64,000 nucleotides of DNA from a virus. Below, piece after piece: positions 1-64,000 of this stretch (positions are counted from its first letter, which is position 1; the number at the start of each line of letters is the position of its first letter). A program made the translations under genes and the position numbers. The notes under the pieces were generated by a model. It was not told the DNA's origin. It was given only the letters and a program-made list of their open reading frames with translations, and made no database searches. Location of the stretch: the IMG/VR virus record IMGVR_UViG_3300025889_000076, positions 62,001 to 126,000 of that record. One strand, 5' to 3'.

Positions 1-2
1 AA

Positions 3-254
3 ATACTAGTAGACCATAAGGATAGAGATCGACTCAATAACCAAAGGACAAATCTCCGGACATTTACACATACCCAGAACTCTAATAATAGAACTACCTC
101 TCGTTATATTATAGCTTTTGGCGAGAAGCAGACTGTGGGCGAGTGGGCGGTAGACCCAAGATGCGGATGCTCCTATAATGTTTTATTAAAGAGACTGGAT
201 AAGGAAATTGATCCAGAGATTGCTATATTGGCTCCTGATGATTCAGGTTCTTAG
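3..254 (+). CDS. HNH homing endonuclease, C-terminal part (5' end outside window)
   Basis: The reading frame is open from the window edge to TAG at 252-254. The first residues, LVDHKDRDRLNNQRTNLR, match the central H-N-H fold of phage HNH endonucleases (DHKDRDRLNN then the N of NLR). About 30 residues later the segment GEKQTVGEWAVDPRC, followed by SYNVLLKRL, resembles the small helix-turn-helix DNA-binding module often appended to such enzymes. These proteins cut DNA near their own insertion site and spread by homing. The N-terminus lies upstream of the window, so its host gene or intron cannot be judged. The family call is fairly firm from these motifs; activity is not known. Confidence 0.7.
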   Translation: MLVDHKDRDRLNNQRTNLRTFTHTQNSNNRTTSRYIIAFGEKQTVGEWAVDPRCGCSYNVLLKRLDKEIDPEIAILAPDDSGS

Positions 255-465
255 CGGGGTAGTAAGGGTGAGACAATTTGGAGAGTGGTTTGGCGAATTT
301 TGTTTGAACCCCCCCGGCCAACAGATTCCTACTACTCCCGAACAAATTACAAGATAAAACCCCCTGTCCTGTCCCCCTAAGTGTCCTGTCCGAAAATTCA
401 AAAGAATTGAAAATTGATAAACCCTTTGGTAGTAACGACTTAGGTAAAAACCGAAAATTTACCTC

Positions 466-493
466 TTGATAACAAGAATCGCCAGCCTATAAT
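466..493 (+). promoter_or_regulatory. sigma70-type promoter
   Basis: TTGATA at 466-471 and TATAAT at 488-493 are separated by 16 bp, about 45 bases upstream of the 74-aa gene at 540. The 255-539 interval has no convincing gene. It contains short C-rich runs and this promoter. Confidence 0.65.
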
Positions 494-539
494 TAGGTGC
501 AAGACGGAAACGACACCAAAAACAAAGGAAAAAAGTAAG

Positions 540-764
540 ATGATCACAGTTTGCCTCAATGATGGTCATGTAGTGTACGAATTCAACACAGTCACTGAAT
601 TCGTCGATGCGTTCCCTGATGGTCTGGACCAGGACAATCTCGACCAGGGCTGTTATGTCAACTGTTCTATCCGTCAGGCTCAGGAAATAGCTTGGGAGCG
701 AGAAGACCGGAAACGTCGATACAATACCAAGTTGCCATTCGTTGGTCAGCGTTGTCGAGACTAG
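540..764 (+). CDS. small conserved phage protein, paralog of the gene at 1172
   Basis: This 74-aa acidic/basic mixed protein has no domain I recognise. It is nearly identical to the product of the gene at 1172: both contain VCL.DGHVVYEFNT and end RKRRYNTKLPFVGQRCRD. ATG at 540 follows an A/G-rich leader (AAAGGAAAAAAG) downstream of a sigma70-like promoter at 466. The preserved reading frame and mainly synonymous differences between the two copies indicate that both are real and under selection. The duplication suggests dosage or diverging function in early infection, which is inference only. Confidence 0.7.
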   Translation: MITVCLNDGHVVYEFNTVTEFVDAFPDGLDQDNLDQGCYVNCSIRQAQEIAWEREDRKRRYNTKLPFVGQRCRD

Positions 765-766
765 GC

Positions 767-795
767 TTGACGTTGCTTGCCAGGTCTGATACAAT
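767..795 (+). promoter_or_regulatory. sigma70-type promoter
   Basis: TTGACG at 767-772 and TACAAT at 790-795 with a 17-bp spacer, just after the stop of the first 74-aa gene and about 45 bases before the 78-aa gene. Confidence 0.65.
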
Positions 796-839
796 CGGGC
801 CTGGCTGTTTCCCACTGTCTGATCTCAAGGAATGTTTGA

Positions 840-1076
840 ATGCGAAAATCAGTATACCAACTGTCAGCAGGTGATGTTGTTCGCTGCTTCAATGGTACTG
901 GTGATCAGGTTGTCAGTTGTACGGATATCGTACAACATAACAAGAAGAAGCGAATACTTGTTCTAGTGAACAAGAAGACAGGGGTAAGGCGGCGTGTGGT
1001 ATGGGGCTACTATACAAAGGTCTCCATGCAGCCCATCATTCCAAGTACTGCACCTGCGATCAGTATACGAAAGTGA
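840..1076 (+). CDS. small basic hypothetical protein
   Basis: A 78-aa lysine/arginine-rich protein with its own promoter at 767-795. The central part is beta-rich (LSAGDVVRCF, then KKRILVLVNKKTGVRRRVVWG), consistent with a small barrel of SH3 or KOW type that might bind nucleic acid. That reading rests on pattern alone. No catalytic motif is visible. Confidence 0.55.
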   Translation: MRKSVYQLSAGDVVRCFNGTGDQVVSCTDIVQHNKKKRILVLVNKKTGVRRRVVWGYYTKVSMQPIIPSTAPAISIRK

Positions 1077-1090
1077 GCCACTAGTGGCAC

Positions 1091-1140
1091 CGGCGGAAGC
1101 CGAGTCGTCTCACTCACCGCAGGTGTGAGTGAGCGAGACG
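1091..1140 (+). promoter_or_regulatory. repeated intergenic RNA hairpin, copy 1
   Basis: Two adjacent stem-loops lie between genes. A small one, CGGC-GGAA-GCCG, is at 1091-1102 and puts GGA in its loop. A long one at 1106-1140 pairs CGTCTC with GAGACG and ACTCAC with GTGAGT. GCAACGGAA follows. The long hairpin recurs at 1924, 2456 and 3632, with compensatory base changes in copy 2, so RNA structure is conserved. GGA in a loop and ACGGA motifs are the known CsrA-binding pattern, and a csrA gene lies nearby. It could instead be an RNA-processing or termination signal. Confidence 0.6.
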
Positions 1141-1171
1141 CAACGGAATAAAATCAACGGAGAATCGAGCG

Positions 1172-1396
1172 ATGATCAAGGTTTGCCTAAAAGATGGTCA
1201 TGTAGTGTACGAATTCAACACCATCCCCGAATTTGTCGATGCATTCCCTGATGGCCTAGACCAGGAGAATCTGAACCAGGGCTGTTACGTGAACTGCACT
1301 ATCCGTCAGGCTCAAGAGATTGCCTGGGAGCGTGAGGACAGGAAACGTCGATACAATACCAAGCTCCCATTCGTTGGTCAACGTTGCCGGGACTAG
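1172..1396 (+). CDS. small conserved phage protein, paralog of the gene at 540
   Basis: A 74-aa protein nearly identical to the product of 540-764. The ATG at 1172 is preceded by ACGGAG, a Shine-Dalgarno sequence that also matches a CsrA core motif. It follows the first copy of the repeated hairpin. No known domain is recognised. The Cys residues (VCL, GCYVNC, QRC) are conserved between both copies. Confidence 0.7.
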   Translation: MIKVCLKDGHVVYEFNTIPEFVDAFPDGLDQENLNQGCYVNCTIRQAQEIAWEREDRKRRYNTKLPFVGQRCRD

Positions 1397-1452
1397 GGGC
1401 TAGGCTACGGGTTGCAACTTCCGCTTTCTTTTATTCAGGATGGAGTTCTAAA

Positions 1453-1677
1453 ATGAAGCCAATCACTCAGCGACCAATCCCAGAGGGTTACACTACTGAA
1501 TGGGATAACACTATCTGGAATGTGGGTATTGTTTTCCTGTGGTCAGATATTTTCGACGATTATTTGCAATGCGGTCGAATCACTGTGAAGCCCGGAGATA
1601 CTTTGGCCGAAGCGTTCGAACGTGAAATGAATGAACCAATGTGGACAGAATTTGAAGTTTTCTTCGTCAACGAATAG
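1453..1677 (+). CDS. small acidic hypothetical protein
   Basis: A 74-aa Trp/Phe-rich acidic protein beginning MKPITQRPIPEGY. The frame is open further upstream, but ATG 1453 is chosen because a GGATGGAG ribosome-binding sequence lies about 10 bases before it and the upstream extension is low in coding character. It belongs to a run of tiny + strand genes. Function unknown. Confidence 0.6.
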   Translation: MKPITQRPIPEGYTTEWDNTIWNVGIVFLWSDIFDDYLQCGRITVKPGDTLAEAFEREMNEPMWTEFEVFFVNE

Positions 1678-1682
1678 ACAGG

Positions 1683-1883
1683 ATGGAACCAGTGGACCCA
1701 CGTATCACATATATGGCTATTTTCAATGCCATGTCAATCGGTGACTTCACAATGGCGAGAGTTCACGCCACCGACCTGAAAGAATGGTTGGACAAAGGTG
1801 GATTCTATCCCGACACCTATACAAAAGTGGAGGTGGACGCCTATCTCGCGAGCGTATTGAGACGTACAGTAGGGTATGAATGA
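1683..1883 (+). CDS. small hypothetical protein
   Basis: A 66-aa mostly helical protein (MEPVDPRITYMAIFNAM..., VHATDLKEWLD). It starts 5 bases after the preceding stop, so translational coupling is likely. No domain recognised. Confidence 0.5.
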   Translation: MEPVDPRITYMAIFNAMSIGDFTMARVHATDLKEWLDKGGFYPDTYTKVEVDAYLASVLRRTVGYE

Positions 1884-1923
1884 TCAAAAGCGAAGGCGGT
1901 CGTGTTGCCCGTTCTTCGCCGGT

Positions 1924-1958
1924 CGTCCCACTCACAGCAGGTGTGAGTGAGCGGGACG
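1924..1958 (+). promoter_or_regulatory. repeated intergenic RNA hairpin, copy 2 (covarying)
   Basis: This copy has CGTCCC...GGGACG where copies 1, 3 and 4 have CGTCTC...GAGACG. The paired change keeps the stem intact, which is direct evidence of selection on RNA structure. GCAACGGAA follows it, as in the other copies. Confidence 0.65.
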
Positions 1959-1991
1959 CAACGGAAACAAAACACTAAACGGAGAACGGCG

Positions 1992-2204
1992 ATGCTTGAC
2001 ATCAAATTGACATCATACGAAAAGCGAATCATCGGCACACTGACCGATGAAGGGCACACACTTTATGTAACCGGAGACGGTTGGATCTTTGAAGAATCTT
2101 GCGGAGATAAGCACACTTTCCAGTCTTTTCGAAAGTTCTTTGAGTTCTGCGAGTATCGTGAGTCGCAATTGCTGCTCGTGCGAGAAATGCAGGAGACTTT
2201 TTAA
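1992..2204 (+). CDS. small hypothetical protein
   Basis: A 70-aa protein starting MLDIKLTSYEKRIIGTL. The frame extends back to 1947, but ATG 1992 sits 8 bases after ACGGAGAACG (Shine-Dalgarno) and the upstream part overlaps hairpin copy 2. Charged and Phe-rich (HTFQSFRKFFEFCEYRESQ). Function unknown. Confidence 0.55.
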   Translation: MLDIKLTSYEKRIIGTLTDEGHTLYVTGDGWIFEESCGDKHTFQSFRKFFEFCEYRESQLLLVREMQETF

Positions 2205-2233
2205 ATAACGCCCTTTAGACGGAGATTGAAGAG

Positions 2234-2413
2234 ATGAACGGACCAGAAGCAATCGAGTTTTTCGTAGCGAACGCAAATGTCTACAACGAATGGTCAGAAG
2301 CTGCTATGTGGCAGCATGTCAGCCACGTCGTTAGAAAATCCCACAAAGAACCAAATCGGGTCTGGACAGTGGAAGAACTATCCGCTATGATAGCACAAGC
2401 GGAGAACCAGTAA
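2234..2413 (+). CDS. small hypothetical protein
   Basis: A 59-aa ORF, MNGPEAIEFFVANANVYNEW and onward, ending AEELSAMIAQ-like helix then AENQ. ATG is 10 bases downstream of ACGGAG. It lies between the genes at 1992 and 2527 on the same strand with typical spacing. No known domain. Confidence 0.5.
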   Translation: MNGPEAIEFFVANANVYNEWSEAAMWQHVSHVVRKSHKEPNRVWTVEELSAMIAQAENQ

Positions 2414-2455
2414 CCCATATGCGAGGTACGGGTGTGTTACCCGTGCTTCGCGGGT

Positions 2456-2490
2456 CGTCTCACTCACCGCAGGTGTGAGTGAGCGAGACG
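2456..2490 (+). promoter_or_regulatory. repeated intergenic RNA hairpin, copy 3
   Basis: Identical in core to copy 1 (CGTCTCACTCAC ... GTGAGTGAGC-GAGACG) and again followed by GCAACGGAA. The preceding GGGT/ACCC mini-hairpin replaces the CGGC-GGAA-GCCG of copies 1 and 4. Confidence 0.6.
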
Positions 2491-2526
2491 CAACGGAAAA
2501 CAACTCAAAACAAAAGGACGGAAACG

Positions 2527-2655
2527 ATGGACGATTTCGATGATGTGACGTGTGAAGAGTTTTTCGACGACGAAAAGTATTACCGCAGTGTGCCAGATGC
2601 TGAGTTTGAGCAATCGGTTCCCTTCTCGTATCAGGTATCACTTTTCTTCGAATAA
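2527..2655 (+). CDS. very small acidic hypothetical protein
   Basis: A 42-aa ORF, MDDFDDVTCEEFFDDEKYY then ...YQVSLFFE. It is strongly acidic in its first half, and ATG follows GGACGGAAACG. Short acidic phage proteins can act as DNA mimics, but nothing specific supports that here. Confidence 0.45.
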   Translation: MDDFDDVTCEEFFDDEKYYRSVPDAEFEQSVPFSYQVSLFFE

Positions 2656-2659
2656 CCGC

Positions 2660-2687
2660 TTGACATTCTCTGTCAATGGGCTACAAT
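2660..2687 (+). promoter_or_regulatory. sigma70-type promoter
   Basis: Consensus TTGACA at 2660-2665 and TACAAT at 2682-2687 with a 16-bp spacer. Drives the 98-aa gene at 2729. Confidence 0.75.
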
Positions 2688-2728
2688 CCACTTCTCAAAC
2701 GGAAACTGTCTTTTAGAAGGAAAACACT

Positions 2729-3025
2729 ATGTCGCACACAATCTTCGAAAACGCTTTTGGTAAGATTTCCCATGAAGTTCGAAGGGATTATGTTATCTCT
2801 GATGAAGAACTGTTCGGGATGGTCAGCCGGGACTTCTACAAATCCTTGAACAATCCAGAAGTGACGGGAACGAAATCAATGCTCAAAAGTCTGGCAAAAG
2901 AACAAGGCCAGGTTGTGGAAGAAACACCAGAAGAAATTGCGATTCGCGAAGCAATGGAACGTGAGCAGAGGATTCTTGCCCATATCAGACGGGTTCAAAT
3001 CGAATTGCAATGCTGTGAAGATTGA
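2729..3025 (+). CDS. hypothetical protein, helical and charged
   Basis: A 98-aa protein (MSHTIFENAFGKISHEVRRDY...). The C-terminal half, EETPEEIAIREAMEREQRI, is predicted helical/coiled coil. A perfect promoter lies 40 bases upstream and AGAAGGAAAAC serves as ribosome-binding site. The 3' end is a short tandem GAAGATT repeat that extends past the stop codon. No domain recognised. Confidence 0.6.
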   Translation: MSHTIFENAFGKISHEVRRDYVISDEELFGMVSRDFYKSLNNPEVTGTKSMLKSLAKEQGQVVEETPEEIAIREAMEREQRILAHIRRVQIELQCCED

Positions 3026-3078
3026 AGATTGAAGATTGAAGAGGACGGAAACAATCCCCAGAAAAGAAGGAAAGAACG

Positions 3079-3243
3079 ATGAAAGACGCTGAACGCCTGA
3101 TGATCATCCGTGCCCTGGCATTAAATTGTCGGGACAACGCAAAGAATGGGGCAGATGAGGACAATCGTCCACTTCTGGACCTGATCCATGAGTTAGCGTT
3201 TCAGATGGATGTTGAGTACACAAATTTTTCGCTGGGGGAGTAA
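3079..3243 (+). CDS. small hypothetical protein
   Basis: A 54-aa helical ORF, MKDAERLMIIRALALNCRDN and onward. AGAAGGAAAGAACG precedes the ATG. Its stop overlaps the next start (TAATG), which implies translational coupling to the small membrane peptide at 3243. Confidence 0.5.
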   Translation: MKDAERLMIIRALALNCRDNAKNGADEDNRPLLDLIHELAFQMDVEYTNFSLGE

Positions 3244-3341
3244 TGCTAATAAACGCAATCCAAGACGCGACCCCCTACGTAATTGGAACAGGTCTGTTCC
3301 TGTTCATAATGACACTTCTAGAAAAGAATGGAAGACTTTAG
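3243..3341 (+). CDS. possible small membrane peptide
   Basis: A 32-aa ORF whose ATG overlaps the preceding stop (TAATG) and whose stop is 1 base before the csrA ATG. Residues 11-27 (TPYVIGTGLFLFIMTLL) form one hydrophobic segment, so it would be a single-pass membrane peptide. Evidence is position and hydrophobicity only. Confidence 0.35.
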   Translation: MLINAIQDATPYVIGTGLFLFIMTLLEKNGRL

Positions 3342-3342
3342 G

Positions 3343-3522
3343 ATGCTAGTACTGTCAAGAAAAAAAGACGAAAAGATCACAATTCAGATTCCCGGAAAAC
3401 CGGATATCGAAATCATGATCATCGAAACGGGCATCAAGACGCGGGTGGGGATTAAAGCTCCACAAGAATACCAGATCGTCAGAAACGAACTGATTGGAAC
3501 GTCAAGAGGGCTTCCAAAATAG
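3343..3522 (+). CDS. csrA: carbon storage regulator CsrA-like RNA-binding protein
   Basis: A 59-aa protein beginning MLVLSRKKDEKITIQ, the hallmark start of CsrA/RsmA. The later G-I-K-A-P segment is also typical, although the usual RHEIY motif is replaced by QEYQIVRNEL. CsrA dimers bind GGA-containing mRNA leaders and block or activate translation and decay. ATG 3343 is preferred over the in-frame 3328 start because it gives the canonical N-terminus. Many leaders in this region carry ACGGA at or next to the ribosome-binding site, plus repeated hairpins, so self-regulation of early phage genes or interference with host Csr is plausible inference. Confidence 0.88.
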   Translation: MLVLSRKKDEKITIQIPGKPDIEIMIIETGIKTRVGIKAPQEYQIVRNELIGTSRGLPK

Positions 3523-3616
3523 GTTTCTTGATATCGGTTCTTTGATATGGGGCGGGTGGGGAAATTGTCCCTGCCTGCCTTTATCTTTTACCAGAAAAAT
3601 AGCCTGTCTGTTTTAC

Positions 3617-3666
3617 CGGCGGAAGCCGAGTCGTCTCACTCACCGCAGGTGTGAGTGAGCGAGACG
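3617..3666 (+). promoter_or_regulatory. repeated intergenic RNA hairpin, copy 4
   Basis: CGGC-GGAA-GCCG at 3617-3628, then the long hairpin at 3632-3666, followed by GCAGCGGAA. It repeats the arrangement of copy 1, about 95 bases after csrA and just before the promoter of the GHKL-like gene. Confidence 0.6.
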
Positions 3667-3715
3667 CAGCGGAAAACAAGACACAAAGGAAAACCAAAAA
3701 GTCAGAATTTTCAGC

Positions 3716-3743
3716 TTGCAAGCCACAATGATTGTGTTACAAT
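3716..3743 (+). promoter_or_regulatory. sigma70-type promoter
   Basis: TTGCAA at 3716-3721 and TACAAT at 3738-3743 with a 16-bp spacer. It lies inside the longest open frame of the next gene, which shows that the true start must be further downstream. Confidence 0.7.
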
Positions 3744-3793
3744 GCTCTCTCAATGGAACGGCGACCAACTTTTTCTTTCATGGGGATGAACGA

Positions 3794-5056
3794 ATGACTA
3801 AATGGATCAAGATGCACAATGATGGTGAATTCGACGTTATTACCGCAATTGGTATGCTGGGGGCGTCGGTGAAGATGGGTGAAGATCCCATTGGTCTCTA
3901 TGGTTCTGGTATCAAGTACGCTATGGCTCAGGCTTTGCGTATGGGTATCTCGCTGAAGATTTCCGACAAGGGAAATCTGTACACTCTCACGTCCTTCGAA
4001 ACTGAGTTTCGGGGGCGACAATTTCAAAGTGTCGGTCTCAAGACAAAGACCGGAAAGATCCATAAAACTGGAATCACTACTGATTTCGGTAAAGAAGACT
4101 GGACAGATATTTGGTTCATCTTCCGCGAATTTTATTCGAACTGCCTTGATGAAGGCGGATTTCTGGAAATCGTGGACGGTATACAAACCAGCGAGTCAGG
4201 CGTTGACGTTTTTATCCCGTATACTCCATTCAAGGAAATCGTTGATAACCTGAGTGATTACTTTTGTCCTAAAGATTTTAAGCTAAAAGTCGGCACGGGA
4301 CGAGTATTCAAAAAGGGAGTATGGGTTGGGAATATGTCGGTCGATACAGGCTTGGACTTCCAGTCTGATTACATCGAAATTACTGAAACCCGAACGCTCA
4401 ACCAATATTGTGCTTGGAGGCGTTTAGAAGGCATTATCGAAAGCTACGCAGAAAAAGAACATTTGGTCGAACTGCTCAAGCATGAAGAATGTTGGACAGA
4501 AATGCCGAACCTATGGTTGTGCGGCGAGAAATGCGAGGAGCATTTGCACGCAGCCCTAGTCGAAGTATATGGCAAAGATTATATGATCTGTCCAAATGTG
4601 GATTGGATTATCAAAGATGCCATAGAAGTCTACGGAAGGAATCCGGTAGTATTTCCATCGGAATGGAAATTGCCAACATCAAAAATTCAAACGATGCAAG
4701 ATCTGGCGAATAGTATCATCTTCCGCGATGCGACAGAAGCAGAGCAAAAAGTCATTGATAAAGGAATGAAGGCTTTAGCATGGATGGACGATGTTCCTAA
4801 TCCTTTTGATTCCCTTTATAGTGTCAGGATAAAAGACATCAAAGTCAGAATCCTGAAGACAGACGAGAATTGTGGCGGATTGGCTAAACAAGGTTCCACC
4901 GAAATTGCCATCAATTCATCAGTGGTGAGCGGAGATTTTAAGAAGTTTTTGCAAACCCTGATGCACGAGTGCGTTCACGCCATCACTGGCGAACAAGACT
5001 ATACCAGAGGATTCGCTAGCTTCATGGAAAGAGCTTTAGTGTCCTTCTCTGTTTGA
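3794..5056 (+). CDS. GHKL-ATPase-like protein with C-terminal HExxH motif
   Basis: A 420-aa protein. Residues 31-43 (DPIGLYGSGIKYA) resemble the GxxGxGL box of Hsp90/gyrase/histidine-kinase ATPases. Residues about 112-121 (REFYSNCLDE) resemble their N box (ExxxNxxD). The order is inverted relative to classical GHKL proteins. Near the C-terminus HECVH (about 391-395) is a zincin-type HExxH motif with a downstream Glu. I recall an uncharacterised bacterial/phage family with the same two N-terminal motifs. ATG 3794 is chosen because the promoter ends at 3743 and GGGGATGA precedes this start. An ATP-dependent metalloprotease or chaperone-like role is inference. Confidence 0.6.
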   Translation: MTKWIKMHNDGEFDVITAIGMLGASVKMGEDPIGLYGSGIKYAMAQALRMGISLKISDKGNLYTLTSFETEFRGRQFQSVGLKTKTGKIHKTGITTDFGKEDWTDIWFIFREFYSNCLDEGGFLEIVDGIQTSESGVDVFIPYTPFKEIVDNLSDYFCPKDFKLKVGTGRVFKKGVWVGNMSVDTGLDFQSDYIEITETRTLNQYCAWRRLEGIIESYAEKEHLVELLKHEECWTEMPNLWLCGEKCEEHLHAALVEVYGKDYMICPNVDWIIKDAIEVYGRNPVVFPSEWKLPTSKIQTMQDLANSIIFRDATEAEQKVIDKGMKALAWMDDVPNPFDSLYSVRIKDIKVRILKTDENCGGLAKQGSTEIAINSSVVSGDFKKFLQTLMHECVHAITGEQDYTRGFASFMERALVSFSV

Positions 5057-5070
5057 TTCCATCCCCGTGG

Positions 5071-5103
5071 ATTGAGTGGCGGGCATGATGCCCGCTGCTC
5101 AAT
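5071..5103 (+). terminator. probable rho-independent terminator
   Basis: Long stem ATTGAG.GGCGGGCAT / ATGCCCGC..CTCAAT followed by ATTTTG, 15 bases after the stop of the GHKL-like gene. Confidence 0.6.
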
Positions 5104-5121
5104 ATTTTGACTGGAGGCGAA

Positions 5122-5274
5122 ATGTTCTGCATGTATCTTTCACCGGCAGGAAAACAATTCAATAGAATTGTAAGGGTTACTGGCGAAGTCGCCGTATGTA
5201 TTGCGACAGGAAAGAAACGGTTCATTGACCCGATGTTTCTGAGACCAACAGTTTCCGCAGATTGGCAACTCTGA
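5122..5274 (+). CDS. small hypothetical protein
   Basis: A 50-aa basic ORF, MFCMYLSPAGKQFNRIVRV and onward, with a good ribosome-binding site (CTGGAGGCGAA). It lies alone between two terminator-like hairpins. The beta-rich pattern suggests a tiny barrel. No family recognised. Confidence 0.45.
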   Translation: MFCMYLSPAGKQFNRIVRVTGEVAVCIATGKKRFIDPMFLRPTVSADWQL

Positions 5275-5289
5275 GATAAAGGGCTTGAA

Positions 5290-5311
5290 GAGGCCGCTAC
5301 GGAGCGGCCTC
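5290..5311 (+). terminator. strong hairpin, probable terminator
   Basis: Perfect 9-bp stem GAGGCCGCT/AGCGGCCTC with ACGG loop. The core GGCCGCTACGGAGC reappears at 8435, and related GC-rich hairpins occur at 8444 and 10559, so this is a recurring element of the early region. Confidence 0.5.
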
Positions 5312-5382
5312 TGAGGGCCGCTCTGATGTAGACTAACCTGTACGGATGATCGAACAATCTTTGATAATTAAGCTCAATTAAG

Positions 5383-5410
5383 TTGCAATGGTCTGCCGAT
5401 ATGATATACT
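5383..5410 (+). promoter_or_regulatory. sigma70-type promoter of the TTGCAATGG family
   Basis: TTGCAA at 5383-5388 and TATACT at 5405-5410, 16 bp apart, followed by AGTGACAT. The promoters at 7247, 8530 and 10642 share extra bases around this core. Confidence 0.7.
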
Positions 5411-5473
5411 AGTGACATGAGACGCGGGGGCAATCAGCCCAACACGGGGTTTTTTCTTCAAAGGAGAATTGTG

Positions 5474-6370
5474 ATGCAGAATGTTCTTTCAAGTGACGTT
5501 GCTGAAACAGTCAAAAAAGAGTTCGATTTCCAGGTCAACAAGTTCCCCTTGTCTGGTCCCGATGGAATGAAGACTCCCTGTTATGGTCTGTTCCGGTCTG
5601 ACAATGCGTCTTTCGTTGGTTCTTGCAACAATGCCAAAAGTCGGAACTATATTCCACACCAGACTGACGATGTCATTGCTCTGGTTGAAGCGTCTTCCAC
5701 GCTGTTTGATGGTGAAGTCGATGTCACCTGTTTCTTCAATCAGGGGCACTATGTGTCCGTTCAACCAACAATGGACAAACGCAAAGCCGTGTTCGGCCAA
5801 AAGGATAACGTCTTCCCGCGAATCATTATTAACGCGGGATATGATGGTCAGGCTTTCAAAGCGAACATGGGCTACTATCGTGACGTTTGCAAGAATCTGA
5901 GTATCATGAGAATGGTCAAAGGTACGACTGTTTCGATTCGTCACATGAGCAACCTACGCTCCGAGATGGATGAATTGATTGAAACGTTCGGCGTTCTTGG
6001 CGAATCGTGGGAAGCTCTGGGGCAAAGAATTGATGCTCTTGAACAAACCAAAGTCTCTTTGGTAGGATTCCTGGAAGATGTTTTTGGACCAGTCCCAGAA
6101 GAAACGGGACGGGGAAAAACGGTCGCGGAAAATCGTATTGAGAAGATTGTTGGTCGTCTTCTCAACGAACGATTCAAAACGGGACGACCATTGAGTGAAG
6201 GCGTGGCCCCGGAATATTCTGGATGGGAGCTTGCAAATGCTGTGCAGGGATATACTCAACATGATAAGCCCCGGCATGGTAATCCTACTGAGTTTCAACG
6301 TGCTATCATGGCAATGAATGATCAACACGTCAATAAAGCATTCGAATTGCTTTTATCAATGAGTGCTTAG
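5474..6370 (+). CDS. DUF932 (phage/plasmid-like TIGR03299-type) protein
   Basis: A 298-aa protein matching the DUF932 pattern: an N-terminal block with GLFRSDNASFVGS, a central beta-rich domain (FFNQGHYVSVQP, FPRIIINAGYDG) and a C-terminal helical block ending ANAVQGYTQH ... KAFELLLSM. The frame is open back to 5417, but ATG 5474 has AAAGGAG 8 bases upstream. These proteins are common in phages and plasmids, and their function is not established. Own promoter at 5383, hairpin terminator directly after the stop. Confidence 0.75.
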   Translation: MQNVLSSDVAETVKKEFDFQVNKFPLSGPDGMKTPCYGLFRSDNASFVGSCNNAKSRNYIPHQTDDVIALVEASSTLFDGEVDVTCFFNQGHYVSVQPTMDKRKAVFGQKDNVFPRIIINAGYDGQAFKANMGYYRDVCKNLSIMRMVKGTTVSIRHMSNLRSEMDELIETFGVLGESWEALGQRIDALEQTKVSLVGFLEDVFGPVPEETGRGKTVAENRIEKIVGRLLNERFKTGRPLSEGVAPEYSGWELANAVQGYTQHDKPRHGNPTEFQRAIMAMNDQHVNKAFELLLSMSA

Positions 6371-6384
6371 AATTGGTAAGGTGG

Positions 6385-6411
6385 GGGGATGGCGGAAACC
6401 CGCCATTCCCC
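6385..6411. terminator. hairpin terminator, copy 1 of a repeat flanking the HNH gene
   Basis: GGGGATGGCGG-AAAC-CCGCCATTCCCC hairpin between the DUF932 gene and the oppositely oriented HNH gene, abutting the HNH stop codon. An almost identical hairpin is at 7103-7130 on the other side of the HNH gene. Confidence 0.55.
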
Positions 6412-7031
6412 TATCCCAAAGTCTGAAGTATGTATTGGGCAAAACTTCTTAATTCATCGGGGCTAGCGTCAGATTTCATTCGATTGGCTTTATGGCTCAG
6501 AATTTGGACATTGCCAATAATATAACCTTTTGTGTTGTCTATTCTGTCAATTGTTGCAGATTCTGATACAATTCGACTAGTACCACCATAAGACAGTTCA
6601 ATTCCCAATATCGGGCAGAACGGAACGTAGATGGAATCTAGATGCTCGCGAGTCAGATTAAACTCCCATCCTTTTTCTTTTGCTCGCTTTTTTGCGTTTT
6701 TCAACCTACCCGCCCATTTGTCATCTTTTTTTCTTTGGGCAATTTGAGCCTTGTTCTTCTCATAATATTCTCTTTGATACTTGTCATAAGCTTCTTTTGA
6801 GGCATAGCCGTTACGCTGCCAAGCTTCTAACATGGAACGTCTCTTCTTTTGATAAGTTACACGGTTTTCTTTAGCCCTTTCTTTAGTGTCCAGCAGTTCA
6901 CAATCATAACAGATAGTCTTTTGATAGTCGTAAAATTCTCCGGTTTTGACCTTGTTAACAATCCTTGGTCGTTGTATAATCCTGAAATCTGAGAGGGGTT
7001 TATCGACTTGACATTTTCTACACTTTTTCAT
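6411..7031 (-). CDS. free-standing HNH homing endonuclease
   Basis: A 206-aa basic protein on the opposite strand to its neighbours. The N-terminus has CRKC and CYDC pairs (residues 4-7 and about 41-44), a zinc-finger-like module. A Lys/Arg-rich linker follows. The C-terminal third has the phage HNH pattern: CPILGIELSY, SATIDRIDNTKGY, GNVQILSHKANRMKSD. Such enzymes nick or cut DNA and spread into related phages. The gene is flanked by two copies of the same hairpin (6385-6411, 7103-7130) and its reversed orientation marks it as an insertion. Confident as to family; target unknown. Confidence 0.82.
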   Translation of the reverse strand: MKKCRKCQVDKPLSDFRIIQRPRIVNKVKTGEFYDYQKTICYDCELLDTKERAKENRVTYQKKRRSMLEAWQRNGYASKEAYDKYQREYYEKNKAQIAQRKKDDKWAGRLKNAKKRAKEKGWEFNLTREHLDSIYVPFCPILGIELSYGGTSRIVSESATIDRIDNTKGYIIGNVQILSHKANRMKSDASPDELRSFAQYILQTLG

Positions 7032-7102
7032 TGTAAATACCCTTGAAAAGAAAATTTGTTCTCAAGGTTATATACACCCTTTTCGATTCAAAAAGGACAA
7101 AC

Positions 7103-7130
7103 GGGGATGGCGGATTTACGCCATTCCCCT
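7103..7130. terminator. hairpin, copy 2 of the repeat flanking the HNH gene
   Basis: GGGGATGGCGG-ATTTA-CGCCATTCCCC, differing from the 6385 copy only in the loop and nearby bases. It directly precedes the tRNA-like element at 7133. Confidence 0.5.
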
Positions 7131-7132
7131 AT

Positions 7133-7208
7133 GCGAGAGTATATCCTCCATCTTATAAATGGTAGAAAGATTAATTGGTTCATGTGCGTTCGATTCGCAC
7201 CTCTCGCA
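7133..7208 (+). tRNA. tRNA-like element with UAU-type loop and no normal D arm
   Basis: GCGAGAG (7133-7139) pairs perfectly with CTCTCGC (7201-7207). A textbook T arm GTGCG-TTCGATT-CGCAC lies at 7184-7200. Total length is 76, exactly tRNA-like. Inside, CCAT-CTTATAA-ATGG forms an anticodon-like arm with TAT at 7154-7156 (Ile, AUA), but too close to the acceptor to leave room for a D arm. An unstructured AT-rich stretch follows it. It may be a D-arm-less or degenerate tRNA, or a tRNA mimic. The acceptor and T arm are clear; the identity is uncertain. Confidence 0.45.
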
Positions 7209-7246
7209 CTGACACTGAGTTTTTTCAAAAACTCTAAAGATAACGC

Positions 7247-7274
7247 TTGCAATGGTCGATAATTACAGTACAAT
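7247..7274 (+). promoter_or_regulatory. sigma70-type promoter of the TTGCAATGG family
   Basis: TTGCAA 7247-7252, TACAAT 7269-7274, 16-bp spacer, followed by GGTGACATAAAG. Confidence 0.7.
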
Positions 7275-7347
7275 GGTGACATAAAGCGATCAGCTTGACC
7301 TACAACCAGGCCATCATCTTGGCCGAATCAATCCTGGAGGCTTTGAA

Positions 7348-7635
7348 ATGAAAGACATTATGGTTGGCGGATTCTTTGTTCTTTTTATTATTGGGGCATT
7401 GTTTATTGGTGCAACTAATGTACCACTAGAGCAAGAACCACCAACAGAGCTTCAACAACTACAAACTGAGGTGCGGTCTTTACGCAACGACCTGAACCAG
7501 TTAATCCTTGCATTGCCCGAAGATCCGACCATCATTGTAGATGGTCAAGTGGTAGACGAACATTTTGACTGGAACGTGTTTCATAACGTGCCGGGGAAAA
7601 CAGATGATCAAAAAACCAGCGTTTTACCAGATTGA
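7348..7635 (+). CDS. small membrane-anchored coiled-coil protein
   Basis: A 95-aa protein with an N-terminal hydrophobic segment (residues about 5-22, VGGFFVLFIIGALFIGA). A short coiled coil (ELQQLQTEVRSLRNDLNQLI) and a polar tail follow. CCTGGAGGCT is the ribosome-binding site. Topology suggests a periplasmic-facing small protein. Function unknown. Its last 32 bases overlap the start of the next gene. Confidence 0.6.
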   Translation: MKDIMVGGFFVLFIIGALFIGATNVPLEQEPPTELQQLQTEVRSLRNDLNQLILALPEDPTIIVDGQVVDEHFDWNVFHNVPGKTDDQKTSVLPD

Positions 7636-8014
7636 CCAGTGGAACATGCTTTCACTACTGGAACCGTTTCAAAAGGTGGACGTATACCGGAACTTGACTT
7701 CTGGTCTGTGGAGTGTCAGGCAGAATGGGATTGTTATACTACACGCTGAGTGTATAGCAATTTACAACCCCGAATTTATCGTCAGTCAAAAAGGAAGGGC
7801 AAAGGTAATTCGGAAACAAAAGAAATACGTCCATGCTTATGTTCGGGGCTTTCCTACATTTTTATCTGGGAAAAGGACAAGGCCAGTTAATCCAACGGTT
7901 TTGACTTATAACCCCTACATTCACGAGAGTTTTGTGGACGAACAGGGGAATCCGGTATATAATGCTGGCATGTGTGTTTTAAGGCCGGATCATAAAGTTG
8001 AGGTAGTCAGATGA
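7604..8014 (+). CDS. conserved phage hypothetical protein
   Basis: A 136-aa protein with GLWSVRQNGIVILHAECI and the run QKGRAKVIRKQKKYVHAYVRG, a pattern I recall from many small phage proteins of unknown role. The frame opens at 7565, but ATG 7604 has GGGGAAAA upstream and yields the expected N-terminus MIKKPAFYQIDQ. It overlaps the previous gene by 32 bases and the next by 4 (ATGA). Confidence 0.6.
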   Translation: MIKKPAFYQIDQWNMLSLLEPFQKVDVYRNLTSGLWSVRQNGIVILHAECIAIYNPEFIVSQKGRAKVIRKQKKYVHAYVRGFPTFLSGKRTRPVNPTVLTYNPYIHESFVDEQGNPVYNAGMCVLRPDHKVEVVR

Positions 8015-8181
8015 ATGAATATTGGGTAATCATGAAGGCGGCAGGTATTCAACCCTCTTACGTGTATGGTCCATTCACATATCAAGAGGCCAGAAAAGAG
8101 TATGACCGGCGAACTGATCTGTACGAACAAAACAACCGGGAATTCACAATTCGATTGACAAAGACCGAAATTCTGGCGTAA
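8011..8181 (+). CDS. small hypothetical protein
   Basis: A 56-aa ORF, MNEYWVIMKAAGIQPSYVYG and onward, whose ATG overlaps the previous stop as ATGA. The pattern WVIMK...YGPFTYQEARKEYDRR resembles small phage proteins related to SPOR-like or tail-completion motifs only loosely. Function unknown. Confidence 0.5.
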   Translation: MNEYWVIMKAAGIQPSYVYGPFTYQEARKEYDRRTDLYEQNNREFTIRLTKTEILA

Positions 8182-8273
8182 GCCAGTTGGTATGAGAAAG
8201 CTCCTCATACTGTAAAGTGGTAAACGGTGAAGCACGGTCCACTATAATAAAACGGGGTTTCACCATACAATAT

Positions 8274-8416
8274 GGAGTAGGGGCCACTATTGATAACTGT
8301 GGCAGTCAGACCGCAATATCTGACCGGGTTTGCTTTCTTCTTTTCTAGGGAGATTTAAGCACAGAAGAGTAATTAACTTCTGAATACCCATGCGGGTTCA
8401 ATTCCCGCCTACTCCT
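8274..8416 (+). ncRNA. tRNA-like RNA with displaced acceptor strand
   Basis: GGAGTAG (8274-8280) is perfectly complementary to CTACTCC (8409-8415), which follows a standard T arm GCGGG-TTCAATT-CCCGC (8392-8408). The interior is about 110 nt, far longer than a tRNA. It folds as GCCAC/GTGGC, GTCAGA/TCTGAC, a GGGT/ACCC closing stem and CAGAAG/CTTCTG. It may be a tRNA carrying an insertion, a tRNA-mimic RNA or a decayed tRNA. The 8182-8273 stretch before it has only further inverted repeats and no gene. Confidence 0.35.
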
Positions 8417-8443
8417 GCCTTATTCTTTTACTAGGCCGCTACG

Positions 8444-8465
8444 GAGCAGCCGCTGGCGGCTGCTC
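8444..8465 (+). terminator. strong GC-rich hairpin, probable terminator
   Basis: Perfect 10-bp stem GAGCAGCCGC/GCGGCTGCTC with TG loop. The identical hairpin recurs at 10559-10580. The 8182-8638 interval has no supported gene. Confidence 0.5.
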
Positions 8466-8529
8466 TGATGCGTGTATTCCAGTGAACGTATGTCTTTCTG
8501 TTCTTTTTCGGTTTTCTCAAGGTTGGTGC

Positions 8530-8557
8530 TTGCAATGGACGATAACTATAGTATAAT
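8530..8557 (+). promoter_or_regulatory. sigma70-type promoter of the TTGCAATGG family
   Basis: TTGCAA 8530-8535 and TATAAT 8552-8557 with 16-bp spacer, embedded in a longer conserved context (GG.CGATAA before and GGTGACATAA after). Confidence 0.75.
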
Positions 8558-8638
8558 GGTGACATAAGAGACAACGGGAAAAAAAGCAGAATGGACATTA
8601 TGACTCAGCAAGCAATTCCATTTGGGGGATGATTCGGC

Positions 8639-8935
8639 ATGAAAAAATATCAACTACGCAATCAGTTAGACTCATCCAAAACTAGGATACGTGAACTGGA
8701 AGCTCAATTAGTTCATCAGCATCATTTTGCTGATGCTAACATCGACAAATGTTCTACTGAGAAATTGTTGGGTTCTGCTGTCATCCTGGAATTAACTGCT
8801 TTAGGTGGCAGAACTATTGTAGCACCTATTGCTATAAGTGACGGGCTATCTCTAGAGACAATTGAAGCATTGAAGGCCGACATATGCCGATCCTACAAGA
8901 ATCGTGTTGAGTTCAAACCAAAGGGGATGGAATGA
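8639..8935 (+). CDS. hypothetical protein with N-terminal coiled coil
   Basis: A 98-aa protein. Residues 1-25 are helical coiled coil (NQLDSSKTRIRELEAQLVHQ) and the rest is a small alpha/beta segment. ATG is preceded by GGGGGATG. A 10-codon ORF (8599-8631) in the leader could be a leader peptide. Overlaps the next gene by ATGA. Confidence 0.55.
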   Translation: MKKYQLRNQLDSSKTRIRELEAQLVHQHHFADANIDKCSTEKLLGSAVILELTALGGRTIVAPIAISDGLSLETIEALKADICRSYKNRVEFKPKGME

Positions 8936-9165
8936 GATCGAAGCCTGTTCCTCACCACACTTTTCCCGGTGGGTATCCAATGTTCTACTACGTGAAGTCA
9001 GATGATGGTCACCTACACAGTTGCCCATCATGTGTCAATCAGAATCGTGTGGGTAGGAATGTGACGAAAGTTGAAGGTCACATTAACTATGAGGACGACA
9101 GTCTAACTTGTGATGTTTGTGAAAAGCGGATAGAATCCGCCTATGGGAGGGAGAATGAAAACTGA
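8932..9165 (+). CDS. small zinc-ribbon-like protein
   Basis: A 77-aa protein with two CxxC pairs, CPSC (about residues 31-34) and CDVC (about 60-63), and several His residues. This is a probable zinc-binding ribbon of a type frequent in phage early regions. Start overlaps the preceding stop by ATGA. Role unknown; nucleic-acid binding is a reasonable guess. Confidence 0.6.
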   Translation: MRSKPVPHHTFPGGYPMFYYVKSDDGHLHSCPSCVNQNRVGRNVTKVEGHINYEDDSLTCDVCEKRIESAYGRENEN

Positions 9166-9376
9166 AGTTTGGTATCAATGGAAAGAATTGATCGAAGGGC
9201 GATTGGTTGATGCCGAGTCTAATCCAATGCATAGCGAGACTCCTATAGGCGATTTTCTATTTGATTCACCGGAAGATGCGAGGGATTACCTTGACGAATC
9301 CTTTGAAGACGAAGTCAAACCGGACTGGATTCTTGTTCGCACAACTTATGATCCCATAGGGGGTTACAATGGCTAA
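9155..9376 (+). CDS. small acidic hypothetical protein
   Basis: A 73-aa acidic protein, MKTEVWYQWKELIEGRLVDA and onward, with a DSPEDARDYLDESFEDE helix. ATG 9155 is chosen over the in-frame 9143 because GGGAGGG lies just upstream. Overlaps the previous gene by 11 bases. Confidence 0.55.
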   Translation: MKTEVWYQWKELIEGRLVDAESNPMHSETPIGDFLFDSPEDARDYLDESFEDEVKPDWILVRTTYDPIGGYNG

Positions 9377-9419
9377 TAAAAAGAAAAGGCAGGTTTTTAA
9401 CTAAAATCGCCAAAATACC

Positions 9420-9447
9420 TTGAAATCTCTCTGAGACATGGTACAAT
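9420..9447 (+). promoter_or_regulatory. sigma70-type promoter driving a gene-free stretch
   Basis: TTGAAA 9420-9425 and TACAAT 9442-9447, 16-bp spacer. No credible ORF follows for over 480 bases, so its product is probably RNA. Confidence 0.55.
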
Positions 9448-9744
9448 TGACACAGCGGTGATCTAGTGATGACGATTACAATATGATCACCAATGTTGGC
9501 TTGACCGCCAGTGTTTGACCGGCAACACAAAAAGTCCGTCTGAGATGTTTCCCAGTTCTTTAAGCTAGACGTTAAACGATAGAATGTGGCGTAGAATGTT
9601 ATAATAGTGTTCACCAGGTTCTGAATCTTTTACAACGTCAGAGAAAGATAAATGATCCGGCGTGTCAACGAAAGTTGTTAAATTGTTCCACTGCGGTGAG
9701 TTCAAACACGTAATCTATCAGTTTTGGTCGTTTACTGAGGTAAC
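9448..9744 (+). ncRNA. possible structured non-coding transcript
   Basis: A gene-free stretch downstream of the promoter at 9420. It holds a clear inverted repeat GGTGATC/GATCACC at 9457-9491 and short GGC/GCC and ACCGGC elements. A second TATAAT (9600-9605) lacks a good -35. Function and exact ends are not visible. Confidence 0.3.
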
Positions 9745-9876
9745 AACTAAACGGCCACAGGGGATTTGGTGTATTTGGTAACACGCCGCTATTTAAGCGA
9801 GGCACATCGGTTCGATTCCGATTTTAGTTTGGAACGCCTGAAATTGAGAAGTGAGGTTCGAATCCTTACAATCCCA
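9745..9876 (+). ncRNA. two interleaved tRNA-like elements
   Basis: Element A: AACTAAA (9745-9751) pairs with TTTAGTT (9823-9829) after T arm ATCGG-TTCGATT-CCGAT (9806-9822). Element B: GGGATT (9761-9766) pairs with AATCCC (9870-9875) after T arm TGAGG-TTCGAAT-CCTTA (9852-9868). Between them lies a good D arm GTGT-ATTTGGTA-ACAC (9769-9784), then a poorly paired anticodon-like arm around ATTTAAG. The 5' ends of both precede the shared body and both 3' ends follow it. This may be a recombined or decayed tRNA pair. It is not a normal tRNA gene. Confidence 0.35.
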
Positions 9877-9895
9877 TTTGGTATCCTGATTTTGC

Positions 9896-9923
9896 TTGAC
9901 TGTTCGTGTCAACGTGGTACAAT
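9896..9923 (+). promoter_or_regulatory. sigma70-type promoter
   Basis: TTGACT 9896-9901 and TACAAT 9918-9923 with 16-bp spacer. Drives the SH3-barrel gene at 9988. Confidence 0.7.
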
Positions 9924-9987
9924 TCGCATATGAAAAACGTGCTCATCACAGCACTGATTTTGGGCTTCCTTTTGGAGTGGTTTAGAG

Positions 9988-10263
9988 ATGAAGATTAGCA
10001 GAGCAAAAGCGTTAAAACTTATTAAGGCTTCTAACGGGAAGACTTTTGGAGTTGGTTTCATTAAAAAGAACGGGGAGCAAAGGAATATGAATGCCCGTCT
10101 GGGTGTTAAAAAGGGAGTTATTGGTGTGGGGATGAAATACGATCCATCAGAACATGATTTGATCACCGCTTTCGATATGAAGAAAGACGGTTTTCGTATG
10201 ATCAACCTTAACACTCTTTTCAGACTTTCAACCAAAAAGAAAACTTACGAAATCGTAGATTAG
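9988..10263 (+). CDS. SH3 beta-barrel fold-containing phage protein
   Basis: A 91-aa basic protein. The sequence FIKKNGEQRNMNARLGVKKG, then DPSEHDLITAFDMKKDGFRMINL, matches the widespread small phage family annotated as SH3 beta-barrel fold-containing protein. These are usually early genes of unknown role, possibly nucleic-acid binding. TTTTGGAG is the ribosome-binding site. Confidence 0.75.
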   Translation: MKISRAKALKLIKASNGKTFGVGFIKKNGEQRNMNARLGVKKGVIGVGMKYDPSEHDLITAFDMKKDGFRMINLNTLFRLSTKKKTYEIVD

Positions 10264-10268
10264 GGGGG

Positions 10269-10493
10269 ATGGTGGAAGAAGAACTTGAAGAAATCAGAGA
10301 AAGAATAAAAAGGCAGCACCTTAACTATCTATGGCAAGAAGATCACATGATGGAAATCATCATGCAAATTTGTCGAGAACAGGATGATGATCGAGAAGCT
10401 GTTAAAAATGTTATCAAGTCTACTATCTCTTTGGCATATTCGACAGGAGCCGCTGACGCCACTGAGATGACTATTGAATTACTCAATAAATAG
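10269..10493 (+). CDS. small acidic helical protein
   Basis: A 74-aa protein with an N-terminal charged helix (EEELEEIRERIKRQ). It starts 5 bases after the previous stop with GGGGGG just upstream, and is followed by a classic terminator. Function unknown. Confidence 0.55.
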   Translation: MVEEELEEIRERIKRQHLNYLWQEDHMMEIIMQICREQDDDREAVKNVIKSTISLAYSTGAADATEMTIELLNK

Positions 10494-10503
10494 GATCAGA
10501 TTG

Positions 10504-10539
10504 AAGCCTCAGATTGCATCAGTAATCTGGGGCTTTTTT
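10504..10539 (+). terminator. rho-independent terminator
   Basis: Stem AAGCCTCAGATT / AATCTGGGGCTT with 8-nt loop and a run of T residues. Confidence 0.85.
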
Positions 10540-10558
10540 GTATTCATAGGGTGCAACA

Positions 10559-10580
10559 GAGCAGCCGCTGGCGGCTGCTC
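10559..10580 (+). terminator. GC-rich hairpin identical to 8444-8465
   Basis: GAGCAGCCGC-TG-GCGGCTGCTC, an exact copy of the hairpin at 8444. It directly follows a T-tailed terminator, so it may serve RNA stability or processing rather than termination. Confidence 0.45.
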
Positions 10581-10641
10581 GTTTGTGTATCTGCCTATAC
10601 GGGTGAATTCGGCTATTTTTCACTTTTTAGACTTAAGACTA

Positions 10642-10669
10642 TTGCAATCAACTGTCGATATATTATAAT
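10642..10669 (+). promoter_or_regulatory. sigma70-type promoter of the TTGCAATGG family
   Basis: TTGCAA 10642-10647 and TATAAT 10664-10669, spacer 16, with CGATA in the spacer and GGGACAT after the -10. Confidence 0.75.
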
Positions 10670-10715
10670 AGGGACATGAAGGGGAGAGAACGAAACACTA
10701 AACGGGGGAGAGAGA

Positions 10716-10901
10716 ATGAAGTTTAGAGTGACAATGAAGAATCCTGATTGTGTGTCGCAGGCTATCGACGACGCCATTGCTGATGATCCTCATCAGGAAG
10801 ACGATATCAGATCAGCTATCTCTAGGTGGTTCAAATACGAGGATTATTTGGAAGTAGAGATTGACACTTCTGTCGGAACTTGCGTGGTGATCAAACCATG
10901 A
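10716..10901 (+). CDS. small conserved phage protein
   Basis: A 61-aa protein, MKFRVTMKNPDCVSQAIDDA and onward, with WFKYEDYLEVEID near the end. I recall this pattern as a frequent uncharacterised small phage protein. CGGGGGAGAGA is a strong ribosome-binding site. It overlaps the next gene by ATGA. Confidence 0.6.
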   Translation: MKFRVTMKNPDCVSQAIDDAIADDPHQEDDIRSAISRWFKYEDYLEVEIDTSVGTCVVIKP

Positions 10902-11065
10902 ACAATCAAAGAGCTATACTTGAACAGTTGCGGGATGCGTTAGCGATTGTGTCTGAAGCGTATATCGAATGTCCACATTGTGTTTGTGGGCCGGTATTGC
11001 AAGCCAAACAGAGTCTTGAGGATGCTGTCCATAGACTAGAAAAAAACATTGAAAGTTCAAACTAG
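10898..11065 (+). CDS. small hypothetical protein with CxxC
   Basis: A 55-aa helical protein with ECPHCVC. The start is set at 10898 because its ATG overlaps the stop of the previous gene (ATGA). Function unknown. Confidence 0.5.
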   Translation: MNNQRAILEQLRDALAIVSEAYIECPHCVCGPVLQAKQSLEDAVHRLEKNIESSN

Positions 11066-11098
11066 TAAAAAGGAAGGCAGATTAACGCAAGAAAACAC

Positions 11099-11126
11099 TT
11101 GACACGGCCAGTAACTAAGTTATAAT
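11099..11126 (+). promoter_or_regulatory. consensus sigma70-type promoter
   Basis: TTGACA 11099-11104 and TATAAT 11121-11126 with 16-bp spacer, the best match to consensus in the window. Drives the Gp88-family gene. Confidence 0.8.
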
Positions 11127-11155
11127 ACGGAAGTCAACTCACACGGGGGAAAACG

Positions 11156-11899
11156 ATGATTACATTTTCAGAAGCGAACAGTAAACTCAAAAAATTGCAA
11201 GCCGTTACTGGTCGAACTGTTTTCAGCTTCGACCTATTGTCGGGGCACACTTGTCCCGGTGCGAAGGATTGTTTCACCAAAGTTGTTTATGATTGGCTGA
11301 CAGATACTTATTCGCTGTTCGATGGTCCTGATCAGGAGTTTCGTTGTTACGCTGCAAGCCAAGAGCAACAATATACAGGCGTTTACAATAAGCGTCTCGA
11401 AAACTGGACTATCCTGGAAAGAATGTCCAGTCCGAACATAATGGCAGCAGCTATTGAAGCTGCTATGCCTAGTCACGCGGCGACTATTCGGATTCATTCA
11501 GGCGGCGACTTCTTTAGTATGTCTTATTTCAAGGCATGGATACTTGTTGCCAAACGCAACCCGCTAAAAAGATTCTATGCGTACACTAAGTTTCTGCCAG
11601 CATGGGTTAAATTTATGGGGATTATTCCCGCAAATTTAATTCTGACGGCATCGCGTGGTGGGCGTTATGATCATCTGATCGACAAACACGGTCTGAGAGA
11701 AGCTAAGGTGATCTATGACGAGTCTGAGGCTAACGGTCTGGCGATTGATGTTGACGATTCTATTGCCGCCGATCCTGATCGGAGAAATGAGGATTTCTGT
11801 CTGCTGATCCACGGACAAGGGCAAGCGGGTTCTGATCAGGCAAAGATTCACAGTGAACTAACACGGGCAAAACGAAACGCCAAACTAATCTCTAACTAG
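11156..11899 (+). CDS. Gp88-family phage protein
   Basis: A 247-aa protein matching the mycobacteriophage gene-product-88 type: FSFDLLSGHTCPGAKDC near the N-terminus, then C.AAS, IRIHSGGDFFSMSYFKAW and FYAYTK. The conserved Cys/His pattern (CPGA..C, RIHSGGDF) suggests a metal or cofactor site. The biochemical role is not established. It has the strongest promoter of the region and CGGGGGAAAACG before ATG. Confidence 0.7.
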   Translation: MITFSEANSKLKKLQAVTGRTVFSFDLLSGHTCPGAKDCFTKVVYDWLTDTYSLFDGPDQEFRCYAASQEQQYTGVYNKRLENWTILERMSSPNIMAAAIEAAMPSHAATIRIHSGGDFFSMSYFKAWILVAKRNPLKRFYAYTKFLPAWVKFMGIIPANLILTASRGGRYDHLIDKHGLREAKVIYDESEANGLAIDVDDSIAADPDRRNEDFCLLIHGQGQAGSDQAKIHSELTRAKRNAKLISN

Positions 11900-11912
11900 G
11901 GGGACCAAACCT

Positions 11913-12215
11913 GTGACTATTGAAGAACAAATTGCTGTAATGGACGCTTTCCGTAATGGGTTTTGTATTGATTCCCGCCTAAAATCCCCGCCGGGAGTTG
12001 TAAAGTCTTGCTGGTGCTGTAATGAGAGTCCGGGTTGGGATTGGGTTAACTATGAATATCGGGTTCGACCTGTGCCAAAAATTACTCGTCAAAATTTAAT
12101 TGACGATATAATCACGGTGTGCCGCAATGCGGAGAATCGTATGTTAGCGGCGAACCACCGTCATGTTACTGGTAGCCAAGTTTTCTGGGATGAAGACGAA
12201 TTCTCAGAAAACTAG
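11913..12215 (+). CDS. hypothetical protein with WDWVNYEYRVRP motif
   Basis: A 100-aa protein beginning at GTG 11913. The W-D-W..Y.YR..P motif after a Cys-rich patch (CWCC) is frequent in small phage proteins of unknown function. It follows the Gp88-family gene by 13 bases and is probably cotranscribed. Confidence 0.55.
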   Translation: MTIEEQIAVMDAFRNGFCIDSRLKSPPGVVKSCWCCNESPGWDWVNYEYRVRPVPKITRQNLIDDIITVCRNAENRMLAANHRHVTGSQVFWDEDEFSEN

Positions 12216-12225
12216 AAGAAACGAC

Positions 12226-12253
12226 TTGCATTAGCTTTAGCTTATGCTATAAT
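12226..12253 (+). promoter_or_regulatory. sigma70-type promoter
   Basis: TTGCAT 12226-12231 and TATAAT 12248-12253 with 16-bp spacer. Confidence 0.7.
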
Positions 12254-12329
12254 TTGGAAAAGACCAGGCATGTGACCTGGCAACATTTTGACCGGGAACA
12301 AAGTTCCCCTTTTTGAAAAGAGGTTTGCT

Positions 12330-12641
12330 ATGGAAGACACGACTTTTGTGGAAATGTGGATTGACACTCACGCTGAAGGTGGCACCATCAATGACATGGT
12401 TAAAAACTATCGTCAGGCGGTGCCGGAATGTACCGCGAGCGATGCAAGTCTGAAGACTGCACTCTCGACCCGAGCTACTAAAATCAGGGCAGAACTGATT
12501 GCTCTGGGAAAAACTGAAGATGAAGTCACGAAACTCTTCCCAAAGTTCCCGCGAGCCACCAAAACCAAGCAGAATCTCCAGTCTGCTGTTGCCCGTATCC
12601 TTGAAATGGCAGGAGAAAAAGCTGAACCGGAAGGAGAATGA
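12330..12641 (+). CDS. small helical protein, possible DNA-binding
   Basis: A 103-aa helical protein: TINDMVKNYRQAV, then SLKTALSTRATKIRAELIA, and a FPKFPRATKTKQN basic stretch. ATG 12330 has AAAGAGG upstream, so it is preferred over the longer frame from 12288. The overall pattern (helix-turn-helix-like N half, basic C half) would fit a nucleic-acid-binding protein. No family is recognised. Confidence 0.55.
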   Translation: MEDTTFVEMWIDTHAEGGTINDMVKNYRQAVPECTASDASLKTALSTRATKIRAELIALGKTEDEVTKLFPKFPRATKTKQNLQSAVARILEMAGEKAEPEGE

Positions 12642-12703
12642 AAACACTCCTGATCATTGGATTTTGTGTAGGATTCATGCTATCCTTCGTGTCTGATGAG
12701 TAG
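12638..12703 (+). CDS. possible small membrane peptide
   Basis: A 21-aa ORF overlapping the preceding stop by ATGA, with GGAG just upstream. It is almost wholly hydrophobic (LLIIGFCVGFMLSFV). Followed at once by a terminator. Support is translational coupling and hydrophobicity only. Confidence 0.35.
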   Translation: MKTLLIIGFCVGFMLSFVSDE

Positions 12704-12707
12704 TTCA

Positions 12708-12729
12708 AGTGGGGGAGAAATCCCCCACT
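12708..12729 (+). terminator. strong hairpin, probable terminator
   Basis: Perfect AGTGGGGGA-GAAA-TCCCCCACT stem-loop right after the membrane peptide and 4 bases before the tRNA. It could also mark the tRNA 5' processing site. Confidence 0.55.
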
Positions 12730-12733
12730 ATTT

Positions 12734-12817
12734 GCGGGCGTGATGTAATTGGCAGCCATATTCCGCTTAAACCGGAATGGGAACAATCCCGTGCAGGTTC
12801 GAATCCTGTCGCCCGTA
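12734..12817 (+). tRNA. tRNA-Leu(UAA)
   Basis: An 84-nt class II tRNA. Acceptor GCGGGCG/CGCCCGT (first pair G-U), T arm GCAGG-TTCGAAT-CCTGT, and D-loop with TTGG. Anticodon stem TTCCG/CGGAA has loop CTTAAAC and anticodon TAA at 12768-12770. A variable arm GGGA-ACAA-TCCC is present. The long variable arm and anticodon agree on leucine (UUA codons), useful for the AT-rich right part of the genome. No CCA is encoded. No intron is present in the anticodon loop. Confidence 0.88.
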
Positions 12818-12869
12818 TTATAGTTGAAAACCTGGTAAAAAGACAAGGCCAAATAGGGGGAATCTTCTT

Positions 12870-13130
12870 ATGAGGATTATTGAAGCCAGCTTATGTTTGA
12901 GATTTTACCGATCAAACGGCTGGACGCGAGAAGCCGTTCGGGAACTGTTATCCGATGATAAACGTCTGTCGCGAGTATGTCCAAGGTATTTTGACGACCG
13001 TGACAGAGTTGGGGTAGAAGATGATCTGCCCCATGATGATTGTGATTACTTCGCAGTCTATGATTGTGGAGATCCATTCTCAAAGGATGCAATCGCGAAA
13101 CATGAACTGATACCGTTCATGCTGGGCTGA
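12870..13130 (+). CDS. small acidic hypothetical protein
   Basis: An 86-aa protein with a basic helical N half (LCLRFYRSNGWTREAVRELL) and an Asp-rich C half (VEDDLPHDDCDYFAVYD). GGGGGAA lies upstream of ATG. Function unknown. Confidence 0.55.
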   Translation: MRIIEASLCLRFYRSNGWTREAVRELLSDDKRLSRVCPRYFDDRDRVGVEDDLPHDDCDYFAVYDCGDPFSKDAIAKHELIPFMLG

Positions 13131-13146
13131 GGCTGATTCTTCCAAA

Positions 13147-13177
13147 GGCAAGAGGGGTTGTATTACCCCTTCTTGCC
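13147..13177 (+). terminator. probable terminator hairpin
   Basis: GGCAAGAGGGGT / ACCCCTTCTTGCC stem, followed at 13183-13199 by a second perfect hairpin CCGCAGC-GTA-GCTGCGG and then a T run (CTTTTTT). Confidence 0.6.
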
Positions 13178-13199
13178 CGCTTCCGCAGCGTAGCTGCGG

Positions 13200-13473
13200 G
13201 TAATTGACCGTCTTTTTTCGTCGCTAGGGCACGGGATAAAATGCAAATACATGGTAATGTACCTTGCTTTAAATTAGATTTTATATTCAATCTTTGGTTT
13301 AGTAACCAGATCTCTCTAGCTCTTAAGTATAGATTACAAACTCTTGCCCAAACTGGCATTGCAGAAGTATCTGTTAATATAAAGAAAGCTTATATTGAAT
13401 CGCCTGTATAAGCTTGCTCCCCGCCATAAGTGGCGGATTAAACACATCTTTCCTTTGCCAAGGTACGTGATTA
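13200..13473. other. AT-rich stretch without a supported gene
   Basis: The composition turns abruptly AT-rich compared with both flanks. I see only short inverted repeats (AAGCTTATATTGA nearby TATAAGCTT at about 13387-13414; CCGCC/GGCGG at 13422-13435) and no promoter. It may be the 5' part of an inserted element that carries the two ORFs at 13474 and 13652. Confidence 0.35.
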
Positions 13474-13740
13474 ATGAGTCGTACTAAGAATTTATACTCG
13501 CTTTTAAACCAAGTACATAAATGTGTTCCAAGAACTAACCTTCTAGCCCATTTACCCATTATTGAATTTGAGTTAATCTTTGATCATGAGTTTATGAGTG
13601 CAAAACGCAATAACTCTTGGCAAATTTATGAAATTGTTTTAGGATTCTATAATGCATCAGATTGCAGATCTCCAGAACCGCCTAGATTCCGCTTACAAAG
13701 TTTTGACGGAAGATTTAGACAAACAGAAGTATCTGAATGA
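13474..13740 (+). CDS. hypothetical ORF, possibly part of an inserted element
   Basis: An 88-aa basic ORF (MSRTKNLYSLLNQVHKCVPR...). It overlaps the nuclease-like ORF at 13652 by 89 bases in another frame, and no good ribosome-binding site precedes it. The last 30 residues lie entirely within that overlap and are probably not functional sequence. It may be a remnant or a frameshifted N-terminal domain of the neighbouring gene. Confidence 0.3.
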   Translation: MSRTKNLYSLLNQVHKCVPRTNLLAHLPIIEFELIFDHEFMSAKRNNSWQIYEIVLGFYNASDCRSPEPPRFRLQSFDGRFRQTEVSE

Positions 13741-14350
13741 GCTACAACAGATCCAAAATGAGTTCCCTGATCTGGTAAAAAAGGAATTCCTCAGTCGTCA
13801 GGACAAACGAACATTCTTGGAATTTGGGGAATCTATAGCAGACCATATACGGGGAGAGCGGGAAATTGCCGATTTTTGGATGGGGAACTATGGGGAACAA
13901 TGGTTTGGCACAAAAAGTTACCAATATAAAGGCGTGGATTCTAGGGGAAGATTAATTTGTGCTAGTTTGAAATTACGCTCAACTTTCAAAGAGCCAGATT
14001 TAGTCATAAATTCCAATACTGAAGAAGAAGAGTATGTAGAGCTAAAAACTTGCCGCGTATTATACAAAGCTACCTATAAAGAGGCTGATATCCGCCATTA
14101 TGGTAAGCTAGGCAATGTAAACATAGTGACACTCCACGCCACCGGCCAGTTCTCTCTTAATAAAGTTGGCTACTATACACTACTCACTCCGAATGGCCTT
14201 TCTCTTTTACTAGATAAAATGGATTCAGGAGAGGTCCAAGTAGAACCTAGACCTGAATTTGGGGGCAGAAAATGCATCAATTTCACGAGAGAACAGCTTA
14301 AAAACCACTTCTACGTTGAAGATATCGACCTAAAAAATGTGCAAATATAA
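13652..14350 (+). CDS. putative PD-(D/E)XK nuclease
   Basis: A 232-aa protein. Residues about 1-35 form a helical N-terminus. The core contains EPDLVI followed some 10 residues later by EYVELKTC, matching the D-(x)n-E-x-K signature of restriction-like endonucleases. The C-terminus FGGRKCINFTREQLKNHF is basic. It sits in an AT-rich insert with no phage-gene neighbours on its own operon. A homing or restriction-type endonuclease is the best guess. An alternative is a MutH/Sau3AI-like enzyme. The catalytic assignment is by motif only. Confidence 0.45.
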   Translation: MHQIADLQNRLDSAYKVLTEDLDKQKYLNELQQIQNEFPDLVKKEFLSRQDKRTFLEFGESIADHIRGEREIADFWMGNYGEQWFGTKSYQYKGVDSRGRLICASLKLRSTFKEPDLVINSNTEEEEYVELKTCRVLYKATYKEADIRHYGKLGNVNIVTLHATGQFSLNKVGYYTLLTPNGLSLLLDKMDSGEVQVEPRPEFGGRKCINFTREQLKNHFYVEDIDLKNVQI

Positions 14351-14527
14351 ACAAATCGGCTTTTTAGCAATCTTGATACTCCACTGGCGGCAGATTTTAT
14401 GAATGAAACTGCCCGTCTTTTGTAAGTTATTGGTACTAAAGGACTTAGAAAATGGGTCTTTTTGTGCCAATTTTTGAAAAAGTGGCGAGCCAGATGCTAA
14501 TTTGAACAAATATGGAGCATACATCAC

Positions 14528-14555
14528 TTGACAAGAGTCATTCTTGTGGTATAAT
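14528..14555 (+). promoter_or_regulatory. consensus sigma70-type promoter
   Basis: TTGACA 14528-14533 and TATAAT 14550-14555 with 16-bp spacer. The next protein gene is 385 bases downstream. Confidence 0.75.
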
Positions 14556-14561
14556 GGTCCT

Positions 14562-14720
14562 AGTTGTCATCGACAGGCAGATAACTGGTCTATGAGCGGA
14601 GTGTATGAGTTGAACACATAAAAAGACGTATCTGGTAGAATCTTGTAGGATTTTAACAGGTTCAGGTGTATTAGTAGTGTAATACACTAAGCGTGTTGTG
14701 TGGTGACCTGGTTCAAAAAA
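14562..14720 (+). ncRNA. candidate structured non-coding RNA
   Basis: A strong promoter ends at 14555 and no credible ORF follows. The stretch contains a perfect 8-bp hairpin GTGTATTA-GTAGTG-TAATACAC (14666-14687) nested inside CAGGT/ACCTG (14657-14661 and 14706-14710). After 14720 the sequence becomes pyrimidine-rich and then very AT-rich up to the gene at 14940. Ends and function are not determined. Confidence 0.4.
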
Positions 14721-14939
14721 TCCCCCATTTCCCACACTCTCTACCACTCTCTCTCTTCTATTACTCTATGTATATAGTATATTAGTTTAGTTTGTTTGTT
14801 TTTTATTTTAAGGGTAATTTTTATAAGTTGTGTTGTTTTTTGTAAATACGCCTCGAAAAAAATAGAAAGCAAGAAGAAAAATTTAACATTCTATTTATTA
14901 ACGCGGTTATTTTATACACAAATACCATAGGATCAAGCA

Positions 14940-15320
14940 ATGAACGAAGAAATACAAAATAAGCTGTTAGGTTACCTATCAAAGGTTGAAAATAGTATTA
15001 ATGATGTGGTGGACTTTGGGTCTGACCAAGTGCCGCTTTTAGTCCAAGAAATCTTAATTTATACGGGGATAGAAGCTGCACTATATGCCACGCTCCAGAT
15101 CATCTCTTCCTTATTTTTCTTGTATATAGGGAAGAAAATGTCTTTAGCTATAAAAGAAGTAATTAACGATGAACAACATTATATCCCCATAGTATTTTCA
15201 CTGATGATATCTACACCATTTTTATGTTCTGCTCTAGAAAACATACTAATAGTCTTAAAGGTGTATTTTGCCCCTCGTATATTTCTGTTGGAATATATTC
15301 GGGAGATTATCAGAAATTAG
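14940..15320 (+). CDS. small phage membrane protein
   Basis: A 126-aa protein with two hydrophobic segments (about residues 47-66 and 82-103) separated by a charged loop. It ends with the APRIFLLEYIREI pattern that I recall from many small phage membrane proteins of about 110-130 residues. A holin-like or envelope role is possible but not shown. It is the first gene of the AT-rich part of the genome. Confidence 0.55.
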   Translation: MNEEIQNKLLGYLSKVENSINDVVDFGSDQVPLLVQEILIYTGIEAALYATLQIISSLFFLYIGKKMSLAIKEVINDEQHYIPIVFSLMISTPFLCSALENILIVLKVYFAPRIFLLEYIREIIRN

Positions 15321-15366
15321 CCAAAGTATACAATAGGAAATTTAACCCCGAAAATTTAGTAATTTA

Positions 15367-15405
15367 GAACCCTCCAGTCATTCATTTGGTTGGGGGTTTT
15401 CTTTT
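15367..15405 (+). terminator. probable terminator
   Basis: AACCCTCCA ... TGGTTGGGGGTT stem followed by TTCTTTT, between the membrane protein and the DNA ligase gene. Pairing is imperfect. Confidence 0.45.
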
Positions 15406-15431
15406 ATCCTTTTAAAAAGAGAAGGCCCAAA

Positions 15432-16646
15432 ATGCAGAAACTTCAAACAATGGTAGATAATCTTAAAGCAACGAGTTCTCGTAATAATAAGATACAAATT
15501 CTTAAAGACAATCCTTGGTCTAAAGATATTCTCTTTCGTATATACAACCCGGATATTCTTTATGGGGTAAAATCGGGAAAATGCCGGAAATTATCACACC
15601 TAAAAGGTCTCCATTCTAATGACCTTTATCATTTACTAGACCAATTGATTAAACACAGTGGTCATGATTGTGTAAGGCTTGTTAATCAGTTTGTTCTGGA
15701 CAACCCTAATTATGAAGAATTGATTTATAATGTCGTGGACAAGTCTTTAAAATGTAGGATTGATGATACAGTTATTAATTCCGCATTCCCTGGACTTATT
15801 CCTACGTTTAATGTCGCTTTAGCTGAACAATATGATAAATACTCTGATAGAGTCAAACCCGACTGGCTTTGGTCAAGAAAATTAGACGGGGTACGTCTGA
15901 TAGCGACCAAGAGAGGCTCAGACGTAACTTATCAATCCAGAGAGGGTAAGTACTTCACAACGCTAGACGCCCTCACAGAGCAGATTAGAGGTATTGAGGG
16001 CGACTTTGTCCTGGATGGTGAAATTTGTGTGATGAAAGACGGTAATGAGGATTTTTCTGGTATTGTGGGGGCTGTTAAAAGAAAAGGCCATACAATTGAA
16101 AATCCTAAATTCTTCGTATTCGACATCTTGACTATTGAAGAGTTCGAATCGCGGGAATCCACGTCTGTACTGAAAGAAAGGCTTGCCAGACTGGAATTTT
16201 CCGGTAAAATTGAGAAATTAGAACAGAGGGAGATTGGAGATGGGGGATTATTTGATTACCCCGATACTTGGGAAGGTTTGATTCTTAGGGCGAATGTTCC
16301 CTATGAAGGCAAGCGTACCTCAAATATGCTCAAGGTAAAGAAATTTCAAGACGATGAATATGTCGTGGAATCTTTAGAAATTGGAGACTTTCAGATCGTA
16401 GAAGACGGTCGGGAAAAAATTATTGAGACTGTAACCAATGTCTCCTTTTCTCATAAGGGTGAGAAGGTAAGTGCCGGATCTGGATTTAGCCTTGACCAAA
16501 GAAAAGAATATTATGCCGATCATAGTAAGATTATCGGTAAAGTTGTAACAATCAAACACTTTGGAGAGAGCAAAGATAAAAACGGTAAAATCTCTTTAAG
16601 GTTTCCTACTATTAAAATAGTACATGGTGATCATCGTAAAATCTAA
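15432..16646 (+). CDS. ATP-dependent DNA ligase
   Basis: A 404-aa protein. The adenylated-lysine motif I is SRKLDGVR (Lys about residue 150), motif III is FVLDGEIC (about 193-200), motif IV is EGLILR (about 280) and motif V is LKVKKF (about 300). The OB-fold part follows. The N-terminal 130 residues resemble the extension of T7- and cyanophage-like ligases. It seals nicks with ATP and would serve phage replication and repair. The frame extends to 15390, but that overlaps the terminator, and ATG 15432 follows AGAAGGCCC. High confidence. Confidence 0.92.
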   Translation: MQKLQTMVDNLKATSSRNNKIQILKDNPWSKDILFRIYNPDILYGVKSGKCRKLSHLKGLHSNDLYHLLDQLIKHSGHDCVRLVNQFVLDNPNYEELIYNVVDKSLKCRIDDTVINSAFPGLIPTFNVALAEQYDKYSDRVKPDWLWSRKLDGVRLIATKRGSDVTYQSREGKYFTTLDALTEQIRGIEGDFVLDGEICVMKDGNEDFSGIVGAVKRKGHTIENPKFFVFDILTIEEFESRESTSVLKERLARLEFSGKIEKLEQREIGDGGLFDYPDTWEGLILRANVPYEGKRTSNMLKVKKFQDDEYVVESLEIGDFQIVEDGREKIIETVTNVSFSHKGEKVSAGSGFSLDQRKEYYADHSKIIGKVVTIKHFGESKDKNGKISLRFPTIKIVHGDHRKI

Positions 16647-16652
16647 TCAATT

Positions 16653-17144
16653 ATGATAAATAAATTTAGACACATTCAATACACTGATGATGGATGCGAT
16701 GAATATCAGTGTTTAAGCTGCTATGGAAAGTTAGAAATCCGGTATATCAATAATTGGAAATTCTGCCCAATGTGTGGTATCGAGTTTTCAGGTGAATTAG
16801 AGTGTAGGGAACATAACACGCCGTCGTGGCTGTACAAGCTTGATCTGGATTACCATGATCAGTATGAGCTTAAGAAAAAGCTCTGGAAAACTAAGAAGTC
16901 AGGATGGGTAATTGAATATAGGGATATTTGGTTTAATAAGTCAGATAGCGGAGAAATTTTATATAGACACGATCATTTTGCTTCAACTAATTGGGCTGTC
17001 TATAGAGATAATAGGTCTATAAATATTACAGCTATTGAAATTTTTAAACATCTTAAAGATTTAAGGTTTCAGAGTCGAATAGACTATAATATTTTAGATT
17101 ATGGTCTTATTACTGAATATAGAGGAAGATATGTCTCGAATTGA
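16653..17144 (+). CDS. zinc-ribbon phage protein
   Basis: A 163-aa protein. CLSC (residues about 20-23) and CPMC (about 37-40) form a zinc ribbon (CLSCYGKLEIRY...WKFCPMCG), a pattern common in phage proteins of unknown role. The C-terminal half is Trp/Tyr-rich. It starts 6 bases after the ligase stop, and its last 14 bases overlap the 49-aa gene that opens the S-Q-L array. Confidence 0.6.
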   Translation: MINKFRHIQYTDDGCDEYQCLSCYGKLEIRYINNWKFCPMCGIEFSGELECREHNTPSWLYKLDLDYHDQYELKKKLWKTKKSGWVIEYRDIWFNKSDSGEILYRHDHFASTNWAVYRDNRSINITAIEIFKHLKDLRFQSRIDYNILDYGLITEYRGRYVSN

Positions 17145-17280
17145 ATTAGACTTATTTATTAGTGGTCTAGAATATTCCTTTTGGATTCAATGTTTAATGT
17201 TTAATGATGAATTCATCGTGTTTGTCCCCAGATATATTACTGATTTAGAAAGTGTAGTTAGTAGGTGTTATAATGAGTAA
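17131..17280 (+). CDS. 49-aa leader gene of the first S-Q-L array
   Basis: ORF MSRIELDLFISGLEYSFWIQ and onward, ending CYNE-stop. Its terminal ATGAGTAA overlaps the first array ORF by 8 bases, the same geometry as between array members (GTGAATAG). The gene at 21102 (ending CNE-stop, also overlapping by 8) appears to play the same part in the second array. No domain recognised. Confidence 0.5.
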   Translation: MSRIELDLFISGLEYSFWIQCLMFNDEFIVFVPRYITDLESVVSRCYNE

Positions 17281-17536
17281 TTTTGTATTCTCTAGTATGC
17301 TACACTCGCAGTTAAACTCGCAGTTACACTGGCATTTATACTCAGAGTTAGACTCGCAGTTACACTCGCAGTTAAGCTCACAGTCACACTGGCAGTTATA
17401 CTCGCAGTCACACTGGCAGTTATACTCGCAGTTAAGCTCGCAGTTACGCTCGCGGTTACACTCGAAGTTAATCTCGCAGTTAGGCTCGCAGTTATACTGG
17501 CAGTTAGACTCGCGGTTGGAGAGAGATAGTGAATAG
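17273..17536 (+). CDS. S-Q-L repeat protein 1 of array 1
   Basis: An 87-aa protein: a short unique start (MSNFVFSSML), then about 18 tetrapeptides (HSQL, NSQL, HWHL ...), ending RLERDSE. ATG overlaps the leader gene by 8 bases. The codons for LERDSE contain GGAGAGA and then GTG, which serve as ribosome-binding site and start of ORF 2. Leu at every fourth residue suggests a regular fibre, helix or solenoid. I recall similar four-residue repeats (SQVx, DQVx) in bacterial DUF6745 proteins. Function unknown. Confidence 0.6.
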   Translation: MSNFVFSSMLHSQLNSQLHWHLYSELDSQLHSQLSSQSHWQLYSQSHWQLYSQLSSQLRSRLHSKLISQLGSQLYWQLDSRLERDSE

Positions 17537-17792
17537 ATCGCAGTTACACTTGCAGTTAAACTTGCAGTTACGCTCACAGTCAAACTATCAGTTACGCTCG
17601 CAGTTAAACTCGCAGTTACACTTGCAGTTAAACTTGCAGTTACGCTCACAGTCAAACTATCAGTTACGCTCGCAGTTAAACTCGCAGTTATACTCGCAGT
17701 TAAACTCGCAGTTATACTCGCAGCTAAACTCGCAGTTATACTGGCAGTTATACTCGCAGTTACGCTCACAGTTGGAGAAAGATAGTGAATAG
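17529..17792 (+). CDS. S-Q-L repeat protein 2 of array 1
   Basis: An 87-aa protein starting GTG AAT AGA (MNRSQL) and ending QLEKDSE. It overlaps its neighbours by 8 bases at each end. Its N-terminal 33 codons are duplicated in ORF 4. It consists wholly of tetrapeptide repeats. Confidence 0.6.
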   Translation: MNRSQLHLQLNLQLRSQSNYQLRSQLNSQLHLQLNLQLRSQSNYQLRSQLNSQLYSQLNSQLYSQLNSQLYWQLYSQLRSQLEKDSE

Positions 17793-17964
17793 ATCCCAGT
17801 TACACTCGCAGTTAATCTCGAAGTTAGGCTCGCAGTTATCCGGGGTGTTATACTCGCAGTTATACTCGCAGTTACGCTCGCGGTTACACTCGAAGTTAAT
17901 CTCGCAGTTAGGCTCGCAGTTATACTGGCAGTTAGACTCGCGGTTGGAGAGAGATAGTGAATAG
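17785..17964 (+). CDS. S-Q-L repeat protein 3 of array 1
   Basis: A 59-aa ORF (MNRSQLHSQLISKLGSQL and onward, ending LERDSE), GTG start, with 8-base overlaps at both ends. It contains a non-repeat SGVL interruption (TCCGGGGTGTTA) shared with ORF 6. Its 3' part is an exact duplicate of ORF 1's 3' part. Confidence 0.55.
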   Translation: MNRSQLHSQLISKLGSQLSGVLYSQLYSQLRSRLHSKLISQLGSQLYWQLDSRLERDSE

Positions 17965-18175
17965 ATCGCAGTTACACTTGCAGTTAAACTTGCAGTTACG
18001 CTCACAGTCAAACTATCAGTTACGCTCGCAGTTAAACTCGCAGTTACACTTGCAGTTACACTTGGAGTTACACTGGCAGTTAGACTCGCAGTTATACTCG
18101 CAGTTATACTTGCAGTCAAACTTACAGTTACGCTTGCAGTTAGACTCGCAGTTACGCTCACAGTTGGAGAGATAG
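17957..18175 (+). CDS. S-Q-L repeat protein 4 of array 1
   Basis: A 72-aa ORF with GTG start. It ends LER-stop, one variant of the terminal motif: a 2-base shorter GA run brings TAG into frame, giving a TAGTG overlap of one base with ORF 5 while the GGAGAGATA-GTG signal is kept. Confidence 0.55.
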   Translation: MNRSQLHLQLNLQLRSQSNYQLRSQLNSQLHLQLHLELHWQLDSQLYSQLYLQSNLQLRLQLDSQLRSQLER

Positions 18176-18390
18176 TGAATAACTTACAGTTAGACTCACA
18201 GTTACGCTCGCAGTTAAACTCGCAGTTACACTTGCAGTTACACTTGGAGTTACACTGGCAGTTAGACTCGCAGTTATACTCGCAGTTATACTTGCAGTCA
18301 AACTTACAGTTACGCTTGCAGTTAGACTATCAGTTACACTCCCAGTTAGAGAAAGATAGTGAATCCCAGTTGGAGAGAGATAGTGAATAG
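18175..18390 (+). CDS. S-Q-L repeat protein 5 of array 1
   Basis: A 71-aa ORF beginning MNNLQLDSQL. It reads through one terminal motif whose stop is lost (LEKDSES) and ends at the next one (QLERDSE), as if an intervening cassette had been deleted. Confidence 0.55.
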   Translation: MNNLQLDSQLRSQLNSQLHLQLHLELHWQLDSQLYSQLYLQSNLQLRLQLDYQLHSQLEKDSESQLERDSE

Positions 18391-18550
18391 CTCGCAGTTA
18401 TCCGGGGTGTTATACTCGCAGTTATACTCGCAGTTACACTCGGACTTACGATCACAGTTACAATTTCGGTTAGACTCGCAGTTATACTGGCAGTCATACT
18501 CACAGTTAGAATCGCAGTTATACTCACAGTTGGAGAGAGATAGTGAATAG
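18383..18550 (+). CDS. S-Q-L repeat protein 6 of array 1
   Basis: A 55-aa ORF beginning GTG 18383 (MNSSQLSGVL). A longer in-frame start exists at 18359, but 18383 has the GGAGAGAGATA-GTG signal shared by the other members. It ends LERDSE with an 8-base overlap to ORF 7. Confidence 0.5.
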   Translation: MNSSQLSGVLYSQLYSQLHSDLRSQLQFRLDSQLYWQSYSQLESQLYSQLERDSE

Positions 18551-18749
18551 ATCGCAGTTAATCTCGCAGTTACTCTCGCAGTTATACTGGCAGTTATGCT
18601 CGCAGTTAGGCTCGCAGTTATACTGGCAGTTAGACTCGCAGTTACGCTCGCAGTTACGCTCACAGTTAGGCTCGCAGTTATACTGGCAGTTAGTCTTGCA
18701 GTCAAGCTCGCAGTTAGACTCGCAGTTACGCTCACAGTTGGAGAGATAG
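18543..18749 (+). CDS. S-Q-L repeat protein 7 of array 1
   Basis: A 68-aa ORF, MNRSQLISQL and onward, ending QLER-stop with the one-base TAGTG overlap, as in ORF 4. Confidence 0.55.
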   Translation: MNRSQLISQLLSQLYWQLCSQLGSQLYWQLDSQLRSQLRSQLGSQLYWQLVLQSSSQLDSQLRSQLER

Positions 18750-18994
18750 TGAATAACTTACAGTTAGACTCGCAGTTATACTCGCATTTAAGCTCGCAGT
18801 TACACTCGCAGTTACACTCGCAGTTAAACTCACAGTTACGCTCGCAGTTAGACTCTCAGTTATACTTTCAGTTATACTCGCAGTTATACTCACATTTAGA
18901 CTCTCCGTTATACTGGCAGTCATTATCGCAGTTATACTGGCAGTTGGAGAGAGATAGTGAAGTGTATTACTGGCAATATCCCGATCAGCCGTAA
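18749..18994 (+). CDS. S-Q-L repeat protein 8 (last of array 1)
   Basis: An 81-aa ORF with GTG start (MNNLQLDSQL). It reaches the motif LERDSE but has no stop there and adds a unique tail, VYYWQYPDQP. This closes the chain, and a new promoter follows at 19011. Confidence 0.55.
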   Translation: MNNLQLDSQLYSHLSSQLHSQLHSQLNSQLRSQLDSQLYFQLYSQLYSHLDSPLYWQSLSQLYWQLERDSEVYYWQYPDQP

Positions 18995-19010
18995 AAATGG
19001 AAATTACCAC

Positions 19011-19038
19011 TTGACGCCACCTCAGAGCTTGGTATGAT
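19011..19038 (+). promoter_or_regulatory. sigma70-type promoter
   Basis: TTGACG 19011-19016 and TATGAT 19033-19038 with 16-bp spacer, right after the first array. Confidence 0.65.
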
Positions 19039-19087
19039 GTGACCTGTTGAGAGCCAACAAAGCTATAACAAGTAGAGAGTAGATAAA

Positions 19088-19282
19088 ATGATACACAATG
19101 CATATAAAAGTGCATTCCTGGAAATAATTAGAAGATACAATATGGTGTATAAAGACACGATGAATGCTGAAGACATATATAATGTCAAAAGATTAATTTC
19201 TTCAGGTATCGGTTTTTGGGAATCTGGAGAAAAAGGCCGAAAATACTATCTTTTTCCTTGCACGCCGCCGATAACCAAGTAA
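19088..19282 (+). CDS. small hypothetical protein
   Basis: A 64-aa protein (MIHNAYKSAFLEIIRRYNMV...) with a helical N half and a short aromatic C-terminus (GRKYYLFPC). Own promoter at 19011. Function unknown. Confidence 0.5.
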   Translation: MIHNAYKSAFLEIIRRYNMVYKDTMNAEDIYNVKRLISSGIGFWESGEKGRKYYLFPCTPPITK

Positions 19283-19298
19283 AATGGGAGCATAAGAC

Positions 19299-19622
19299 AT
19301 GACATGCGAAATCAAATCTAAACCCGAATGTGAAGTAAAATCTTCAAAAAAGTCTGGTAAAGAGGTAAGGCTCTATACTGATGAAGCTTTACTAAGACTG
19401 ACGGGAACTGTCAAAAATCACCTGAAAACTGATGTGATCAATCTTTTTGACAATCGTTACCGTATTAATGTCTGGACTGAAGAACGAAGATCAGACAGAC
19501 TTATCAGTCACTTTCAGATACCAAAAAGTTTTTTCGCTTCTCTTGAAGATGGGGAATTTATTGACAGAACTATTCAACCAAAACCAAAACCTGTTGGGAA
19601 AATTAATCTGTTCTCTGAATAA
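19299..19622 (+). CDS. hypothetical protein
   Basis: A 107-aa protein with a Lys/Cys/Glu-rich N-terminus (ECEVKSSKKSGKE). An alpha/beta part follows (INLFDNRYRINVWTEERRSD) and FHIPKSFF-like HFQIPKSFFASL. It starts 16 bases after the previous gene. No family recognised. Confidence 0.55.
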   Translation: MTCEIKSKPECEVKSSKKSGKEVRLYTDEALLRLTGTVKNHLKTDVINLFDNRYRINVWTEERRSDRLISHFQIPKSFFASLEDGEFIDRTIQPKPKPVGKINLFSE

Positions 19623-19676
19623 CCAAACATTGACGTTTAACTACTTTTATTTACTTTTGAACTGAGGATTTTGAAT

Positions 19677-20507
19677 ATGGCTAAAGCTAAAAAGCAATCT
19701 TTTACCCCAGAAGAAGAAGCTCTTATTCCGGAATTCTTCGAAAAGTATCTTAAACAACAGACGGAACAAGCGTCTCTTGAAGATATTACGAAGGCTGTGA
19801 ATACAATCTGGGCGGACATGGGGCAACCGCCGCCAGAAATTAAGGTGATGGACTCTCCTATCGCCTGTAAGAAAGATTGCCCAAATCTTAAAGATTTTGC
19901 TTCTCCTTATTGGAGTATTTGGTTTAACTCATACGCAGCAATGTATGATTTTGCCAACACTATTGGTCTTGAAATGGACCAAGAGAAACTTGAGAAATTT
20001 CTTTTATGGACTCGTTGCTGCCCCTTTATCCTTTTCAAGGATGATTTTGTTTACGTAAGTCGTAAACCTATCAAACTTGGATTCAATGATGCGGGACAGC
20101 TTCATTGTGACGATGGACCGGCTTGTCTCTATGCGGATGGATGGTCAATCTGGTCTCTGAACGGTGTAGCCGTTACAGAGCAAATCGTAATGAGACCAGA
20201 AACTTTGACTCTCGAACAGATAAAGAACGAAGAAAACGAAGAAGTTAAGCGTTTGATGATCGAGCGTTATGGTTTCGAACTATACCTTGCACAAGTTAAT
20301 GCGGAATTGATTGATCGTCGAACAAACGATATTGAAGGAACTAGAGAGCTTCTGTATAAAGCAGACGGTATGCAGTTCCTACTGTGCATCTGTCCAAGCA
20401 CTGCTAAAGAATTCTGCCTGGAAGTAGAAAACGGAATTAAAACATGTGCAGAGGCACAAAAATATCTGTCTAGTGGATTATCAGACAGAATCATTAGTGC
20501 TTCTTAA
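19677..20507 (+). CDS. DUF6745-like protein
   Basis: A 276-aa protein. Central motif order fits DUF6745 as I recall it: ASPYWSIWFNSYAAMYDF, then C.PF.LF...VYVSRKPIKL, then LHCDDGPACLYADGWSIWSLNGV, then ITL-type LTLEQIKNEENEEVKRLMIERYG, and a closing domain. The function of the family is unknown. In bacteria, DUF6745 proteins can carry four-residue repeats (from memory). Here the repeats are separate genes on both sides. ATG 19677 is preferred to TTG 19671; GAGGA lies upstream. Confidence 0.65.
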   Translation: MAKAKKQSFTPEEEALIPEFFEKYLKQQTEQASLEDITKAVNTIWADMGQPPPEIKVMDSPIACKKDCPNLKDFASPYWSIWFNSYAAMYDFANTIGLEMDQEKLEKFLLWTRCCPFILFKDDFVYVSRKPIKLGFNDAGQLHCDDGPACLYADGWSIWSLNGVAVTEQIVMRPETLTLEQIKNEENEEVKRLMIERYGFELYLAQVNAELIDRRTNDIEGTRELLYKADGMQFLLCICPSTAKEFCLEVENGIKTCAEAQKYLSSGLSDRIISAS

Positions 20508-20546
20508 ATACGGAAATTCAAAAAAGCCAATTCGACAAAAATAAAC

Positions 20547-20574
20547 TTGACTCCGGCCTCAGACCGGATATAAT
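20547..20574 (+). promoter_or_regulatory. sigma70-type promoter
   Basis: TTGACT 20547-20552 and TATAAT 20569-20574 with 16-bp spacer. Confidence 0.75.
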
Positions 20575-20615
20575 CTGACTGTAACGTTACTACTTTTTCT
20601 TTTGAGGAGATGAAG

Positions 20616-21032
20616 ATGGCTGTTGAAAGTTTTCAAGAAAATCTGGCTGAACTGCGTTCTTCTGTAGAAGGGCTGAACGCCGCAAAAACCGAGCGAATTA
20701 GTGCTCCTTCATTGGGAGATGTCGTTCGCCAGGGAGACATCTACTTGGTATGCCTTAATGCTCTACCATCAGGCAAGCCGACAAAGGACACTCAGCTTGC
20801 CCCTGGCAACACTCAGGGTAGCCGACATATCCTTGTCGGAGACGCTACAATCGTTAAGGAAGTTACCTTCCGAGACATTAATAGCGTACTCACTGGACCT
20901 GCTTTTAAGTGCAACAGTGACGTTGAAGTCACGCACCCAGAGCATGGAAACCGGATTCTGCCGGAAGGCACTATCTGGCAAGTTGTTTATCAACTTTCCC
21001 ACAGTGAAGAAGTTAAGCGTGTGCAAGACTAG
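20616..21032 (+). CDS. conserved hypothetical protein (RQGDxYLV family)
   Basis: A 138-aa protein with VRQGDIYLVCLNALPSG, TKDTQLAPGNTQGSRHIL and HPEHGNRILPEGTIWQVVYQ. I recall this set of motifs from an uncharacterised bacterial and phage family. The N-terminal 30 residues are coiled coil. Start 20616 rather than 20610 because AGGAG lies 8 bases before it. It has its own promoter and terminator, so it is a single-gene unit between the two arrays. Confidence 0.65.
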   Translation: MAVESFQENLAELRSSVEGLNAAKTERISAPSLGDVVRQGDIYLVCLNALPSGKPTKDTQLAPGNTQGSRHILVGDATIVKEVTFRDINSVLTGPAFKCNSDVEVTHPEHGNRILPEGTIWQVVYQLSHSEEVKRVQD

Positions 21033-21053
21033 ACTTAGTTAAAAGGGTCTTAC

Positions 21054-21088
21054 AAGGGGTTGGAGTCACATCCAGCCCCTTATTTTTT
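21054..21088 (+). terminator. rho-independent terminator
   Basis: AAGGGGTTGGA-GTCACA-TCCAGCCCCTT stem followed by ATTTTTT. Confidence 0.85.
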
Positions 21089-21101
21089 GGATAAATGAAT
21101 T

Positions 21102-21332
21102 ATGAAAATTAAAAAATTGGATAATAAACTGATTCTTAGAGATTATAAAGAAAAATTGTATTATGTCTTGAACTCTTTGGATAGTCAGTTGTATAAAGAT
21201 GTTAATACCAGTTTTTTTTATTTTCCTTATCTTACAAAATATTATAATTCAGAACAGGTGTCACTAAATAGAATAGCCCATGATATGAACGATATGGTGC
21301 GTGATCAGTTCTGGAGTGATTGTAATGAATAA
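21102..21332 (+). CDS. leader gene of the second S-Q-L array
   Basis: A 76-aa protein (MKIKKLDNKLILRDYKEKL...) containing one S-Q-L unit (LDSQLYKD) and ending SDCNE-stop. Its last 8 bases, ATGAATAA, include the start of the next array ORF, as at 17273. It may be the regulatory or anchoring partner of the repeat proteins. Function unknown. Confidence 0.5.
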   Translation: MKIKKLDNKLILRDYKEKLYYVLNSLDSQLYKDVNTSFFYFPYLTKYYNSEQVSLNRIAHDMNDMVRDQFWSDCNE

Positions 21333-21492
21333 TTTCCAGTTCAACCATCATTTATATTCGGATTTAGACTCGCAATTGTCATTGCAGTTATACCCTCATT
21401 TACAACACAAGTTATACTGGATGTTACGTTCTCAAATACGTTCGCAGTTACACTCGCAGTTAGAATCGCAGTTGGAGAAAGATAGTGAATAG
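21325..21492 (+). CDS. S-Q-L repeat protein 1 of array 2
   Basis: A 55-aa ORF with ATG 21325 inside the stop region of the leader gene. Degenerate repeats (DSQL, SLQL, YPHL, HSQL, ESQL) end in LEKDSE, then GTG of the next ORF. The longer frame from 21301 is not needed. Confidence 0.55.
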   Translation: MNNFQFNHHLYSDLDSQLSLQLYPHLQHKLYWMLRSQIRSQLHSQLESQLEKDSE

Positions 21493-21652
21493 ATCGCAGT
21501 TACACTTGCAGTTATACTCGCAGTTAAACGATCATTTTTACTCGCAGTTACGCTCGCAGTTAAACTCGCAGTTATACTTACAGTTACACTCGCAGTTACA
21601 CTCGCAGTTATACTGGCGGTTACACTCCCAGTTGGAGAGAGATAGTGAATAG
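21485..21652 (+). CDS. S-Q-L repeat protein 2 of array 2
   Basis: A 55-aa ORF with GTG start (MNRSQLHLQL). It contains one break in the repeat (NDHF) and ends QLERDSE with an 8-base overlap to the next ORF. Same signals as in array 1, 2.5 kb away. Confidence 0.55.
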   Translation: MNRSQLHLQLYSQLNDHFYSQLRSQLNSQLYLQLHSQLHSQLYWRLHSQLERDSE

Positions 21653-21812
21653 CTCGCAGTTACACTTGCAATTATTCTCGCAGTTAAGCTCGCGGTTATA
21701 CTGGCAGTTGAACTCTCAGTGCTTATTCCCTTTATACAAGGAGTTATTATCACAATTATCCACTCAGACTCAAACATACTCAGATTTGAATGAATGGAAT
21801 GATAAATATTAA
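21645..21812 (+). CDS. S-Q-L repeat protein 3 (last of array 2)
   Basis: A 55-aa ORF with GTG start. The repeats fade after about 28 residues into a unique tail (FPLYKELLSQLSTQTQTYS...). Like the last ORF of array 1, it lacks the LERDSE terminal motif. Confidence 0.5.
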   Translation: MNSSQLHLQLFSQLSSRLYWQLNSQCLFPLYKELLSQLSTQTQTYSDLNEWNDKY

Positions 21813-21844
21813 TAAAAGGGTGTATAATTATCAGGAGGTGTATT

Positions 21845-22102
21845 ATGCACGAAATGCCAAAAGTAACCAACTCGACACTAGACTCTACTCTAGCAACATT
21901 ACGGCATGAAGAAGAATATAGTAGAAAAACTATACATGATTTAAAAGAGAATAATCCTGTCCTCTATTCTTTACTAGAAATAATTGTTAGCTCTGATAAA
22001 GACCCCGAATATATCAAAGGATTTTTATTAGGAGCTACTCAATTTTATACATTAATATCACGTCAAATTGTTTCCGATGAATTTGAAAGGACTTGGGGAT
22101 GA
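21845..22102 (+). CDS. small helical hypothetical protein
   Basis: An 85-aa helical protein (LRHEEEYSRKTIHDLKENNP...) with a perfect ribosome-binding site (CAGGAGGTG). It overlaps the next gene by ATGA. GGTGTATAAT lies upstream at 21818-21827, a sequence shared with 51472. Function unknown. Confidence 0.6.
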   Translation: MHEMPKVTNSTLDSTLATLRHEEEYSRKTIHDLKENNPVLYSLLEIIVSSDKDPEYIKGFLLGATQFYTLISRQIVSDEFERTWG

Positions 22103-22278
22103 AAAAAACATCAATATTTAGTTTTTATAATGCTATAGATCTTCCTACTGAACAGAAGTGGGCGGTGTATTCCCTACTCCGTAATAATATTGCAGGAGAA
22201 CCTTTTAAAGGAATAGAGGATAGACTTGATATTCAACTAGAATCTATTTTACAAAGAAAATATAGAGATGTTAATTGA
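22099..22278 (+). CDS. small hypothetical protein
   Basis: A 59-aa protein (MKKTSIFSFYNAIDL...). Start 22099 overlaps the previous stop (ATGA). Function unknown. Confidence 0.5.
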   Translation: MKKTSIFSFYNAIDLPTEQKWAVYSLLRNNIAGEPFKGIEDRLDIQLESILQRKYRDVN

Positions 22279-23396
22279 GCGGGGTTAACACTAACCTGAC
22301 TAATCAGGTGATTACAGGATCAGGAACTGTAGGTTCCAGCTCTGCATTGCTGGAGTTAAACACTACTGCAACAACTTCTTCTTCAGCCCAATTGACCTCT
22401 TCACGATTCCTGAAATACCGTCCCGGACAAGGAGCGTTAGGCAGGTTCACAGCTTTGTTTACGACAGGTGCTGCAAATTCTAAACAGTACGCAGGTCTAG
22501 GCACTCCGTCTTTGGATAACGGATTCTTCTTTGGTTATGACGGTGCTACTTTTGGAATCTGCCATATCAATGATAGCAGTGAAGTCTGGGTTGCTCAATC
22601 ATCCTGGAATGTAGATGTGTGTGACGGAACAGCGGGGTCTACTAACAAGAGTGGGTTCGACCTAGACCCTACCCAAGGAAACATCTACCAAATCAAATAC
22701 CAATATCTTGGATTTGGCAACATTAAGTTCTATGTTGAGAACTCAGATGACGGAGAATTTATTCTTGTTCACGTTATTAAGTATGCCAACTCAAATACAG
22801 CCACTAGTCTTTCTCAGCCATCTCTCAACCTGCTGTGGAACGTCACAAACACTACAAACAATACTGACATTGCTATCAAAGCAGGCTCAGGTGCTTTGTT
22901 CGTTGAGGGAATCAAAAAAAGACTAGGATCAAAATACAGTAGAGACAACTCAAAAGGGGCGATCACTACTGAGACTAATATCATCTCTATCCGAAACGCT
23001 ACAACATACAACGGAATAACAAATGCTGCTCCTATTGTGATAAATACTTTGTCAATAGCGTCTAACAAAAGCGGTTCCATTGCTGGGACGGCGATTGTCC
23101 GACTAAAAAAAGGCGTATCGCTTGGTGGCAGTCCCTCATTTGCAGCAAATGATGGATCGACCGCAGACAATGGAGTGACTATTACAAGTGGACAATCAAC
23201 CGTATCATACGATACGGCAGGTACGACTATTACTGGAGGCACGCAGATTTATGCAGCCTGTATCGTAGTTGGCGGTAACGATGTGATTCCATTAGAAGGG
23301 ATAGAAATAGAACCTGGCGAGACACTAACCATATCAGCACAATCAGATGATTCGTCAACGGTTCAGGTTGCGGTCGATTGGGTGGAGGAAGTCTAA
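22275..23396 (+). CDS. putative virion surface or fibre protein
   Basis: A 373-aa Ser/Thr/Asn/Gly-rich, Cys-poor protein of beta type, beginning at TTG 22275, which overlaps the previous stop by 4. The N half has SRFLKYRPGQGALGRFTALF and GLGTPSLDNGFFFGYDG, a pattern I recall from virion proteins of large DNA viruses and phages. The C half looks like a beta-sandwich ending ISAQSDDSSTVQVAVDWVEE. Composition and lack of catalytic motifs suggest a capsid decoration or fibre protein. The exact role is not known. Confidence 0.5.
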   Translation: MSGVNTNLTNQVITGSGTVGSSSALLELNTTATTSSSAQLTSSRFLKYRPGQGALGRFTALFTTGAANSKQYAGLGTPSLDNGFFFGYDGATFGICHINDSSEVWVAQSSWNVDVCDGTAGSTNKSGFDLDPTQGNIYQIKYQYLGFGNIKFYVENSDDGEFILVHVIKYANSNTATSLSQPSLNLLWNVTNTTNNTDIAIKAGSGALFVEGIKKRLGSKYSRDNSKGAITTETNIISIRNATTYNGITNAAPIVINTLSIASNKSGSIAGTAIVRLKKGVSLGGSPSFAANDGSTADNGVTITSGQSTVSYDTAGTTITGGTQIYAACIVVGGNDVIPLEGIEIEPGETLTISAQSDDSSTVQVAVDWVEEV

Positions 23397-23602
23397 TGTG
23401 GCCGTCATTACTGAATATTCTGGGCAAATTACCTCCTGCATCAGGTAACTCGTTTACGTCATTATCGGCTATGGGGACTCCTGGTCGATTTCAGTCATTC
23501 TCTCCAAAAGGACAGACAGCAGAATTTCTTTCAATTAATTATTTTCTTAATTTAAGATTTGAATTAGACCCTATCTTTATCAAGCTCTTTAAGAAGCGAT
23601 GA
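23396..23602 (+). CDS. small hypothetical protein
   Basis: A 68-aa ORF with ATG overlapping the preceding stop (TAATG). Its 3' end runs 39 bases into the convergent nucleotidyltransferase gene. No family recognised, and it could be a 3' remnant. Confidence 0.35.
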   Translation: MWPSLLNILGKLPPASGNSFTSLSAMGTPGRFQSFSPKGQTAEFLSINYFLNLRFELDPIFIKLFKKR

Positions 23603-24040
23603 ACTATACTTCTTTTCCATAGGTAAAAAGACCATTTTTATCCCCAGCTTATTGCAAACTTCTTCTTCTTGTTTGTTATAAGTCTGGGGATTTCTATCGC
23701 CACTATTAAAAAATAGGAATCTGTCTTTATTTAAAAAAGAAAATATTCCCCCAGTCCTTTCTTCTTTTATCCGCTTTACCAAAGAATATAATGTCTTAGA
23801 TACACTAGAATCTTGATCAAAAGATATAAAAGCTTCATCAACAACTTTTAAAGCCTGTACAATCCGGTGTCTATGTTCTTCGTCCATAAATACTTTTGAA
23901 CCTTTAATATCTACCTGATGATCATTATTTACAATGACAATCAAATAATCACATTGAGACTTAGCTCCTTCTAAATAGTCAAGATGACCAGCATGAAGAG
24001 GGTTTGCGTACAAACTAGCTATACCATATCTATATTTCAT
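23564..24040 (-). CDS. cytidylyltransferase-family nucleotidyltransferase (heptose-1-P or related)
   Basis: A 158-aa protein of the HxGH nucleotidyltransferase family. The motif NPLHAGHLDYLEGAK lies near the N-terminus, with CDYLIVIVNND and a terminal SSSLL in place of the usual ISSS/TSS motif. It most resembles the nucleotidyltransferase domain of HldE/RfaE and glycerol-3-phosphate cytidylyltransferases, which join NTP to a sugar phosphate. It is the last gene of the minus-strand glycan block that also has kinase, phosphatase and isomerase of heptose type. Start at 24040 since this ATG overlaps the preceding stop. Confidence 0.7.
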   Translation of the reverse strand: MKYRYGIASLYANPLHAGHLDYLEGAKSQCDYLIVIVNNDHQVDIKGSKVFMDEEHRHRIVQALKVVDEAFISFDQDSSVSKTLYSLVKRIKEERTGGIFSFLNKDRFLFFNSGDRNPQTYNKQEEEVCNKLGIKMVFLPMEKKYSSSLLKELDKDRV

Positions 24041-24198
24041 ATTATCCAATTCAAAATTATATTAAGTGTAATGAATAGATTAGTTATAATAGCTTGCAAT
24101 ACAAGAAAAGTTCGTATAAAAGCTATATTATCACTTTCCTTTGTAGAAATCCCAGATTTTTCCCCTATGGCTTTACACCATAATCTCCATAGACTCAT
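24037..24198 (-). CDS. small membrane protein
   Basis: A 53-aa ORF (MSLWRLWCKAIGEKSG...) with a hydrophobic C half (TFLVLQAIITNLFITLNIIL). Its stop overlaps the nucleotidyltransferase start (ATGA). Positional support is good, function unknown. The 24199-24320 interval holds only a copy of the CTGGTAAAAGA motif. Confidence 0.4.
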   Translation of the reverse strand: MSLWRLWCKAIGEKSGISTKESDNIAFIRTFLVLQAIITNLFITLNIILNWII

Positions 24199-24320
24199 TG
24201 CATCCCCTGAATTATAGGTAAAGGATCACAATCATACAACCCAGAACAAGTAAAAGAATTCAATAGCTGGTAAAAGAACAAGGCCAATTTAGCAAGTAGT
24301 CGCTAAACGGCCCATAATAT

Positions 24321-24671
24321 TCACTGCATTTTGTGAATACCGGAATCTCTTTCAATAGAATACGCTATGGCAGTAATTGTCCCATCAGGTTTTGTGTCGT
24401 TCACAAGGACTCTCGGACCCGATGTCAGCCCCATGACAAGCTGATCGTAAAAGATTCCGACACTGTGTAACTGCCTCTCTGTGAGTGATCTCAGCCCCTC
24501 TGGGCGAGCGGTGGTGATGACGATGTAGTGTCCATCAGCCCGCCACTTTAACAAAGTCTCCTGTGTACCTTGTATTGGTCTTGGTTCCCCCATCATCATG
24601 CCATACAGATCATTTCCGTGATGAAGAAGTGTACCGTCAATATCTAAGAAGTATGTATTATTTGAACTCAT
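24321..24671 (-). CDS. HAD-superfamily phosphatase
   Basis: A 116-aa protein with motif I FLDIDGTLL (residues 8-16), motif II VITTARP, and an acidic motif near LVNDTKPDG. It is a short cap-less HAD enzyme. In this context (kinase, isomerase, nucleotidyltransferase for heptose) it could dephosphorylate heptose-1,7-bisphosphate as GmhB does, but a nucleotidase or other sugar-phosphate phosphatase is also possible. Confidence 0.7.
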   Translation of the reverse strand: MSSNNTYFLDIDGTLLHHGNDLYGMMMGEPRPIQGTQETLLKWRADGHYIVITTARPEGLRSLTERQLHSVGIFYDQLVMGLTSGPRVLVNDTKPDGTITAIAYSIERDSGIHKMQ

Positions 24672-24822
24672 TATATTCTATACTTTCTATAATGAAGAGT
24701 GCTTGTTCTATTAAGAAAATTTTATCTTCAAAAGGAGACGGGTCTTCTACTATATCAAAATAGTCTTCAATAAAAGTAAGAAGAAGTTTCTCTATTTTAT
24801 TTCTTTTAATAGCATTATACAT
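24658..24822 (-). CDS. small hypothetical protein (54 aa)
   Basis: ORF MYNAIKRNKIEKLLLTFIED and onward, ending IESIEYNEFK. It overlaps the HAD gene by 14 bases and the kinase stop by 8 (start ATGTATAA region). Similar-sized acidic ORFs fill the g gaps at 34054 and 40269. Function unknown. Confidence 0.45.
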   Translation of the reverse strand: MYNAIKRNKIEKLLLTFIEDYFDIVEDPSPFEDKIFLIEQALFIIESIEYNEFK

Positions 24823-25786
24823 ATTGATTAATTATTCTAGATCCATATGGATCGACGCTAAAGTCAATAAAGTTTTTCCTGTATTTTTGTTTAAAATCGT
24901 TCTTATTTTTAGAACTATCAATTAATCCAAATATAAACCCGCTACCACCGCTACCAATTAACTTGCCCCCAATCATCCCCTCATCTTGCAGACGGTTATA
25001 CATCTGGTCAATTTCATAATTACTTACAATGTTTGATATCTTTTTCTTTTCCAGCCAAGAGTTATGTAATAAACGAGCAATACAATCAATGTCAGAGTTT
25101 AAAAAATAATCATATGCTTTGTGTGCAAACTCTTTAATGCGATGCTTGGATTCAATATTATCAGAATTTTTGTGAGACTCAGCAATATTAAATGATTTTC
25201 TTGACCTGCCCGTATAAATAAGAATTGCCCTATTAAAGAATTCCCTCTGAAACTCTTCACTAATGGGCATTGGTTTAACTTTAAAATCATTATCTGCAAT
25301 ATGTATAGAGTTAAATCCTCCGTAACTAGCCCATATTTGGTCTTGTATCCCCCCAGCCTCACCTAATAGGTCTCGCTCTATATAAATAGCCTCTTTAGCA
25401 AGCCTCTTATTACTTATAGAATCTCCAGAAAGTCTATAAAATGAATTTAGTAGACCAACTATAAAAGATGAAGAAGACCCAATGCCTGTTTGCGAGGGAA
25501 GATCTGATAGGTGAACAATCTCTACTCCTTCACGCACATTAAGGAAGTCTAAGACCCCACGAACACCATTATGTTTTATTTCTTCGTTATTATCAACTAT
25601 CTCTGTCTTAGCATAACAAATCTTAGTTTTATAATCAAGAATTCCTGGAGTCATTCTAACATTAGTATAACAATACTTGTCTATAGTAAAACCTATAAGC
25701 AATGACCCATATCGATTGTAGTAATTTTCATAATCAGTAGAACCACCAAACATAGAGATTCTAAACGGTGTTTGAGATATAATCAT
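24815..25786 (-). CDS. hddA: GHMP-family sugar kinase, heptose-7-phosphate kinase type
   Basis: A 323-aa protein. The N-terminus TPFRISMFGGSTDYENYY and the GHMP ATP motif PSQTGIGSSSSFIVGLL (about residues 97-113) match HddA-type D-glycero-alpha-D-manno-heptose-7-phosphate kinase. C-terminal GGKLIGSGGSGF is the family's third motif. It would make heptose-1,7-bisphosphate from heptose-7-phosphate. GmhA-, phosphatase- and nucleotidyltransferase-like genes lie in the same strand block, which supports this substrate over galactose or fucose. Confidence 0.75.
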   Translation of the reverse strand: MIISQTPFRISMFGGSTDYENYYNRYGSLLIGFTIDKYCYTNVRMTPGILDYKTKICYAKTEIVDNNEEIKHNGVRGVLDFLNVREGVEIVHLSDLPSQTGIGSSSSFIVGLLNSFYRLSGDSISNKRLAKEAIYIERDLLGEAGGIQDQIWASYGGFNSIHIADNDFKVKPMPISEEFQREFFNRAILIYTGRSRKSFNIAESHKNSDNIESKHRIKEFAHKAYDYFLNSDIDCIARLLHNSWLEKKKISNIVSNYEIDQMYNRLQDEGMIGGKLIGSGGSGFIFGLIDSSKNKNDFKQKYRKNFIDFSVDPYGSRIINQYV

Positions 25787-26297
25787 CTAGTTGTTTTCTA
25801 AAAACCGATTTTCCTCGACCAATATTAGCTTTCCAATCACTTGAGGATTCTTTATTCACATAATCTGTAACAAATTTATAACATACAAATTTAATGTTAT
25901 ACTTCTTACACACAGAAGCAATAGCGAATGCTTCCATGTCTACTAAATCAGGTTCTAGATGACCATCACCCTTCACTCGTTTAAAAGAATACTCATCTAA
26001 GAACCTATCTCCTGTCGAACAGATACATCCTGTTTCGTCTGTTGTAATTATGTTCGGACTAAATTCACCGACAAGATCTCTGTCTTGAAATATCCCGCAC
26101 TTATACAAACCAGACATGGATGGTTTTAAAGCACCGCAAGTTCCGAAATTGATAATAACTTCTGGATCATAATTATCTATAACTTCCATTGCTGCTATTG
26201 CAGCATTTACTTTGCCAACACCGCTATAGTATATCCTATTTTTATATTTTGGATAATCAAATTCTTCTTCTAAGGCGGTTACTATCCTGAATTCCAT
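25761..26297 (-). CDS. nucleosidase/phosphorylase-family protein (MTAN/PNP fold)
   Basis: A 178-aa protein: VTALEEEFDYPK, YYSGVGKVNAAIAAMEV, INFGTCGAL, and near the C-terminus LVDMEAFAIASV. This is the ME-A signature of purine nucleoside phosphorylases and MTA/SAH nucleosidases. It is shorter than usual (about 230 residues). In a SAM-using operon (radical SAM, methyltransferase) it could remove 5'-deoxyadenosine, MTA or SAH. Start 26297, in the stop region of the upstream gene. Confidence 0.7.
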   Translation of the reverse strand: MEFRIVTALEEEFDYPKYKNRIYYSGVGKVNAAIAAMEVIDNYDPEVIINFGTCGALKPSMSGLYKCGIFQDRDLVGEFSPNIITTDETGCICSTGDRFLDEYSFKRVKGDGHLEPDLVDMEAFAIASVCKKYNIKFVCYKFVTDYVNKESSSDWKANIGRGKSVFRKQLDDYISNTV

Positions 26298-26298
26298 T

Positions 26299-27240
26299 TT
26301 AATAATTCCTGCATCTTTCTGCATCGTTAGGAGACATTAAGTCATAGAATCTAGACATTTCGGCAATTCCGTATTCTAATGTATAGTTTGGTCTATATCC
26401 TAAATTATAAAGTTTACCACTAGACACATTATAATCACGTTTGTCAGGATCAGTCCTATCTGTAACAACAGAGTAGGTAGCACCAAGTTCTTTACAGACT
26501 AATTTGACTAATTCCATTTTAGTAGTATTTAGATTGTCATTACCTAAATTATAGACCTGTCCTTTCATATACCTTTGTTCTTCAATAGCAAAGTCAAACC
26601 CTCTTACAATATCCTTGACGTGTATATAGTTACGTCTAAATTGAGGATCAAAGACAGTAATATTTCCTTCTTCTTGTGCTACTTTTACTAAATTATTCAC
26701 CAACAGATCTGTACGCGGTCTATAAGACCATCCGAATACAGTGGCTAATCTAAAACATACTGTATTTCGATATCCGCTAATAAGCGTATCTTCTGCCGCC
26801 TGTTTTGTCCTAGCATATAAAGAAAGAGGGTTTGATGGAGTTTCTTCTGTACATATTTCCTCTCCAGTAGAACCATAGCCAGAATTAGTGTTAGGGTATA
26901 TAACTAACTGATTATTCAAATAAGGAATTAGTTCAGAAAACCAATCCTGATTTAAAGCTTTTGTAACGTATTGATACTTATCGCATAGTGGTGCTCCAAC
27001 TAAAGCCGCTAATGGAATAATTACATCGGATGTCTTAATATGATGTATTAAGTTATCAGACCAATTAGTAACATCTTCTATATAAAGTTTGCCACCTTTA
27101 TCACAAAAAACACTACTTACTAATGTCCCCTGATCATACCATAGATTATCAAATCCTACAACTTCATTACCCATAGAACTGAAGTATTCACATACAGAGG
27201 AACCAATATATCCAGCGGCACCAGTAACTAAAATTTTCAT
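26299..27240 (-). CDS. NAD-dependent nucleotide-sugar epimerase/dehydratase
   Basis: A 313-aa extended short-chain dehydrogenase. It has GAAGYIGSSV at residues 7-16 (Rossmann GxxGxxG), a Ser/Thr region NSGYGSTGEE, catalytic YARTK and a C-terminal YNLGYRPNYTLEYGI. It would epimerise or dehydrate an NDP-sugar. The exact substrate cannot be told from sequence. It sits between the aminotransferase-like and nucleosidase genes. Confidence 0.82.
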   Translation of the reverse strand: MKILVTGAAGYIGSSVCEYFSSMGNEVVGFDNLWYDQGTLVSSVFCDKGGKLYIEDVTNWSDNLIHHIKTSDVIIPLAALVGAPLCDKYQYVTKALNQDWFSELIPYLNNQLVIYPNTNSGYGSTGEEICTEETPSNPLSLYARTKQAAEDTLISGYRNTVCFRLATVFGWSYRPRTDLLVNNLVKVAQEEGNITVFDPQFRRNYIHVKDIVRGFDFAIEEQRYMKGQVYNLGNDNLNTTKMELVKLVCKELGATYSVVTDRTDPDKRDYNVSSGKLYNLGYRPNYTLEYGIAEMSRFYDLMSPNDAERCRNY

Positions 27241-27277
27241 AAATTATCTGTCAATCTATTTTCTAAAAGTAAATAAT

Positions 27278-28423
27278 TCAGTAATTAGATAACCCCTCTT
27301 GAATCGCCTTACAGATTCTCTCCATATCTTCCTCACTCAAATATTGATGGCATCCAATGTGAACACCGTTATCCCCAATCCATTCTGCGTCTGGGAAGTC
27401 TCCTAAATTATATCCCATATCGGCAAAGGCTTTGTGTTGAGTCGGGATACATCCAAAATTTTTCTTATAATGAATATTATACTTATCAAAAGTAGCCTTT
27501 ACTTTATCTATGTGCCCTTTCTTTTTACAAGTAATACTAAATCCATGAGGACAATTAATATTACCTTCATCTTCTTCAGAGAAAAATGCTACATTCTCAA
27601 ACCCATTTGCAGCTTCTCTCATTCTTTTCATTAATTTATGACGGGTATTAAATGTATCCCAAAATAAATCAATCCCTTCAAGACCGATAGAAGCCTCAAG
27701 ATCATTCATCTTAGAATTTAATCCGGTTCTTTGATGATCAAAATAGATAGAATTAAAAGGACGACCATGAGAACGAGTAGAGCCTAATAGATCAGCAATA
27801 TAAGGATCGTTAGTAGATACATTACCACCTTCTCCACAAGCTAGTATATGGGCAATATAGTGACTAAATACCGCCATATGACCCCAATGACCAGTATATT
27901 CATGTCTCCTAAAACCGTCATTAAATGAGGCACCATGAGCTTCGCAAGAATCCTCAATAACAATTAAGTCATATTCTGACGCGATCTTACAAATCACATC
28001 CATTTCAGCCATTCTACCCATTGTATGTACAGGCATAATAGCAACAGTATTCTCATTGATAGCATCTTCAATTATAGTTTCGTCGATATTTAGAGTAGAC
28101 TTTCTCACATCAACAAACTTAGGTATTAATCCTGCCGCCCTGACTCCATTAGAAGTAGCAATAAATGACAAGGCTGGAACTATCACTTCGCTCTTACCAC
28201 GAACCGCATTTTTTAGCTCATAAAGAGTAAGGCAAGCATTAATAACTCCATCTGTTCCAGAACTCATGGCTACTGCTCTTTCGTAGCCAAACAATTTTGC
28301 CCACTTCTTTTCAAAATCTGCCACCTTTGGACCACCAGAGGCCCAATTATTATCACAGCAATCCAAGAGATTAGCTTTTGCTACTTCTCCTATACGTAGT
28401 TCACCAAATTCAATTCGTTTCAT
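27278..28423 (-). CDS. DegT/DnrJ/EryC1-family enzyme with His in place of catalytic Lys
   Basis: A 381-aa PLP-fold protein: WASGGPKVADFE, VAMSSGTDGV, EDSCEAHGA, and SHYIAHILACGEGG at about 187-200. In aminotransferases of this family the residue five before GEGG is the Schiff-base Lys; here it is His192. ColD- and RfbH-type 3-dehydratases (deoxysugar C-3 deoxygenation) have exactly such a His. So a PLP-dependent NDP-sugar 3-dehydratase is more likely than an aminotransferase. No iron-sulfur cysteine motif is seen, which favours the ColD type. The substrate is unknown. Confidence 0.75.
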   Translation of the reverse strand: MKRIEFGELRIGEVAKANLLDCCDNNWASGGPKVADFEKKWAKLFGYERAVAMSSGTDGVINACLTLYELKNAVRGKSEVIVPALSFIATSNGVRAAGLIPKFVDVRKSTLNIDETIIEDAINENTVAIMPVHTMGRMAEMDVICKIASEYDLIVIEDSCEAHGASFNDGFRRHEYTGHWGHMAVFSHYIAHILACGEGGNVSTNDPYIADLLGSTRSHGRPFNSIYFDHQRTGLNSKMNDLEASIGLEGIDLFWDTFNTRHKLMKRMREAANGFENVAFFSEEDEGNINCPHGFSITCKKKGHIDKVKATFDKYNIHYKKNFGCIPTQHKAFADMGYNLGDFPDAEWIGDNGVHIGCHQYLSEEDMERICKAIQEGLSNY

Positions 28424-28597
28424 ATAATCGTTCCATAGTTACAAAAAATTACACATTGACATAAAAGCTGTACTGTCGAAGATTGAAAAATAGATAGGTT
28501 CTAGATTTACGTTATCGTATTTAGTCCATGATTTACGTTCAGGATGGCTAGGACTCCCCAGCTTAAGTGATGATATCCCAACTCCTGTACAAGTGTG

Positions 28598-28786
28598 TTA
28601 TGATTGATCATCATTATATTTCCTAATCACCAATCCATATAAACTACTTAATTTGCTATCACCCAACATTTTCGCCGCATCTTTAGAGAATATGAGAGGT
28701 GTTCCAATATAGAAAGATTCCATTCCTACATCGCCATCTGCATATTGCAACCACCCACGATAACCAACAAAATTTAGCTTTGACAT
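28598..28786 (-). CDS. small hypothetical protein
   Basis: A 62-aa protein (MSKLNFVGYRGWLQYADGDV...), overlapping the radical SAM gene by 13 bases. Function unknown. The 28424-28597 gap after it has no clear gene. Confidence 0.5.
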   Translation of the reverse strand: MSKLNFVGYRGWLQYADGDVGMESFYIGTPLIFSKDAAKMLGDSKLSSLYGLVIRKYNDDQS

Positions 28787-30276
28787 ATCTTCCTTTTTAA
28801 TTTAATATCAGTCATCTTCTTGATATTCTCAACAGCGATCTGACCGTAACGTATTTTCATGCGATTTAAAACTCCTGGATTAGTAAAATAAGCATCAAAG
28901 AAATAATCCCTGAATTCTAATACTTCCCTTGAAGTTAATGCTTCTGTACTATCAGGCACATGATCATAAGAAAGAAAACCAAACTCTGTATACTTATCTG
29001 GAAGCTTTCTACCCTCTTGTTTAGCGGCCATGTATAATGGAGAACCCGGCAAAGCTGTAGAGCAATACACATTCATATTTGCTAACGGTAGTTCAAACGA
29101 AAGATTCATTGTTTGCTGCATACTCTCATAAGTATCAGTTGGTAGCCCAACAATAAAATTGCCGCCTACACCAATATCATGATCGTCAATAGCCTTAACA
29201 ACTTCTCTGATATTTATTTCTTTGAATCTCCCCTTATCTATTTCTTGGCGTACATCCTGATTTGCAGACTCAATACCTAATGCTAAGTGTCTAACACCGG
29301 CTTTTCTCAAAATCTCCAAATACTGAGGCTTTGCGGTATCCACTCTACTATAAGCCCATATATTAAAGTCGAGATTACGCTCAATAATCAACTCACATAG
29401 CTTCATAAAGTGTTTGGGTCTATACACAAACATTTCATCAGCAATTTTTAAATGCTTAACCCCTTGGTCTGCTAAGTACTCTAATTGTGTAATAGTAAAT
29501 TCTGGATTCCAGTATCGAAATACATTAAAATTAGCAGCAGTATGATTTGGATTATTATCTGTACGATTAATTTGATTGATCATACAAAAGTTACAACGAC
29601 TGAAGCACCCTAAGCTAGTATAAATACTAGCAAAGGGCGATGTATCCCCTTGAAATTGTGTATGCCACACACTAGTACGATACTTGTCTAAAGGCGGCAT
29701 AATATCGTATGCAACACCTGGCAAATCTGTTTCAAGCATATCCTGTGGCACTATAGGCGAAGCGTTATTCATAACGCTCTCACCTTGTGCATTCTTCCAA
29801 CAGATACCCAAAGTCCCTTTAAGAGCTTCATCTGATAGATCTGTAGCTAGTAAAGAGATAAGGGCATAAACCCCCTCATTCGTAAACACAATGTCTATGA
29901 AGTCATGTCTATCTAATGTCTCCATTGGTAAGGCATTGACGTGAGGTCCAACAAATGCTATCTTACACTTACCATATTCATCATTAACAAGTTTAGCAGC
30001 CGCTACGGCACCGTCCATAGCGGCAGAACTTGCATTTGGATTTTGACCAGTAGCTACAAATAGTACAATGTCCGGCTCAATATCATTGATACTACTAATA
30101 AAAGAACGTGTATCATGATTAATCTCCATATCAAAAAACTCTACAGGAAATCCTTTAGTCCTTACCGCATTAGCTAGCAATCCAGCCCAAAGATTAGGTT
30201 CCTTTGCGGAAAGATCCTTTGCTAATTCTTGATAGATACCACGAGCAGAAGGAGCGACTATTAATAATTTATTCAT
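28774..30276 (-). CDS. B12-binding-domain radical SAM protein
   Basis: A 500-aa protein. The N half (about 1-200) has the cobalamin-binding flavodoxin-like pattern (DIVLFVATG, KIAFVGPHVNALP). The radical SAM CxxxCxxC motif is CFSRCNFC around residue 224, followed by a TIM-barrel and a GNFIVGLP motif. The family includes methyltransferases and ring-forming enzymes. In this block it probably modifies a sugar or its carrier. Start 30276 is used because ATGAATAA overlaps the upstream stop by 8 bases. Confidence 0.82.
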   Translation of the reverse strand: MNKLLIVAPSARGIYQELAKDLSAKEPNLWAGLLANAVRTKGFPVEFFDMEINHDTRSFISSINDIEPDIVLFVATGQNPNASSAAMDGAVAAAKLVNDEYGKCKIAFVGPHVNALPMETLDRHDFIDIVFTNEGVYALISLLATDLSDEALKGTLGICWKNAQGESVMNNASPIVPQDMLETDLPGVAYDIMPPLDKYRTSVWHTQFQGDTSPFASIYTSLGCFSRCNFCMINQINRTDNNPNHTAANFNVFRYWNPEFTITQLEYLADQGVKHLKIADEMFVYRPKHFMKLCELIIERNLDFNIWAYSRVDTAKPQYLEILRKAGVRHLALGIESANQDVRQEIDKGRFKEINIREVVKAIDDHDIGVGGNFIVGLPTDTYESMQQTMNLSFELPLANMNVYCSTALPGSPLYMAAKQEGRKLPDKYTEFGFLSYDHVPDSTEALTSREVLEFRDYFFDAYFTNPGVLNRMKIRYGQIAVENIKKMTDIKLKRKICQS

Positions 30277-30463
30277 TTGTAATTTCTTTAATTTCAAAAG
30301 GTACTATCTCAACACCTTGATTTCTTCCACCTTTCATAGATTGTACTATTTTAGTAGCCACCCTTTTATCTATATAAAGCTTTCCACGCTTAGTCCAAAG
30401 ACCAAATTTTCCGCCGACATAAAAAAGGCCAGTACTTTTTTGCCTTATTTTATATTCAATCAT
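30269..30463 (-). CDS. small hypothetical protein
   Basis: A 64-aa basic protein (MIEYKIRQKSTGLFYVGGKF...), with the pattern TGLFYVGGKFGLWTKRGKLY that I recall from small phage proteins. It overlaps both neighbours by 8 bases (ATGATTGA and ATGAATAA). Confidence 0.55.
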   Translation of the reverse strand: MIEYKIRQKSTGLFYVGGKFGLWTKRGKLYIDKRVATKIVQSMKGGRNQGVEIVPFEIKEITNE

Positions 30464-30974
30464 ACAAATCTCCATGCTCAATTAACATAGTTACTCCACC
30501 ATCTAATGCTTTTATATAAGCGGGGACTATCTGGTGGGGGTAAAGAAGATCTACAACATTAATATGTTCACACATACTACGAAAAGCTTCTGCGTAATTA
30601 GCCTTATGCTGCTGTCCAGGATCAAGAGGATACTCTGAACCTACAGCAATCTTAATTATTACACATGGATCAGATTTACCTAAACACATAATTTTCCACT
30701 TATCTAAGTGGTTTACTATTTGATTAGCGGCTAGAATGGCAAAATTCGAACGTGGATAAATACTAACTGGAATTGCTCCGGTTAAAGCAAGACCTAGACA
30801 GTAACCCATCTGGAACTCTTCTGCTACAGGAAGTTCAATCTTCTGATTAACCGGAACATCTGCTAACTGACGGGTAATTCCTGTGCCTTTATAAGCTACT
30901 GCCTGTCCTACGAATAAGGCATTTGCTTCAGCTAGTAAAGCAACACCTTTGTTAATCTCTTCTAGATATTTCAT
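30456..30974 (-). CDS. TPP-dependent enzyme, C-terminal/beta subunit (E1-beta or transketolase-like)
   Basis: A 172-aa protein with ELPVAEEFQMGYCLGLALTG and PRSNFAILAANQIVNHLDKW, typical of the pyrimidine-binding domain of 2-oxoacid dehydrogenase E1-beta and transketolase. The E in VAEEF corresponds to the catalytic glutamate region. It is much shorter than full E1-beta (about 320), with the C-terminal domain missing. It is paired with the next gene as a split TPP enzyme. Confidence 0.7.
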   Translation of the reverse strand: MKYLEEINKGVALLAEANALFVGQAVAYKGTGITRQLADVPVNQKIELPVAEEFQMGYCLGLALTGAIPVSIYPRSNFAILAANQIVNHLDKWKIMCLGKSDPCVIIKIAVGSEYPLDPGQQHKANYAEAFRSMCEHINVVDLLYPHQIVPAYIKALDGGVTMLIEHGDLYD

Positions 30975-30987
30975 ACCAATCCCTAAA

Positions 30988-31620
30988 TTAAAAGCTAACA
31001 AATTCTCCAACACCGCTGTGGGGGCCACTCAATTCATATTTATAGTAAAAAACCATACAATTAGACTTAATAGTCAAAGACTGATAGAATTCTACTAACT
31101 CTTCAGTAGTAACCTCTCCCCAAACAGACTTTGTCGGAGTGCCAACAGATTTCCCATTATCTTCCACTATAAAAGTAATTGGTAGATTATGGGATATACT
31201 GTAAATGATAGATTCGTGAGCTATTCCTGTACGAAAAGCCATATCTCCAATAAAGCAAAATACACCACTATCTTCTTCTTTTCTAGCTATACCAGCAGCT
31301 ACCCCGGTAGCTATTGGTAATATCCCACCAACGATAGCTGAAGTAAAGAAATTATATTCTGGAAAATTCATCGCCATAGATTCGCCCTCAAGAATTCGGG
31401 CTGTTATTTTTTCTGGCGGAATACCTTTCAATAGTGCATGATAATGATTTGCCCAAGTACTAAATACATAATCGGCTTTGCCAATAGAAAGTTCTTCAAA
31501 CAAATGAATTAAGATCTGTTCGTTACCATCACGTAAATGGACAGGTCCACGAATCATTCCTTTTGAATACATCCTTTTAATATTTTCCCTAAAATCAATT
31601 AAGTCTTGTTTATCTAGCAT
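30988..31620 (-). CDS. TPP-dependent enzyme, N-terminal/alpha subunit (E1-alpha or transketolase-like)
   Basis: A 210-aa protein. WANHYHALLKGIPPEKI matches the HxHxLxKG region of E1-alpha. GDMAFRTG followed about 30 residues later by EDN is the TPP-diphosphate/Mg site (GDG...N), with M replacing the second G. Together with the downstream gene it would form one compact TPP enzyme. In glycan clusters these make branched-chain or acyl-modified sugars. The reaction is unknown. Confidence 0.7.
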   Translation of the reverse strand: MLDKQDLIDFRENIKRMYSKGMIRGPVHLRDGNEQILIHLFEELSIGKADYVFSTWANHYHALLKGIPPEKITARILEGESMAMNFPEYNFFTSAIVGGILPIATGVAAGIARKEEDSGVFCFIGDMAFRTGIAHESIIYSISHNLPITFIVEDNGKSVGTPTKSVWGEVTTEELVEFYQSLTIKSNCMVFYYKYELSGPHSGVGEFVSF

Positions 31621-32559
31621 TTAATATTCCTTCCTTACATCCGGGTAATTATCACAAAACCAATCCCAAGTTTTTTTAAGACCATTATAAATGCTAGTAT
31701 ACTCAAAATCTGGAAATAAACTATCTACTAAAGCTTTTGATGTAGGTCTTGATCTCTGACCATTAGGTTTAGTCTCATCCCAAACAATATTATCGTATTG
31801 GGCAATTCCCGAGAGCATCGTAACTATTTCCCGAATGGAATGTTGCTGCCGACCCGATATGATAACACGTTGGGGGATTTTGTCAAGCGAAATCAATTGG
31901 AGGACCAACTCCGCAAGATCGTCGATGTACATAAATTCACGTAGGGAACGCCCGTCTCCCCAAACGACTAAAGGTTCTTTATTCTGAATTGCTAGGAAAA
32001 GTTTGTGAATTAAGCTAGGAACAACATGTCCGTATTCTATAGAGAACATATCGTTTTGACCAAATATATTCGAAGGAATAACTGAACAGTAATTGTCGAT
32101 ACCATATTGCTTCTTTAAAGCTGTGATATGAACGTCAACCATGCGTTTGGCATATCCATAGGCGAAATTCCCGTCGTATACGGGACCGTTGTGCATGTTT
32201 TCTTCTTTTAAAAGAGAAAGGTCATCAGGAAAAACACATACAGAACTGAATGCGATAGCCTTTGAGACATTGTGTTTAGCACAGGCCTTAAGTACATTGG
32301 CATTAATCATTAGGTTATCGTAGAGGAAGTCGGCGTGCATTGCTTTATTGCCACCAATTCCCCCTACTCTAGCACTTGTGTTGATGACACAGTCGGGTTT
32401 ATAGTCCCCAATCATCTGCCAAGTCTCAGCCCAATCGGTTAGATCGGCGTCAGCTCTTGTCATAAAGATAAAGTCGTCATTAGAAGACTTAGAAGACTTA
32501 GAAGCTCTACGAATCCCATTTCCTGCTAAACCGTTGGAACCTGTTACTAAAATCTTCAT
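31621..32559 (-). CDS. GDP-L-fucose synthase-like epimerase/reductase
   Basis: A 312-aa extended SDR. It has GSNGLAGNGI, ARVGGIGGNK, FSSVCVFP, YGYAKRMVD, SVIPSNIFGQND, WGDGRSLREFMYIDDLAE and WDETKPNGQRSRP, in the order seen in GDP-4-keto-6-deoxymannose epimerase-reductase (Fcl/WcaG). It would finish GDP-fucose, or a GDP-heptose/deoxyheptose analogue in this context. Confidence 0.8.
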   Translation of the reverse strand: MKILVTGSNGLAGNGIRRASKSSKSSNDDFIFMTRADADLTDWAETWQMIGDYKPDCVINTSARVGGIGGNKAMHADFLYDNLMINANVLKACAKHNVSKAIAFSSVCVFPDDLSLLKEENMHNGPVYDGNFAYGYAKRMVDVHITALKKQYGIDNYCSVIPSNIFGQNDMFSIEYGHVVPSLIHKLFLAIQNKEPLVVWGDGRSLREFMYIDDLAELVLQLISLDKIPQRVIISGRQQHSIREIVTMLSGIAQYDNIVWDETKPNGQRSRPTSKALVDSLFPDFEYTSIYNGLKKTWDWFCDNYPDVRKEY

Positions 32560-32577
32560 ATAATATCCTAATAAACT

Positions 32578-33339
32578 TTAGTTAAATCTTCGCCACTTTG
32601 CGGGAGATTGCTCCCAATTATTCATATCTAAAACCTGTCGTACAGGTCCAGTCTGATTGTATAGTTCTCGAAAAAGAGGAAGGTCATTAGTACTGTACGA
32701 CCTATCCAAAACAGCATGGTCTGCACCAAAGTTGTTAGAGTTGCAGTGCATGACGACAGAAGGAGAATAATGCAATTTCCCACCCGCATTCTGCACACGA
32801 TAAGCCAAGTCGTGGATGTTCATGTTAACATGCTCAAAGCGGCAGTCAATACCACCTAGAGCTTGAAACGTCTCAGTGTAGTACATTGGCACGGGAGCAA
32901 TGAGATAATGAGTAGGAATTCCAATAAGCTGGTTGTCCCGATGCTTCCAAGATATGTAGTAGTCTTTAGTGCTACCATTTAACTCAGAGTATGGTCCTTC
33001 TTCTGTGTAGCGAACAATAATACCATCTTCTTTTGGAGCGGCTAATAGTGTTTCAATACATTCTGCCAGTGCATTAGCCTTACAAACCCCATCGTCCGTC
33101 AACCATGTCATTAAAGTGCCTTTGGCTTGACATGCGGCTCTTTGAACACACCTAGAAGGGGAACCATAGTCTTCAATGTAAGTGAGTCCTTCATACTCTT
33201 CCATTTTATTAGGACCAATGATAATTAGCTCATAAGTATAGTATCCAATAGAATCAGGAATACTGTCTAATAACGTAGGCAAACTGTCCGCACGAATGGT
33301 GGGAACAATTATGGTAAGGTCTGGGGTCGATAATGCCAT
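32578..33339 (-). CDS. family 2-like glycosyltransferase
   Basis: A 253-aa protein beginning MALSTPDLTIIVPTIRADS, the beta-strand start of GT-A glycosyltransferases, with TWLTDDGV as DxD-like metal site at about residue 86. It is paralogous to the genes at 33309 and 36027 (PTIR/PSIR start, GDHA/ADHA region near the end). It overlaps the upstream gene by 31 bases. Confidence 0.7.
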   Translation of the reverse strand: MALSTPDLTIIVPTIRADSLPTLLDSIPDSIGYYTYELIIIGPNKMEEYEGLTYIEDYGSPSRCVQRAACQAKGTLMTWLTDDGVCKANALAECIETLLAAPKEDGIIVRYTEEGPYSELNGSTKDYYISWKHRDNQLIGIPTHYLIAPVPMYYTETFQALGGIDCRFEHVNMNIHDLAYRVQNAGGKLHYSPSVVMHCNSNNFGADHAVLDRSYSTNDLPLFRELYNQTGPVRQVLDMNNWEQSPAKWRRFN

Positions 33340-34061
33340 ACCGAATCTACTTCTTTCCAATTATCTAATTTGACACGTGCAGAAAAAATTTGATCTGTTT
33401 CCCTATTAAAAAGTGGTTGGTCATCATTAATCTGTGCAAAATGTACAGGACCGTGATCACCAGAGGTTCCGGGAATATACTTAACGGCACCAATATTAAG
33501 GCCGTTATTAATTACTCTACATCCCACCTTTTGTAATCTAGCCGCTAAATCCGTATGCCCAAAGCAAGTAACCTGATACTTACAATCAAACCCACCAAAT
33601 TTCTCTAAGTAAGACCTTCTAACAAACGCCACATTGAAGATTTGCCACTCTGAATTAACCTTCCAGCCGCCCCCATAACAGTGGTTAATAGAAAAATTAG
33701 TGACAGCCTCAACTCCCGCTTCGTTATAATTACCGATGACAACAGTGTCCTCAGATTCATTATAGACACAATCCATAAACTTATCGATGTCAAATGGCCC
33801 GGTCTCAAAATCATCAACCAACCATGTAACAAACTTACCTTCGGCAAGAAGAAGACCTATTTGTTGACATCTGTTAGGACTACCAAAATCCCGTACATAT
33901 TTAACATTGCGGAATTCATCCACATCTGAATTATATTCAGGACCAACAAATATTACTTCAAAAGTATATTTACCTACCGAAACGCCAATCTGTTCCACCA
34001 AAGCTTTCCAACCAGAAGTTCTGATGGATGGTATAATTATCGAAAGATCAGGCTTATTCAT
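33309..34061 (-). CDS. family 2-like glycosyltransferase
   Basis: A 250-aa protein: LSIIIPSIRTSGW start, FVTWLVDDFE at the DxD position, FGGFDCKYQVTCFGHTDLAARL in the acceptor domain and GTSGDHGPVH near the end. Paralog of 32578 and 36027. Start 34061 because ATGAATAA overlaps the upstream stop by 8 bases. Confidence 0.7.
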   Translation of the reverse strand: MNKPDLSIIIPSIRTSGWKALVEQIGVSVGKYTFEVIFVGPEYNSDVDEFRNVKYVRDFGSPNRCQQIGLLLAEGKFVTWLVDDFETGPFDIDKFMDCVYNESEDTVVIGNYNEAGVEAVTNFSINHCYGGGWKVNSEWQIFNVAFVRRSYLEKFGGFDCKYQVTCFGHTDLAARLQKVGCRVINNGLNIGAVKYIPGTSGDHGPVHFAQINDDQPLFNRETDQIFSARVKLDNWKEVDSVWHYRPQTLP

Positions 34062-34209
34062 AGCAAACAACCAATTTATTTTCTAATTCAAACATAAAGA
34101 TATCATCTAGTTTGTCCAATAATCTATTATCAATATATTTTGATTCATAAAAGAAAAACAAATCAAGTATATCTATCTGCATCTCTATGAAATGTATAGG
34201 ATTAATCAT
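34054..34209 (-). CDS. small acidic hypothetical protein (51 aa)
   Basis: ORF MINPIHFIEMQIDILDLFFF and onward, ending LENKLVVCYE. It overlaps both neighbours by 8 bases, so coupling supports it strongly despite its size. It resembles in size and character the ORFs at 24658 and 40269 (IDxxxDLFF pattern also in 40269). Confidence 0.5.
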   Translation of the reverse strand: MINPIHFIEMQIDILDLFFFYESKYIDNRLLDKLDDIFMFELENKLVVCYE

Positions 34210-35203
34210 TCTTTGACCTCATATGTTCCACTACTTCATTTACAGAGTCTTGTAGACTAATATTAGCTTCAAACCCTAAGACTCTTTTAGCTTTTGATAC
34301 ATCAGGGGACCGTAATCGAACATCGTATTCATACGATGAACTACCAACGATTGATGGATTTTTTCCATGTATTGTATTCCATACAATATAGGCGAGTTCT
34401 CTAACAGAAGTAGACACACTAGTCGAGATATTGAAATCATTATTAATACCATCTTCTGATTCTAAAGCTAATCTAACTCCACGAGCAATATCTTTTCCGT
34501 GAGTGTAATGACGTACCTGCATACCATCACCAAGGATAGGTAGTGGATCGTCCGCATCAAGACACAAGGCTTTGTAAACTAAATCTGGGAGTACGTGAGA
34601 CATAAGCATCTTTATATTGCCGGAATATACTTTTTCTTCCCCAATAGCCTCTTCTTCTCCAACTCCTACACAGTTAAAAGGTCTAATTATAGTATAAGGC
34701 AATCCATACTGTTCATTAGCACCTTTAGCAAAATACTCAGATGATAGTTTTTGAAAACCATATGTTGAGCTTGGAGGCGGGGCTTTACTAACTTCATCTT
34801 CCGGTGTAGGATACTTATCAGTATTCTCAAAAACCATACTACTTGAAAGTACTACTATCCTTTTAAGGATATTCTCCTTATAAGATCTAATAGCTGAATC
34901 AAAAGTATTTGCTAGAATTCTCTCATTGGTTGATAATAGATCATAAGCATACTTATGAAAATAAGTAATTCCGCCAATCATAGCTGCTCCTGCTATGATA
35001 TAATCAGCGGAAATATCAGGAAAAGACTTAGCAAGATCGTGCCTTAATAATATAAATCTTTCATGCTTATCATGAGAACGAGAAACGTTTCCGTACTTAC
35101 TGTAATTATCAATCCCCGTTACATCATATCCAGCGTCCAAAAACTCATTACATAAATAACTACCTATAAATCCTTGACTTCCAGTTATAATAATACTAGG
35201 CAT
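34202..35203 (-). CDS. NAD-dependent nucleotide-sugar epimerase
   Basis: A 333-aa extended SDR: ITGSQGFIGSYL (Rossmann), AAMIGGITYFH, LSSSMVFENT, STYGFQKLSSEYF (catalytic Y-x-x-x-K), IRPFNCVGVG, VRHYTHGKDIARGV. Fits UDP-glucose 4-epimerase-like enzymes. Start 35203 because ATGCCTAG overlaps the preceding stop by 8 bases; the longer frame to 35284 is rejected. Confidence 0.82.
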   Translation of the reverse strand: MPSIIITGSQGFIGSYLCNEFLDAGYDVTGIDNYSKYGNVSRSHDKHERFILLRHDLAKSFPDISADYIIAGAAMIGGITYFHKYAYDLLSTNERILANTFDSAIRSYKENILKRIVVLSSSMVFENTDKYPTPEDEVSKAPPPSSTYGFQKLSSEYFAKGANEQYGLPYTIIRPFNCVGVGEEEAIGEEKVYSGNIKMLMSHVLPDLVYKALCLDADDPLPILGDGMQVRHYTHGKDIARGVRLALESEDGINNDFNISTSVSTSVRELAYIVWNTIHGKNPSIVGSSSYEYDVRLRSPDVSKAKRVLGFEANISLQDSVNEVVEHMRSKND

Positions 35204-36011
35204 AATATTCTCGTGTGTCCTTGAATGGTGTTGACTTATATTTTTTATTTGATTCCACTGTTGCCTGAACCATCGGCATATCAACCCCTTGTTCTTTTGC
35301 CAGACTTAAAATAGCTGGTAAGTCTTTATTCCAGCAAATTGAACTCCATCCGCGTACATTTTCATTTACATCAAAGTATTGGTCTGGTAGATTATTAGCT
35401 TGTAGCAATCCGCGTTTAACTGGAACATAATCTTCATTAAGAGAATTGCATAGCTCAAAGAACTCATTAGCAAATGATACTCTAAGTGCCCCAAAGCAGT
35501 TGTTATAATATTTTATTAACTCTGCTTGAGTAATAGTACAGCATAAAGTTTTCTTAGGTAAATCTCCGTGGCAATCCCTAATTACCTGCTGACTATATTT
35601 TTCTTCAGTGCCAATAACAAGAACATTATTCAACTCGACAAAGTCTGTTACTGCTGATCTTTCTCTCAAGAATTCCGGACAGAAAACTAAATCTTGAAAA
35701 CTAAAGTATTGTCCAGTATTACGCCATGCTACACAAGTTCCGGGCGGCACTGTAGATTTGATTACAACAATTCCACTGTATTTAGAATATTTTAGATCGT
35801 CTAATACTGACTTTACTATAGATGTATCACATGAACCGTCATGATTTGAAGGAGTTGGGACACAAATATATACAATAGGACAGTCTAGTAAAGAATGAAG
35901 GTCAGTCTCTAGTTTCTTATCGTGTTCATATACTTTATGGCCCTGTTTTTCGAAACCAAATTTACAGGCCGAACCGACTATACCTTGACTACCAACTATG
36001 CCTATTTTCAT
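35196..36011 (-). CDS. short UDP-glucose/GDP-mannose dehydrogenase-family protein
   Basis: A 271-aa protein. The N-terminal NAD domain has GIVGSQGIVG, VYICVPTPS, IKSTVPPGT and FCPEFLRE. The catalytic Cys motif is GWSSICWNKD at about residue 221. The C-terminal UDP-binding domain (about 120 residues in the family) is absent, so it is naturally truncated or acts with another subunit. It would oxidise an NDP-sugar to a uronic acid if active. Confidence 0.75.
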   Translation of the reverse strand: MKIGIVGSQGIVGSACKFGFEKQGHKVYEHDKKLETDLHSLLDCPIVYICVPTPSNHDGSCDTSIVKSVLDDLKYSKYSGIVVIKSTVPPGTCVAWRNTGQYFSFQDLVFCPEFLRERSAVTDFVELNNVLVIGTEEKYSQQVIRDCHGDLPKKTLCCTITQAELIKYYNNCFGALRVSFANEFFELCNSLNEDYVPVKRGLLQANNLPDQYFDVNENVRGWSSICWNKDLPAILSLAKEQGVDMPMVQATVESNKKYKSTPFKDTREYYA

Positions 36012-36026
36012 TATGTGCCTTTAAAA

Positions 36027-36812
36027 TTATTTATAACCTAAATCGTTATATTCTTTTTCCTGCCCATTAAAACGAGTATTCCATACATCTGGATATTCTT
36101 TATAATTCATAAAATATATGATATTCCTATCATTGTGATCTTGCCAGTCTCTAGTAAATATCGGTGTATCATGCCCTATCTGAGCATTATGAATTGGTGC
36201 GTGATCACCGGAAATATTAGGCTGCCAATCAGCAGATGAAATCTCTGATTTTGAATTCCTGTAAGAAATATGATTTTGTTTTTGCAAACGAAATAATAGA
36301 TCGTGTGTAGCATGATTCAGATAGTCATACTTACAATCAAATCCGCCATATGATATACATAGATCTCTAGACATTAGAAAATGAACACAAATTCCCCATG
36401 AGGGGTTTACTCCTCTATAGCGTGGATATGCGTTCCTTGCATACCAATACATATCTGGGAGTACCCTACCAGAATGACTTTGTCCTTCTCTGTACCTCAT
36501 TCCGACAATTAGATTATTATCTATATCATCTAGCTCATTAGAGATTACATGTGGAATGAATAGTGAGTCATCAACAGTGTGAAAAACATAATCCCCACCG
36601 CATTTAGATAATGCTATTTGAGCACATACGGTAGGAGATGCGAAGCTTTTTATCCAAGTCACATTAGGATTAGATAAAACAGATTCTGGCGGTTCAAAAG
36701 GTCCACACATAACCACTTCAAAATCGTGACGATCACATGAAGCTTCTAGGCTATCATACCATACTTGATGCAAATGAGTTCGTATGCTTGGCATGAATAC
36801 TGATAATTTCAT
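36027..36812 (-). CDS. family 2-like glycosyltransferase
   Basis: A 261-aa protein starting MKLSVFMPSIRTHLH, with VFHTVDDSLF at the DxD site and YGGFDCKYDYLNHATHDLLFRL, then NISGDHAPIHNAQIGHDTP. Paralog of 33309 and 32578. Transfers a sugar from a nucleotide donor; donor and acceptor unknown. Confidence 0.72.
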   Translation of the reverse strand: MKLSVFMPSIRTHLHQVWYDSLEASCDRHDFEVVMCGPFEPPESVLSNPNVTWIKSFASPTVCAQIALSKCGGDYVFHTVDDSLFIPHVISNELDDIDNNLIVGMRYREGQSHSGRVLPDMYWYARNAYPRYRGVNPSWGICVHFLMSRDLCISYGGFDCKYDYLNHATHDLLFRLQKQNHISYRNSKSEISSADWQPNISGDHAPIHNAQIGHDTPIFTRDWQDHNDRNIIYFMNYKEYPDVWNTRFNGQEKEYNDLGYK

Positions 36813-36851
36813 TAATCTCTCACCGCTTCAATATGTATCAGGGAAATAATG

Positions 36852-37439
36852 CTAGGCAGTCTTTTTTGCCTCTACATTCAAAGAAACAAGAATCCCATTA
36901 CCTTTTTCTAATCTATTATGAGATAGCTTAATATCTCTATCACGAGCCGGAATATAAGCTTGAGAAAAATCGTCGCAATATCCATGATCAACTTCCCACC
37001 AATTCCATCTGGAGACTTCATCAAATCCTGTATTCAATAAATCTTCTTTTAGTGTCTTAAAGTCCCAACCGTTGTAGTGAAAATCAAATGGATGACGTTG
37101 TGATCCATACAACAACGCAGATAATTCCCTCAAATCACCATTATAAATATACCTTTTACAAACAGCTTCAATATCTGGGACGGCTAACCTAAGAATCCCC
37201 CTAGGTTTTAAAAGTTTAAACCATCTGTTTAATGCTTTTAAAGAGTCTTCCTTTCCCAAATGTTCTAACATATGAGAACAATAGATTAAATCCACGCTAT
37301 TTTCTTTAAAAGTTTTTAACGTAAAGGCGTCGTCTACTACGTCTGGATTACATTCTTCTCTAATATCTACATTAATAAATCCAGGCAAGTGTTTATCATA
37401 GCAACCAAGATTTAGTTTTATATTTTTATCTGTTGACAT
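36852..37439 (-). CDS. class I SAM-dependent methyltransferase
   Basis: A 195-aa protein: KLNLGCYDKHLPGFINVDI is motif I of SAM methyltransferases, CSHMLEHLGKED the motif II region, and LKPRGILRLAVPD motif III. Typical of sugar O-methyltransferases in glycan clusters. Start overlaps the upstream stop (TAATG). Confidence 0.78.
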   Translation of the reverse strand: MSTDKNIKLNLGCYDKHLPGFINVDIREECNPDVVDDAFTLKTFKENSVDLIYCSHMLEHLGKEDSLKALNRWFKLLKPRGILRLAVPDIEAVCKRYIYNGDLRELSALLYGSQRHPFDFHYNGWDFKTLKEDLLNTGFDEVSRWNWWEVDHGYCDDFSQAYIPARDRDIKLSHNRLEKGNGILVSLNVEAKKTA

Positions 37440-38389
37440 TATATAGTATCAATCTTTATATTGTCGTAATTTAATAAACCTAGATTTCCGACGAACTGAT
37501 TATCCCTAATATAATCTTTCAGCCGTTCATCATTACAGAAAAAGCCATCGTACTTATCAGGATTATGCATAACAATGCCTTGACATTCTTCATAACCAAA
37601 ACCAAACTCATGTCCCTTCTTTGCCAACTCAACAACTGAATCCACTAAAAAAGGATGGTCGTAGGTCGGTTTCCCCTGCATTAACCAAGAGTTGGGGTTG
37701 AAACCAGAACTAGGACCATCCATAGATTTAAGATGGGTAACAATAACATCTTTAGATAAAACAAATTTTTTCCTAATTGCCGCACATAAAAAAGAAAATA
37801 CAGATTCTGAACAAAAGCTGGCATAAATGTCCGGAAAAAGATATCCATACGCATCCATTATAGCCTTTGAAAAGATTTGGCAGTGAAGATTTATGGTTTT
37901 TCCAACAGGAATGTCGAAATTTCCATTTTTAAAAAATTGATGATTTTGAGTATGATCATAATGGTTTTCTCCCAAATTAAACCACTGAAAATACCCACCA
38001 TCTGAATCAACTTGAGCAGCGACCATTCCATAATCATCTGTGGCTAAGAGCTGGTAAAGAGAAAAGATGTCGGTCTTCTTGGTGAATTCTATGCCAGAAT
38101 CTACGTAAAGATACCCCTCAAAATCGCCAAACAATTCCTTAGCCTTGAGAGCTGAGTGATTGAAGGTGACGTTGACGGGTAATGGCTCTTGAATCAGATT
38201 GAAGGTGACCGGCCTTGATACTTTTTTCTTCACATACTCCATCGCAGATCTAGAATTCATACAAGACGAAACAATAACCTTAGAGTCAGTTATATCCTGA
38301 TCTAAAATAGAATTTATTGCTTTAACATATTGCTGAGGGTGTTCACCTGAAATACCACATGTATTAAAAATAATAGCTAGCTTATTCAT
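37439..38389 (-). CDS. putative glycosyltransferase
   Basis: A 316-aa protein with a GT-A-like N-terminus (LAIIFNTCGIS...YVKAINSILDQD) and GYLYVDSGIEF as possible D-x-D-like site. No strong family match comes to mind; it is grouped with glycosyltransferases by fold pattern and context. 8-base overlap (ATGAATAA) with the upstream gene. Confidence 0.55.
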   Translation of the reverse strand: MNKLAIIFNTCGISGEHPQQYVKAINSILDQDITDSKVIVSSCMNSRSAMEYVKKKVSRPVTFNLIQEPLPVNVTFNHSALKAKELFGDFEGYLYVDSGIEFTKKTDIFSLYQLLATDDYGMVAAQVDSDGGYFQWFNLGENHYDHTQNHQFFKNGNFDIPVGKTINLHCQIFSKAIMDAYGYLFPDIYASFCSESVFSFLCAAIRKKFVLSKDVIVTHLKSMDGPSSGFNPNSWLMQGKPTYDHPFLVDSVVELAKKGHEFGFGYEECQGIVMHNPDKYDGFFCNDERLKDYIRDNQFVGNLGLLNYDNIKIDTI

Positions 38390-39080
38390 CTAATTTTGAA
38401 GCCTCTCTAGTGACATCGCATGTTAATAGTTCTGTAACTGAAAATTTACCATCGTGAAAAGTTCTGTGAACCATCTCTCTAGCAGTTTCATCGTCTTGCC
38501 GTAGCTCTAAAGAACTAATTGAATTATGAAAAACATGATCAATTTCTACTTCCGGAAGATCTACAATATTTTTATTAATAGATTCCTTGTAGATCCTATA
38601 GGTTACTACATCAGATCCATGATTTCCAAATCTCTCATCCATAATAAAACCGAGTTTATGGGCGGAACTGGTCTTGATAAAAGGAAAAGCAGCATAGTCT
38701 TGACGAACTCGGTCGATACTGTTATCATGCGTTCGTCCATACAGAAAATCCCCACCCATTTTTTCTTTTGCCAGCTTATCCCATCCTCTATTAGTTAATA
38801 CGCAGTCGTCATTAATTACTAGTATATACTCACTAGTCACAAGGGGTAAAAGAGAATTCATCTTAGTATGTAAGTTAAAACATCTTTTATCAACTACAAA
38901 TTTTACATTGTCATAATTATTAAATATGTCAAAGTATTCTTTTAGGCTTTTATCATCTGAATCACAGCCAACAAGTAATTCAAATGGTAACTCGCATGTC
39001 TCTGTTAAAGATACATACAGGTCTCGCAACATTAATGGTCTTCCACGAGAAACCAGTACAATTGATGTATTATTTTGCAT
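38382..39080 (-). CDS. family 2-like glycosyltransferase
   Basis: A 232-aa protein: SIVLVSRGRPLMLRDL start, FELLVGCDSDD, EYILVINDDCV as DxD site, and a C-terminal IDHVFHNS. Fits small GT2 enzymes of phages and capsule clusters. Overlaps the upstream gene by 11 bases. Confidence 0.68.
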   Translation of the reverse strand: MQNNTSIVLVSRGRPLMLRDLYVSLTETCELPFELLVGCDSDDKSLKEYFDIFNNYDNVKFVVDKRCFNLHTKMNSLLPLVTSEYILVINDDCVLTNRGWDKLAKEKMGGDFLYGRTHDNSIDRVRQDYAAFPFIKTSSAHKLGFIMDERFGNHGSDVVTYRIYKESINKNIVDLPEVEIDHVFHNSISSLELRQDDETAREMVHRTFHDGKFSVTELLTCDVTREASKLDE

Positions 39081-39642
39081 ATAATTCTCTTTCTACATAT
39101 TCTGCAAGTATATGACCTATTACAATATGTGCTTCTTGTATTTTAGGAGTAGAGTAAGATGGTACATGAATTTTATAATCACATTTTTCACTAAGTTCAG
39201 AAACATTAAAACCTACCAAGCAAACGGTTGGAATAAGTTTACTGATAGCGACATCACATGCTTTGATTAAATTTTTTGATTTTCCAGATGTACTTAAACA
39301 AACAAATACATCCGAACTTTGACCAAAAGCATCTAATTGACGAGAAAAAACTTCTGTGTAATCAAAGTCATTAGCTATCGCTGTAATAACTGCGGAATTA
39401 TTACTTAGACTCATAGCTGGCATAGATGGTCTGTCCAATAAGAATCTACCAACAAACTCTCCAGCAATATGGTCAGCTTGTGAGGCTGAACCACCATTGC
39501 CAGCGAATATGATTTTGCCGCCATTCCTAATTTTTATAACCAATAAATCCGCAACTTCCTGAATTGAGTTTAATACACCATCTCTCTTAACAATCTCATT
39601 TAATAGATATGCAGAATCTTCAATTGAATTTTTAATATTCAT
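39070..39642 (-). CDS. gmhA: SIS-domain phosphoheptose isomerase-like
   Basis: A 190-aa protein with GGKIIFAGNGGSASQADHIA, FVGRF, ALSNNSAVITAIANDF and FVCLSTSGKSKNLI, all hallmarks of GmhA (sedoheptulose-7-phosphate isomerase) rather than of other SIS proteins. It would feed D-glycero-D-manno-heptose-7-phosphate to the HddA-like kinase at 24815. Start 39642 because this ATG lies in the stop region of the upstream gene. Confidence 0.82.
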   Translation of the reverse strand: MNIKNSIEDSAYLLNEIVKRDGVLNSIQEVADLLVIKIRNGGKIIFAGNGGSASQADHIAGEFVGRFLLDRPSMPAMSLSNNSAVITAIANDFDYTEVFSRQLDAFGQSSDVFVCLSTSGKSKNLIKACDVAISKLIPTVCLVGFNVSELSEKCDYKIHVPSYSTPKIQEAHIVIGHILAEYVERELYAK

Positions 39643-40291
39643 ACTCAATTCCTTGATTAAATTCTTCAGATTTATTGATATAAGAAGAAGCGTTTATAAA
39701 AGTAATCCCGTCACGATCTAGCCTACCGTAATTATAACAGTCTGGCTCGTCGTGAATATGTCCAAAGGCATGAATCATTGGTTTAATTTCAAGCACTTTA
39801 TTCATCAGGCTTTTACATCCAGAGTGGATATATCGTTTTCTTTTATTCTTGTCCTCACAAACATCAAGAATTCCTTTTGGAGGACCATGAGTAACTAGAA
39901 TGTCACATTTAGGAACAGAATCCCATACTACCTGCATCCTGTTATGTTTCTTCATATAAGCCCAGTTATTCCCATACGTAGGAGTATACGGAGATCCAAA
40001 AATTATAAGACCTTCTATACTGGTTGCTTCATGTATTAAGAACTTTACATTTGGGTAATTTTCACGCCTGATTAATCCTGCTTCTATCGCAGTAGAATGA
40101 TTTCCCGGAACAAAGATCTTGTGTTCAACATCAAGTTTTGAAAACCATTCAAAAAATTTGTGAGATTCCCCTTCATTTATATGTGGGTTCTTATGATTAG
40201 ACTCATCACCACAACAAATGATTACGTCAGTATTTGGGACGTATATTTTTTCGTGATTACCGTGAGTATCACTTATAAAAAAAAGATCCAT
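39632..40291 (-). CDS. calcineurin-like metallophosphoesterase
   Basis: A 219-aa protein: FISDTHGNH (motif I), IICCGDESNHKN (II), VPGNHST (III), ILVTHGPP (IV) and AFGHIHDEP (V). All metal-binding residues are present, so it is probably active. Substrate unknown; in this block it may cleave a sugar-phosphate or nucleotide by-product. Confidence 0.82.
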   Translation of the reverse strand: MDLFFISDTHGNHEKIYVPNTDVIICCGDESNHKNPHINEGESHKFFEWFSKLDVEHKIFVPGNHSTAIEAGLIRRENYPNVKFLIHEATSIEGLIIFGSPYTPTYGNNWAYMKKHNRMQVVWDSVPKCDILVTHGPPKGILDVCEDKNKRKRYIHSGCKSLMNKVLEIKPMIHAFGHIHDEPDCYNYGRLDRDGITFINASSYINKSEEFNQGIEYEY

Positions 40292-40433
40292 AGTATTCTT
40301 TTATAATAGGAGTATGATAATTATTATGAGTAATTCTATATTTATTAAAATTTTCTCTATTAAAATCATAATCTAGTATTTTATCATTAATACTAAAAAA
40401 TAAATCAACTATAACATTATCTATTTTCGACAT
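40269..40433 (-). CDS. small hypothetical protein (54 aa)
   Basis: ORF MSKIDNVIVDLFFSINDKIL and onward, ending YGSFFYK, overlapping the phosphoesterase gene by 23 bases. Very AT-rich. Comparable to the small ORFs at 34054 and 24658. Confidence 0.4.
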   Translation of the reverse strand: MSKIDNVIVDLFFSINDKILDYDFNRENFNKYRITHNNYHTPIIKEYYGSFFYK

Positions 40434-40465
40434 TAAAAATTCTCATTTCTGGTAAAAGAGAAAGG

Positions 40466-40675
40466 CTATCTTCTGTAGCCATAGGGGATTGCCAAGTATT
40501 CTTGGTGGGAGAACTCCGGATTGACAAGGGGAAGATTATTATCCTCATAATATTTCCGGATAGCCTTCTCTCTGCATTCCCGACAAGCCACCTTTAAATG
40601 CCGGACGGCATACCTATTCACTAACATGTCCGCCTCAGTGTACTTATTTACATAACATCTAGGACAAATATCCAT
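40466..40675 (-). CDS. small zinc-finger-like protein
   Basis: A 69-aa protein beginning MDICPRCYVNKYTEADMLV. CPRC and CREC form a zinc-ribbon-like pair and the C-terminus is Arg/Tyr-rich. The longer frame to 40723 is not needed. It is the first gene of the long minus-strand block, so promoters for the block should lie in 40676-40800. Confidence 0.55.
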   Translation of the reverse strand: MDICPRCYVNKYTEADMLVNRYAVRHLKVACRECREKAIRKYYEDNNLPLVNPEFSHQEYLAIPYGYRR

Positions 40676-41244
40676 TGTACGCAATTCGAACCAAACAAGT
40701 GAGAATTGATAGTTTCTAAACACAGTACTCTCTGTATGTCACCCCTGCCTTTATCTTTTACAAGAAAAATTACATTGTCAAGGAAGCCGACTAGGCTGAC
40801 GCCATTTGTCTTGGTAAACGAAGTTTACATAAACAAGACAAATACCCACGGTAGTGTCCATTATTTAAAACTTAAAAAAAGTAAGATAGTGGAAACGGAA
40901 TCCGTGCAGAGGAAAAACACTAAAACTAAAAGACCAGCAGAGTTCTTTGTATCGGAAATTTCGCTCCGGAGTCAGCTAGAGTGGCGTTTTTCTGCTGTCT
41001 CAACGGGAGACTCTGTAAGCTGGGAGACGCCGAACCAGCCGTTCTGTTAGTATAGCTCAGTTTTGCCAAAAAAGTTAGGATTTTTTAGAAAAATTGTTCG
41101 ACTTGGCGGATATAGTCTGCTAAACTTCCTCAGATGACGACTGCCGCCAAGAGATCGGGTTTCGAAAGAATGTGTCTGCGAAAGCAGAGAAGGTGGACGC
41201 AGTGGCATAACGCCCCGGCAATAACCGGGCACGAAAGGTTGACG
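40676..41244. promoter_or_regulatory. divergent intergenic control region
   Basis: A gene-free region between the minus-strand glycan block and the + strand genes. It contains the motif GCCTTTATCTTTTAC (40747-40761) and a large inverted repeat at 40804-40843 (ATTTGTCTTG/CAAGACAAAT with inner GTAAAC/GTTTAC). GC-richer inverted repeats follow near 40900-41220. No confident promoter pair was identified by eye. It probably carries the start signals of both directions. Confidence 0.45.
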
Positions 41245-41547
41245 ATGACTACACAAGCGAGCGGGCAGAGTGCTCCGAGTTCATTGCCTTGTTCTACGTC
41301 TTCGCCGGATCGCGGGCGATTGCCGGATTCGGTTTCCGACTTGAACTGGCAGGAGCACCGCCCAGGAACTGGGTACTACGACAACGACATACTATTGGCC
41401 GCAGTGCCCGTGAACGGCTCAACGGGTTGGGCGTATGAACTGGCTGTGATTTCTGCGGTATTCAACGGCGATTATTTGGACTGGTACTGCAACGGTGAGT
41501 TGTGGGAATGGGCGATCGACGATGCTGAGTTCGTTGTGAGGATTTGA
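41245..41547 (+). CDS. hypothetical protein in GC-rich island
   Basis: A 100-aa acidic protein with WDWY-type aromatic C half (YLDWYCNGELWEWAIDDAEF). The frame is open from 41134, but the upstream part is basic and unlike the rest; ATG 41245 follows AAAGGTTGACG. GC content and codon use differ from the AT-rich neighbours. Probably cargo of host origin. Confidence 0.45.
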   Translation: MTTQASGQSAPSSLPCSTSSPDRGRLPDSVSDLNWQEHRPGTGYYDNDILLAAVPVNGSTGWAYELAVISAVFNGDYLDWYCNGELWEWAIDDAEFVVRI

Positions 41548-41649
41548 CGTAGAACGCCCCACATCACCCGGTTGCGGCGGGTGACTTGGATTTCTAATTC
41601 CGCGTTCGACCGCAACTCGGGTGCATGTGTTTGTTCTTTTGGTGTACTG

Positions 41650-41895
41650 ATGGCACGTGGCATTTCATTGTCAGAAGCGATTGATGCGTCTGAGGCTGAT
41701 TGGCAGTCGAAGCATGGGAAGTGCATGCTGTGCGAGGGCGGTCCGCCAAACGACAGCGGGCAACACTGTTACGATGGACACATTTCAGATTGCCCGAACG
41801 TGCGGGAGCCGTGCGGGCTGTGTCACGGCTGTCTGCCGCCGGGGGAGATTTGCCGAGGCTGTAATCGGATGAACCCGTACGCATACCAGTGCTGA
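41650..41895 (+). CDS. Cys-rich zinc-finger-like protein
   Basis: An 81-aa protein with ten cysteines in C-x-x-C pairs (CMLC, CGLCHGC, CRGC), probably several zinc sites. N-terminal MARGISLSEAIDASEADWQ. ATG 41650 is chosen from the longer frame at 41572. GC-rich, in the same island. Confidence 0.45.
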   Translation: MARGISLSEAIDASEADWQSKHGKCMLCEGGPPNDSGQHCYDGHISDCPNVREPCGLCHGCLPPGEICRGCNRMNPYAYQC

Positions 41896-41940
41896 CCAAA
41901 AGAACGTTTAAGGTAAACGGGTTGCCGGAAAGGGTTTTCA

Positions 41941-42327
41941 ATGTCAGATTCAGCGTCGTCGGCAACTCCGGTTGACCGACTGGTTATGCCGCGTGTAGGC
42001 ATCTATTTGGTGAGTCGAACGAGTTGCTGGGAAGGTCAGCCATGCGACGAAGCCTACGAAGTAGAAATGATAAAGGTTGATCGTCGTACTGTTGACGACC
42101 CGAAGAAGATACCAGTCAACAACGGAACGGACGGAGATTGGTACGAACGTGGAACAAATCATCGAATAGAAGACGGAAAAATCTGCCGTGATCTTGGGTT
42201 TTATAGTAGATGGGCGGTTCAGGTTAATGACATTATGGATTTTGTAGACGATCACGGCTGTTGCGTGGTAAGCCGTGACAGCGAAGGATTCGCGACTATT
42301 GAGATCTATGACGATTATCGAGAGTAG
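41941..42327 (+). CDS. hypothetical protein in GC-rich island
   Basis: A 128-aa protein: GIYLVSRTSCWEGQPCDEAYEVEMIKVDRRTV, then WAVQVNDIMDFV and VVSRDSEGFATIEIYDDY. Compact alpha/beta pattern without known motif. Codon use is richer in G/C than in its right-hand neighbours. Confidence 0.5.
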   Translation: MSDSASSATPVDRLVMPRVGIYLVSRTSCWEGQPCDEAYEVEMIKVDRRTVDDPKKIPVNNGTDGDWYERGTNHRIEDGKICRDLGFYSRWAVQVNDIMDFVDDHGCCVVSRDSEGFATIEIYDDYRE

Positions 42328-42393
42328 CAGATATAAACATGGTAATTTCAAACGACGATTATCCGTCACTCAAGTTTACTAAAGGTAAGCCAG

Positions 42394-42690
42394 ATGTCTT
42401 GGAAACGTTTTGCTGTCAGAATTGTAAGATATCTGTTTCCGTGGATGGTAATTGAGCATCCCGTAATGAGTTTGACTGAGTTCAATCAAATGGAGCTTTG
42501 GCGGTGGTGTATGCCGGAAGAGTTTTCGTTTGGACAGTCGGGCTTAGAAGACACATTACAGCCTATACCTCCACGTTTCAGGAAATGCAACCGGGATTTA
42601 GATGTAGCGGCGAGAACACATCGACTTCGCGTTCAAATTGCGTTGTTGCGGAAACAGATGGGATGTCCACCGATTTATTGGAAAAATTAG
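42394..42690 (+). CDS. small hypothetical protein
   Basis: A 98-aa basic protein with a Trp/Phe-rich N-terminus (MSWKRFAVRIVRYLFPWMV) and an Arg-rich C half. It ends the GC-rich island. Function unknown. Confidence 0.45.
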   Translation: MSWKRFAVRIVRYLFPWMVIEHPVMSLTEFNQMELWRWCMPEEFSFGQSGLEDTLQPIPPRFRKCNRDLDVAARTHRLRVQIALLRKQMGCPPIYWKN

Positions 42691-42813
42691 TTATGAAAAT
42701 TAAAACTTTTATAATGAAGCTGAAGTGACTAAGTTGGGGGGATAAACTGAATGAGTTTCTAGGTTCCAGATGAGGAAAAAATGAGTACAGGCGAATATAA
42801 GAATTGAGGTTTT

Positions 42814-43056
42814 ATGGACAATAAATCAAAATTAAATTATGCAGTTGATTGGTTTACTAATCTATCTTCAAAACAGCAATCTGAAGTAGTACGTGAATTA
42901 TTTCATCATGCAATCACTTCCGAATGGATTAATGTTTGGAGTTTAGAAGACCGGAAAGAAATGGTTGAAGATGAAGGATTTAGCCAAGCAGAGGTCGATG
43001 CTCCTTATTTTACAACATGTGGTGAACCACTAGTTTCATTAGATGAGAGTAATTAA
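42814..43056 (+). CDS. small acidic hypothetical protein
   Basis: An 80-aa acidic helical protein (MDNKSKLNYAVDWFTNLSSK...). First gene of the AT-rich right segment. TTGAGG lies upstream of ATG. Function unknown. Confidence 0.5.
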   Translation: MDNKSKLNYAVDWFTNLSSKQQSEVVRELFHHAITSEWINVWSLEDRKEMVEDEGFSQAEVDAPYFTTCGEPLVSLDESN

Positions 43057-43060
43057 AGTT

Positions 43061-43222
43061 ATGAATAATGAAGATTTCTTAGCTGAAAAAGAAAAAAGAA
43101 TACAGTTGTACATAGAACGTGCATCAAGAGAATGTGACCTGTTCAGTGGAGAACCTATCAAGAAAGAGGTGAAACTAAATAAAGAAGAAATTTCATGGCT
43201 AAAAAGCATTGGACTTAAGTAA
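43061..43222 (+). CDS. small charged hypothetical protein
   Basis: A 53-aa helical, Glu/Lys-rich ORF, MNNEDFLAEKEKRIQLYIER and onward, 4 bases after the previous stop. Function unknown. Confidence 0.45.
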   Translation: MNNEDFLAEKEKRIQLYIERASRECDLFSGEPIKKEVKLNKEEISWLKSIGLK

Positions 43223-43273
43223 TCTTGACAAAATTTTGAGAATTCACCGCACTCTAACCGAAAGCAGGATATA

Positions 43274-43507
43274 ATGAGGACAGAAGAAAAATCGGAGTAC
43301 TTGAACTTGATTTTTGAGTTACTTGGTAATCCAAATCAAGAACTGAAGTCTGCATTAGGACTTATTAAAACTCAGAACTTAGTATATTTAGCTAAGTCAG
43401 TATCCGATCTTCTAGGCAAAGAAATGCCTGAATTTCCAACACGCACTCAAGTGCAAAGATCAAGATTATCTTTTTTAGAAACAGGACAAACAGATGAATC
43501 AGACTAA
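43274..43507 (+). CDS. small hypothetical protein
   Basis: A 77-aa helical protein (MRTEEKSEYLNLIFELLGNP...). AGGAT lies 5 bases upstream. It overlaps the next gene by 14 bases. Confidence 0.5.
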   Translation: MRTEEKSEYLNLIFELLGNPNQELKSALGLIKTQNLVYLAKSVSDLLGKEMPEFPTRTQVQRSRLSFLETGQTDESD

Positions 43508-43802
43508 ATTTATTGAGGAACTATCATTAGTTTCTAACAGCTACTCTTGGACTCATAATGGGACAAGTTTGTTGGGGGTTGCAAAAAACGGACATGACCG
43601 TGGAGCAATCTTTAATCCTGTCACAGCACTTGCCCGATCTAAACGTCTTGGTTCCTTCCAGAATACTTCTCAAGGAACTAAGAATGCCGCTAAGGCTTTG
43701 GGTCTATCCAGTATTACTTTGGCATCTGTTCTATCTTCTGAGAATCGCGGAAACGCTCAAGTTGTTAGGGGTAGAATGTTGAACAAACTCGGAGTCTCAT
43801 GA
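43494..43802 (+). CDS. hypothetical protein with possible helix-turn-helix
   Basis: A 102-aa basic protein. NAAKALGLSSITLASVLSSEN resembles a helix-turn-helix, so DNA binding is possible. It overlaps the next gene by ATGA, so they are translationally coupled. Confidence 0.5.
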   Translation: MNQTKFIEELSLVSNSYSWTHNGTSLLGVAKNGHDRGAIFNPVTALARSKRLGSFQNTSQGTKNAAKALGLSSITLASVLSSENRGNAQVVRGRMLNKLGVS

Positions 43803-44146
43803 GTCACTATTTAATTACAGAAACACAGGTTGTATCTGTTGAATACTTAGTCAGGGCTGACTCCTTAGTGCAAGCTAAGGCAAAAGCTAAGGTCATAGAC
43901 CAAGATGTTGTAGAACTAACGAGTCATCCTGATTTTATTAAAACAGTTTCTTATGATGGAAAAAAAGTAGATAAGGATGAAAATGATCCTGTCATAGTAG
44001 CCGCTATTAAAACAGTAGAGGCTAATTATGAAATCATTGAACCCGATCCTCCGAAAAAGCCGGTAAAAAGAAGAGGGGCAAAAGCGGAGAAAGAAAATGC
44101 TAGGGTTTTACTTGAATTAGTAGAGAGGAAAAATGGGACTAAATAA
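43799..44146 (+). CDS. hypothetical protein
   Basis: A 115-aa protein with an alpha/beta N half and a basic tail (PPKKPVKRRGAKAEKENARV). It overlaps the SSB gene by 14 bases. A role in replication together with SSB is guesswork from position. Confidence 0.5.
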   Translation: MSHYLITETQVVSVEYLVRADSLVQAKAKAKVIDQDVVELTSHPDFIKTVSYDGKKVDKDENDPVIVAAIKTVEANYEIIEPDPPKKPVKRRGAKAEKENARVLLELVERKNGTK

Positions 44147-44444
44147 TATAAGTCTTGTTGGTGTAGCTGTTAGTGATTATCGACCAATAAAAGATACTTT
44201 TGGTGTTTTTCGTATGGTAAATAATTATCGTCGGAAATCAGAAGAGAGTCTTTTTATTGACGTTAAGGTGTTCGATAAACTGGCAGAAATTTGTTATGAC
44301 CATATTAAAAAAGGAACAAGAGTTGAAGTATCTGGAAGATTAAGTTTTAGAGTCACTGAAAAGGATGGTAAGAAATATCAAGACTATTCAATAGTCGCAA
44401 ATGATGTTGGCTTTAGCAATACTTTTGAAAATGAGGAAGAATAG
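44133..44444 (+). CDS. ssb: single-stranded DNA-binding protein (OB fold)
   Basis: A 103-aa protein: MGLNNISLVGVAVSDYRPI, then SLFIDVKVFDKLAEICYDHIKKGTRVEVSGRLSF, then DYSIVANDVGF. This is the SSB pattern (GxV..D, KG..V.V.G.L). The acidic C-terminus FENEEE is the usual partner-binding tail, shortened. It would coat ssDNA in phage replication with the ligase and recombinase of this window. Confidence 0.82.
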   Translation: MGLNNISLVGVAVSDYRPIKDTFGVFRMVNNYRRKSEESLFIDVKVFDKLAEICYDHIKKGTRVEVSGRLSFRVTEKDGKKYQDYSIVANDVGFSNTFENEEE

Positions 44445-44445
44445 T

Positions 44446-44775
44446 ATGAACAATAGATCACAAATTATGTTTGATGGTATTTTGATTGTGATTTTGAGTT
44501 TTATGGGGCATTATTGCATCAATGTTAATAACCATCTGGTTATGAGTGAGCAGCGAAATAATATCAATGAAGATCAGATTCGTGATATGGTAGTTCAACT
44601 GATCAATCAAAACCGTGATGATAACTTGGAGTTAGCGAAGAACCAAGGTCATCTAGAAGGCTTGATGACAATCCAAGAGCCTAAAGAGAAAAAAGCATAT
44701 ATGGATATCTGGCACGCTGGATACTATAATGGGATTGAACAGCAAAAACAAGAAAATCGTTTAGTTTCTGAATAA
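44446..44775 (+). CDS. small membrane-anchored protein
   Basis: A 109-aa protein with one N-terminal hydrophobic segment (IMFDGILIVILSFMGHYCI). A hydrophilic helical region follows (NEDQIRDMVVQLINQNRDDN). It starts 1 base after the SSB stop and is followed by a terminator. Function unknown. Confidence 0.55.
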   Translation: MNNRSQIMFDGILIVILSFMGHYCINVNNHLVMSEQRNNINEDQIRDMVVQLINQNRDDNLELAKNQGHLEGLMTIQEPKEKKAYMDIWHAGYYNGIEQQKQENRLVSE

Positions 44776-44780
44776 TTTTG

Positions 44781-44827
44781 AAGGGCTGCTACAGGTGTTT
44801 ACATTATCCTGTGGTAGCCCTTTTTTT
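44781..44827 (+). terminator. rho-independent terminator
   Basis: AGGGCTGCTACAGG / CCTGTGGTAGCCCT long stem followed by seven T residues. Confidence 0.88.
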
Positions 44828-44859
44828 GTGCTATAAAAAGATAGAATATCATAAATACA

Positions 44860-45582
44860 ATGGAACAATTTAAAAACGAAGTAGAACTGTTAGGGTATTA
44901 TGGCAGTGATGAAGTTATCGCATGTTCCGCTTGGACAAGTACATCTCGTAATCTCACGGAAGAAAAAAGAGATAGGATTCCGAAACTAATTAATGATCTC
45001 TGGTTGGCTGGTCACGAAACGCCCTTTGAAAAAGCCACGGTTCACTTTCTTGTTAATACTGATATAGCATCACATATTCATTTGTTAAAGCATAGGATTT
45101 CCAGTCTGAATGCTGAGAGTGCTAGGTATAAAGAATTAAAAGAGGATAAATATTATCTGCCTGAAGATTGGGATTGTATCAACATTAATTTAGATTGGGA
45201 TAATGTTAAAGATGAACATGGGTTTCATTTAGGTGTCCCATTTAAATGTGCTGAAGTCAAAGACTGGAACGATATGCTTGGATGGTATACAAGATTGGGG
45301 AATTTTTTATACCATAGTGCCGTCAAAGATCTTGAACCAGTATTGGGACGCAAGCGAGCAAAAGAGTCAGCAAGATTCTTCAAGACCTACAACAGCCAGA
45401 TTCAAGCCGATGTAATGTTCAACATGAGATCTTTTGCGAATTTCCTTAAGCTTAGAAATTCAGAACATGCACAGGTAGAGATCCGAGAAGTAGCACAAAA
45501 AATGTTAGAGCTTGTATCTAATATTGATGGCAATCCATTTCAACATACAATAACAGCTTTTAACAATAGGAGTAATTTGTGA
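44860..45582 (+). CDS. thyX: FAD-dependent thymidylate synthase ThyX
   Basis: A 240-aa protein. The ThyX signature RHRxxSxNxxSxRY appears as KHRISSLNAESARY at residues 77-90 (first Arg replaced by Lys). GHETPFEKA (51-59) and the C-terminal QAD..FNMRSFANFLKLRNSEHAQVEIREVA complete the active site. It makes dTMP from dUMP using FAD and NADPH, complementing the dCMP deaminase, dUTPase and RNR in this window. Its stop overlaps the next start (TGATG). Confidence 0.93.
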   Translation: MEQFKNEVELLGYYGSDEVIACSAWTSTSRNLTEEKRDRIPKLINDLWLAGHETPFEKATVHFLVNTDIASHIHLLKHRISSLNAESARYKELKEDKYYLPEDWDCININLDWDNVKDEHGFHLGVPFKCAEVKDWNDMLGWYTRLGNFLYHSAVKDLEPVLGRKRAKESARFFKTYNSQIQADVMFNMRSFANFLKLRNSEHAQVEIREVAQKMLELVSNIDGNPFQHTITAFNNRSNL

Positions 45583-45698
45583 TGAGCAATAAACCTTGTT
45601 CGTTCAGCGAATTGGCTTCGAATTTTGCGTGGACTCTTTTAACAGCTTTTTTAATTTGGTTGTCGGTAGTATCTCTAATTATTAGAAAGATGTATTAA
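45582..45698 (+). CDS. small membrane peptide
   Basis: A 38-aa ORF (MSNKPCSFSELASNFAW...) with one hydrophobic segment (LLTAFLIWLSVVSLII). Start overlaps the ThyX stop (TGATG) and its stop overlaps the next start (TAATG). This double coupling supports translation. Confidence 0.5.
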   Translation: MSNKPCSFSELASNFAWTLLTAFLIWLSVVSLIIRKMY

Positions 45699-45910
45699 TG
45701 GCGAAAAATAAATATAAAGATCACAAATCAAAAGCTGTTACAGTTATAAGTACCCCAAGTTTTTATGGAAGTCACGCCTCAATGGTTGTTGAAGATTTGG
45801 GAGATGTGGTTGTTTGTAAGGATGATCGTGGCGAATACAAGACGCTGAAAAACAGGCTGGATAATGGACTGGCTGACCCAAGTAGGAACAATCAAAAGAG
45901 GTTCTTATAA
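45698..45910 (+). CDS. small basic hypothetical protein
   Basis: A 70-aa basic, beta-rich protein (MAKNKYKDHKSKAVTVI...). Start overlaps the preceding stop. Function unknown. Confidence 0.5.
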   Translation: MAKNKYKDHKSKAVTVISTPSFYGSHASMVVEDLGDVVVCKDDRGEYKTLKNRLDNGLADPSRNNQKRFL

Positions 45911-45911
45911 T

Positions 45912-46112
45912 ATGAATAAAATGAGAAATAAATTGAAGGAACATATTAGAAAAAATATAGACGATGTAAAAATATCTATTGATATATTTAATGAAAAACC
46001 ATATTATGTTAGAAACTTTATAGCCGAAAAAGGTCTAGAGTATACACCAGATCAATTAAATAAGATGATGTGTATAATAAAAGAACTGGTAGAGGAAATT
46101 AATAATGAGTAA
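45912..46112 (+). CDS. small helical hypothetical protein
   Basis: A 66-aa protein (MNKMRNKLKEHIRKNIDDVK...) ending EEINNE. It overlaps the next gene by 8 bases (ATGAGTAA). The earlier in-frame start at 45864 overlaps the upstream gene and is not used. Confidence 0.5.
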   Translation: MNKMRNKLKEHIRKNIDDVKISIDIFNEKPYYVRNFIAEKGLEYTPDQLNKMMCIIKELVEEINNE

Positions 46113-46275
46113 GAAAAAAAGAGACTTGAAAAAAAAGAAGGCAAAGAAATTAAGAGCTAAAACAAAAGTCATGAAGCGTAGAGAATTAATTCGTGAAGAG
46201 TCTAAAACAGCAAAAGAACTTTCAAAATTAAAATATGAGAATCGAGAAAGGTTAGAGCCTATTAGAAATGAATAA
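46105..46275 (+). CDS. very basic small protein
   Basis: A 56-aa ORF with a Lys/Arg-rich helix (KKKRDLKKKKAKKLRAKTK...) that could bind nucleic acid. It overlaps both neighbours by 8 bases (ATGAGTAA, ATGAATAA). Confidence 0.5.
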   Translation: MSKKKRDLKKKKAKKLRAKTKVMKRRELIREESKTAKELSKLKYENRERLEPIRNE

Positions 46276-46513
46276 ATATTATGTACAATCAGGAGATATC
46301 AAGTCTGTAATTCACGCTAAGTCTGATAGAGAAGCTTGTTATACCCTGCTGAAAAAACACATGTCTAACGATCTAATGATTAGTCAGGCTTTTGTGGTTA
46401 GTCAGCGGGGTTTCCCATTGGATAGAGAGCCTTTTGTTATGGATACGACTGAAGCTATATTCTCTTCAGTAGAAATTTATGAAGACTTTAAAAACATAGA
46501 AAAACATTTATGA
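46268..46513 (+). CDS. small hypothetical protein
   Basis: An 81-aa protein (MNKYYVQSGDIKSVIHAKSD...). The pattern YYVQSGDIKSVIHAKSDREACY resembles small phage proteins of unknown role, and I recall similar ORFs in T4-like cyanophages. ATGA overlap with the next gene. Confidence 0.55.
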   Translation: MNKYYVQSGDIKSVIHAKSDREACYTLLKKHMSNDLMISQAFVVSQRGFPLDREPFVMDTTEAIFSSVEIYEDFKNIEKHL

Positions 46514-47070
46514 ACAGATTAAAAAACTCATTAGTATATTTGTCTGGACCGATGGATCGTGTAGTCGATTGGAATGATGCCGTTACTTGGCGAAATGATC
46601 TTAAAGAGTTCCTGTTTAATAAAAACGTAGGGGTATTAGACCCTTGCGATAAGGCTTGTGCCTTTGGTGTAGAAAATGAAGGAACTAGGGATTTAATTAA
46701 TAAATTAAAAGAGGAAGAGAGATATGATGAGATAGTAGAGACCATGAAGCCTATATGCTCCATTGACCTAAGAATGGTAGATATTGCACATTTTATTATT
46801 TTGTATATCGATTTAGATGTATTTATGACCGGATCTTTTCATGAATCATTTATGGGTATTGCTCAGAAGAAACCAGTTTTAGTGGTTTGCAAGCAAGGTA
46901 AGAAGAATATCCCCAACTGGATGTTCGGGGTAAATCCTCATGAACTCATGTTTTCGAACTGGATTGAATTAAAAGATTATCTCCAATATATTGACACGGC
47001 TGAAATAGTCGAACATTTTAAACGATGGAGATTTATTGATATGGATTATGTTTATGGCAAAACCTCATGA
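46510..47070 (+). CDS. nucleoside 2-deoxyribosyltransferase-like protein
   Basis: A 186-aa protein starting NSLVYLSGPMDRVVDWND, the Y-L-(S/A)-G-P motif of nucleoside 2-deoxyribosyltransferases and related nucleotide hydrolases. The C half has FMTGSFHESFMGIAQKKPVLVVC, matching the G(T/S)xxE..xA...KP pattern of the family with the catalytic Glu in HESF. It may salvage deoxynucleosides or hydrolyse modified nucleotides. Confidence 0.68.
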   Translation: MNRLKNSLVYLSGPMDRVVDWNDAVTWRNDLKEFLFNKNVGVLDPCDKACAFGVENEGTRDLINKLKEEERYDEIVETMKPICSIDLRMVDIAHFIILYIDLDVFMTGSFHESFMGIAQKKPVLVVCKQGKKNIPNWMFGVNPHELMFSNWIELKDYLQYIDTAEIVEHFKRWRFIDMDYVYGKTS

Positions 47071-47347
47071 AGTAGACACTAGATTAATTATAGAATTTTT
47101 TGAAGACAAGCATACTCAATCTGAGGCTTTTAATTATATTAGCCTTATTAGAGCATATGATAGGTCTAAACCAAAAAATGAATCGCTACTATTAGAAGCT
47201 AATAATATAGCTCTAAACATGGCGTCACTCACACCTTATGATGAAGTCATATTGGATGGCAAATTAACTACATCAGTTAATGACATTATGCTGGTAACAT
47301 GTTTATATTTAAATGAACTAGGGATTATTCCAAGTTATGAAAAATAG
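47054..47347 (+). CDS. hypothetical protein
   Basis: A 97-aa helical protein (MAKPHEVDTRLIIEFFEDKH...). It overlaps the previous gene by 17 bases and the next by 11. Function unknown. Confidence 0.5.
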   Translation: MAKPHEVDTRLIIEFFEDKHTQSEAFNYISLIRAYDRSKPKNESLLLEANNIALNMASLTPYDEVILDGKLTTSVNDIMLVTCLYLNELGIIPSYEK

Positions 47348-48323
47348 TATTATTTCTGTAGTAATACCTACATTCAAACCAAATAGTGAACTTCTAAAAA
47401 AGACATTATTCTCAATACTGCATCAGTCAATTAAGCCAGATCAAGTAGTAGTTGTTGATAATGGAGAACAAGATCATCCTGATGCTATCAAAACATTAGT
47501 TGAGAGTTTTGGTTTTAAGTACATATACAACGAAGAAGCTGGGGCTAATCCGGCACGCAACTTAGGAGCTAGTATATGTAAAGACGGGGTATTATTTTTC
47601 ACAGATGATGATTGTGAATTAAAACATGATTGTTTAGAGCGTCATTTAGATGTTCACTCCAAAGGAAATTTTATTGTTGGTGGAAAAGTTGATTTAAAAT
47701 ACAATGCTCCAGTACCAGTATGGATGTGTTTGCATTTTGAATCAATGCTGGCTAAATTAGATTGGACACCTGACAATGTTATTGATGGTGTTATTCTAGA
47801 TATTACTGATAATAGGTCACATTATTTGGTATCAGCAAATCTTTCTATCAAAAGTGATTCTTTTCGAGAGTATGGAGGATTTGACAATCGTGATGGATAC
47901 AGAGGAAAAGATTTATTAACGGCCAATGATGAAATGATGCTATTGGAGACTTGTAGAACTTCCAATAAGACACGTTTGGTATTTAACTCATTTTGTCAAG
48001 TCAAACATAATATTCCAGAGGCACGTCTAACAGAAGAATATATGGAGCGAAGGTTTTATGGTCAGGGTATAGCAGACGCAAAGAGTTCAGTTAGAAGCCC
48101 ACATTTAAAAAATATAGACCCTCCAGTAGATCTGGATGATCATAAAATGATTTTAGCAAATTCATTATTAAAATTTGTAGTCGGTACTGATCATTATTCA
48201 AATTTATGCTCTAGAATACTAACTGGTAACAAATTAATTGATCGTGAAATCAATAAAGTATTTATGATTTGTTATTGCAAGTACATTCAAGGAATAAATG
48301 ACTTTCTATGCAAAAATTTATAG
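47337..48323 (+). CDS. family 2 glycosyltransferase
   Basis: A 328-aa protein: ISVVIPTFKPNSELLKKTLFSIL, VVVDNGEQDH, ANPARNLGA and LFFTDDDCEL (DxD) in order, a standard GT2 catalytic domain. The C-terminal half is helical. It belongs to a + strand glycan cluster (47.3-50.6 kb) separate from the minus-strand one. Confidence 0.8.
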   Translation: MKNSIISVVIPTFKPNSELLKKTLFSILHQSIKPDQVVVVDNGEQDHPDAIKTLVESFGFKYIYNEEAGANPARNLGASICKDGVLFFTDDDCELKHDCLERHLDVHSKGNFIVGGKVDLKYNAPVPVWMCLHFESMLAKLDWTPDNVIDGVILDITDNRSHYLVSANLSIKSDSFREYGGFDNRDGYRGKDLLTANDEMMLLETCRTSNKTRLVFNSFCQVKHNIPEARLTEEYMERRFYGQGIADAKSSVRSPHLKNIDPPVDLDDHKMILANSLLKFVVGTDHYSNLCSRILTGNKLIDREINKVFMICYCKYIQGINDFLCKNL

Positions 48324-48961
48324 TTGTTTGTAGAGCTAGAAGCGGCTCTGAAGCTCTTATGAATTGTGTTAAACAACATCCAGATATTAACGTCTATGGC
48401 GAAATTTTTAACTATTATAGGAAGACGAATTTATTCTGTAAAAAAGAAGGCCTACCTTATTTAGATTATGAAGAGAACTCATTACTTTTTTCAAAAAATA
48501 ATTGTATAGAAGCACATAAAAAATATGATGGTTTTAAACTTCTATTATGTCATTTAAATGAGGATGTAGCAGACTACCTAAAAGAAGTATATGTTTTTAG
48601 TCTCTACAGAGAAAATTTGTTAGAGATGTATGTTTCCTATCTAGTAGCTCTACAAACTAAAGTTTGGGCAAAAAATAATAAAGAATTTACAGGTACTGTA
48701 ACTGTTGATATTGATCTTTTAGAAAAAGATATATCATCTACTAAAAAACAATACAGTGATATTGAACAACATGTTGATAGAAAATTGTATTATAAAGATG
48801 GGGTAATAAAAAATTCACAGATAATATTTGAGTCTTTGAATTTAAAAGAATTTACACCTAACGTAGAAGATAAAAAAAGAATATTACGACCAATATCAGA
48901 TGTAATAGAAAATTACAACGAGGTAAAACATTTTGACCACTCAGACTATTTTTACAGGTGA
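48308..48961 (+). CDS. sulfotransferase-like protein
   Basis: A 217-aa protein with FIVVCRARSGSEALMNCVKQHPDINVYGEIF. The 5'-phosphosulfate loop (RSGS), L..HP and ygEiF pattern is that of Stf0/LPS-type sulfotransferases. VFSLYRENLLEMYVSYLV fits the second motif. It would transfer sulfate from PAPS to a sugar. The family also has non-enzymatic members. Confidence 0.65.
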   Translation: MQKFIVVCRARSGSEALMNCVKQHPDINVYGEIFNYYRKTNLFCKKEGLPYLDYEENSLLFSKNNCIEAHKKYDGFKLLLCHLNEDVADYLKEVYVFSLYRENLLEMYVSYLVALQTKVWAKNNKEFTGTVTVDIDLLEKDISSTKKQYSDIEQHVDRKLYYKDGVIKNSQIIFESLNLKEFTPNVEDKKRILRPISDVIENYNEVKHFDHSDYFYR

Positions 48962-49469
48962 CGATTGGGTATCACAAAATGTAGATCTTTGGAAACGAAC
49001 TATTCCCAATCCTGAAGATATAAAAACATTTATAGAAATAGGAAATTGGGAAGGTAGATCTACTCTATGGTGGGCTAATTATTGTATTAATGCTAAAATA
49101 CTTTCTATAGATCCTTCTGGAAATTTAGATAGAAGAAAAAATCTACTTCATAATATTTCTATTAGTGATAGAGCCAACTCTATAAATTTACGTTTTGACT
49201 TATCTAAAAATGTATTACCTTTTATTCAAAAAGAATCTATAGACTTAATCTACGTTGATGGATCACATGAGGCTAAAGATGTCCTACTTGATGGACTAAT
49301 GTGTTGGAAAGCTATAAAAAAAGGAGGCATTATCATATTCGATGATTATGGTTTGGAAGAAAAAATTGGCTATAAAAAGAAAAAGCCCTCAATAGGGATG
49401 GACGCCTTACTTTCCGTCATTGATTGTAAGATTCTTCACAAAGAATGGCAATTAGTAATTCAAAAATAA
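48933..49469 (+). CDS. class I SAM-dependent methyltransferase
   Basis: A 178-aa protein with FIEIGNWEGRSTLWWANYC (SAM motif I), ILSIDPSG (acidic loop), IDLIYVDGSHEAKDVLLDGLMCW and GGIIIFDDYG, as in TylF/MycF-like and cephalosporin hydroxylase-like methyltransferases. Starts at TTG 48933 and overlaps the previous gene by 29 bases. Confidence 0.75.
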   Translation: MTTQTIFTGDDWVSQNVDLWKRTIPNPEDIKTFIEIGNWEGRSTLWWANYCINAKILSIDPSGNLDRRKNLLHNISISDRANSINLRFDLSKNVLPFIQKESIDLIYVDGSHEAKDVLLDGLMCWKAIKKGGIIIFDDYGLEEKIGYKKKKPSIGMDALLSVIDCKILHKEWQLVIQK

Positions 49470-49482
49470 ATAGAAAATTATT

Positions 49483-50559
49483 ATGAAACTCAATTTGATT
49501 TCCCCTTTTAATACCGTCTCTTACGGTTATGTCGGATGTTATCTATTTCGGGAACTTATTAATCTTGGGGTTGATATAGCAGCCGATTGCATTCCTAATA
49601 GTAGGCAATTCTCAGCAGAACCCAAGTTCCAAAATATAAAAGCCTACACAGATAGCTTTAGTTATACATTCCATCACGATGCCCCTTGTCTAAAAATCTG
49701 GCACCAGCATGACTTGAGAGGATTCGTTGGGAACGGTAAGAAGATTGCCTTTCCTATTTTCGAGCTAAACAGATTCACTAAAGAAGAGAGGCATAATTTA
49801 GAGTATCCAGATGAAATCCTTGTATGCTCTGAATGGGCCAAAAATATTGTTTTAAGCGAGACAAATCGAAAATCTGAAACCATCCACGTTGTACCTTTAG
49901 GAGTTGACACAGAGCTTTTTAAGCCGGTAGAATCGAGTCAGGACTCTACAGTACGATTTGGAAATTTTGGGAAATGGGAATTAAGAAAAGGACATGATGT
50001 CTTAATTGATGCATTTAATAGAGCTTTTGAAATTGATGATGATGTCGAATTAATTATGTCTCCACATAATTTTTTCTTAACAGAACAACAATCCCAAGAA
50101 TGGATCAATTACTATGGATCTAGTAAGTTGGGATCAAAGATTAAAATTGCAAAGAGGCAGGAGACTCATGAAGAGGTGTATAATATTATGAAAATTGTTG
50201 ATTGCGGAGTATTTCCAGCACGAGCAGAGGGTTGGAACATGGAAGTTCTTGAATTAATGTCTTGCGGTAAACATATCATTACAACAAATTGCACAGGACA
50301 TACTGAATTTTGCAATGAGGCAAATAGTAAATTAATAGAAATGGATGAAATGGAAACAGCTTTTGATGGGGTATTTTTCCGAGGACAAGGAGAGTGGCAT
50401 TCTTTCAAGGATAAACAAATAGATAAATTAGCAGAGTATATGCGTAATTTTTATAATTCGCAAAAAAAAGTAAATCAAGCAGGAATTAATACTGCAAATA
50501 ATTTTACTTGGACAAATTCTGCTAAAAAGATAATAGACGTATTAAAAGGTGGATCATAA
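49483..50559 (+). CDS. GT-B fold glycosyltransferase (family 4-like)
   Basis: A 358-aa protein. The C half has VRFGNFGKWELRKGHDVLIDAF, DCGVFPARAEGWNMEVLELMSCGKHIITTNCTGH. These are the GKWE.RKG and (E)G...E motifs of GT4 glycosyltransferases. N half binds the acceptor. Ends TAATG into the next gene. Confidence 0.82.
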   Translation: MKLNLISPFNTVSYGYVGCYLFRELINLGVDIAADCIPNSRQFSAEPKFQNIKAYTDSFSYTFHHDAPCLKIWHQHDLRGFVGNGKKIAFPIFELNRFTKEERHNLEYPDEILVCSEWAKNIVLSETNRKSETIHVVPLGVDTELFKPVESSQDSTVRFGNFGKWELRKGHDVLIDAFNRAFEIDDDVELIMSPHNFFLTEQQSQEWINYYGSSKLGSKIKIAKRQETHEEVYNIMKIVDCGVFPARAEGWNMEVLELMSCGKHIITTNCTGHTEFCNEANSKLIEMDEMETAFDGVFFRGQGEWHSFKDKQIDKLAEYMRNFYNSQKKVNQAGINTANNFTWTNSAKKIIDVLKGGS

Positions 50560-50861
50560 TGGGGTTATTTAGTCGATGGAAGAAGCCAAAAAAACAAACA
50601 TTCTTTAAGTTTTTTATATCTGAAGACGGCGAATCAATAGATTATGAATTTGAAACATTTGATTTAGACAGATTCTTACAGATGATGGCTATATTATTAT
50701 CAGGCTCAATTAGTGAAGAAATAATTGATTGCATTTTTAAAGAAATAAATGACGAAAAGATAAAAGATTCATTTGTTAATGATCTATTAAATAGAATAGA
50801 CGAATCTCTAAGTAAAAGAGGAGAAGATTTGGTTGTAAATCCATCTGAATTTAACCTGTAA
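50559..50861 (+). CDS. hypothetical protein
   Basis: A 100-aa acidic helical protein with a basic N-terminus (MGLFSRWKKPKKQTFF). Coupled to the glycosyltransferase (TAATG). Function unknown. Confidence 0.5.
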   Translation: MGLFSRWKKPKKQTFFKFFISEDGESIDYEFETFDLDRFLQMMAILLSGSISEEIIDCIFKEINDEKIKDSFVNDLLNRIDESLSKRGEDLVVNPSEFNL

Positions 50862-50870
50862 GGTAAAAAT

Positions 50871-51470
50871 ATGAATAATATAATGGCATGGGAAAAATGG
50901 GATGAGGGAGATTTCTTTAGTGAGGAATTAAGTGATGAAGAAATAAATGACTTTGAAAAAAACTCAGATTTAGAAGGTATTAATTTTAACGCATTCCCTA
51001 TAGTCTTTCCTAAAGTCAGAACTCCTTTGGGATTTGTAAGTATAGATGATCCACTAAGACCAGCTTTAATGTTCGATTGTTGGATAGGTCATACTAATTT
51101 TGGGATAACAGAAGAAGTTAAAAGAATTATTGAAAGTACACCCGGTGTGGAAGTCTTAAAAATAATGACTCCGTACCGTTTTTTCATTGGTGTCGGAAAA
51201 CTTTTTAAATTCCGTGACGTTAGAGAGCATATTCAGTCTTCACTGAATGTAAAAACAGAAGATAAAGAAAATTCTGAAGATATTAACTTACTTACAATTA
51301 TAAAAAGGCAGTTAAAATCTTATAAGCGTTGGGCAATATTCTATTCTAAAGAGGGGACTATAGAATATGCGGCTTCAAATGAAGATAATGATGTAGAATT
51401 TGAAACGACTGTTCAGAAGTTTACAGAAGATAAAAATTTTACAGTTATAAAATCAGAAGATGAAGAATAA
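50871..51470 (+). CDS. hypothetical phage protein
   Basis: A 199-aa acidic protein: TPLGFVSIDDPLRPALMFDCWIGHTNF, TPGVEVLKIMTPYRFFIGVGKLF. I recall this block from uncharacterised proteins of large T4-like marine phages, but cannot name a function. Acidic tail KSEDEE. Confidence 0.55.
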   Translation: MNNIMAWEKWDEGDFFSEELSDEEINDFEKNSDLEGINFNAFPIVFPKVRTPLGFVSIDDPLRPALMFDCWIGHTNFGITEEVKRIIESTPGVEVLKIMTPYRFFIGVGKLFKFRDVREHIQSSLNVKTEDKENSEDINLLTIIKRQLKSYKRWAIFYSKEGTIEYAASNEDNDVEFETTVQKFTEDKNFTVIKSEDEE

Positions 51471-51549
51471 AGGTGTATAATATTATTGGACCAGGAATCT
51501 TATTTATAGGATAATAAGGATGTGAATATATAGAAGTTGGAGAATATAA

Positions 51550-52158
51550 ATGACTATTCCTTCAGTTTATAAACGAAATACCGTTGGTGGTGCTTTTACT
51601 GCTGAAAATATAGGTGGTACAGCAATTGGTATTACATCTGCTACTAGTACTACTGCTGGTAATCCTATAACACGAACATTTACTCTTGCAGATCAAGGGG
51701 TAGATGGTATTGATCGTAAAACTGGTCCTAAAGATGTTGATTATACAATAGAGGCTTTAGCCAATACTGGAACGTTTGCTTACGATCAGACATCTTTTAT
51801 GTTCCGTGGAAATCAAGCTAATAATACCATTAATGGTACTGCTAGTACTCTATTAAGTATCAATGGAAATGAGCAGTATCGTGATAGTAATCACAGTACT
51901 CTTGCTCCTATTGGTGCAAAAGTTCTTACGGCATGGGCAAGCAATTCTTTCGATCCTCTTGGCGTTTCTGGTCAACGTCATAATTGGGGTTCTGGAATTC
52001 CAGCTACAATGACAGGCACTAACTTCAATAACACGTTTGGCGGAACTGCTACTGCTGATGATGCTATTGGAACTGATGCCGTCCCTGGAGAATTGACTTA
52101 CATGTATGGTGCGATTCTTGCAAATACTGGTGAGTACCAGCCAAGAACTTTGACTTAA
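51550..52158 (+). CDS. putative virion structural protein
   Basis: A 202-aa Gly/Thr/Asn-rich beta-type protein without Cys (MTIPSVYKRNTVGGAFTAEN...). Composition is like the putative surface protein at 22275. Upstream at 51472 is GGTGTATAAT, also found at 21818 upstream of that cluster. It has its own terminator. A late structural gene is likely. Confidence 0.5.
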   Translation: MTIPSVYKRNTVGGAFTAENIGGTAIGITSATSTTAGNPITRTFTLADQGVDGIDRKTGPKDVDYTIEALANTGTFAYDQTSFMFRGNQANNTINGTASTLLSINGNEQYRDSNHSTLAPIGAKVLTAWASNSFDPLGVSGQRHNWGSGIPATMTGTNFNNTFGGTATADDAIGTDAVPGELTYMYGAILANTGEYQPRTLT

Positions 52159-52184
52159 TAGTAATCTAATGCAATCATGGATAG

Positions 52185-52217
52185 AGCCACATTAGAAATT
52201 CTGGTGTGGCTTTATTC
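52185..52217 (+). terminator. probable rho-independent terminator
   Basis: AGCCACA ... TGTGGCT stem followed by TTATTCTT after the putative structural gene. Confidence 0.65.
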
Positions 52218-52235
52218 TTGTGAGGAGCTTTTATA

Positions 52236-52634
52236 GTGTCCGATGAAAAAATAGAAATCTCTAAATTTAATTTCTGGCTTATTACTACTTTACTTAGTGG
52301 GCTTGTTTTAGGTATTGGTGCATGGGCAACTTCTATTAATTCACAGATGGTACAAAGTCAAGTTGCTATGGCTGAAGTAAAGGGCATGGTATCTTCTATT
52401 GATTCTAGATTAAAAGAAAATCTAGAAGCTACAAATAGAATACATAAAATAGAATCAGATCTTAGAGCTTTAACAGTTTCTGTATCAATAAATACAGAAG
52501 ATTTACATTCAAGGCGTGGTATTAGATTCAATATGCCTGATTATGATAAATATGTCAGACCTGTTCAAGAGGACTTGTTAAAACGTATTACTAAAATAGA
52601 ATCACAAATAGAGTCTCGTTATGAAAAAAATTAG
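52236..52634 (+). CDS. membrane-anchored coiled-coil protein
   Basis: A 132-aa protein beginning at GTG 52236, with one N-terminal transmembrane segment (FWLITTLLSGLVLGIGAWA). A long coiled coil follows (SSIDSRLKENLEATNRIHKIESD...). Overlaps the PAS-like gene by 14 bases. Spanin-like or envelope-spanning role is possible; not shown. Confidence 0.6.
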   Translation: MSDEKIEISKFNFWLITTLLSGLVLGIGAWATSINSQMVQSQVAMAEVKGMVSSIDSRLKENLEATNRIHKIESDLRALTVSVSINTEDLHSRRGIRFNMPDYDKYVRPVQEDLLKRITKIESQIESRYEKN

Positions 52635-53157
52635 CTTATTATTAATATGTTTGATTTTTTTCTCGTGTTGGTATTCTATAAAATTAATATATCAAATACA
52701 AAATAATCTTATAGACACTAACTATGCGGTTTTAGGTAATATTAATAATATAGAAAGACTTGGCGTTCTAACTAATGAAATCAAGGAAGAACAGATTAAA
52801 AGAACAAGAAATGTATATACTGTGCCATTTTTAATTGATGAGATATTAAAAAAAAAATTATTTTTAAATGGAATAATATTGTGTGACAAAAATGGTAAAA
52901 TTATTGGAATAACACCAGGAGCTAAAGAATTATTAGGATTTAGTAAAGAAGACCCAGAAAATTCACTAAAAAGCATATTTGATATAATCCCTATTGAGCA
53001 TAGGGAAAGTCATAAAGAATATCTATTAAATGAAAAGACGCATAGTAGTCCGTTAATGAAGGCGACTATTGGAATAGAAAATAGACGGGTTGAGGTATCC
53101 TTTCACTTTTTAAGTACTGAAGAAACTTATATAGTTCACTTAAGAGAGGTGTCTTAA
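52621..53157 (+). CDS. membrane-anchored PAS-like sensor protein
   Basis: A 178-aa protein. The N-terminal signal anchor is LLLICLIFFSCWYSIKLIY, and a periplasmic helical stretch follows. Residues about 80-170 have a PAS-like fold pattern: NGIILCDKNGKIIGITPGAKELLGFS, then SIFDIIPIEHRESHKEYL, then VEVSFHFLS. PAS domains sense ligands or redox state. No kinase or output domain is attached. It precedes a peptidase and a secreted protease in the same operon. Confidence 0.6.
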   Translation: MKKISLLLICLIFFSCWYSIKLIYQIQNNLIDTNYAVLGNINNIERLGVLTNEIKEEQIKRTRNVYTVPFLIDEILKKKLFLNGIILCDKNGKIIGITPGAKELLGFSKEDPENSLKSIFDIIPIEHRESHKEYLLNEKTHSSPLMKATIGIENRRVEVSFHFLSTEETYIVHLREVS

Positions 53158-53158
53158 T

Positions 53159-53779
53159 ATGGTGTTTATCCCCTATGAAGAGGCTAAAAATATCATAAAA
53201 GAAGGAGATATACTTCTATTTAAAGGAACTGGCTTTATAGGATTTCTTATCAAAAGATATACTGATGGAGAGCATAGTCATGTAGCTATGGCTCATCTAG
53301 ATGGAGATACTTGGGAGTGTGTTGAGTTTAGAGAGTTTCTCGGTGGAAGGTCTGTCTCATTAAGAAGTCAAGTTTCAAACAATCCTACTACGATTGACGT
53401 ATTTAGACCTTTAAATAATATCTCTTATGAAGATTTTAATGAAAATAATGAGATAATTATTGTAAATAAAAGATACACTGAAGAAGTGGCAAAAAATACT
53501 GTCAAAGATATTATAAAATGGACTGGGCAATCATATGGATGGATAAATATTTTTACAATGATTGTTCGCTTCATTCCGTTTGCTAAACTTTTATTAAAAC
53601 AAGATACTGATGATGATGAGTTATCTCATGCAAAAGTTTGTTCAACCGCAGTAACTATAGCACTAAGAAAGAATTATATGGACCCTGTGCCTTATTTAGC
53701 AGATGATAGAGTTTCACCGGCTGATTTGGCAAGAAGTCCTTTGTTACAGTACCTTTTCACTATTGAAAAGGATTTTTAA
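53159..53779 (+). CDS. NlpC/P60-like (YiiX-type) hydrolase
   Basis: A 206-aa protein with IKEGDILLFKGTGFIGFLIKRY, EHSHVAMAHLD and, near the C-terminus, KVCSTAV. This is the permuted papain-like fold with catalytic His (SHVAM) and Cys (VCST) of YiiX/YaeF-type NlpC/P60 proteins. May hydrolyse cell-wall peptide or lipid amide bonds. Adjacent secreted protease suggests action on the host envelope. Confidence 0.65.
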   Translation: MVFIPYEEAKNIIKEGDILLFKGTGFIGFLIKRYTDGEHSHVAMAHLDGDTWECVEFREFLGGRSVSLRSQVSNNPTTIDVFRPLNNISYEDFNENNEIIIVNKRYTEEVAKNTVKDIIKWTGQSYGWINIFTMIVRFIPFAKLLLKQDTDDDELSHAKVCSTAVTIALRKNYMDPVPYLADDRVSPADLARSPLLQYLFTIEKDF

Positions 53780-53793
53780 ACCGGGGGTGTAAG

Positions 53794-55569
53794 ATGAAAA
53801 AGTTGCTATCAATATTAATTCTATTTTTAGCTTCTTCTTCCAATGGAATGGCGGTTGAGCAAGACGATAGAGTTCTAAACCTTAATGGCTGTACAGGATT
53901 CCTTGTTGATGGGAATTATCTTGTTTCGGCAAAACACTGTCTTGAATTATTAGGTCAAAAAATTACTTTAAACAGGACTAGTGGAATTACCGCAGACCTA
54001 GTTTATGTAAGTAATTCAAAAGACGGACCTATTGTCTATTATATAAAAGGTAAAAGATATAATTCCTTTAGTGTTGCCAGCGAAGTTCCTCCTACTGGCA
54101 GTTCAGTATACTCTATTGGTTTTCCAGGCGGAAACTACGCGGTTATTACGGGGAAAATGGTTGGTACATTAGACCCGTCAAGGTCTGAGAACGTAGTTAG
54201 TATGAGGGTTAATCCAGGCCATTCTGGCGGGCCTTTATTCTCTCAAGATGGCGAAGTTATTGGAGTTGCTTTATCTGTTGCTTATGATCTAGATGTTAAT
54301 AGCTCAAACTTTGCTTCTTGGTCTTCTGTGAAAAAGGCAATGCTTGAAGCAAAACGTGCTACTGGAGATAATAGTGTTCCTAAATTTAATAAGGAACTAG
54401 TTATCTTTAGTTATGTAGGTTGTGAGCCATGCGATAACCTTAATAACGAACTTGACTATGCAGAGCTTAACCGTAATGGAATTAAAGTTACTAAAGTAGT
54501 TTTAGATAAAGATAAATGGTCTAATGAGGCTTTAGTATCTGAATACAAGGCTGTAAATGGTGAGAATATTGAAAGTTTTCCGACTATGTGGCTTAGAGGA
54601 TCTACTCAGGTAAAAGTTGGATACAAAAAAGGTACAAAACTTTCTGTATTTGGTTGGATTATAAATGGATTTAAAAACATTGGTAGATTTTTATTCGGAG
54701 ATAATCTTCAAGGAGAAATTGAAGACGAGCCTGAATTTTCAACTCCAATGCCAGTGCCAACACCATCACCAGACGATAATGTTCCTACTCCAGATAATCT
54801 TGAGGAGCCTCCTGTTGAACCTCAGACATATACTGAAGAGATTGATTGGGAAAATGTCTCTATAGTTATTGCAGCTAAAAAACAAGATATAGGATATACT
54901 AGAGGCAAAGCTTTAGAAATTGCTCTAAAAGCAATCAAAGGCCCAATTCAGAGAGCTAATGATGAATACTTTGAAGGTAAAGCAAATATTATTTTCGTGG
55001 ACGAGCGTACACAGCCTCAAAAATATCAGTCACTTTTGGACGCAGCCGGTGTTGACTTTGAACGTTTTTATGTTATAGCACTTGTAAAAAAGCAAAGTCT
55101 TGGATTAAAGGGATTGATTGCTTCAAAAGTAGAGTCTTCCATACTGAAAAAACTTCCAGAAGGCATCCCATTGGAAGTTATATTTGAGAGAGTACATTCG
55201 GATTCTTATTTTGCTATAACTAAATCATTAACAGTATCTGACACACCTGTTGAGGTTTTGGCAGAAGGCTCAATTAAAGATGATATCATTAATTCTCTTA
55301 AGGGTCAAATTGATGAAGTCAAAAAAGACCTTACGAATATTAATGTGCCTGATGATGCGACTATTGCTGATAAAGTAAAGGCTAATATTCTGCCAGCCGT
55401 ATTAGAAGCTGCAAAATCTAAGGATGAAGATGGAACTGAAAGAACTTGGGTCATGCGTCTTATGGCTGGAGCTATGGCTTTATTTGGTGTAGGCAAGGGG
55501 GTTAGTGGCTTTAGAGGGTGGATTGCTGGTAGAGCTATGGCAAAAGCCCAAGAAATGATGCAGTCTTAA
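53794..55569 (+). CDS. secreted trypsin-like protease fused to thioredoxin-like domain
   Basis: A 591-aa protein. Signal peptide (KKLLSILILFLASSSNGMA, residues 2-20). Trypsin-like domain: His48 (SAKHC), Asp77, Ser144 (NPGHSGGPLF). Thioredoxin-like domain from about 200: FSYVGCEPCDN with Cys210-Cys213, then SFPTMWL. A Pro/Glu-rich linker lies at about 315-345. A second alpha/beta part follows (WENVSIVIAAKKQDIG). Near the C-terminus is a hydrophobic segment (WVMRLMAGAMALFGVGKGV) that may anchor it. It is exported from the host cell or carried in the virion. I know no named phage protein with this order. Confidence 0.7.
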   Translation: MKKLLSILILFLASSSNGMAVEQDDRVLNLNGCTGFLVDGNYLVSAKHCLELLGQKITLNRTSGITADLVYVSNSKDGPIVYYIKGKRYNSFSVASEVPPTGSSVYSIGFPGGNYAVITGKMVGTLDPSRSENVVSMRVNPGHSGGPLFSQDGEVIGVALSVAYDLDVNSSNFASWSSVKKAMLEAKRATGDNSVPKFNKELVIFSYVGCEPCDNLNNELDYAELNRNGIKVTKVVLDKDKWSNEALVSEYKAVNGENIESFPTMWLRGSTQVKVGYKKGTKLSVFGWIINGFKNIGRFLFGDNLQGEIEDEPEFSTPMPVPTPSPDDNVPTPDNLEEPPVEPQTYTEEIDWENVSIVIAAKKQDIGYTRGKALEIALKAIKGPIQRANDEYFEGKANIIFVDERTQPQKYQSLLDAAGVDFERFYVIALVKKQSLGLKGLIASKVESSILKKLPEGIPLEVIFERVHSDSYFAITKSLTVSDTPVEVLAEGSIKDDIINSLKGQIDEVKKDLTNINVPDDATIADKVKANILPAVLEAAKSKDEDGTERTWVMRLMAGAMALFGVGKGVSGFRGWIAGRAMAKAQEMMQS

Positions 55570-55570
55570 T

Positions 55571-55819
55571 ATGATAGCTTTATTAGCATCAATAGGTATT
55601 GGCGGCTCACTTGGCACTATAATAGCAATTTTAGAAAACCCAGCAACGGGTATTATTTTAAAATTTGCAAAAAAAGCCGTAATTGCACTTTCTCAGGGAA
55701 AACACCTTTCTGAGGCTGAAAAACAGTTCATAAAAGACTATAATCATCAAGAGGTAATGGTCTACGGACACGATTTTTCAGATCAGCTAAAAATCGCAAA
55801 TTTAATGCGAATCCACTAA
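55571..55819 (+). CDS. small membrane protein
   Basis: An 82-aa protein with a Gly-rich hydrophobic N-terminus (MIALLASIGIGGSLGTIIAI) and a polar C half. One base after the protease stop. The hydrophobic segment is similar in kind to the protease C-terminus. Function unknown. Confidence 0.5.
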   Translation: MIALLASIGIGGSLGTIIAILENPATGIILKFAKKAVIALSQGKHLSEAEKQFIKDYNHQEVMVYGHDFSDQLKIANLMRIH

Positions 55820-55833
55820 AAACGGGAAAATAG

Positions 55834-56346
55834 ATGCGACCTTCTAAGGATAGAGACTTTATGGCATCGGCTTTTCATTATGCATTTCGTTCACACGATT
55901 TGCAATCAAAAGTCGGTGCTGTAATTGTAAATAGAGATAAAAGAGAAGTCGGTAGAGGACGAAATGGTTTTCCTTCTGATATTAATAACAACAAACTTCC
56001 TACTACACGACCAGAAAAATATCCTTTTATGGTACATGCTGAAATAAATGCTTTGGCTAATATGATTATCAAGCCAGAAAAAGCATCCATATATGTCACC
56101 CGTATGCCTTGCTGTAATTGTGCAAAAGCTTTGTGGCAGAATAATATTCGTGAATGGAATGTTCCAACTCAGTGTATGGACTTTTCTTCAGAAAAACCTT
56201 CTATAAAATTCTATAGTGAGGATGACAATGCCTTATTAGATTTACTGATTTCTAATGGATTAATAGTTAATTTTCATGATTTTAACATGGATGATCTATC
56301 TGAAGTTGTAGAAGCCAACAAACAGTATTTTAACTATCTAGACTAA
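55834..56346 (+). CDS. deoxycytidylate (dCMP) deaminase
   Basis: A 170-aa protein. Zinc site HAE at residues 68-70 and PCCNC at 92-96 (HAE...PCxxC), with KVGAVIVNRDKREVGRGRNGFP at the N-terminus. Fits the CMP/dCMP deaminase family. It supplies dUMP to ThyX. An ordinary member by length. Confidence 0.85.
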   Translation: MRPSKDRDFMASAFHYAFRSHDLQSKVGAVIVNRDKREVGRGRNGFPSDINNNKLPTTRPEKYPFMVHAEINALANMIIKPEKASIYVTRMPCCNCAKALWQNNIREWNVPTQCMDFSSEKPSIKFYSEDDNALLDLLISNGLIVNFHDFNMDDLSEVVEANKQYFNYLD

Positions 56347-56355
56347 AGAAAATAA

Positions 56356-58785
56356 ATGTATACATACGAAGAATCACTCAGAGATAGTATCGAATATTTC
56401 AATAACGACGAATTAGCAGGGAAGGTATTTGTCGATAAATATGCTTTGAGAAATAAGGGGAATGATTTATTTCATGAGAATACTCCTAAAGATATGCATC
56501 GTAGAATATCTGTAAATATTGCACGTATTCAAAAAAGAAAATATACATCTCCTTTGTCAGAAGAACAAATTTTTAATCTTATTGATAGATTTAAATATAT
56601 TGTTCCTCAAGGCTCTCCGATGTATGGAATTGGAAATCCCAACTACGTATCAATCGGTAACTGCTTTGTATTAGATCCTCCAGAAGATACATATAACTCA
56701 ATACTGGCTACTGATGAACAATTAGTTCAAATTAGTAAACGTCGTGGCGGGGTTGGTATAGATCTTTCTAAATTACGTCCAGTTGGGGCTTCTACTAATA
56801 ATTCTTCTAGAACAAGTACCGGCGTACCGTCATTTATGGAGAGATATTCTAACTCAATCCGGGAAGTAGGTCAGTCGGGCCGGAGGGGTGCTCTCATGCT
56901 ATCCCTATCAGTGCATCATCCGGACGTAGAAAAGTTCGCAACTATTAAAAAGGATAAGACCAAAGTAACTGGTGCCAATATATCCGTTAGGCTTACTGAT
57001 GAATTCTTGCAAGCTGTAAGAAACGATGAAGAGTATACACAGTATTGGCCTTTGACAGGTAAGGCACAGATTAAAAGGAATGTATCAGCAAGAGATGTTT
57101 GGCATACTTTAATTTCTTCAGCACATGATATGGCAGAACCCGGACTGTTGTTCTGGGACAACATCATTAAAGAGAGTCCAGCCGATTGTTATGAAAACTT
57201 TAAATCTGTTAGTACAAATCCTTGTGCTGAACTTCCTCTTTCATCTATGGACGCATGTCGCCTATTATGCTTGAACCTTCTATCATATGTGATTAATCCA
57301 TATACAGAAGAGGCAAAATTTGACCTCAAATTATTTTTTGAACATTCTAAAATAGCTGCCCGTATGATGGATGACATTGTTGATTTAGAGGAAGAGTGCA
57401 TTAATAGAATTCTTAAAAAAATTGATAGTGATCCAGACCCTGAAGAAATTAAATCTCGTGAACGATCAATTTGGACACGAATTCTTGAAAGCTGTGTTTC
57501 TGGTCGTCGTTGTGGTTTGGGGATTACCGCTCTAGGCGATACGTTAGCCGCTCTAGGCATGGAATATGGTTCTGATGAATCTATTGAAAAAGCAGAAGAG
57601 ATCTATAAGGCACTTAAATTAGGCTCTTATACCGCATCTGTGGAAATGGCTGAAGAACTGGGGACATTTGAAGGATGGGATTATGAAAAAGAAAAATCCT
57701 GTCCTTTCTTAAAACGTTTCAAAAAAGACGTTTTAGAATATGAAGGTGAAATCCTAGTAAAAGGTAAAGAGCTATATGAAAGGATGAAGAAATCTGGAAG
57801 GCGGAATATAGCATTATTGACTATTGCTCCAACAGGCAGTGTTTCTACAATGACACGTACTACTTCTGGAGTAGAACCAGCTTATCTTTTGGAATATACA
57901 CGTAGAAAGAAGGGGAACCCAGGGGATAATAATTTCAGGGTTGATTTTATTGATGCTAGTGGCGATAGCTGGATGGAGTTTAAAGTTTATCATCCGCAAG
58001 TTGAAGAGTGGATGAAAGTCACAGGCGAAACTGACGTAACAAAATCCCCTTGGTATGGCTGCTGTGCCCCAGATTTAGACTGGACTAAACGTGTTAAATT
58101 GCAAGCCGCTCTACAGAAACATTGTGACCACTCTATCAGTTCAACTGTTAATCTTCCGAATGAGGCGACAGTGGAGCAGGTTAAAGAGATATATGAAACA
58201 GCTTGGCTATCTGGATGCAAAGGTATTACAGTTTATCGTGATGGCTCTCGTACCGGAGTGTTAATATCGGATACCGCAAAAGATAACAGTGTTATTAAAC
58301 GTCCTGATGATTTGCCTTGTGAAGTTCATCATATTAGTGTTAAAGGTGATCCATATTTTGTTCTAATCGGACTTGTTAATGGTAAGCCTTACGAGGTGTT
58401 TGCCGGTCGTAATGGATGTATTGATTCCGGAATTAAGACGGGTGTCATCCACAAAGTCAAACGGCCAAAATGCTATCGTGTTACTTTTGATGACGAATCT
58501 CAATTACAGCCAATCACCGCAGCTTGCTCTGACAATGAGGAAGCTTTGACTAGAATGATTTCTATGTCTTTACGTCATGGGGCGGCTATTAATTATGTAG
58601 TTGATCAACTTCAAAAGACTCAAGGTTCTATGACTTCTTTAGCTAAGGCCATTGCTAGAGCATTAAAAAAACATGTACCCGAAGGCTCTAAGTCTTCCCA
58701 AAAATGCACAGCGTGTGGAGCCAATATGATTTTCCAGGAAGGCTGTAATAAATGTGTTGGGTGTGGGGCAAGTAAATGCTCATAG
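56356..58785 (+). CDS. nrdJ: adenosylcobalamin-dependent (class II) ribonucleotide reductase
   Basis: An 809-aa protein. It has SIGNCFVLDPPEDTYNSI and RRGGVGIDLSKLRPVGA, then SGRRGALMLSLSVHHPD. NPCAELPLSSMDACRLLCLNLLSY and IAPTGSVSTMTRTTSGVEP follow. SSTVNLPNEATVEQVKEIYETAWLSGCKGITVYRDGSR is typical of NrdJ. The C-terminal tail has CTACGAN...CVGCGASKC (redox/zinc cysteines). There is no separate beta subunit and no N-terminal ATP-cone. It makes dNTPs or dNDPs using B12, so the host must supply cobalamin. Confidence 0.93.
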   Translation: MYTYEESLRDSIEYFNNDELAGKVFVDKYALRNKGNDLFHENTPKDMHRRISVNIARIQKRKYTSPLSEEQIFNLIDRFKYIVPQGSPMYGIGNPNYVSIGNCFVLDPPEDTYNSILATDEQLVQISKRRGGVGIDLSKLRPVGASTNNSSRTSTGVPSFMERYSNSIREVGQSGRRGALMLSLSVHHPDVEKFATIKKDKTKVTGANISVRLTDEFLQAVRNDEEYTQYWPLTGKAQIKRNVSARDVWHTLISSAHDMAEPGLLFWDNIIKESPADCYENFKSVSTNPCAELPLSSMDACRLLCLNLLSYVINPYTEEAKFDLKLFFEHSKIAARMMDDIVDLEEECINRILKKIDSDPDPEEIKSRERSIWTRILESCVSGRRCGLGITALGDTLAALGMEYGSDESIEKAEEIYKALKLGSYTASVEMAEELGTFEGWDYEKEKSCPFLKRFKKDVLEYEGEILVKGKELYERMKKSGRRNIALLTIAPTGSVSTMTRTTSGVEPAYLLEYTRRKKGNPGDNNFRVDFIDASGDSWMEFKVYHPQVEEWMKVTGETDVTKSPWYGCCAPDLDWTKRVKLQAALQKHCDHSISSTVNLPNEATVEQVKEIYETAWLSGCKGITVYRDGSRTGVLISDTAKDNSVIKRPDDLPCEVHHISVKGDPYFVLIGLVNGKPYEVFAGRNGCIDSGIKTGVIHKVKRPKCYRVTFDDESQLQPITAACSDNEEALTRMISMSLRHGAAINYVVDQLQKTQGSMTSLAKAIARALKKHVPEGSKSSQKCTACGANMIFQEGCNKCVGCGASKCS

Positions 58786-58967
58786 ACTATATTAGTAAAT
58801 TTTTTTGTGAGCAATATATAAATTCATTATGGAAAGATATCACTTATCAAATAACTAATAAAAGTTTTGATAAGTTTACCACCGATCATATGAATGAGGA
58901 AGAAATATTAGAAAGTATGGAAGATATTTTTGCTGACAGTTTTTACTTAGGAGAAAAAATTGGGTAG
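58776..58967 (+). CDS. small acidic hypothetical protein
   Basis: A 63-aa ORF (MLIDYISKFFCEQYINSLWK...). Its ATG overlaps the RNR stop region by 10 bases, and it is overlapped by the next ORF by 8 (TTGGGTAG). Function unknown. Confidence 0.5.
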   Translation: MLIDYISKFFCEQYINSLWKDITYQITNKSFDKFTTDHMNEEEILESMEDIFADSFYLGEKIG

Positions 58968-59130
58968 TAAACCTTCCACACAGGACAAAATAGTTGGCCT
59001 TATTCTTTTATCAGCCCTTTTTTCTATTATGATTTGGGTTGGATTTACTGCACAGAAGAAGATGTTAGGGATTTACGATCTTGAAGATAGAGTTAGGTAT
59101 TTAGAAGAAAAATTAAATAAAAGATCATAA
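58960..59130 (+). CDS. small membrane protein with coiled-coil tail
   Basis: A 56-aa ORF with TTG start 58960, preceded by GGAG at proper distance. One membrane segment (VGLILLSALFSIMIWVGFTA) then a short coiled coil (LEDRVRYLEEKLNKRS). 8-base overlap with the previous gene. Confidence 0.5.
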   Translation: MGSKPSTQDKIVGLILLSALFSIMIWVGFTAQKKMLGIYDLEDRVRYLEEKLNKRS

Positions 59131-59149
59131 TTTATTTAGGACTAATCGC

Positions 59150-59587
59150 ATGAAGATTTCTGTTAAACGCTTATCTCCTACAGCTATAATCCCAACGAAA
59201 AGCCATCCTACAGATGCTGGATACGATCTGTATGCGGATGAGGATGCTGAACTTTTACCCGGCGAAACAAGGCTGATCAAGACTGGAGTAGCTATTTCCG
59301 TACCAAAAGGTATGGTTGGGCTTTTATGGGATAGATCTTCTTTAGGAAGTCAGGGGTATCACCTTCATGGGGGTGTAATAGATCATGGATACACTGGAGA
59401 TGTGAGTGTTGCATTATGCAATACAAATATTTCAGGACATCCAAGCCTTCCTAAAAAGAATATTAAAGCGGGAGATAGAATTGCTCAAATTATTTTTCAA
59501 GATGCCAAGCATTTTGAATTAGAAGAAACGCAGGAACTTGATGAAACAGGAAGATCTAAATCTGGTTTTGGAAGCAGTGGTAGATAA
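59150..59587 (+). CDS. dut: dUTP diphosphatase
   Basis: A 145-aa protein carrying all five trimeric dUTPase motifs: DAGYDLYADED (1), WDRSSLGSQGYHLHG (2), GVIDHGYTGDVSVALCN (3), AGDRIAQIIF (4), GRSKSGFGSSGR (5). It removes dUTP and yields dUMP for ThyX. Confidence 0.94.
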   Translation: MKISVKRLSPTAIIPTKSHPTDAGYDLYADEDAELLPGETRLIKTGVAISVPKGMVGLLWDRSSLGSQGYHLHGGVIDHGYTGDVSVALCNTNISGHPSLPKKNIKAGDRIAQIIFQDAKHFELEETQELDETGRSKSGFGSSGR

Positions 59588-59609
59588 TTCCAATAAATAA
59601 GAGATTCAT

Positions 59610-60308
59610 ATGAGAAAAAGTAGACAGCATGATCACGATTCAGAAAAACCTGCTCAACCTCAAAGAAAGTTAAAAAGAAGTTTTGAAGCTAAAGGGAAGA
59701 ATCAAACGGAATATGTATTGTCTATAATTAAGAATGACATCACATTTTGTTCTGGACCTTCGGGAACCGGAAAATCATTTATTTCAGCAGGAATCGCTTC
59801 GCAGCATCTTTTAAAAGGCAAAACAGAAAAGCTAATTGTTACTAGACCTTTAGTGACCGCCGGAGCAAGTTTAGGTGCGGTTCCTGGAGATATCCAAGAG
59901 AAGGTAAGACCATACTTAAAACCTATGGAAGAAAATCTTCGATACTTTCTTGGAGATGAAAATTTTGATGAATTACTTGAACAAGATGTTATACGATTTG
60001 AGCCATTAGAGTTGATGAGAGGTGCTAGTTACCATAATTCTTATATGATTCTAGATGAAGCACAAAATTGCACATTAAAACAGATTAAAATGTTTATTAC
60101 TAGAATTGGGGAAAACAGTAAGGTTCTGATTAATGGAGACGTTGATCAAACAGATTTAAAAAGGGATAGTGGATTACATATTTGCGTATCTAAATTGTCT
60201 CAACTAAAAGGTGTAGGAGTATGCGAGTTAACAGATGATGACATTCAAAGAAATCCAATTATAAAGTCTGTTTTAATGGCCTTAAAAGATGAAAATATTT
60301 ATGATTAG
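59610..60308 (+). CDS. phoH: PhoH-like ATPase
   Basis: A 232-aa protein: Walker A SGPSGTGKSFIS at 48-59, VTRPLVTAGASLGAVPGDIQEKVRPY, Walker B MILDEAQNC around 146-154, and INGDVDQTDL. Classic PhoH, common in large phages; its role is debated (RNA/phosphate stress). 8-base overlap with the next gene (ATGATTAG). Confidence 0.92.
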   Translation: MRKSRQHDHDSEKPAQPQRKLKRSFEAKGKNQTEYVLSIIKNDITFCSGPSGTGKSFISAGIASQHLLKGKTEKLIVTRPLVTAGASLGAVPGDIQEKVRPYLKPMEENLRYFLGDENFDELLEQDVIRFEPLELMRGASYHNSYMILDEAQNCTLKQIKMFITRIGENSKVLINGDVDQTDLKRDSGLHICVSKLSQLKGVGVCELTDDDIQRNPIIKSVLMALKDENIYD

Positions 60309-60501
60309 AGACCAAGATAATAATCCTGTAAAAACATATAAAAATACTTGGTGCTATAAAACACTTGGAACTGCTAAATCGGCTGCAAAAAGTATTATCA
60401 AGCATAAAAATAAGAAACTTGATAAGAACTCAAAATTAAGTTTCCAGTATTTAAAGATAATAGAGTGCGAATTAGTAATAAAAGAAACACATCCTCTATA
60501 A
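60301..60501 (+). CDS. small basic hypothetical protein
   Basis: A 66-aa Lys-rich protein (MIRDQDNNPVKTYKNTWCYK...). Start 60301 because its ATG lies in the 8-base overlap with phoH. The previous in-frame ATG at 60289 is less likely. Confidence 0.5.
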   Translation: MIRDQDNNPVKTYKNTWCYKTLGTAKSAAKSIIKHKNKKLDKNSKLSFQYLKIIECELVIKETHPL

Positions 60502-60800
60502 TACTTTTTAATCTAATGTGGTTGATTATCGGATTAATTTCTGCTGTGGATGTTTATTATGCTATAAAGTTTCAAAAGACTCTAAAATTAATGGAAGAGA
60601 ATCCTATTGGACTATATCTAATAGAACTTTCCAATGGAGATATATCATTATTCATGGGTTTAAAAGTTTCTGGTACTGTCTTAGTTTTAGGTTTTCTTCA
60701 AAATTACTTTTATCTAAGTGGCTGCAAAAAGAAAATAGTTAAAATAACTTTTGGAGTTACCTTATTCCAATTATGGCTCCTTTACTATATGAGTAATTGA
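60465..60800 (+). CDS. small integral membrane protein
   Basis: A 111-aa protein with three hydrophobic segments (FNLMWLIIGLISAVDVYYAI; LFMGLKVSGTVLVLGFL; ITFGVTLFQLWLLYY) and the motif ENPIGLYLIEL found in DUF5658-like membrane proteins. It starts at GTG 60465 or a later Met. Function unknown. Confidence 0.55.
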   Translation: MRISNKRNTSSIILFNLMWLIIGLISAVDVYYAIKFQKTLKLMEENPIGLYLIELSNGDISLFMGLKVSGTVLVLGFLQNYFYLSGCKKKIVKITFGVTLFQLWLLYYMSN

Positions 60801-61142
60801 ATGAGTTTATATGATTATTCCTGTAACTATTGTGGATTCTTATGGGAGAACGTCAGTCAATCTATTCACGACGCACCAAAGAAGCAATGTCCAAGATGTA
60901 AGAAAATGTGTCTCACAAGGTTAATTAGTCTAGGACTTCCCCCAATAGTAATAGGAGAAGCTACCACTTTAGGACAATTAGCAGATCGAAACACTAAGAA
61001 GATTGGTAAATACAAAACTTCAGAAGAAAAGGCTAAACATGAAGAAATCATAGGTAAGGGTACAAAAGAAAGAATAGACTTAAATAAGAAGATTTCCAAA
61101 ATGACGCCAGAACAAAAATTAAGGTACATTGAGAATGGATGA
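60801..61142 (+). CDS. FmdB-like zinc-ribbon protein
   Basis: A 113-aa protein: MSLYDYSCNYCGFLWENV and CPRCKKMCLTRLISLG match the FmdB/CxxC_CxxC_SSSS regulator zinc ribbon. The C-terminal Lys-rich helix is typical of phage versions. It starts directly after the previous stop. Role unknown, possibly regulatory. Confidence 0.72.
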   Translation: MSLYDYSCNYCGFLWENVSQSIHDAPKKQCPRCKKMCLTRLISLGLPPIVIGEATTLGQLADRNTKKIGKYKTSEEKAKHEEIIGKGTKERIDLNKKISKMTPEQKLRYIENG

Positions 61143-61452
61143 TTTTTTAAAGAACTCTATTACGTACAATGAAACTTATTTCAATAATGAAGGTAAAGAA
61201 TGTGTAGATAATGACAAGTGTTATGCTAAGATGCTAGTCAAAACAATTGATGGAAGAGAAAGTATCACATATTCAATTATGTGTAAGATGAATCTTTTAG
61301 TAGATCCTTGGGGTGACGACTGCTCACAAAGAAGGGTGATAGAGAATACCTTCAAAAAGGTAAGTGAAGATTGTTTTCGTCTTTATATCAGATACTTAAA
61401 GACTCGTGAACAACGATTTCTAACTATAGCAAAAAGGAAACAAAATGGCTGA
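61135..61452 (+). CDS. conserved phage hypothetical protein
   Basis: A 105-aa protein (MDDFLKNSITYNETYFNNEG...), with the 8-base overlap ATGGATGA to the FmdB gene, which sets the start at 61135. I recall the ITYNETYF block from large marine phages. Function unknown. Confidence 0.55.
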   Translation: MDDFLKNSITYNETYFNNEGKECVDNDKCYAKMLVKTIDGRESITYSIMCKMNLLVDPWGDDCSQRRVIENTFKKVSEDCFRLYIRYLKTREQRFLTIAKRKQNG

Positions 61453-61786
61453 AGAAAAATCAAAAAGATATCGTATGACTAAACTTCAGAAATATTTTAT
61501 TGATAATCATTTAGAATCTGATCCTAAATCTCTAGCTATTGAATTAGGTATTCCGGCAGATGTAATTGATCGTTACATGAAAAAATCGATTCGGGAAGGG
61601 AAATTAGTAAAAAAACCAGAAAAAGAAACCCCCGAGACTCCAACAGATGACAAGTTGATGTCTAAGAACAAGAGATATGGGGCTGTGGCGATGACTGAAG
61701 CTGCCGCATCTAAGGCTGATAGTTCTAGAGGTGCTGGTCTAAAGAGTAAATATTACAATGACGCAATCACAACCATCAGAAAGTAA
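61445..61786 (+). CDS. hypothetical protein, possible DNA-binding
   Basis: A 113-aa protein with an N-terminal winged-helix-like pattern (MTKLQKYFIDNHLESDPKSLAIELGIPADVIDRYMKK). A Pro/Lys linker and a GAGLKSKYYN tail follow. It overlaps both neighbours. It could be a small transcription or replication factor, but nothing specific shows that. Confidence 0.5.
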   Translation: MAEEKSKRYRMTKLQKYFIDNHLESDPKSLAIELGIPADVIDRYMKKSIREGKLVKKPEKETPETPTDDKLMSKNKRYGAVAMTEAAASKADSSRGAGLKSKYYNDAITTIRK

Positions 61787-62183
61787 GCCCTACAAATCTT
61801 TTTATGGTGAAATTTATGTCACAGAATCAGCACACTTAGCAGAGCTAATATTTAAGAGACGCTCTGAACTTAACAATGAAGGCACATTGCCTAATTTTTT
61901 TTGGCGTATTCCAAAGTATAAAAAATCTTTTGGTCTACAAACTATGTACGCCTCTAGATTGTTAAAGACTTATGATATTTCTGCTATAATTAAAGGGCTT
62001 AATAACAAGGCTGTTAAAAATGTCCTGTCTTTTTCCAATAAAAGGCTGATACCATTTATAGATGAAGCACAAAGTCTAGTAAAAGACAAAGTCTTTGAAG
62101 ATAAGACCCAGCAAGATAAGAGTAAATTAGAACCAAAAAAACCTTTTGGTAAGAAAAATCTTTGGAGTATACTGAATGAGTAA
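61758..62183 (+). CDS. hypothetical protein next to recombinase
   Basis: A 141-aa basic protein: FYGEIYVTESAHLAELIFKRRSELN, LPNFFWRIPKYKKSFGLQTMYASRLLKTYD. No family recognised. It overlaps the recombinase start by 8 bases (ATGAGTAA), so a role with the recombinase (mediator or loader) is conceivable from position only. Confidence 0.5.
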   Translation: MTQSQPSESKPYKSFYGEIYVTESAHLAELIFKRRSELNNEGTLPNFFWRIPKYKKSFGLQTMYASRLLKTYDISAIIKGLNNKAVKNVLSFSNKRLIPFIDEAQSLVKDKVFEDKTQQDKSKLEPKKPFGKKNLWSILNE

Positions 62184-64000
62184 AGATTCTGATACAGCGG
62201 TAAAGAAAAGTCTTAAAAACTTTGAAAGAGACTTCATTAAAACAGGACGGGAAGTTTTTGAGGAAAAATGCAGACTGAAAAGTCTGTCTATCTCTCCCTC
62301 ATTGGATTTTGCATTGAATGGAGGTCTTCTAGAAGGTACTTGGGTTCAAATTGTTGGAAAAGCAAAAACCGGCAAGGCACAGCCTTTGGGGTCTATAGTT
62401 TATACACCGTCTGGTCCAGTTAAGATGAGGGATATAAAACAAGGAGATAAGGTATGTACCCCAGATGGGAAAAGTGCCAAAATTTTAAAAATTTATCCAC
62501 AAGGGGTTAAAGAAGTTTATAAAGTTACTTTTAATGATAATACTTCCGCCTTCTGTTGTAAGGACCATTTATGGAAAGTTGCTAAAAATAATGGTAAAAA
62601 TGAATACGTTGTTTTATCTCTAGAGGAAATACTTAGAAAGGGTTTGAAATATCACGATAGAAATAAGTGGAAAATTCAATTAACTGAACCTGTTAAGTTT
62701 AATAGGCGACAATTAGGGGTAAAACCTTACATCTTAGGATGTTTGATAGGCGATGGTGGACTAACACATGGAACACCTATGATTTCGTCAGCAGATGAAG
62801 AAATTTTAGATGAATTTAGAAGCTATTGTGATTCTATAGGAGCAAAGCTTATACATAGGTCTAATTATGATTATGCCATATCTTATGGTGCAGATCATAA
62901 AAAGAAAGAAAACCAACTAACTAAGGAATTAAGAAATCTAAAACTGATGGGATGTAACTCTCATCAAAAGTTTATACCTGAAGACTATAAATATTCGGAC
63001 TATTTGGATCGTTTAGATTTAGCCAGGGGTTTAATGGATACTGATGGTTTTAATGATAAAGGTAAGACTGGAGAATATACTACAGTATCTAAGCAATTAT
63101 CTAAAGATGTAATGGAGCTTTTGCAGTCATTAGGTTACAAAGTAAAAATCAAGATGAGAGAGACTAAATGTGATGGTAAAAGCTTTCTTTCTTATAGACT
63201 GCACATTGCCGGAAATGATATTTCTAATATTTTTTCTTTAACACGAAAGAAATTTGATAAAAAGAGGATTAAGCCCAAATTATTTCGTTCTATTAAAAGT
63301 GTGGAACAGGTTGCCAGTGAAGAGTGTCAATGTATCGAATTAGATAGTAAGGATCATCTATATCTAACCGACAATTTTATTGTCACTCATAACACCTCAA
63401 CAATACTTCAAATTGCTGCCAATGCTCAAGCCGAAGGTAGAAATGTAGTATATCTAGATGCAGAGGGTAGAATAAAGAAGTATAACCTTTGCGGAGTAAA
63501 AGGTCTTGATCTGGATAAGATTCAGTTAATTCAATCAGATGGTAATACAATATTAACTGCGGAAATGTTTTTAAATGCACTAGAGGAAAAGATAAAAGCT
63601 CCAGAAAATGAGGGTGCCTTATTTATCATAGATTCTCTTTCAAGTCTTATTCCAGCTAAAGAATTAGAGGGATATGTTAGCGGGGATTTCCGACCAGGAC
63701 TTCCAAAGATATTATCTAATTTTTGTAAGAGGATGGGACAAGTTGTACCAAAAACGAAAGCTATAATTATAGGTATTCATCATTTGATCTCAACACAATC
63801 TTCAATGCCAGGGGCTAAACAATGGACTGCTGATGGCGGTGTTAAAATAGGTTATCAATACGACACTATGATGCAAGTTTCTCACAGTAAAGACTGGATT
63901 GATGATAACGGGAATCGTATCGGTCAAGAGATTAACTGGAAGATTTTGACTTCCTCACAAGGAACTGATAAAACTAACGCTATTAGTTATTTTAGATTTA
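62176..64000 (+). CDS. RecA/UvsX-type recombinase interrupted by an intein (3' end outside window)
   Basis: Open to the window edge. Extein residues 1-67 lead into the P-loop VGKAKTGK, which continues after the intein as TSTILQIAANAQAEGR. The joined sequence GKAKTGKTS is a Walker A motif. Later come VVYLDAEGR, GALFIIDSLSSLIPAKE (Walker B) and IIIGIHH, then TADGGVKIGYQYDTMMQV, fitting RecA/UvsX. It drives strand exchange in phage recombination and repair. The insertion between Lys and Thr of Walker A means that unspliced protein cannot bind ATP. Overlaps the previous gene by 8 bases. Confidence 0.88.
   Translation, partial: MSKDSDTAVKKSLKNFERDFIKTGREVFEEKCRLKSLSISPSLDFALNGGLLEGTWVQIVGKAKTGKAQPLGSIVYTPSGPVKMRDIKQGDKVCTPDGKSAKILKIYPQGVKEVYKVTFNDNTSAFCCKDHLWKVAKNNGKNEYVVLSLEEILRKGLKYHDRNKWKIQLTEPVKFNRRQLGVKPYILGCLIGDGGLTHGTPMISSADEEILDEFRSYCDSIGAKLIHRSNYDYAISYGADHKKKENQLTKELRNLKLMGCNSHQKFIPEDYKYSDYLDRLDLARGLMDTDGFNDKGKTGEYTTVSKQLSKDVMELLQSLGYKVKIKMRETKCDGKSFLSYRLHIAGNDISNIFSLTRKKFDKKRIKPKLFRSIKSVEQVASEECQCIELDSKDHLYLTDNFIVTHNTSTILQIAANAQAEGRNVVYLDAEGRIKKYNLCGVKGLDLDKIQLIQSDGNTILTAEMFLNALEEKIKAPENEGALFIIDSLSSLIPAKELEGYVSGDFRPGLPKILSNFCKRMGQVVPKTKAIIIGIHHLISTQSSMPGAKQWTADGGVKIGYQYDTMMQVSHSKDWIDDNGNRIGQEINWKILTSSQGTDKTNAISYFRF
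62377..63393 (+). mobile_element. intein with LAGLIDADG endonuclease, class 3 features
   Basis: 339 residues. It begins AQPLGSIVYTPSG with Ala in place of the usual Cys/Ser nucleophile and ends FIVTHN before Thr+1. Class 3 inteins lack residue-1 nucleophile and use a Trp-Cys-Thr set. Here Trp66 (KDHLW, block B with His64), Cys319 (QCIEL, block F) and Thr337 (VTHN, block G) are all present. LAGLIDADG motifs LGCLIGDGG (about 120-128) and LARGLMDTDG (about 215-224) give a homing endonuclease domain. Splicing is predicted from motifs only. Confidence 0.85.

Follow-up and report, generated by a model that had tools for sequence, protein, structure and literature searches.

Repeated intercistronic hairpins and candidate two-site CsrA leaders in the small-gene cluster of a phage that carries csrA

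Phage T7 has RNase III processing sites between its early genes, and the put antitermination signal of phage HK022 is made up of two adjacent stem-loops. In T4-like phages, promoter early stem-loop (PeSL) cassettes are summarised as having a role as boundaries of shuffling and regulatory modules (PMC4503421). Rules for leaders with two CsrA/RsmA sites have been published (PMC3856055, PMC6028588), with 10-63 nt between the two CsrA sites and an optimum of 18 nt (PMC3856055). The targets proposed for CsrA/RsmA proteins encoded by phages are in the host, e.g. CRISPR-Cas (PMC8450108, PMC7366521), and phage CsrA has been discussed as a tool to manipulate the host, for example by silencing CRISPR-Cas (PMC8450108).

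The locus described here is in a window of 64,000 nt, which corresponds to positions 62,001 to 126,000 of the 142-kb phage record IMGVR_UViG_3300025889_000076 in IMG/VR. Positions are those of the window, and all of the features listed are on the plus strand. A 35-nt stem-loop is present in four copies, at 1106-1140, 1924-1958, 2456-2490 and 3632-3666, each of which is preceded by a gene. The tail 3' of the stem is CAACGGAA in copies 1-3 and CAGCGGAA in copy 4, and both the positions and the tails agree exactly with those given in an earlier sequence-only reading of this DNA. A covariance model applied to the whole record found no further copies. The 24 nt that comprise the 3' arm and tail occur four times, while 100 dinucleotide shuffles gave no match with up to 3 mismatches.

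Copy 1 is intercistronic and lies 31 nt upstream of gene 1172 (1172-1396, 74 aa), copy 2 is 33 nt upstream of gene 1992 (1992-2204, 70 aa) and copy 3 is 36 nt upstream of gene 2527 (2527-2655, 42 aa), placing the start codon 31-36 nt downstream of the hairpin in these three copies. Copy 4 differs from copies 1-3 in having no gene directly after it. It follows a terminator-like hairpin found by a terminator scan 3' of csrA (3549-3581) and is ahead of a promoter-like site (3716-3743, TTGCAA-16-TACAAT). No promoter-like site separates copies 1-3 from the genes that they precede, so that copy 4 alone has one, at 3716; others precede gene 540 (466-493, TTGATA-16-TATAAT) and gene 2729 (2660-2687, TTGACA-16-TACAAT). 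Gene 540 (540-764, 74 aa) and gene 1172 are small orphan genes and paralogues that are 91 % identical. The csrA gene (3343-3522, 59 aa) is, judged from its sequence, a genuine CsrA gene: the Pfam CsrA match has an E value of 3.9e-13 and a score of 49.6 bits (curated cut-off 27), and the invariant Arg47 of the product aligns with Arg44 of Escherichia coli CsrA, which contacts RNA (PMC3856055). The four hairpins are best read as copies of a single intercistronic leader cassette, within a cluster of small, presumably early genes.

The RNA structure presented here comes mostly from folding, which predicts an irregular helix of 11 bp plus apical pairs and an apical loop, CGCAGGU or AGGU, that does not include GGA. 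The fold z-scores for copies 1, 2, 3 and 4 are -4.3, -1.3, -4.7 and -3.1, respectively. The paired C/G replacements reported earlier for copy 2 are real, though they come down to a single base pair (U-A to C-G) that is confined to that copy, and the label 'covarying' rests on this one swap. Given three random substitutions, the chance of such a compensatory double is about 0.016. This change points to a degree of selection on the helix, and it fits only the register CGUCUC-A-CUCAC/GUGAG-C-GAGACG and not the 9-bp DNA palindrome CTCACTCAC/GTGAGTGAG. Translation from a GTG within the hairpin (peptide MSETQRK) was dropped because only copies 2 and 3 have the GTG in frame with the next gene, and because the stem change is non-synonymous. 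Termination, which the sequence-only reading had offered as an alternative, was rejected because the hairpins have an A-rich tail rather than a U tract and are absent from the terminator-like structures listed by the scan.

Each copy unit consists of a small upstream hairpin, the 11-bp stem-loop in tandem with it (1-4 nt between them) and, 2 nt behind the stem, (A/G)CGGAA. As had been noted, two copies are preceded by CGGC-GGAA-GCCG with GGA in the loop; these mini-hairpins (1091-1102 and 3617-3628; sequence and fold) are found 5' of copies 1 and 4 only, and the GGA in the tetraloop is without ANGGA context. Copies 2 and 3 have instead longer upstream hairpins unrelated to this one, namely GCGAAG...CUUCGC at 1890-1919 and GCGAGGUACGGGU...ACCCGUGCUUCGC, with 13 pairs, at 2421-2451 (sequence and fold). 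Folding predicts that the 3' part of the hairpin at 1890-1919 can alternatively pair with the gene 1992 ribosome-binding site.

In 30 related phage records, neither csrA nor the hairpin was found, the latter using the covariance-model search that had been suggested as a check. Two short contigs, L170 and L171, are near-identical to this phage. When 79 csrA-phage loci were searched together with the 30 related records, there was no convincing homologue of the hairpin. One match (locus L055; 21.8 bits, E 0.0005) was weak and gapped, did not include most of the stem-loop and was judged to be non-homologous. Exact-pattern scans of IMG/VR and 84,980 genomes returned nothing beyond one match in IMG/VR (L005), which is a chance 17-mer within a coding region, and BLAST against phages and plasmids returned no relevant match. 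No Rfam family was above the gathering threshold at the hairpins, the window yielding only a tRNA, and at a low threshold positions 400-3900 gave only chance-level matches.

The CsrA signal sits in the leaders and not in the hairpin. The sequence-only reading had noted ACGGA in many ribosome-binding sites. ACGGA is in marked excess in non-coding DNA of the cluster, with 10 occurrences (1.5 expected), a number reached in none of 3000 Markov samples. The motif is present in 7 of 12 cluster leaders but in only 2 of 109 leaders elsewhere in the genome (p=4e-7), and the five occurrences of ACGGAAAC on the plus strand of the whole genome are all in cluster leaders. An upstream ANGGA combined with a second one overlapping the Shine-Dalgarno (SD) sequence was found in 6 of the 10 testable cluster leaders and in 2 of 37 elsewhere (p=5e-4, or p=0.006 once repeat-borne leaders were collapsed), although ANGGA also overlaps ordinary SD sequences. 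A composition-matched control gave a weaker result (p=0.009).

Behind copies 1-3, the upstream motif is 2 nt past the stem and an A-rich linker separates it from the second ANGGA. The leaders of gene 1172 (1143-1161) and gene 1992 (1961-1983) have two sites, ACGGA at 1143 and 1157 and ACGGA at 1961 and 1979, respectively, and that of gene 2527 (2493-2522) has three, ACGGA at 2493, AAGGA at 2514 and ACGGA at 2518. Two GGA motifs are also found 3' of copy 4 (3669-3690; GCGGA at 3669 and AAGGA at 3686). Two-site leaders that have no hairpin precede genes 540 (504-529; ACGGA at 504, AAGGA at 525), 2729 (2699-2721; ACGGA at 2699, AAGGA at 2717) and 3079 (3045-3071; ACGGA at 3045, AAGGA at 3067). 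In the promoter-driven leaders, which are without a hairpin, the upstream motif is again ACGGAAAC and comes within a few nucleotides of where the transcript is predicted to start, and the second ANGGA is at the SD. The spacing between the ANGGA motifs of the cluster leaders, 14-25 nt, is compatible with the published range and optimum (PMC3856055), and the downstream ANGGA of two-site leaders ends 4-10 nt 5' of the ATG, overlapping the ribosome-binding site. The leader GGAs are not placed in hairpin loops, and folding predicts them to be unpaired at 0.6-0.8 in the leaders of genes 540 and 1172, and at 0.0-0.4 in those of genes 1992 and 3079 and in part of that of gene 2527.

As csrA is in the cluster and the paired motifs are rare elsewhere in the genome, the phage may control its own genes via CsrA. 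The earlier proposal of CsrA recognition is partly supported, by the paired ANGGA of the leaders, by the csrA gene in the cluster and by the lack of both csrA and the hairpin in relatives; it does not extend to the conserved hairpin, which is not of the CsrA type because its apical loop has no GGA, or to the mini-hairpin, which accompanies only two of the four copies. In copies 1-3, with the motif 2 nt past the stem, it is as if the hairpin stands in for a 5' end. The reading that we tentatively prefer is that genes internal to the operon would receive from the hairpin a 5' boundary that is clean, insulated or processed, the leader itself being a predicted two-site CsrA target. A CsrA dimer would bridge the upstream and SD-overlapping ANGGA and, in doing so, control translation of the cluster genes. 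CsrA binding (by the phage or the host protein), the sign of the control and the part that the hairpin would play in insulation or processing are what we infer here. Against this, the motif could have spread by leader duplication without CsrA, and genes beside csrA in other csrA phages are at most weakly enriched. In addition, predicted GGA accessibility is low in several leaders, the leader of csrA itself was not scored as dual, and copy 4 is not directly ahead of a gene.

It is rather unlikely that the hairpins serve to process or stabilise RNA, e.g. as RNase III sites like those of T7, and so cut a polycistronic transcript, with ACGGAA merely duplicated along with them and no part played by CsrA. 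This would account for stem-loops that are repeated between small co-directional genes, are always 5' of a ribosome-binding site and are not terminator-like, and for an irregular helix whose register is preserved by the compensatory pair. However, the helix is short for such a site, and the layout of ACGGAAAC and ANGGA in the hairpin-less genes 540, 2729 and 3079 would be left unexplained.

In the relatives G001 and G004, the junctions between modules carry repeated stem-loops that are their own. The G004 homologue of gene 1992 is preceded by a promoter leader that contains a single AAGGA and lacks the hairpin. A second stem-loop family in the phage studied here (5290, 8436 and 10559) resembles the G001/G004 type in its layout of stem-loop plus promoter. 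Together with the 54 identical bases common to copies 1 and 4 and the duplicate genes 540 and 1172, these families could indicate that the element is a PeSL-like boundary of shuffling or regulatory modules, its stem-loops having spread by duplication and promoting recombination of small-gene modules, with any RNA function secondary. We consider this distinctly unlikely, as copies 1-3 have neither the promoter that defines a PeSL nor a terminator tail, and the compensatory change hints at selection on the helix.

That the hairpins themselves are CsrA binding sites, each a short hairpin presenting GGA in its loop, is very improbable: only the mini-hairpins ahead of copies 1 and 4 do so, and they lack the ANGGA context. 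Nor does the element resemble a sequestering RNA of the CsrB/RsmZ type, which has many GGA-loop hairpins. That the 9-bp inverted repeat CTCACTCAC-N7-GTGAGTGAG acts as DNA, as an operator to which a phage repressor binds, is less probable still, for the palindrome is near-perfect in copies 1, 3 and 4 but is broken in copy 2, which keeps the offset RNA helix, and none of copies 1-3 overlaps a promoter. Least probable of all is an antitermination signal like put of HK022, since, despite the tandem stem-loops and the presumed early operon, the upstream hairpin is not conserved among the copies and copy 4 follows a terminator-like hairpin instead of preceding it.

The csrA family is widespread in phages. 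In other phages, dual ANGGA leaders precede 20 of 52 csrA genes and 23 of 311 neighbouring genes (p=4e-8). The idea that all phages share dual sites in the genes around csrA was set aside as weakly supported: in other csrA phages, such sites were found for 8.1 % of the genes near csrA, with csrA itself counted as near, and 4.3 % of those far from it (p=0.03). It is possible, if doubtful, that phage CsrA directs a self-contained regulon on its own small-gene cluster by means of a duplicated hairpin cassette that imitates a 5' end, making operon-internal leaders equivalent to promoter-driven two-site leaders, and that, more generally, phage csrA is often self-regulating via dual ANGGA. The dual ANGGA before phage csrA is a general prediction that is independent of this one phage. 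CsrA acting on phage transcripts would be a testable alternative to host manipulation, and the candidate targets adjoin csrA.

Among known systems, the T7 RNase III sites are similar in layout: irregular hairpins, several of them and related to one another, are located between early genes and 5' of ribosome-binding sites; the helix found here is shorter. PeSL cassettes share the presence of repeated stem-loops where small genes that are presumed to be early adjoin each other, and the relatives and the second family in this phage share the layout of stem-loop and promoter; however, in copies 1-3 the stem-loop is followed by neither a promoter nor a terminator tail. The CsrA/RsmA two-site leaders are matched in the pairing of ANGGA motifs at a spacing of 14-25 nt, in the location of the downstream motif at the ribosome-binding site and in the presence of csrA in the cluster. 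They differ in that a repeated stem-loop is ahead of several of the leaders here, the GGAs are outside hairpin loops and the candidate targets are all phage genes. As in the published cases of phage CsrA/RsmA, csrA is carried by the phage, but the candidate targets here are the phage's own leaders and not the host.

The source record, from an uncultured virus, is 142,148 bases long, and the window (its bases 62001-126000) encodes phage genes that include those for a virion structural protein, DNA ligase, PhoH and a B12-type ribonucleotide reductase, among others. Around twelve small genes on the plus strand, almost all of them orphans, form a cluster at positions 480-3800; csrA is one of them (3343-3522, plus strand; Pfam CsrA, 49.6 bits, cut-off 27). 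The predicted CsrA keeps the arginine equivalent to E. coli Arg44.

Further features lie elsewhere in the window. On the minus strand, 23564-40291 appears, judged from translations only, to hold a long series of nucleotide-sugar, glycosyltransferase-like and sugar-modifying genes. Short-period repeats (17245-18994 and 21538-21870) create open frames on both strands, of the SVTASLTASVTAS type in one direction and the LAVRLAVTLAV type in the other. A tRNA-like sequence lacking a D-arm (7132-7208; acceptor TGCGAGAG/CTCTCGCA, T-arm GTGCGTTCGATTCGCAC) was detected only by the mitochondrial mode of ARAGORN. Other sequences with tRNA-like T-arms, one at 8270-8418 with GCGGGTTCAATTCCCGC flanked by GGAGTAG and CTACTCC and two more near 9800 (9766-9875), were accepted by no tRNA finder. 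A GGGGATGGCGGA...GCCATTCCCC hairpin occurs twice (6385-6411 and 7103-7129), once on each side of a minus-strand gene, 6411-7031.

The four-copy hairpin described beside csrA in the sequence-only reading stands: the 35-nt stem-loops are at 1106-1140, 1924-1958, 2456-2490 and 3632-3666 (copies 1 to 4), and a covariance model found no fifth copy across the whole record. In every copy, ACGGAA or GCGGAA lies 2 nt 3' of the stem, and the 3' arm with its tail occurred in 0 of 100 shuffles. Copies 1 and 4 have 54 identical bases in common, including the upstream CGGC-GGAA-GCCG already reported before two copies, while the hairpin upstream of copies 2 and 3 is a different one, GCGARG...CUUCGC, which forms 13 pairs in copy 3. 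Folding favours the stem register CGUCUC-A-CUCAC/GUGAG-C-GAGACG, though the predicted fold of copy 3 moves with the choice of flanks. The covariation claimed earlier is present as a stem-keeping change of one U-A pair to C-G in copy 2, but this is a single event with a chance probability of about 0.016. As the two substitutions in copy 2 are incompatible with an alternative 9-bp palindrome, this one event speaks more for an RNA helix than for a DNA operator. The hairpin is not a classical CsrA hairpin, since its conserved loop has AGGU rather than GGA; within the element, GGA occupies a hairpin loop only in the GGAA tetraloop found with copies 1 and 4. The proposal of a termination signal fails, as there is no U tract and a terminator scan that lists 3549 (behind csrA) and 5071 lists no copy.

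The CsrA interpretation is partly supported, but shifts from hairpin to leader, where, judging by sequence, the signal fitting CsrA is located. According to published rules, CsrA targets carry two ANGGA sites at a spacing of 10-63 nt, with an optimum of 18 (PMC3856055), one usually over the SD (PMC3856055; PMC6028588). The 939 non-coding bases of the cluster contain 10 ACGGA (1.5 expected), and ACGGA is found in 7/12 cluster leaders versus 2/109 of the genome's other leaders (p=4e-7). All five plus-strand occurrences of the octamer ACGGAAAC in the 142-kb record (504, 1961, 2518, 2699 and 3045) are in cluster leaders. Among leaders with ANGGA in the ribosome-binding site, a second ANGGA 10-30 nt upstream is present in 6 of 10 in the cluster versus 2 of 37 in the remaining genome (p=5e-4; p=0.006 with repeat-borne leaders counted once). 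A composition-matched Markov control gave weaker support (p=0.009), and predicted accessibility of the motifs was mixed.

For genes 540 and 2729 (named by start), with promoter-like sites at 466-493 and 2660-2687, placing the transcript start some 7 nt from the -10 box puts it a few nucleotides at most from ACGGAAAC. Genes 1172, 1992 and 2527 have operon-internal leaders, in which a related motif begins 2 nt behind the stem. We therefore propose that the hairpin may supply these leaders with an insulated or processed 5' boundary; its own role may be insulation, processing or stabilisation. In the copy 2 leader (1911-1992), the upstream arm CGUUCUUCG could base-pair with CGGAGAACG, which covers the ribosome-binding site of gene 1992; the GGA there has a predicted unpaired probability of 0.0. 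This alternative pairing is a possible switch, specific to copy 2.

We also examined 79 other csrA loci from IMG/VR phages (L006-L084). With both leader groups restricted to ANGGA ribosome-binding sites, because the starts of the non-csrA genes were called only crudely, dual ANGGA sites were found in 20 of 52 non-redundant csrA leaders, compared with 23 of the 311 remaining leaders at these loci (p=4e-8). This result suggests that self-regulation is widespread among phage csrA genes. Genes neighbouring csrA showed weak enrichment at most, and the csrA leader of the studied phage was not scored as dual.

Two structural-module proteins identified many relatives in IMG/VR. In the 30 such records examined, many of them fragments, neither csrA nor the four-copy element was found, the latter by the search proposed earlier. 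One relative, G004, encodes a homologue of gene 1992 (E 1.3e-4), which has a plain promoter leader with one AAGGA and no hairpin. Small genes resembling gene 2527, judged by eye and unreported by BLAST, follow promoter leaders in G004 and a second relative, G001. Both have their own repeated stem-loops, located after a gene and before the promoter that follows it, which resemble the promoter/stem-loop cassettes that PMC4503421 mentions for T4-like phages. The studied phage also has such a family, at 5290, 8436 and 10559 (5289-5330, 8433-8471 and 10556-10581), in which GGCCGC-UACGGA-GCGGCC precedes a third complementary arm. Its copies each lie some 50-80 nt upstream of a promoter-like site, similar units are seen in G001 and G004, and the three-arm layout permits two mutually exclusive hairpins. 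In contrast to these promoter/stem-loop families, copies 1-3 of the four-copy element lie inside operons, without a promoter or terminator tail. The element's sequence is new, and the parts it combines are of known kinds.
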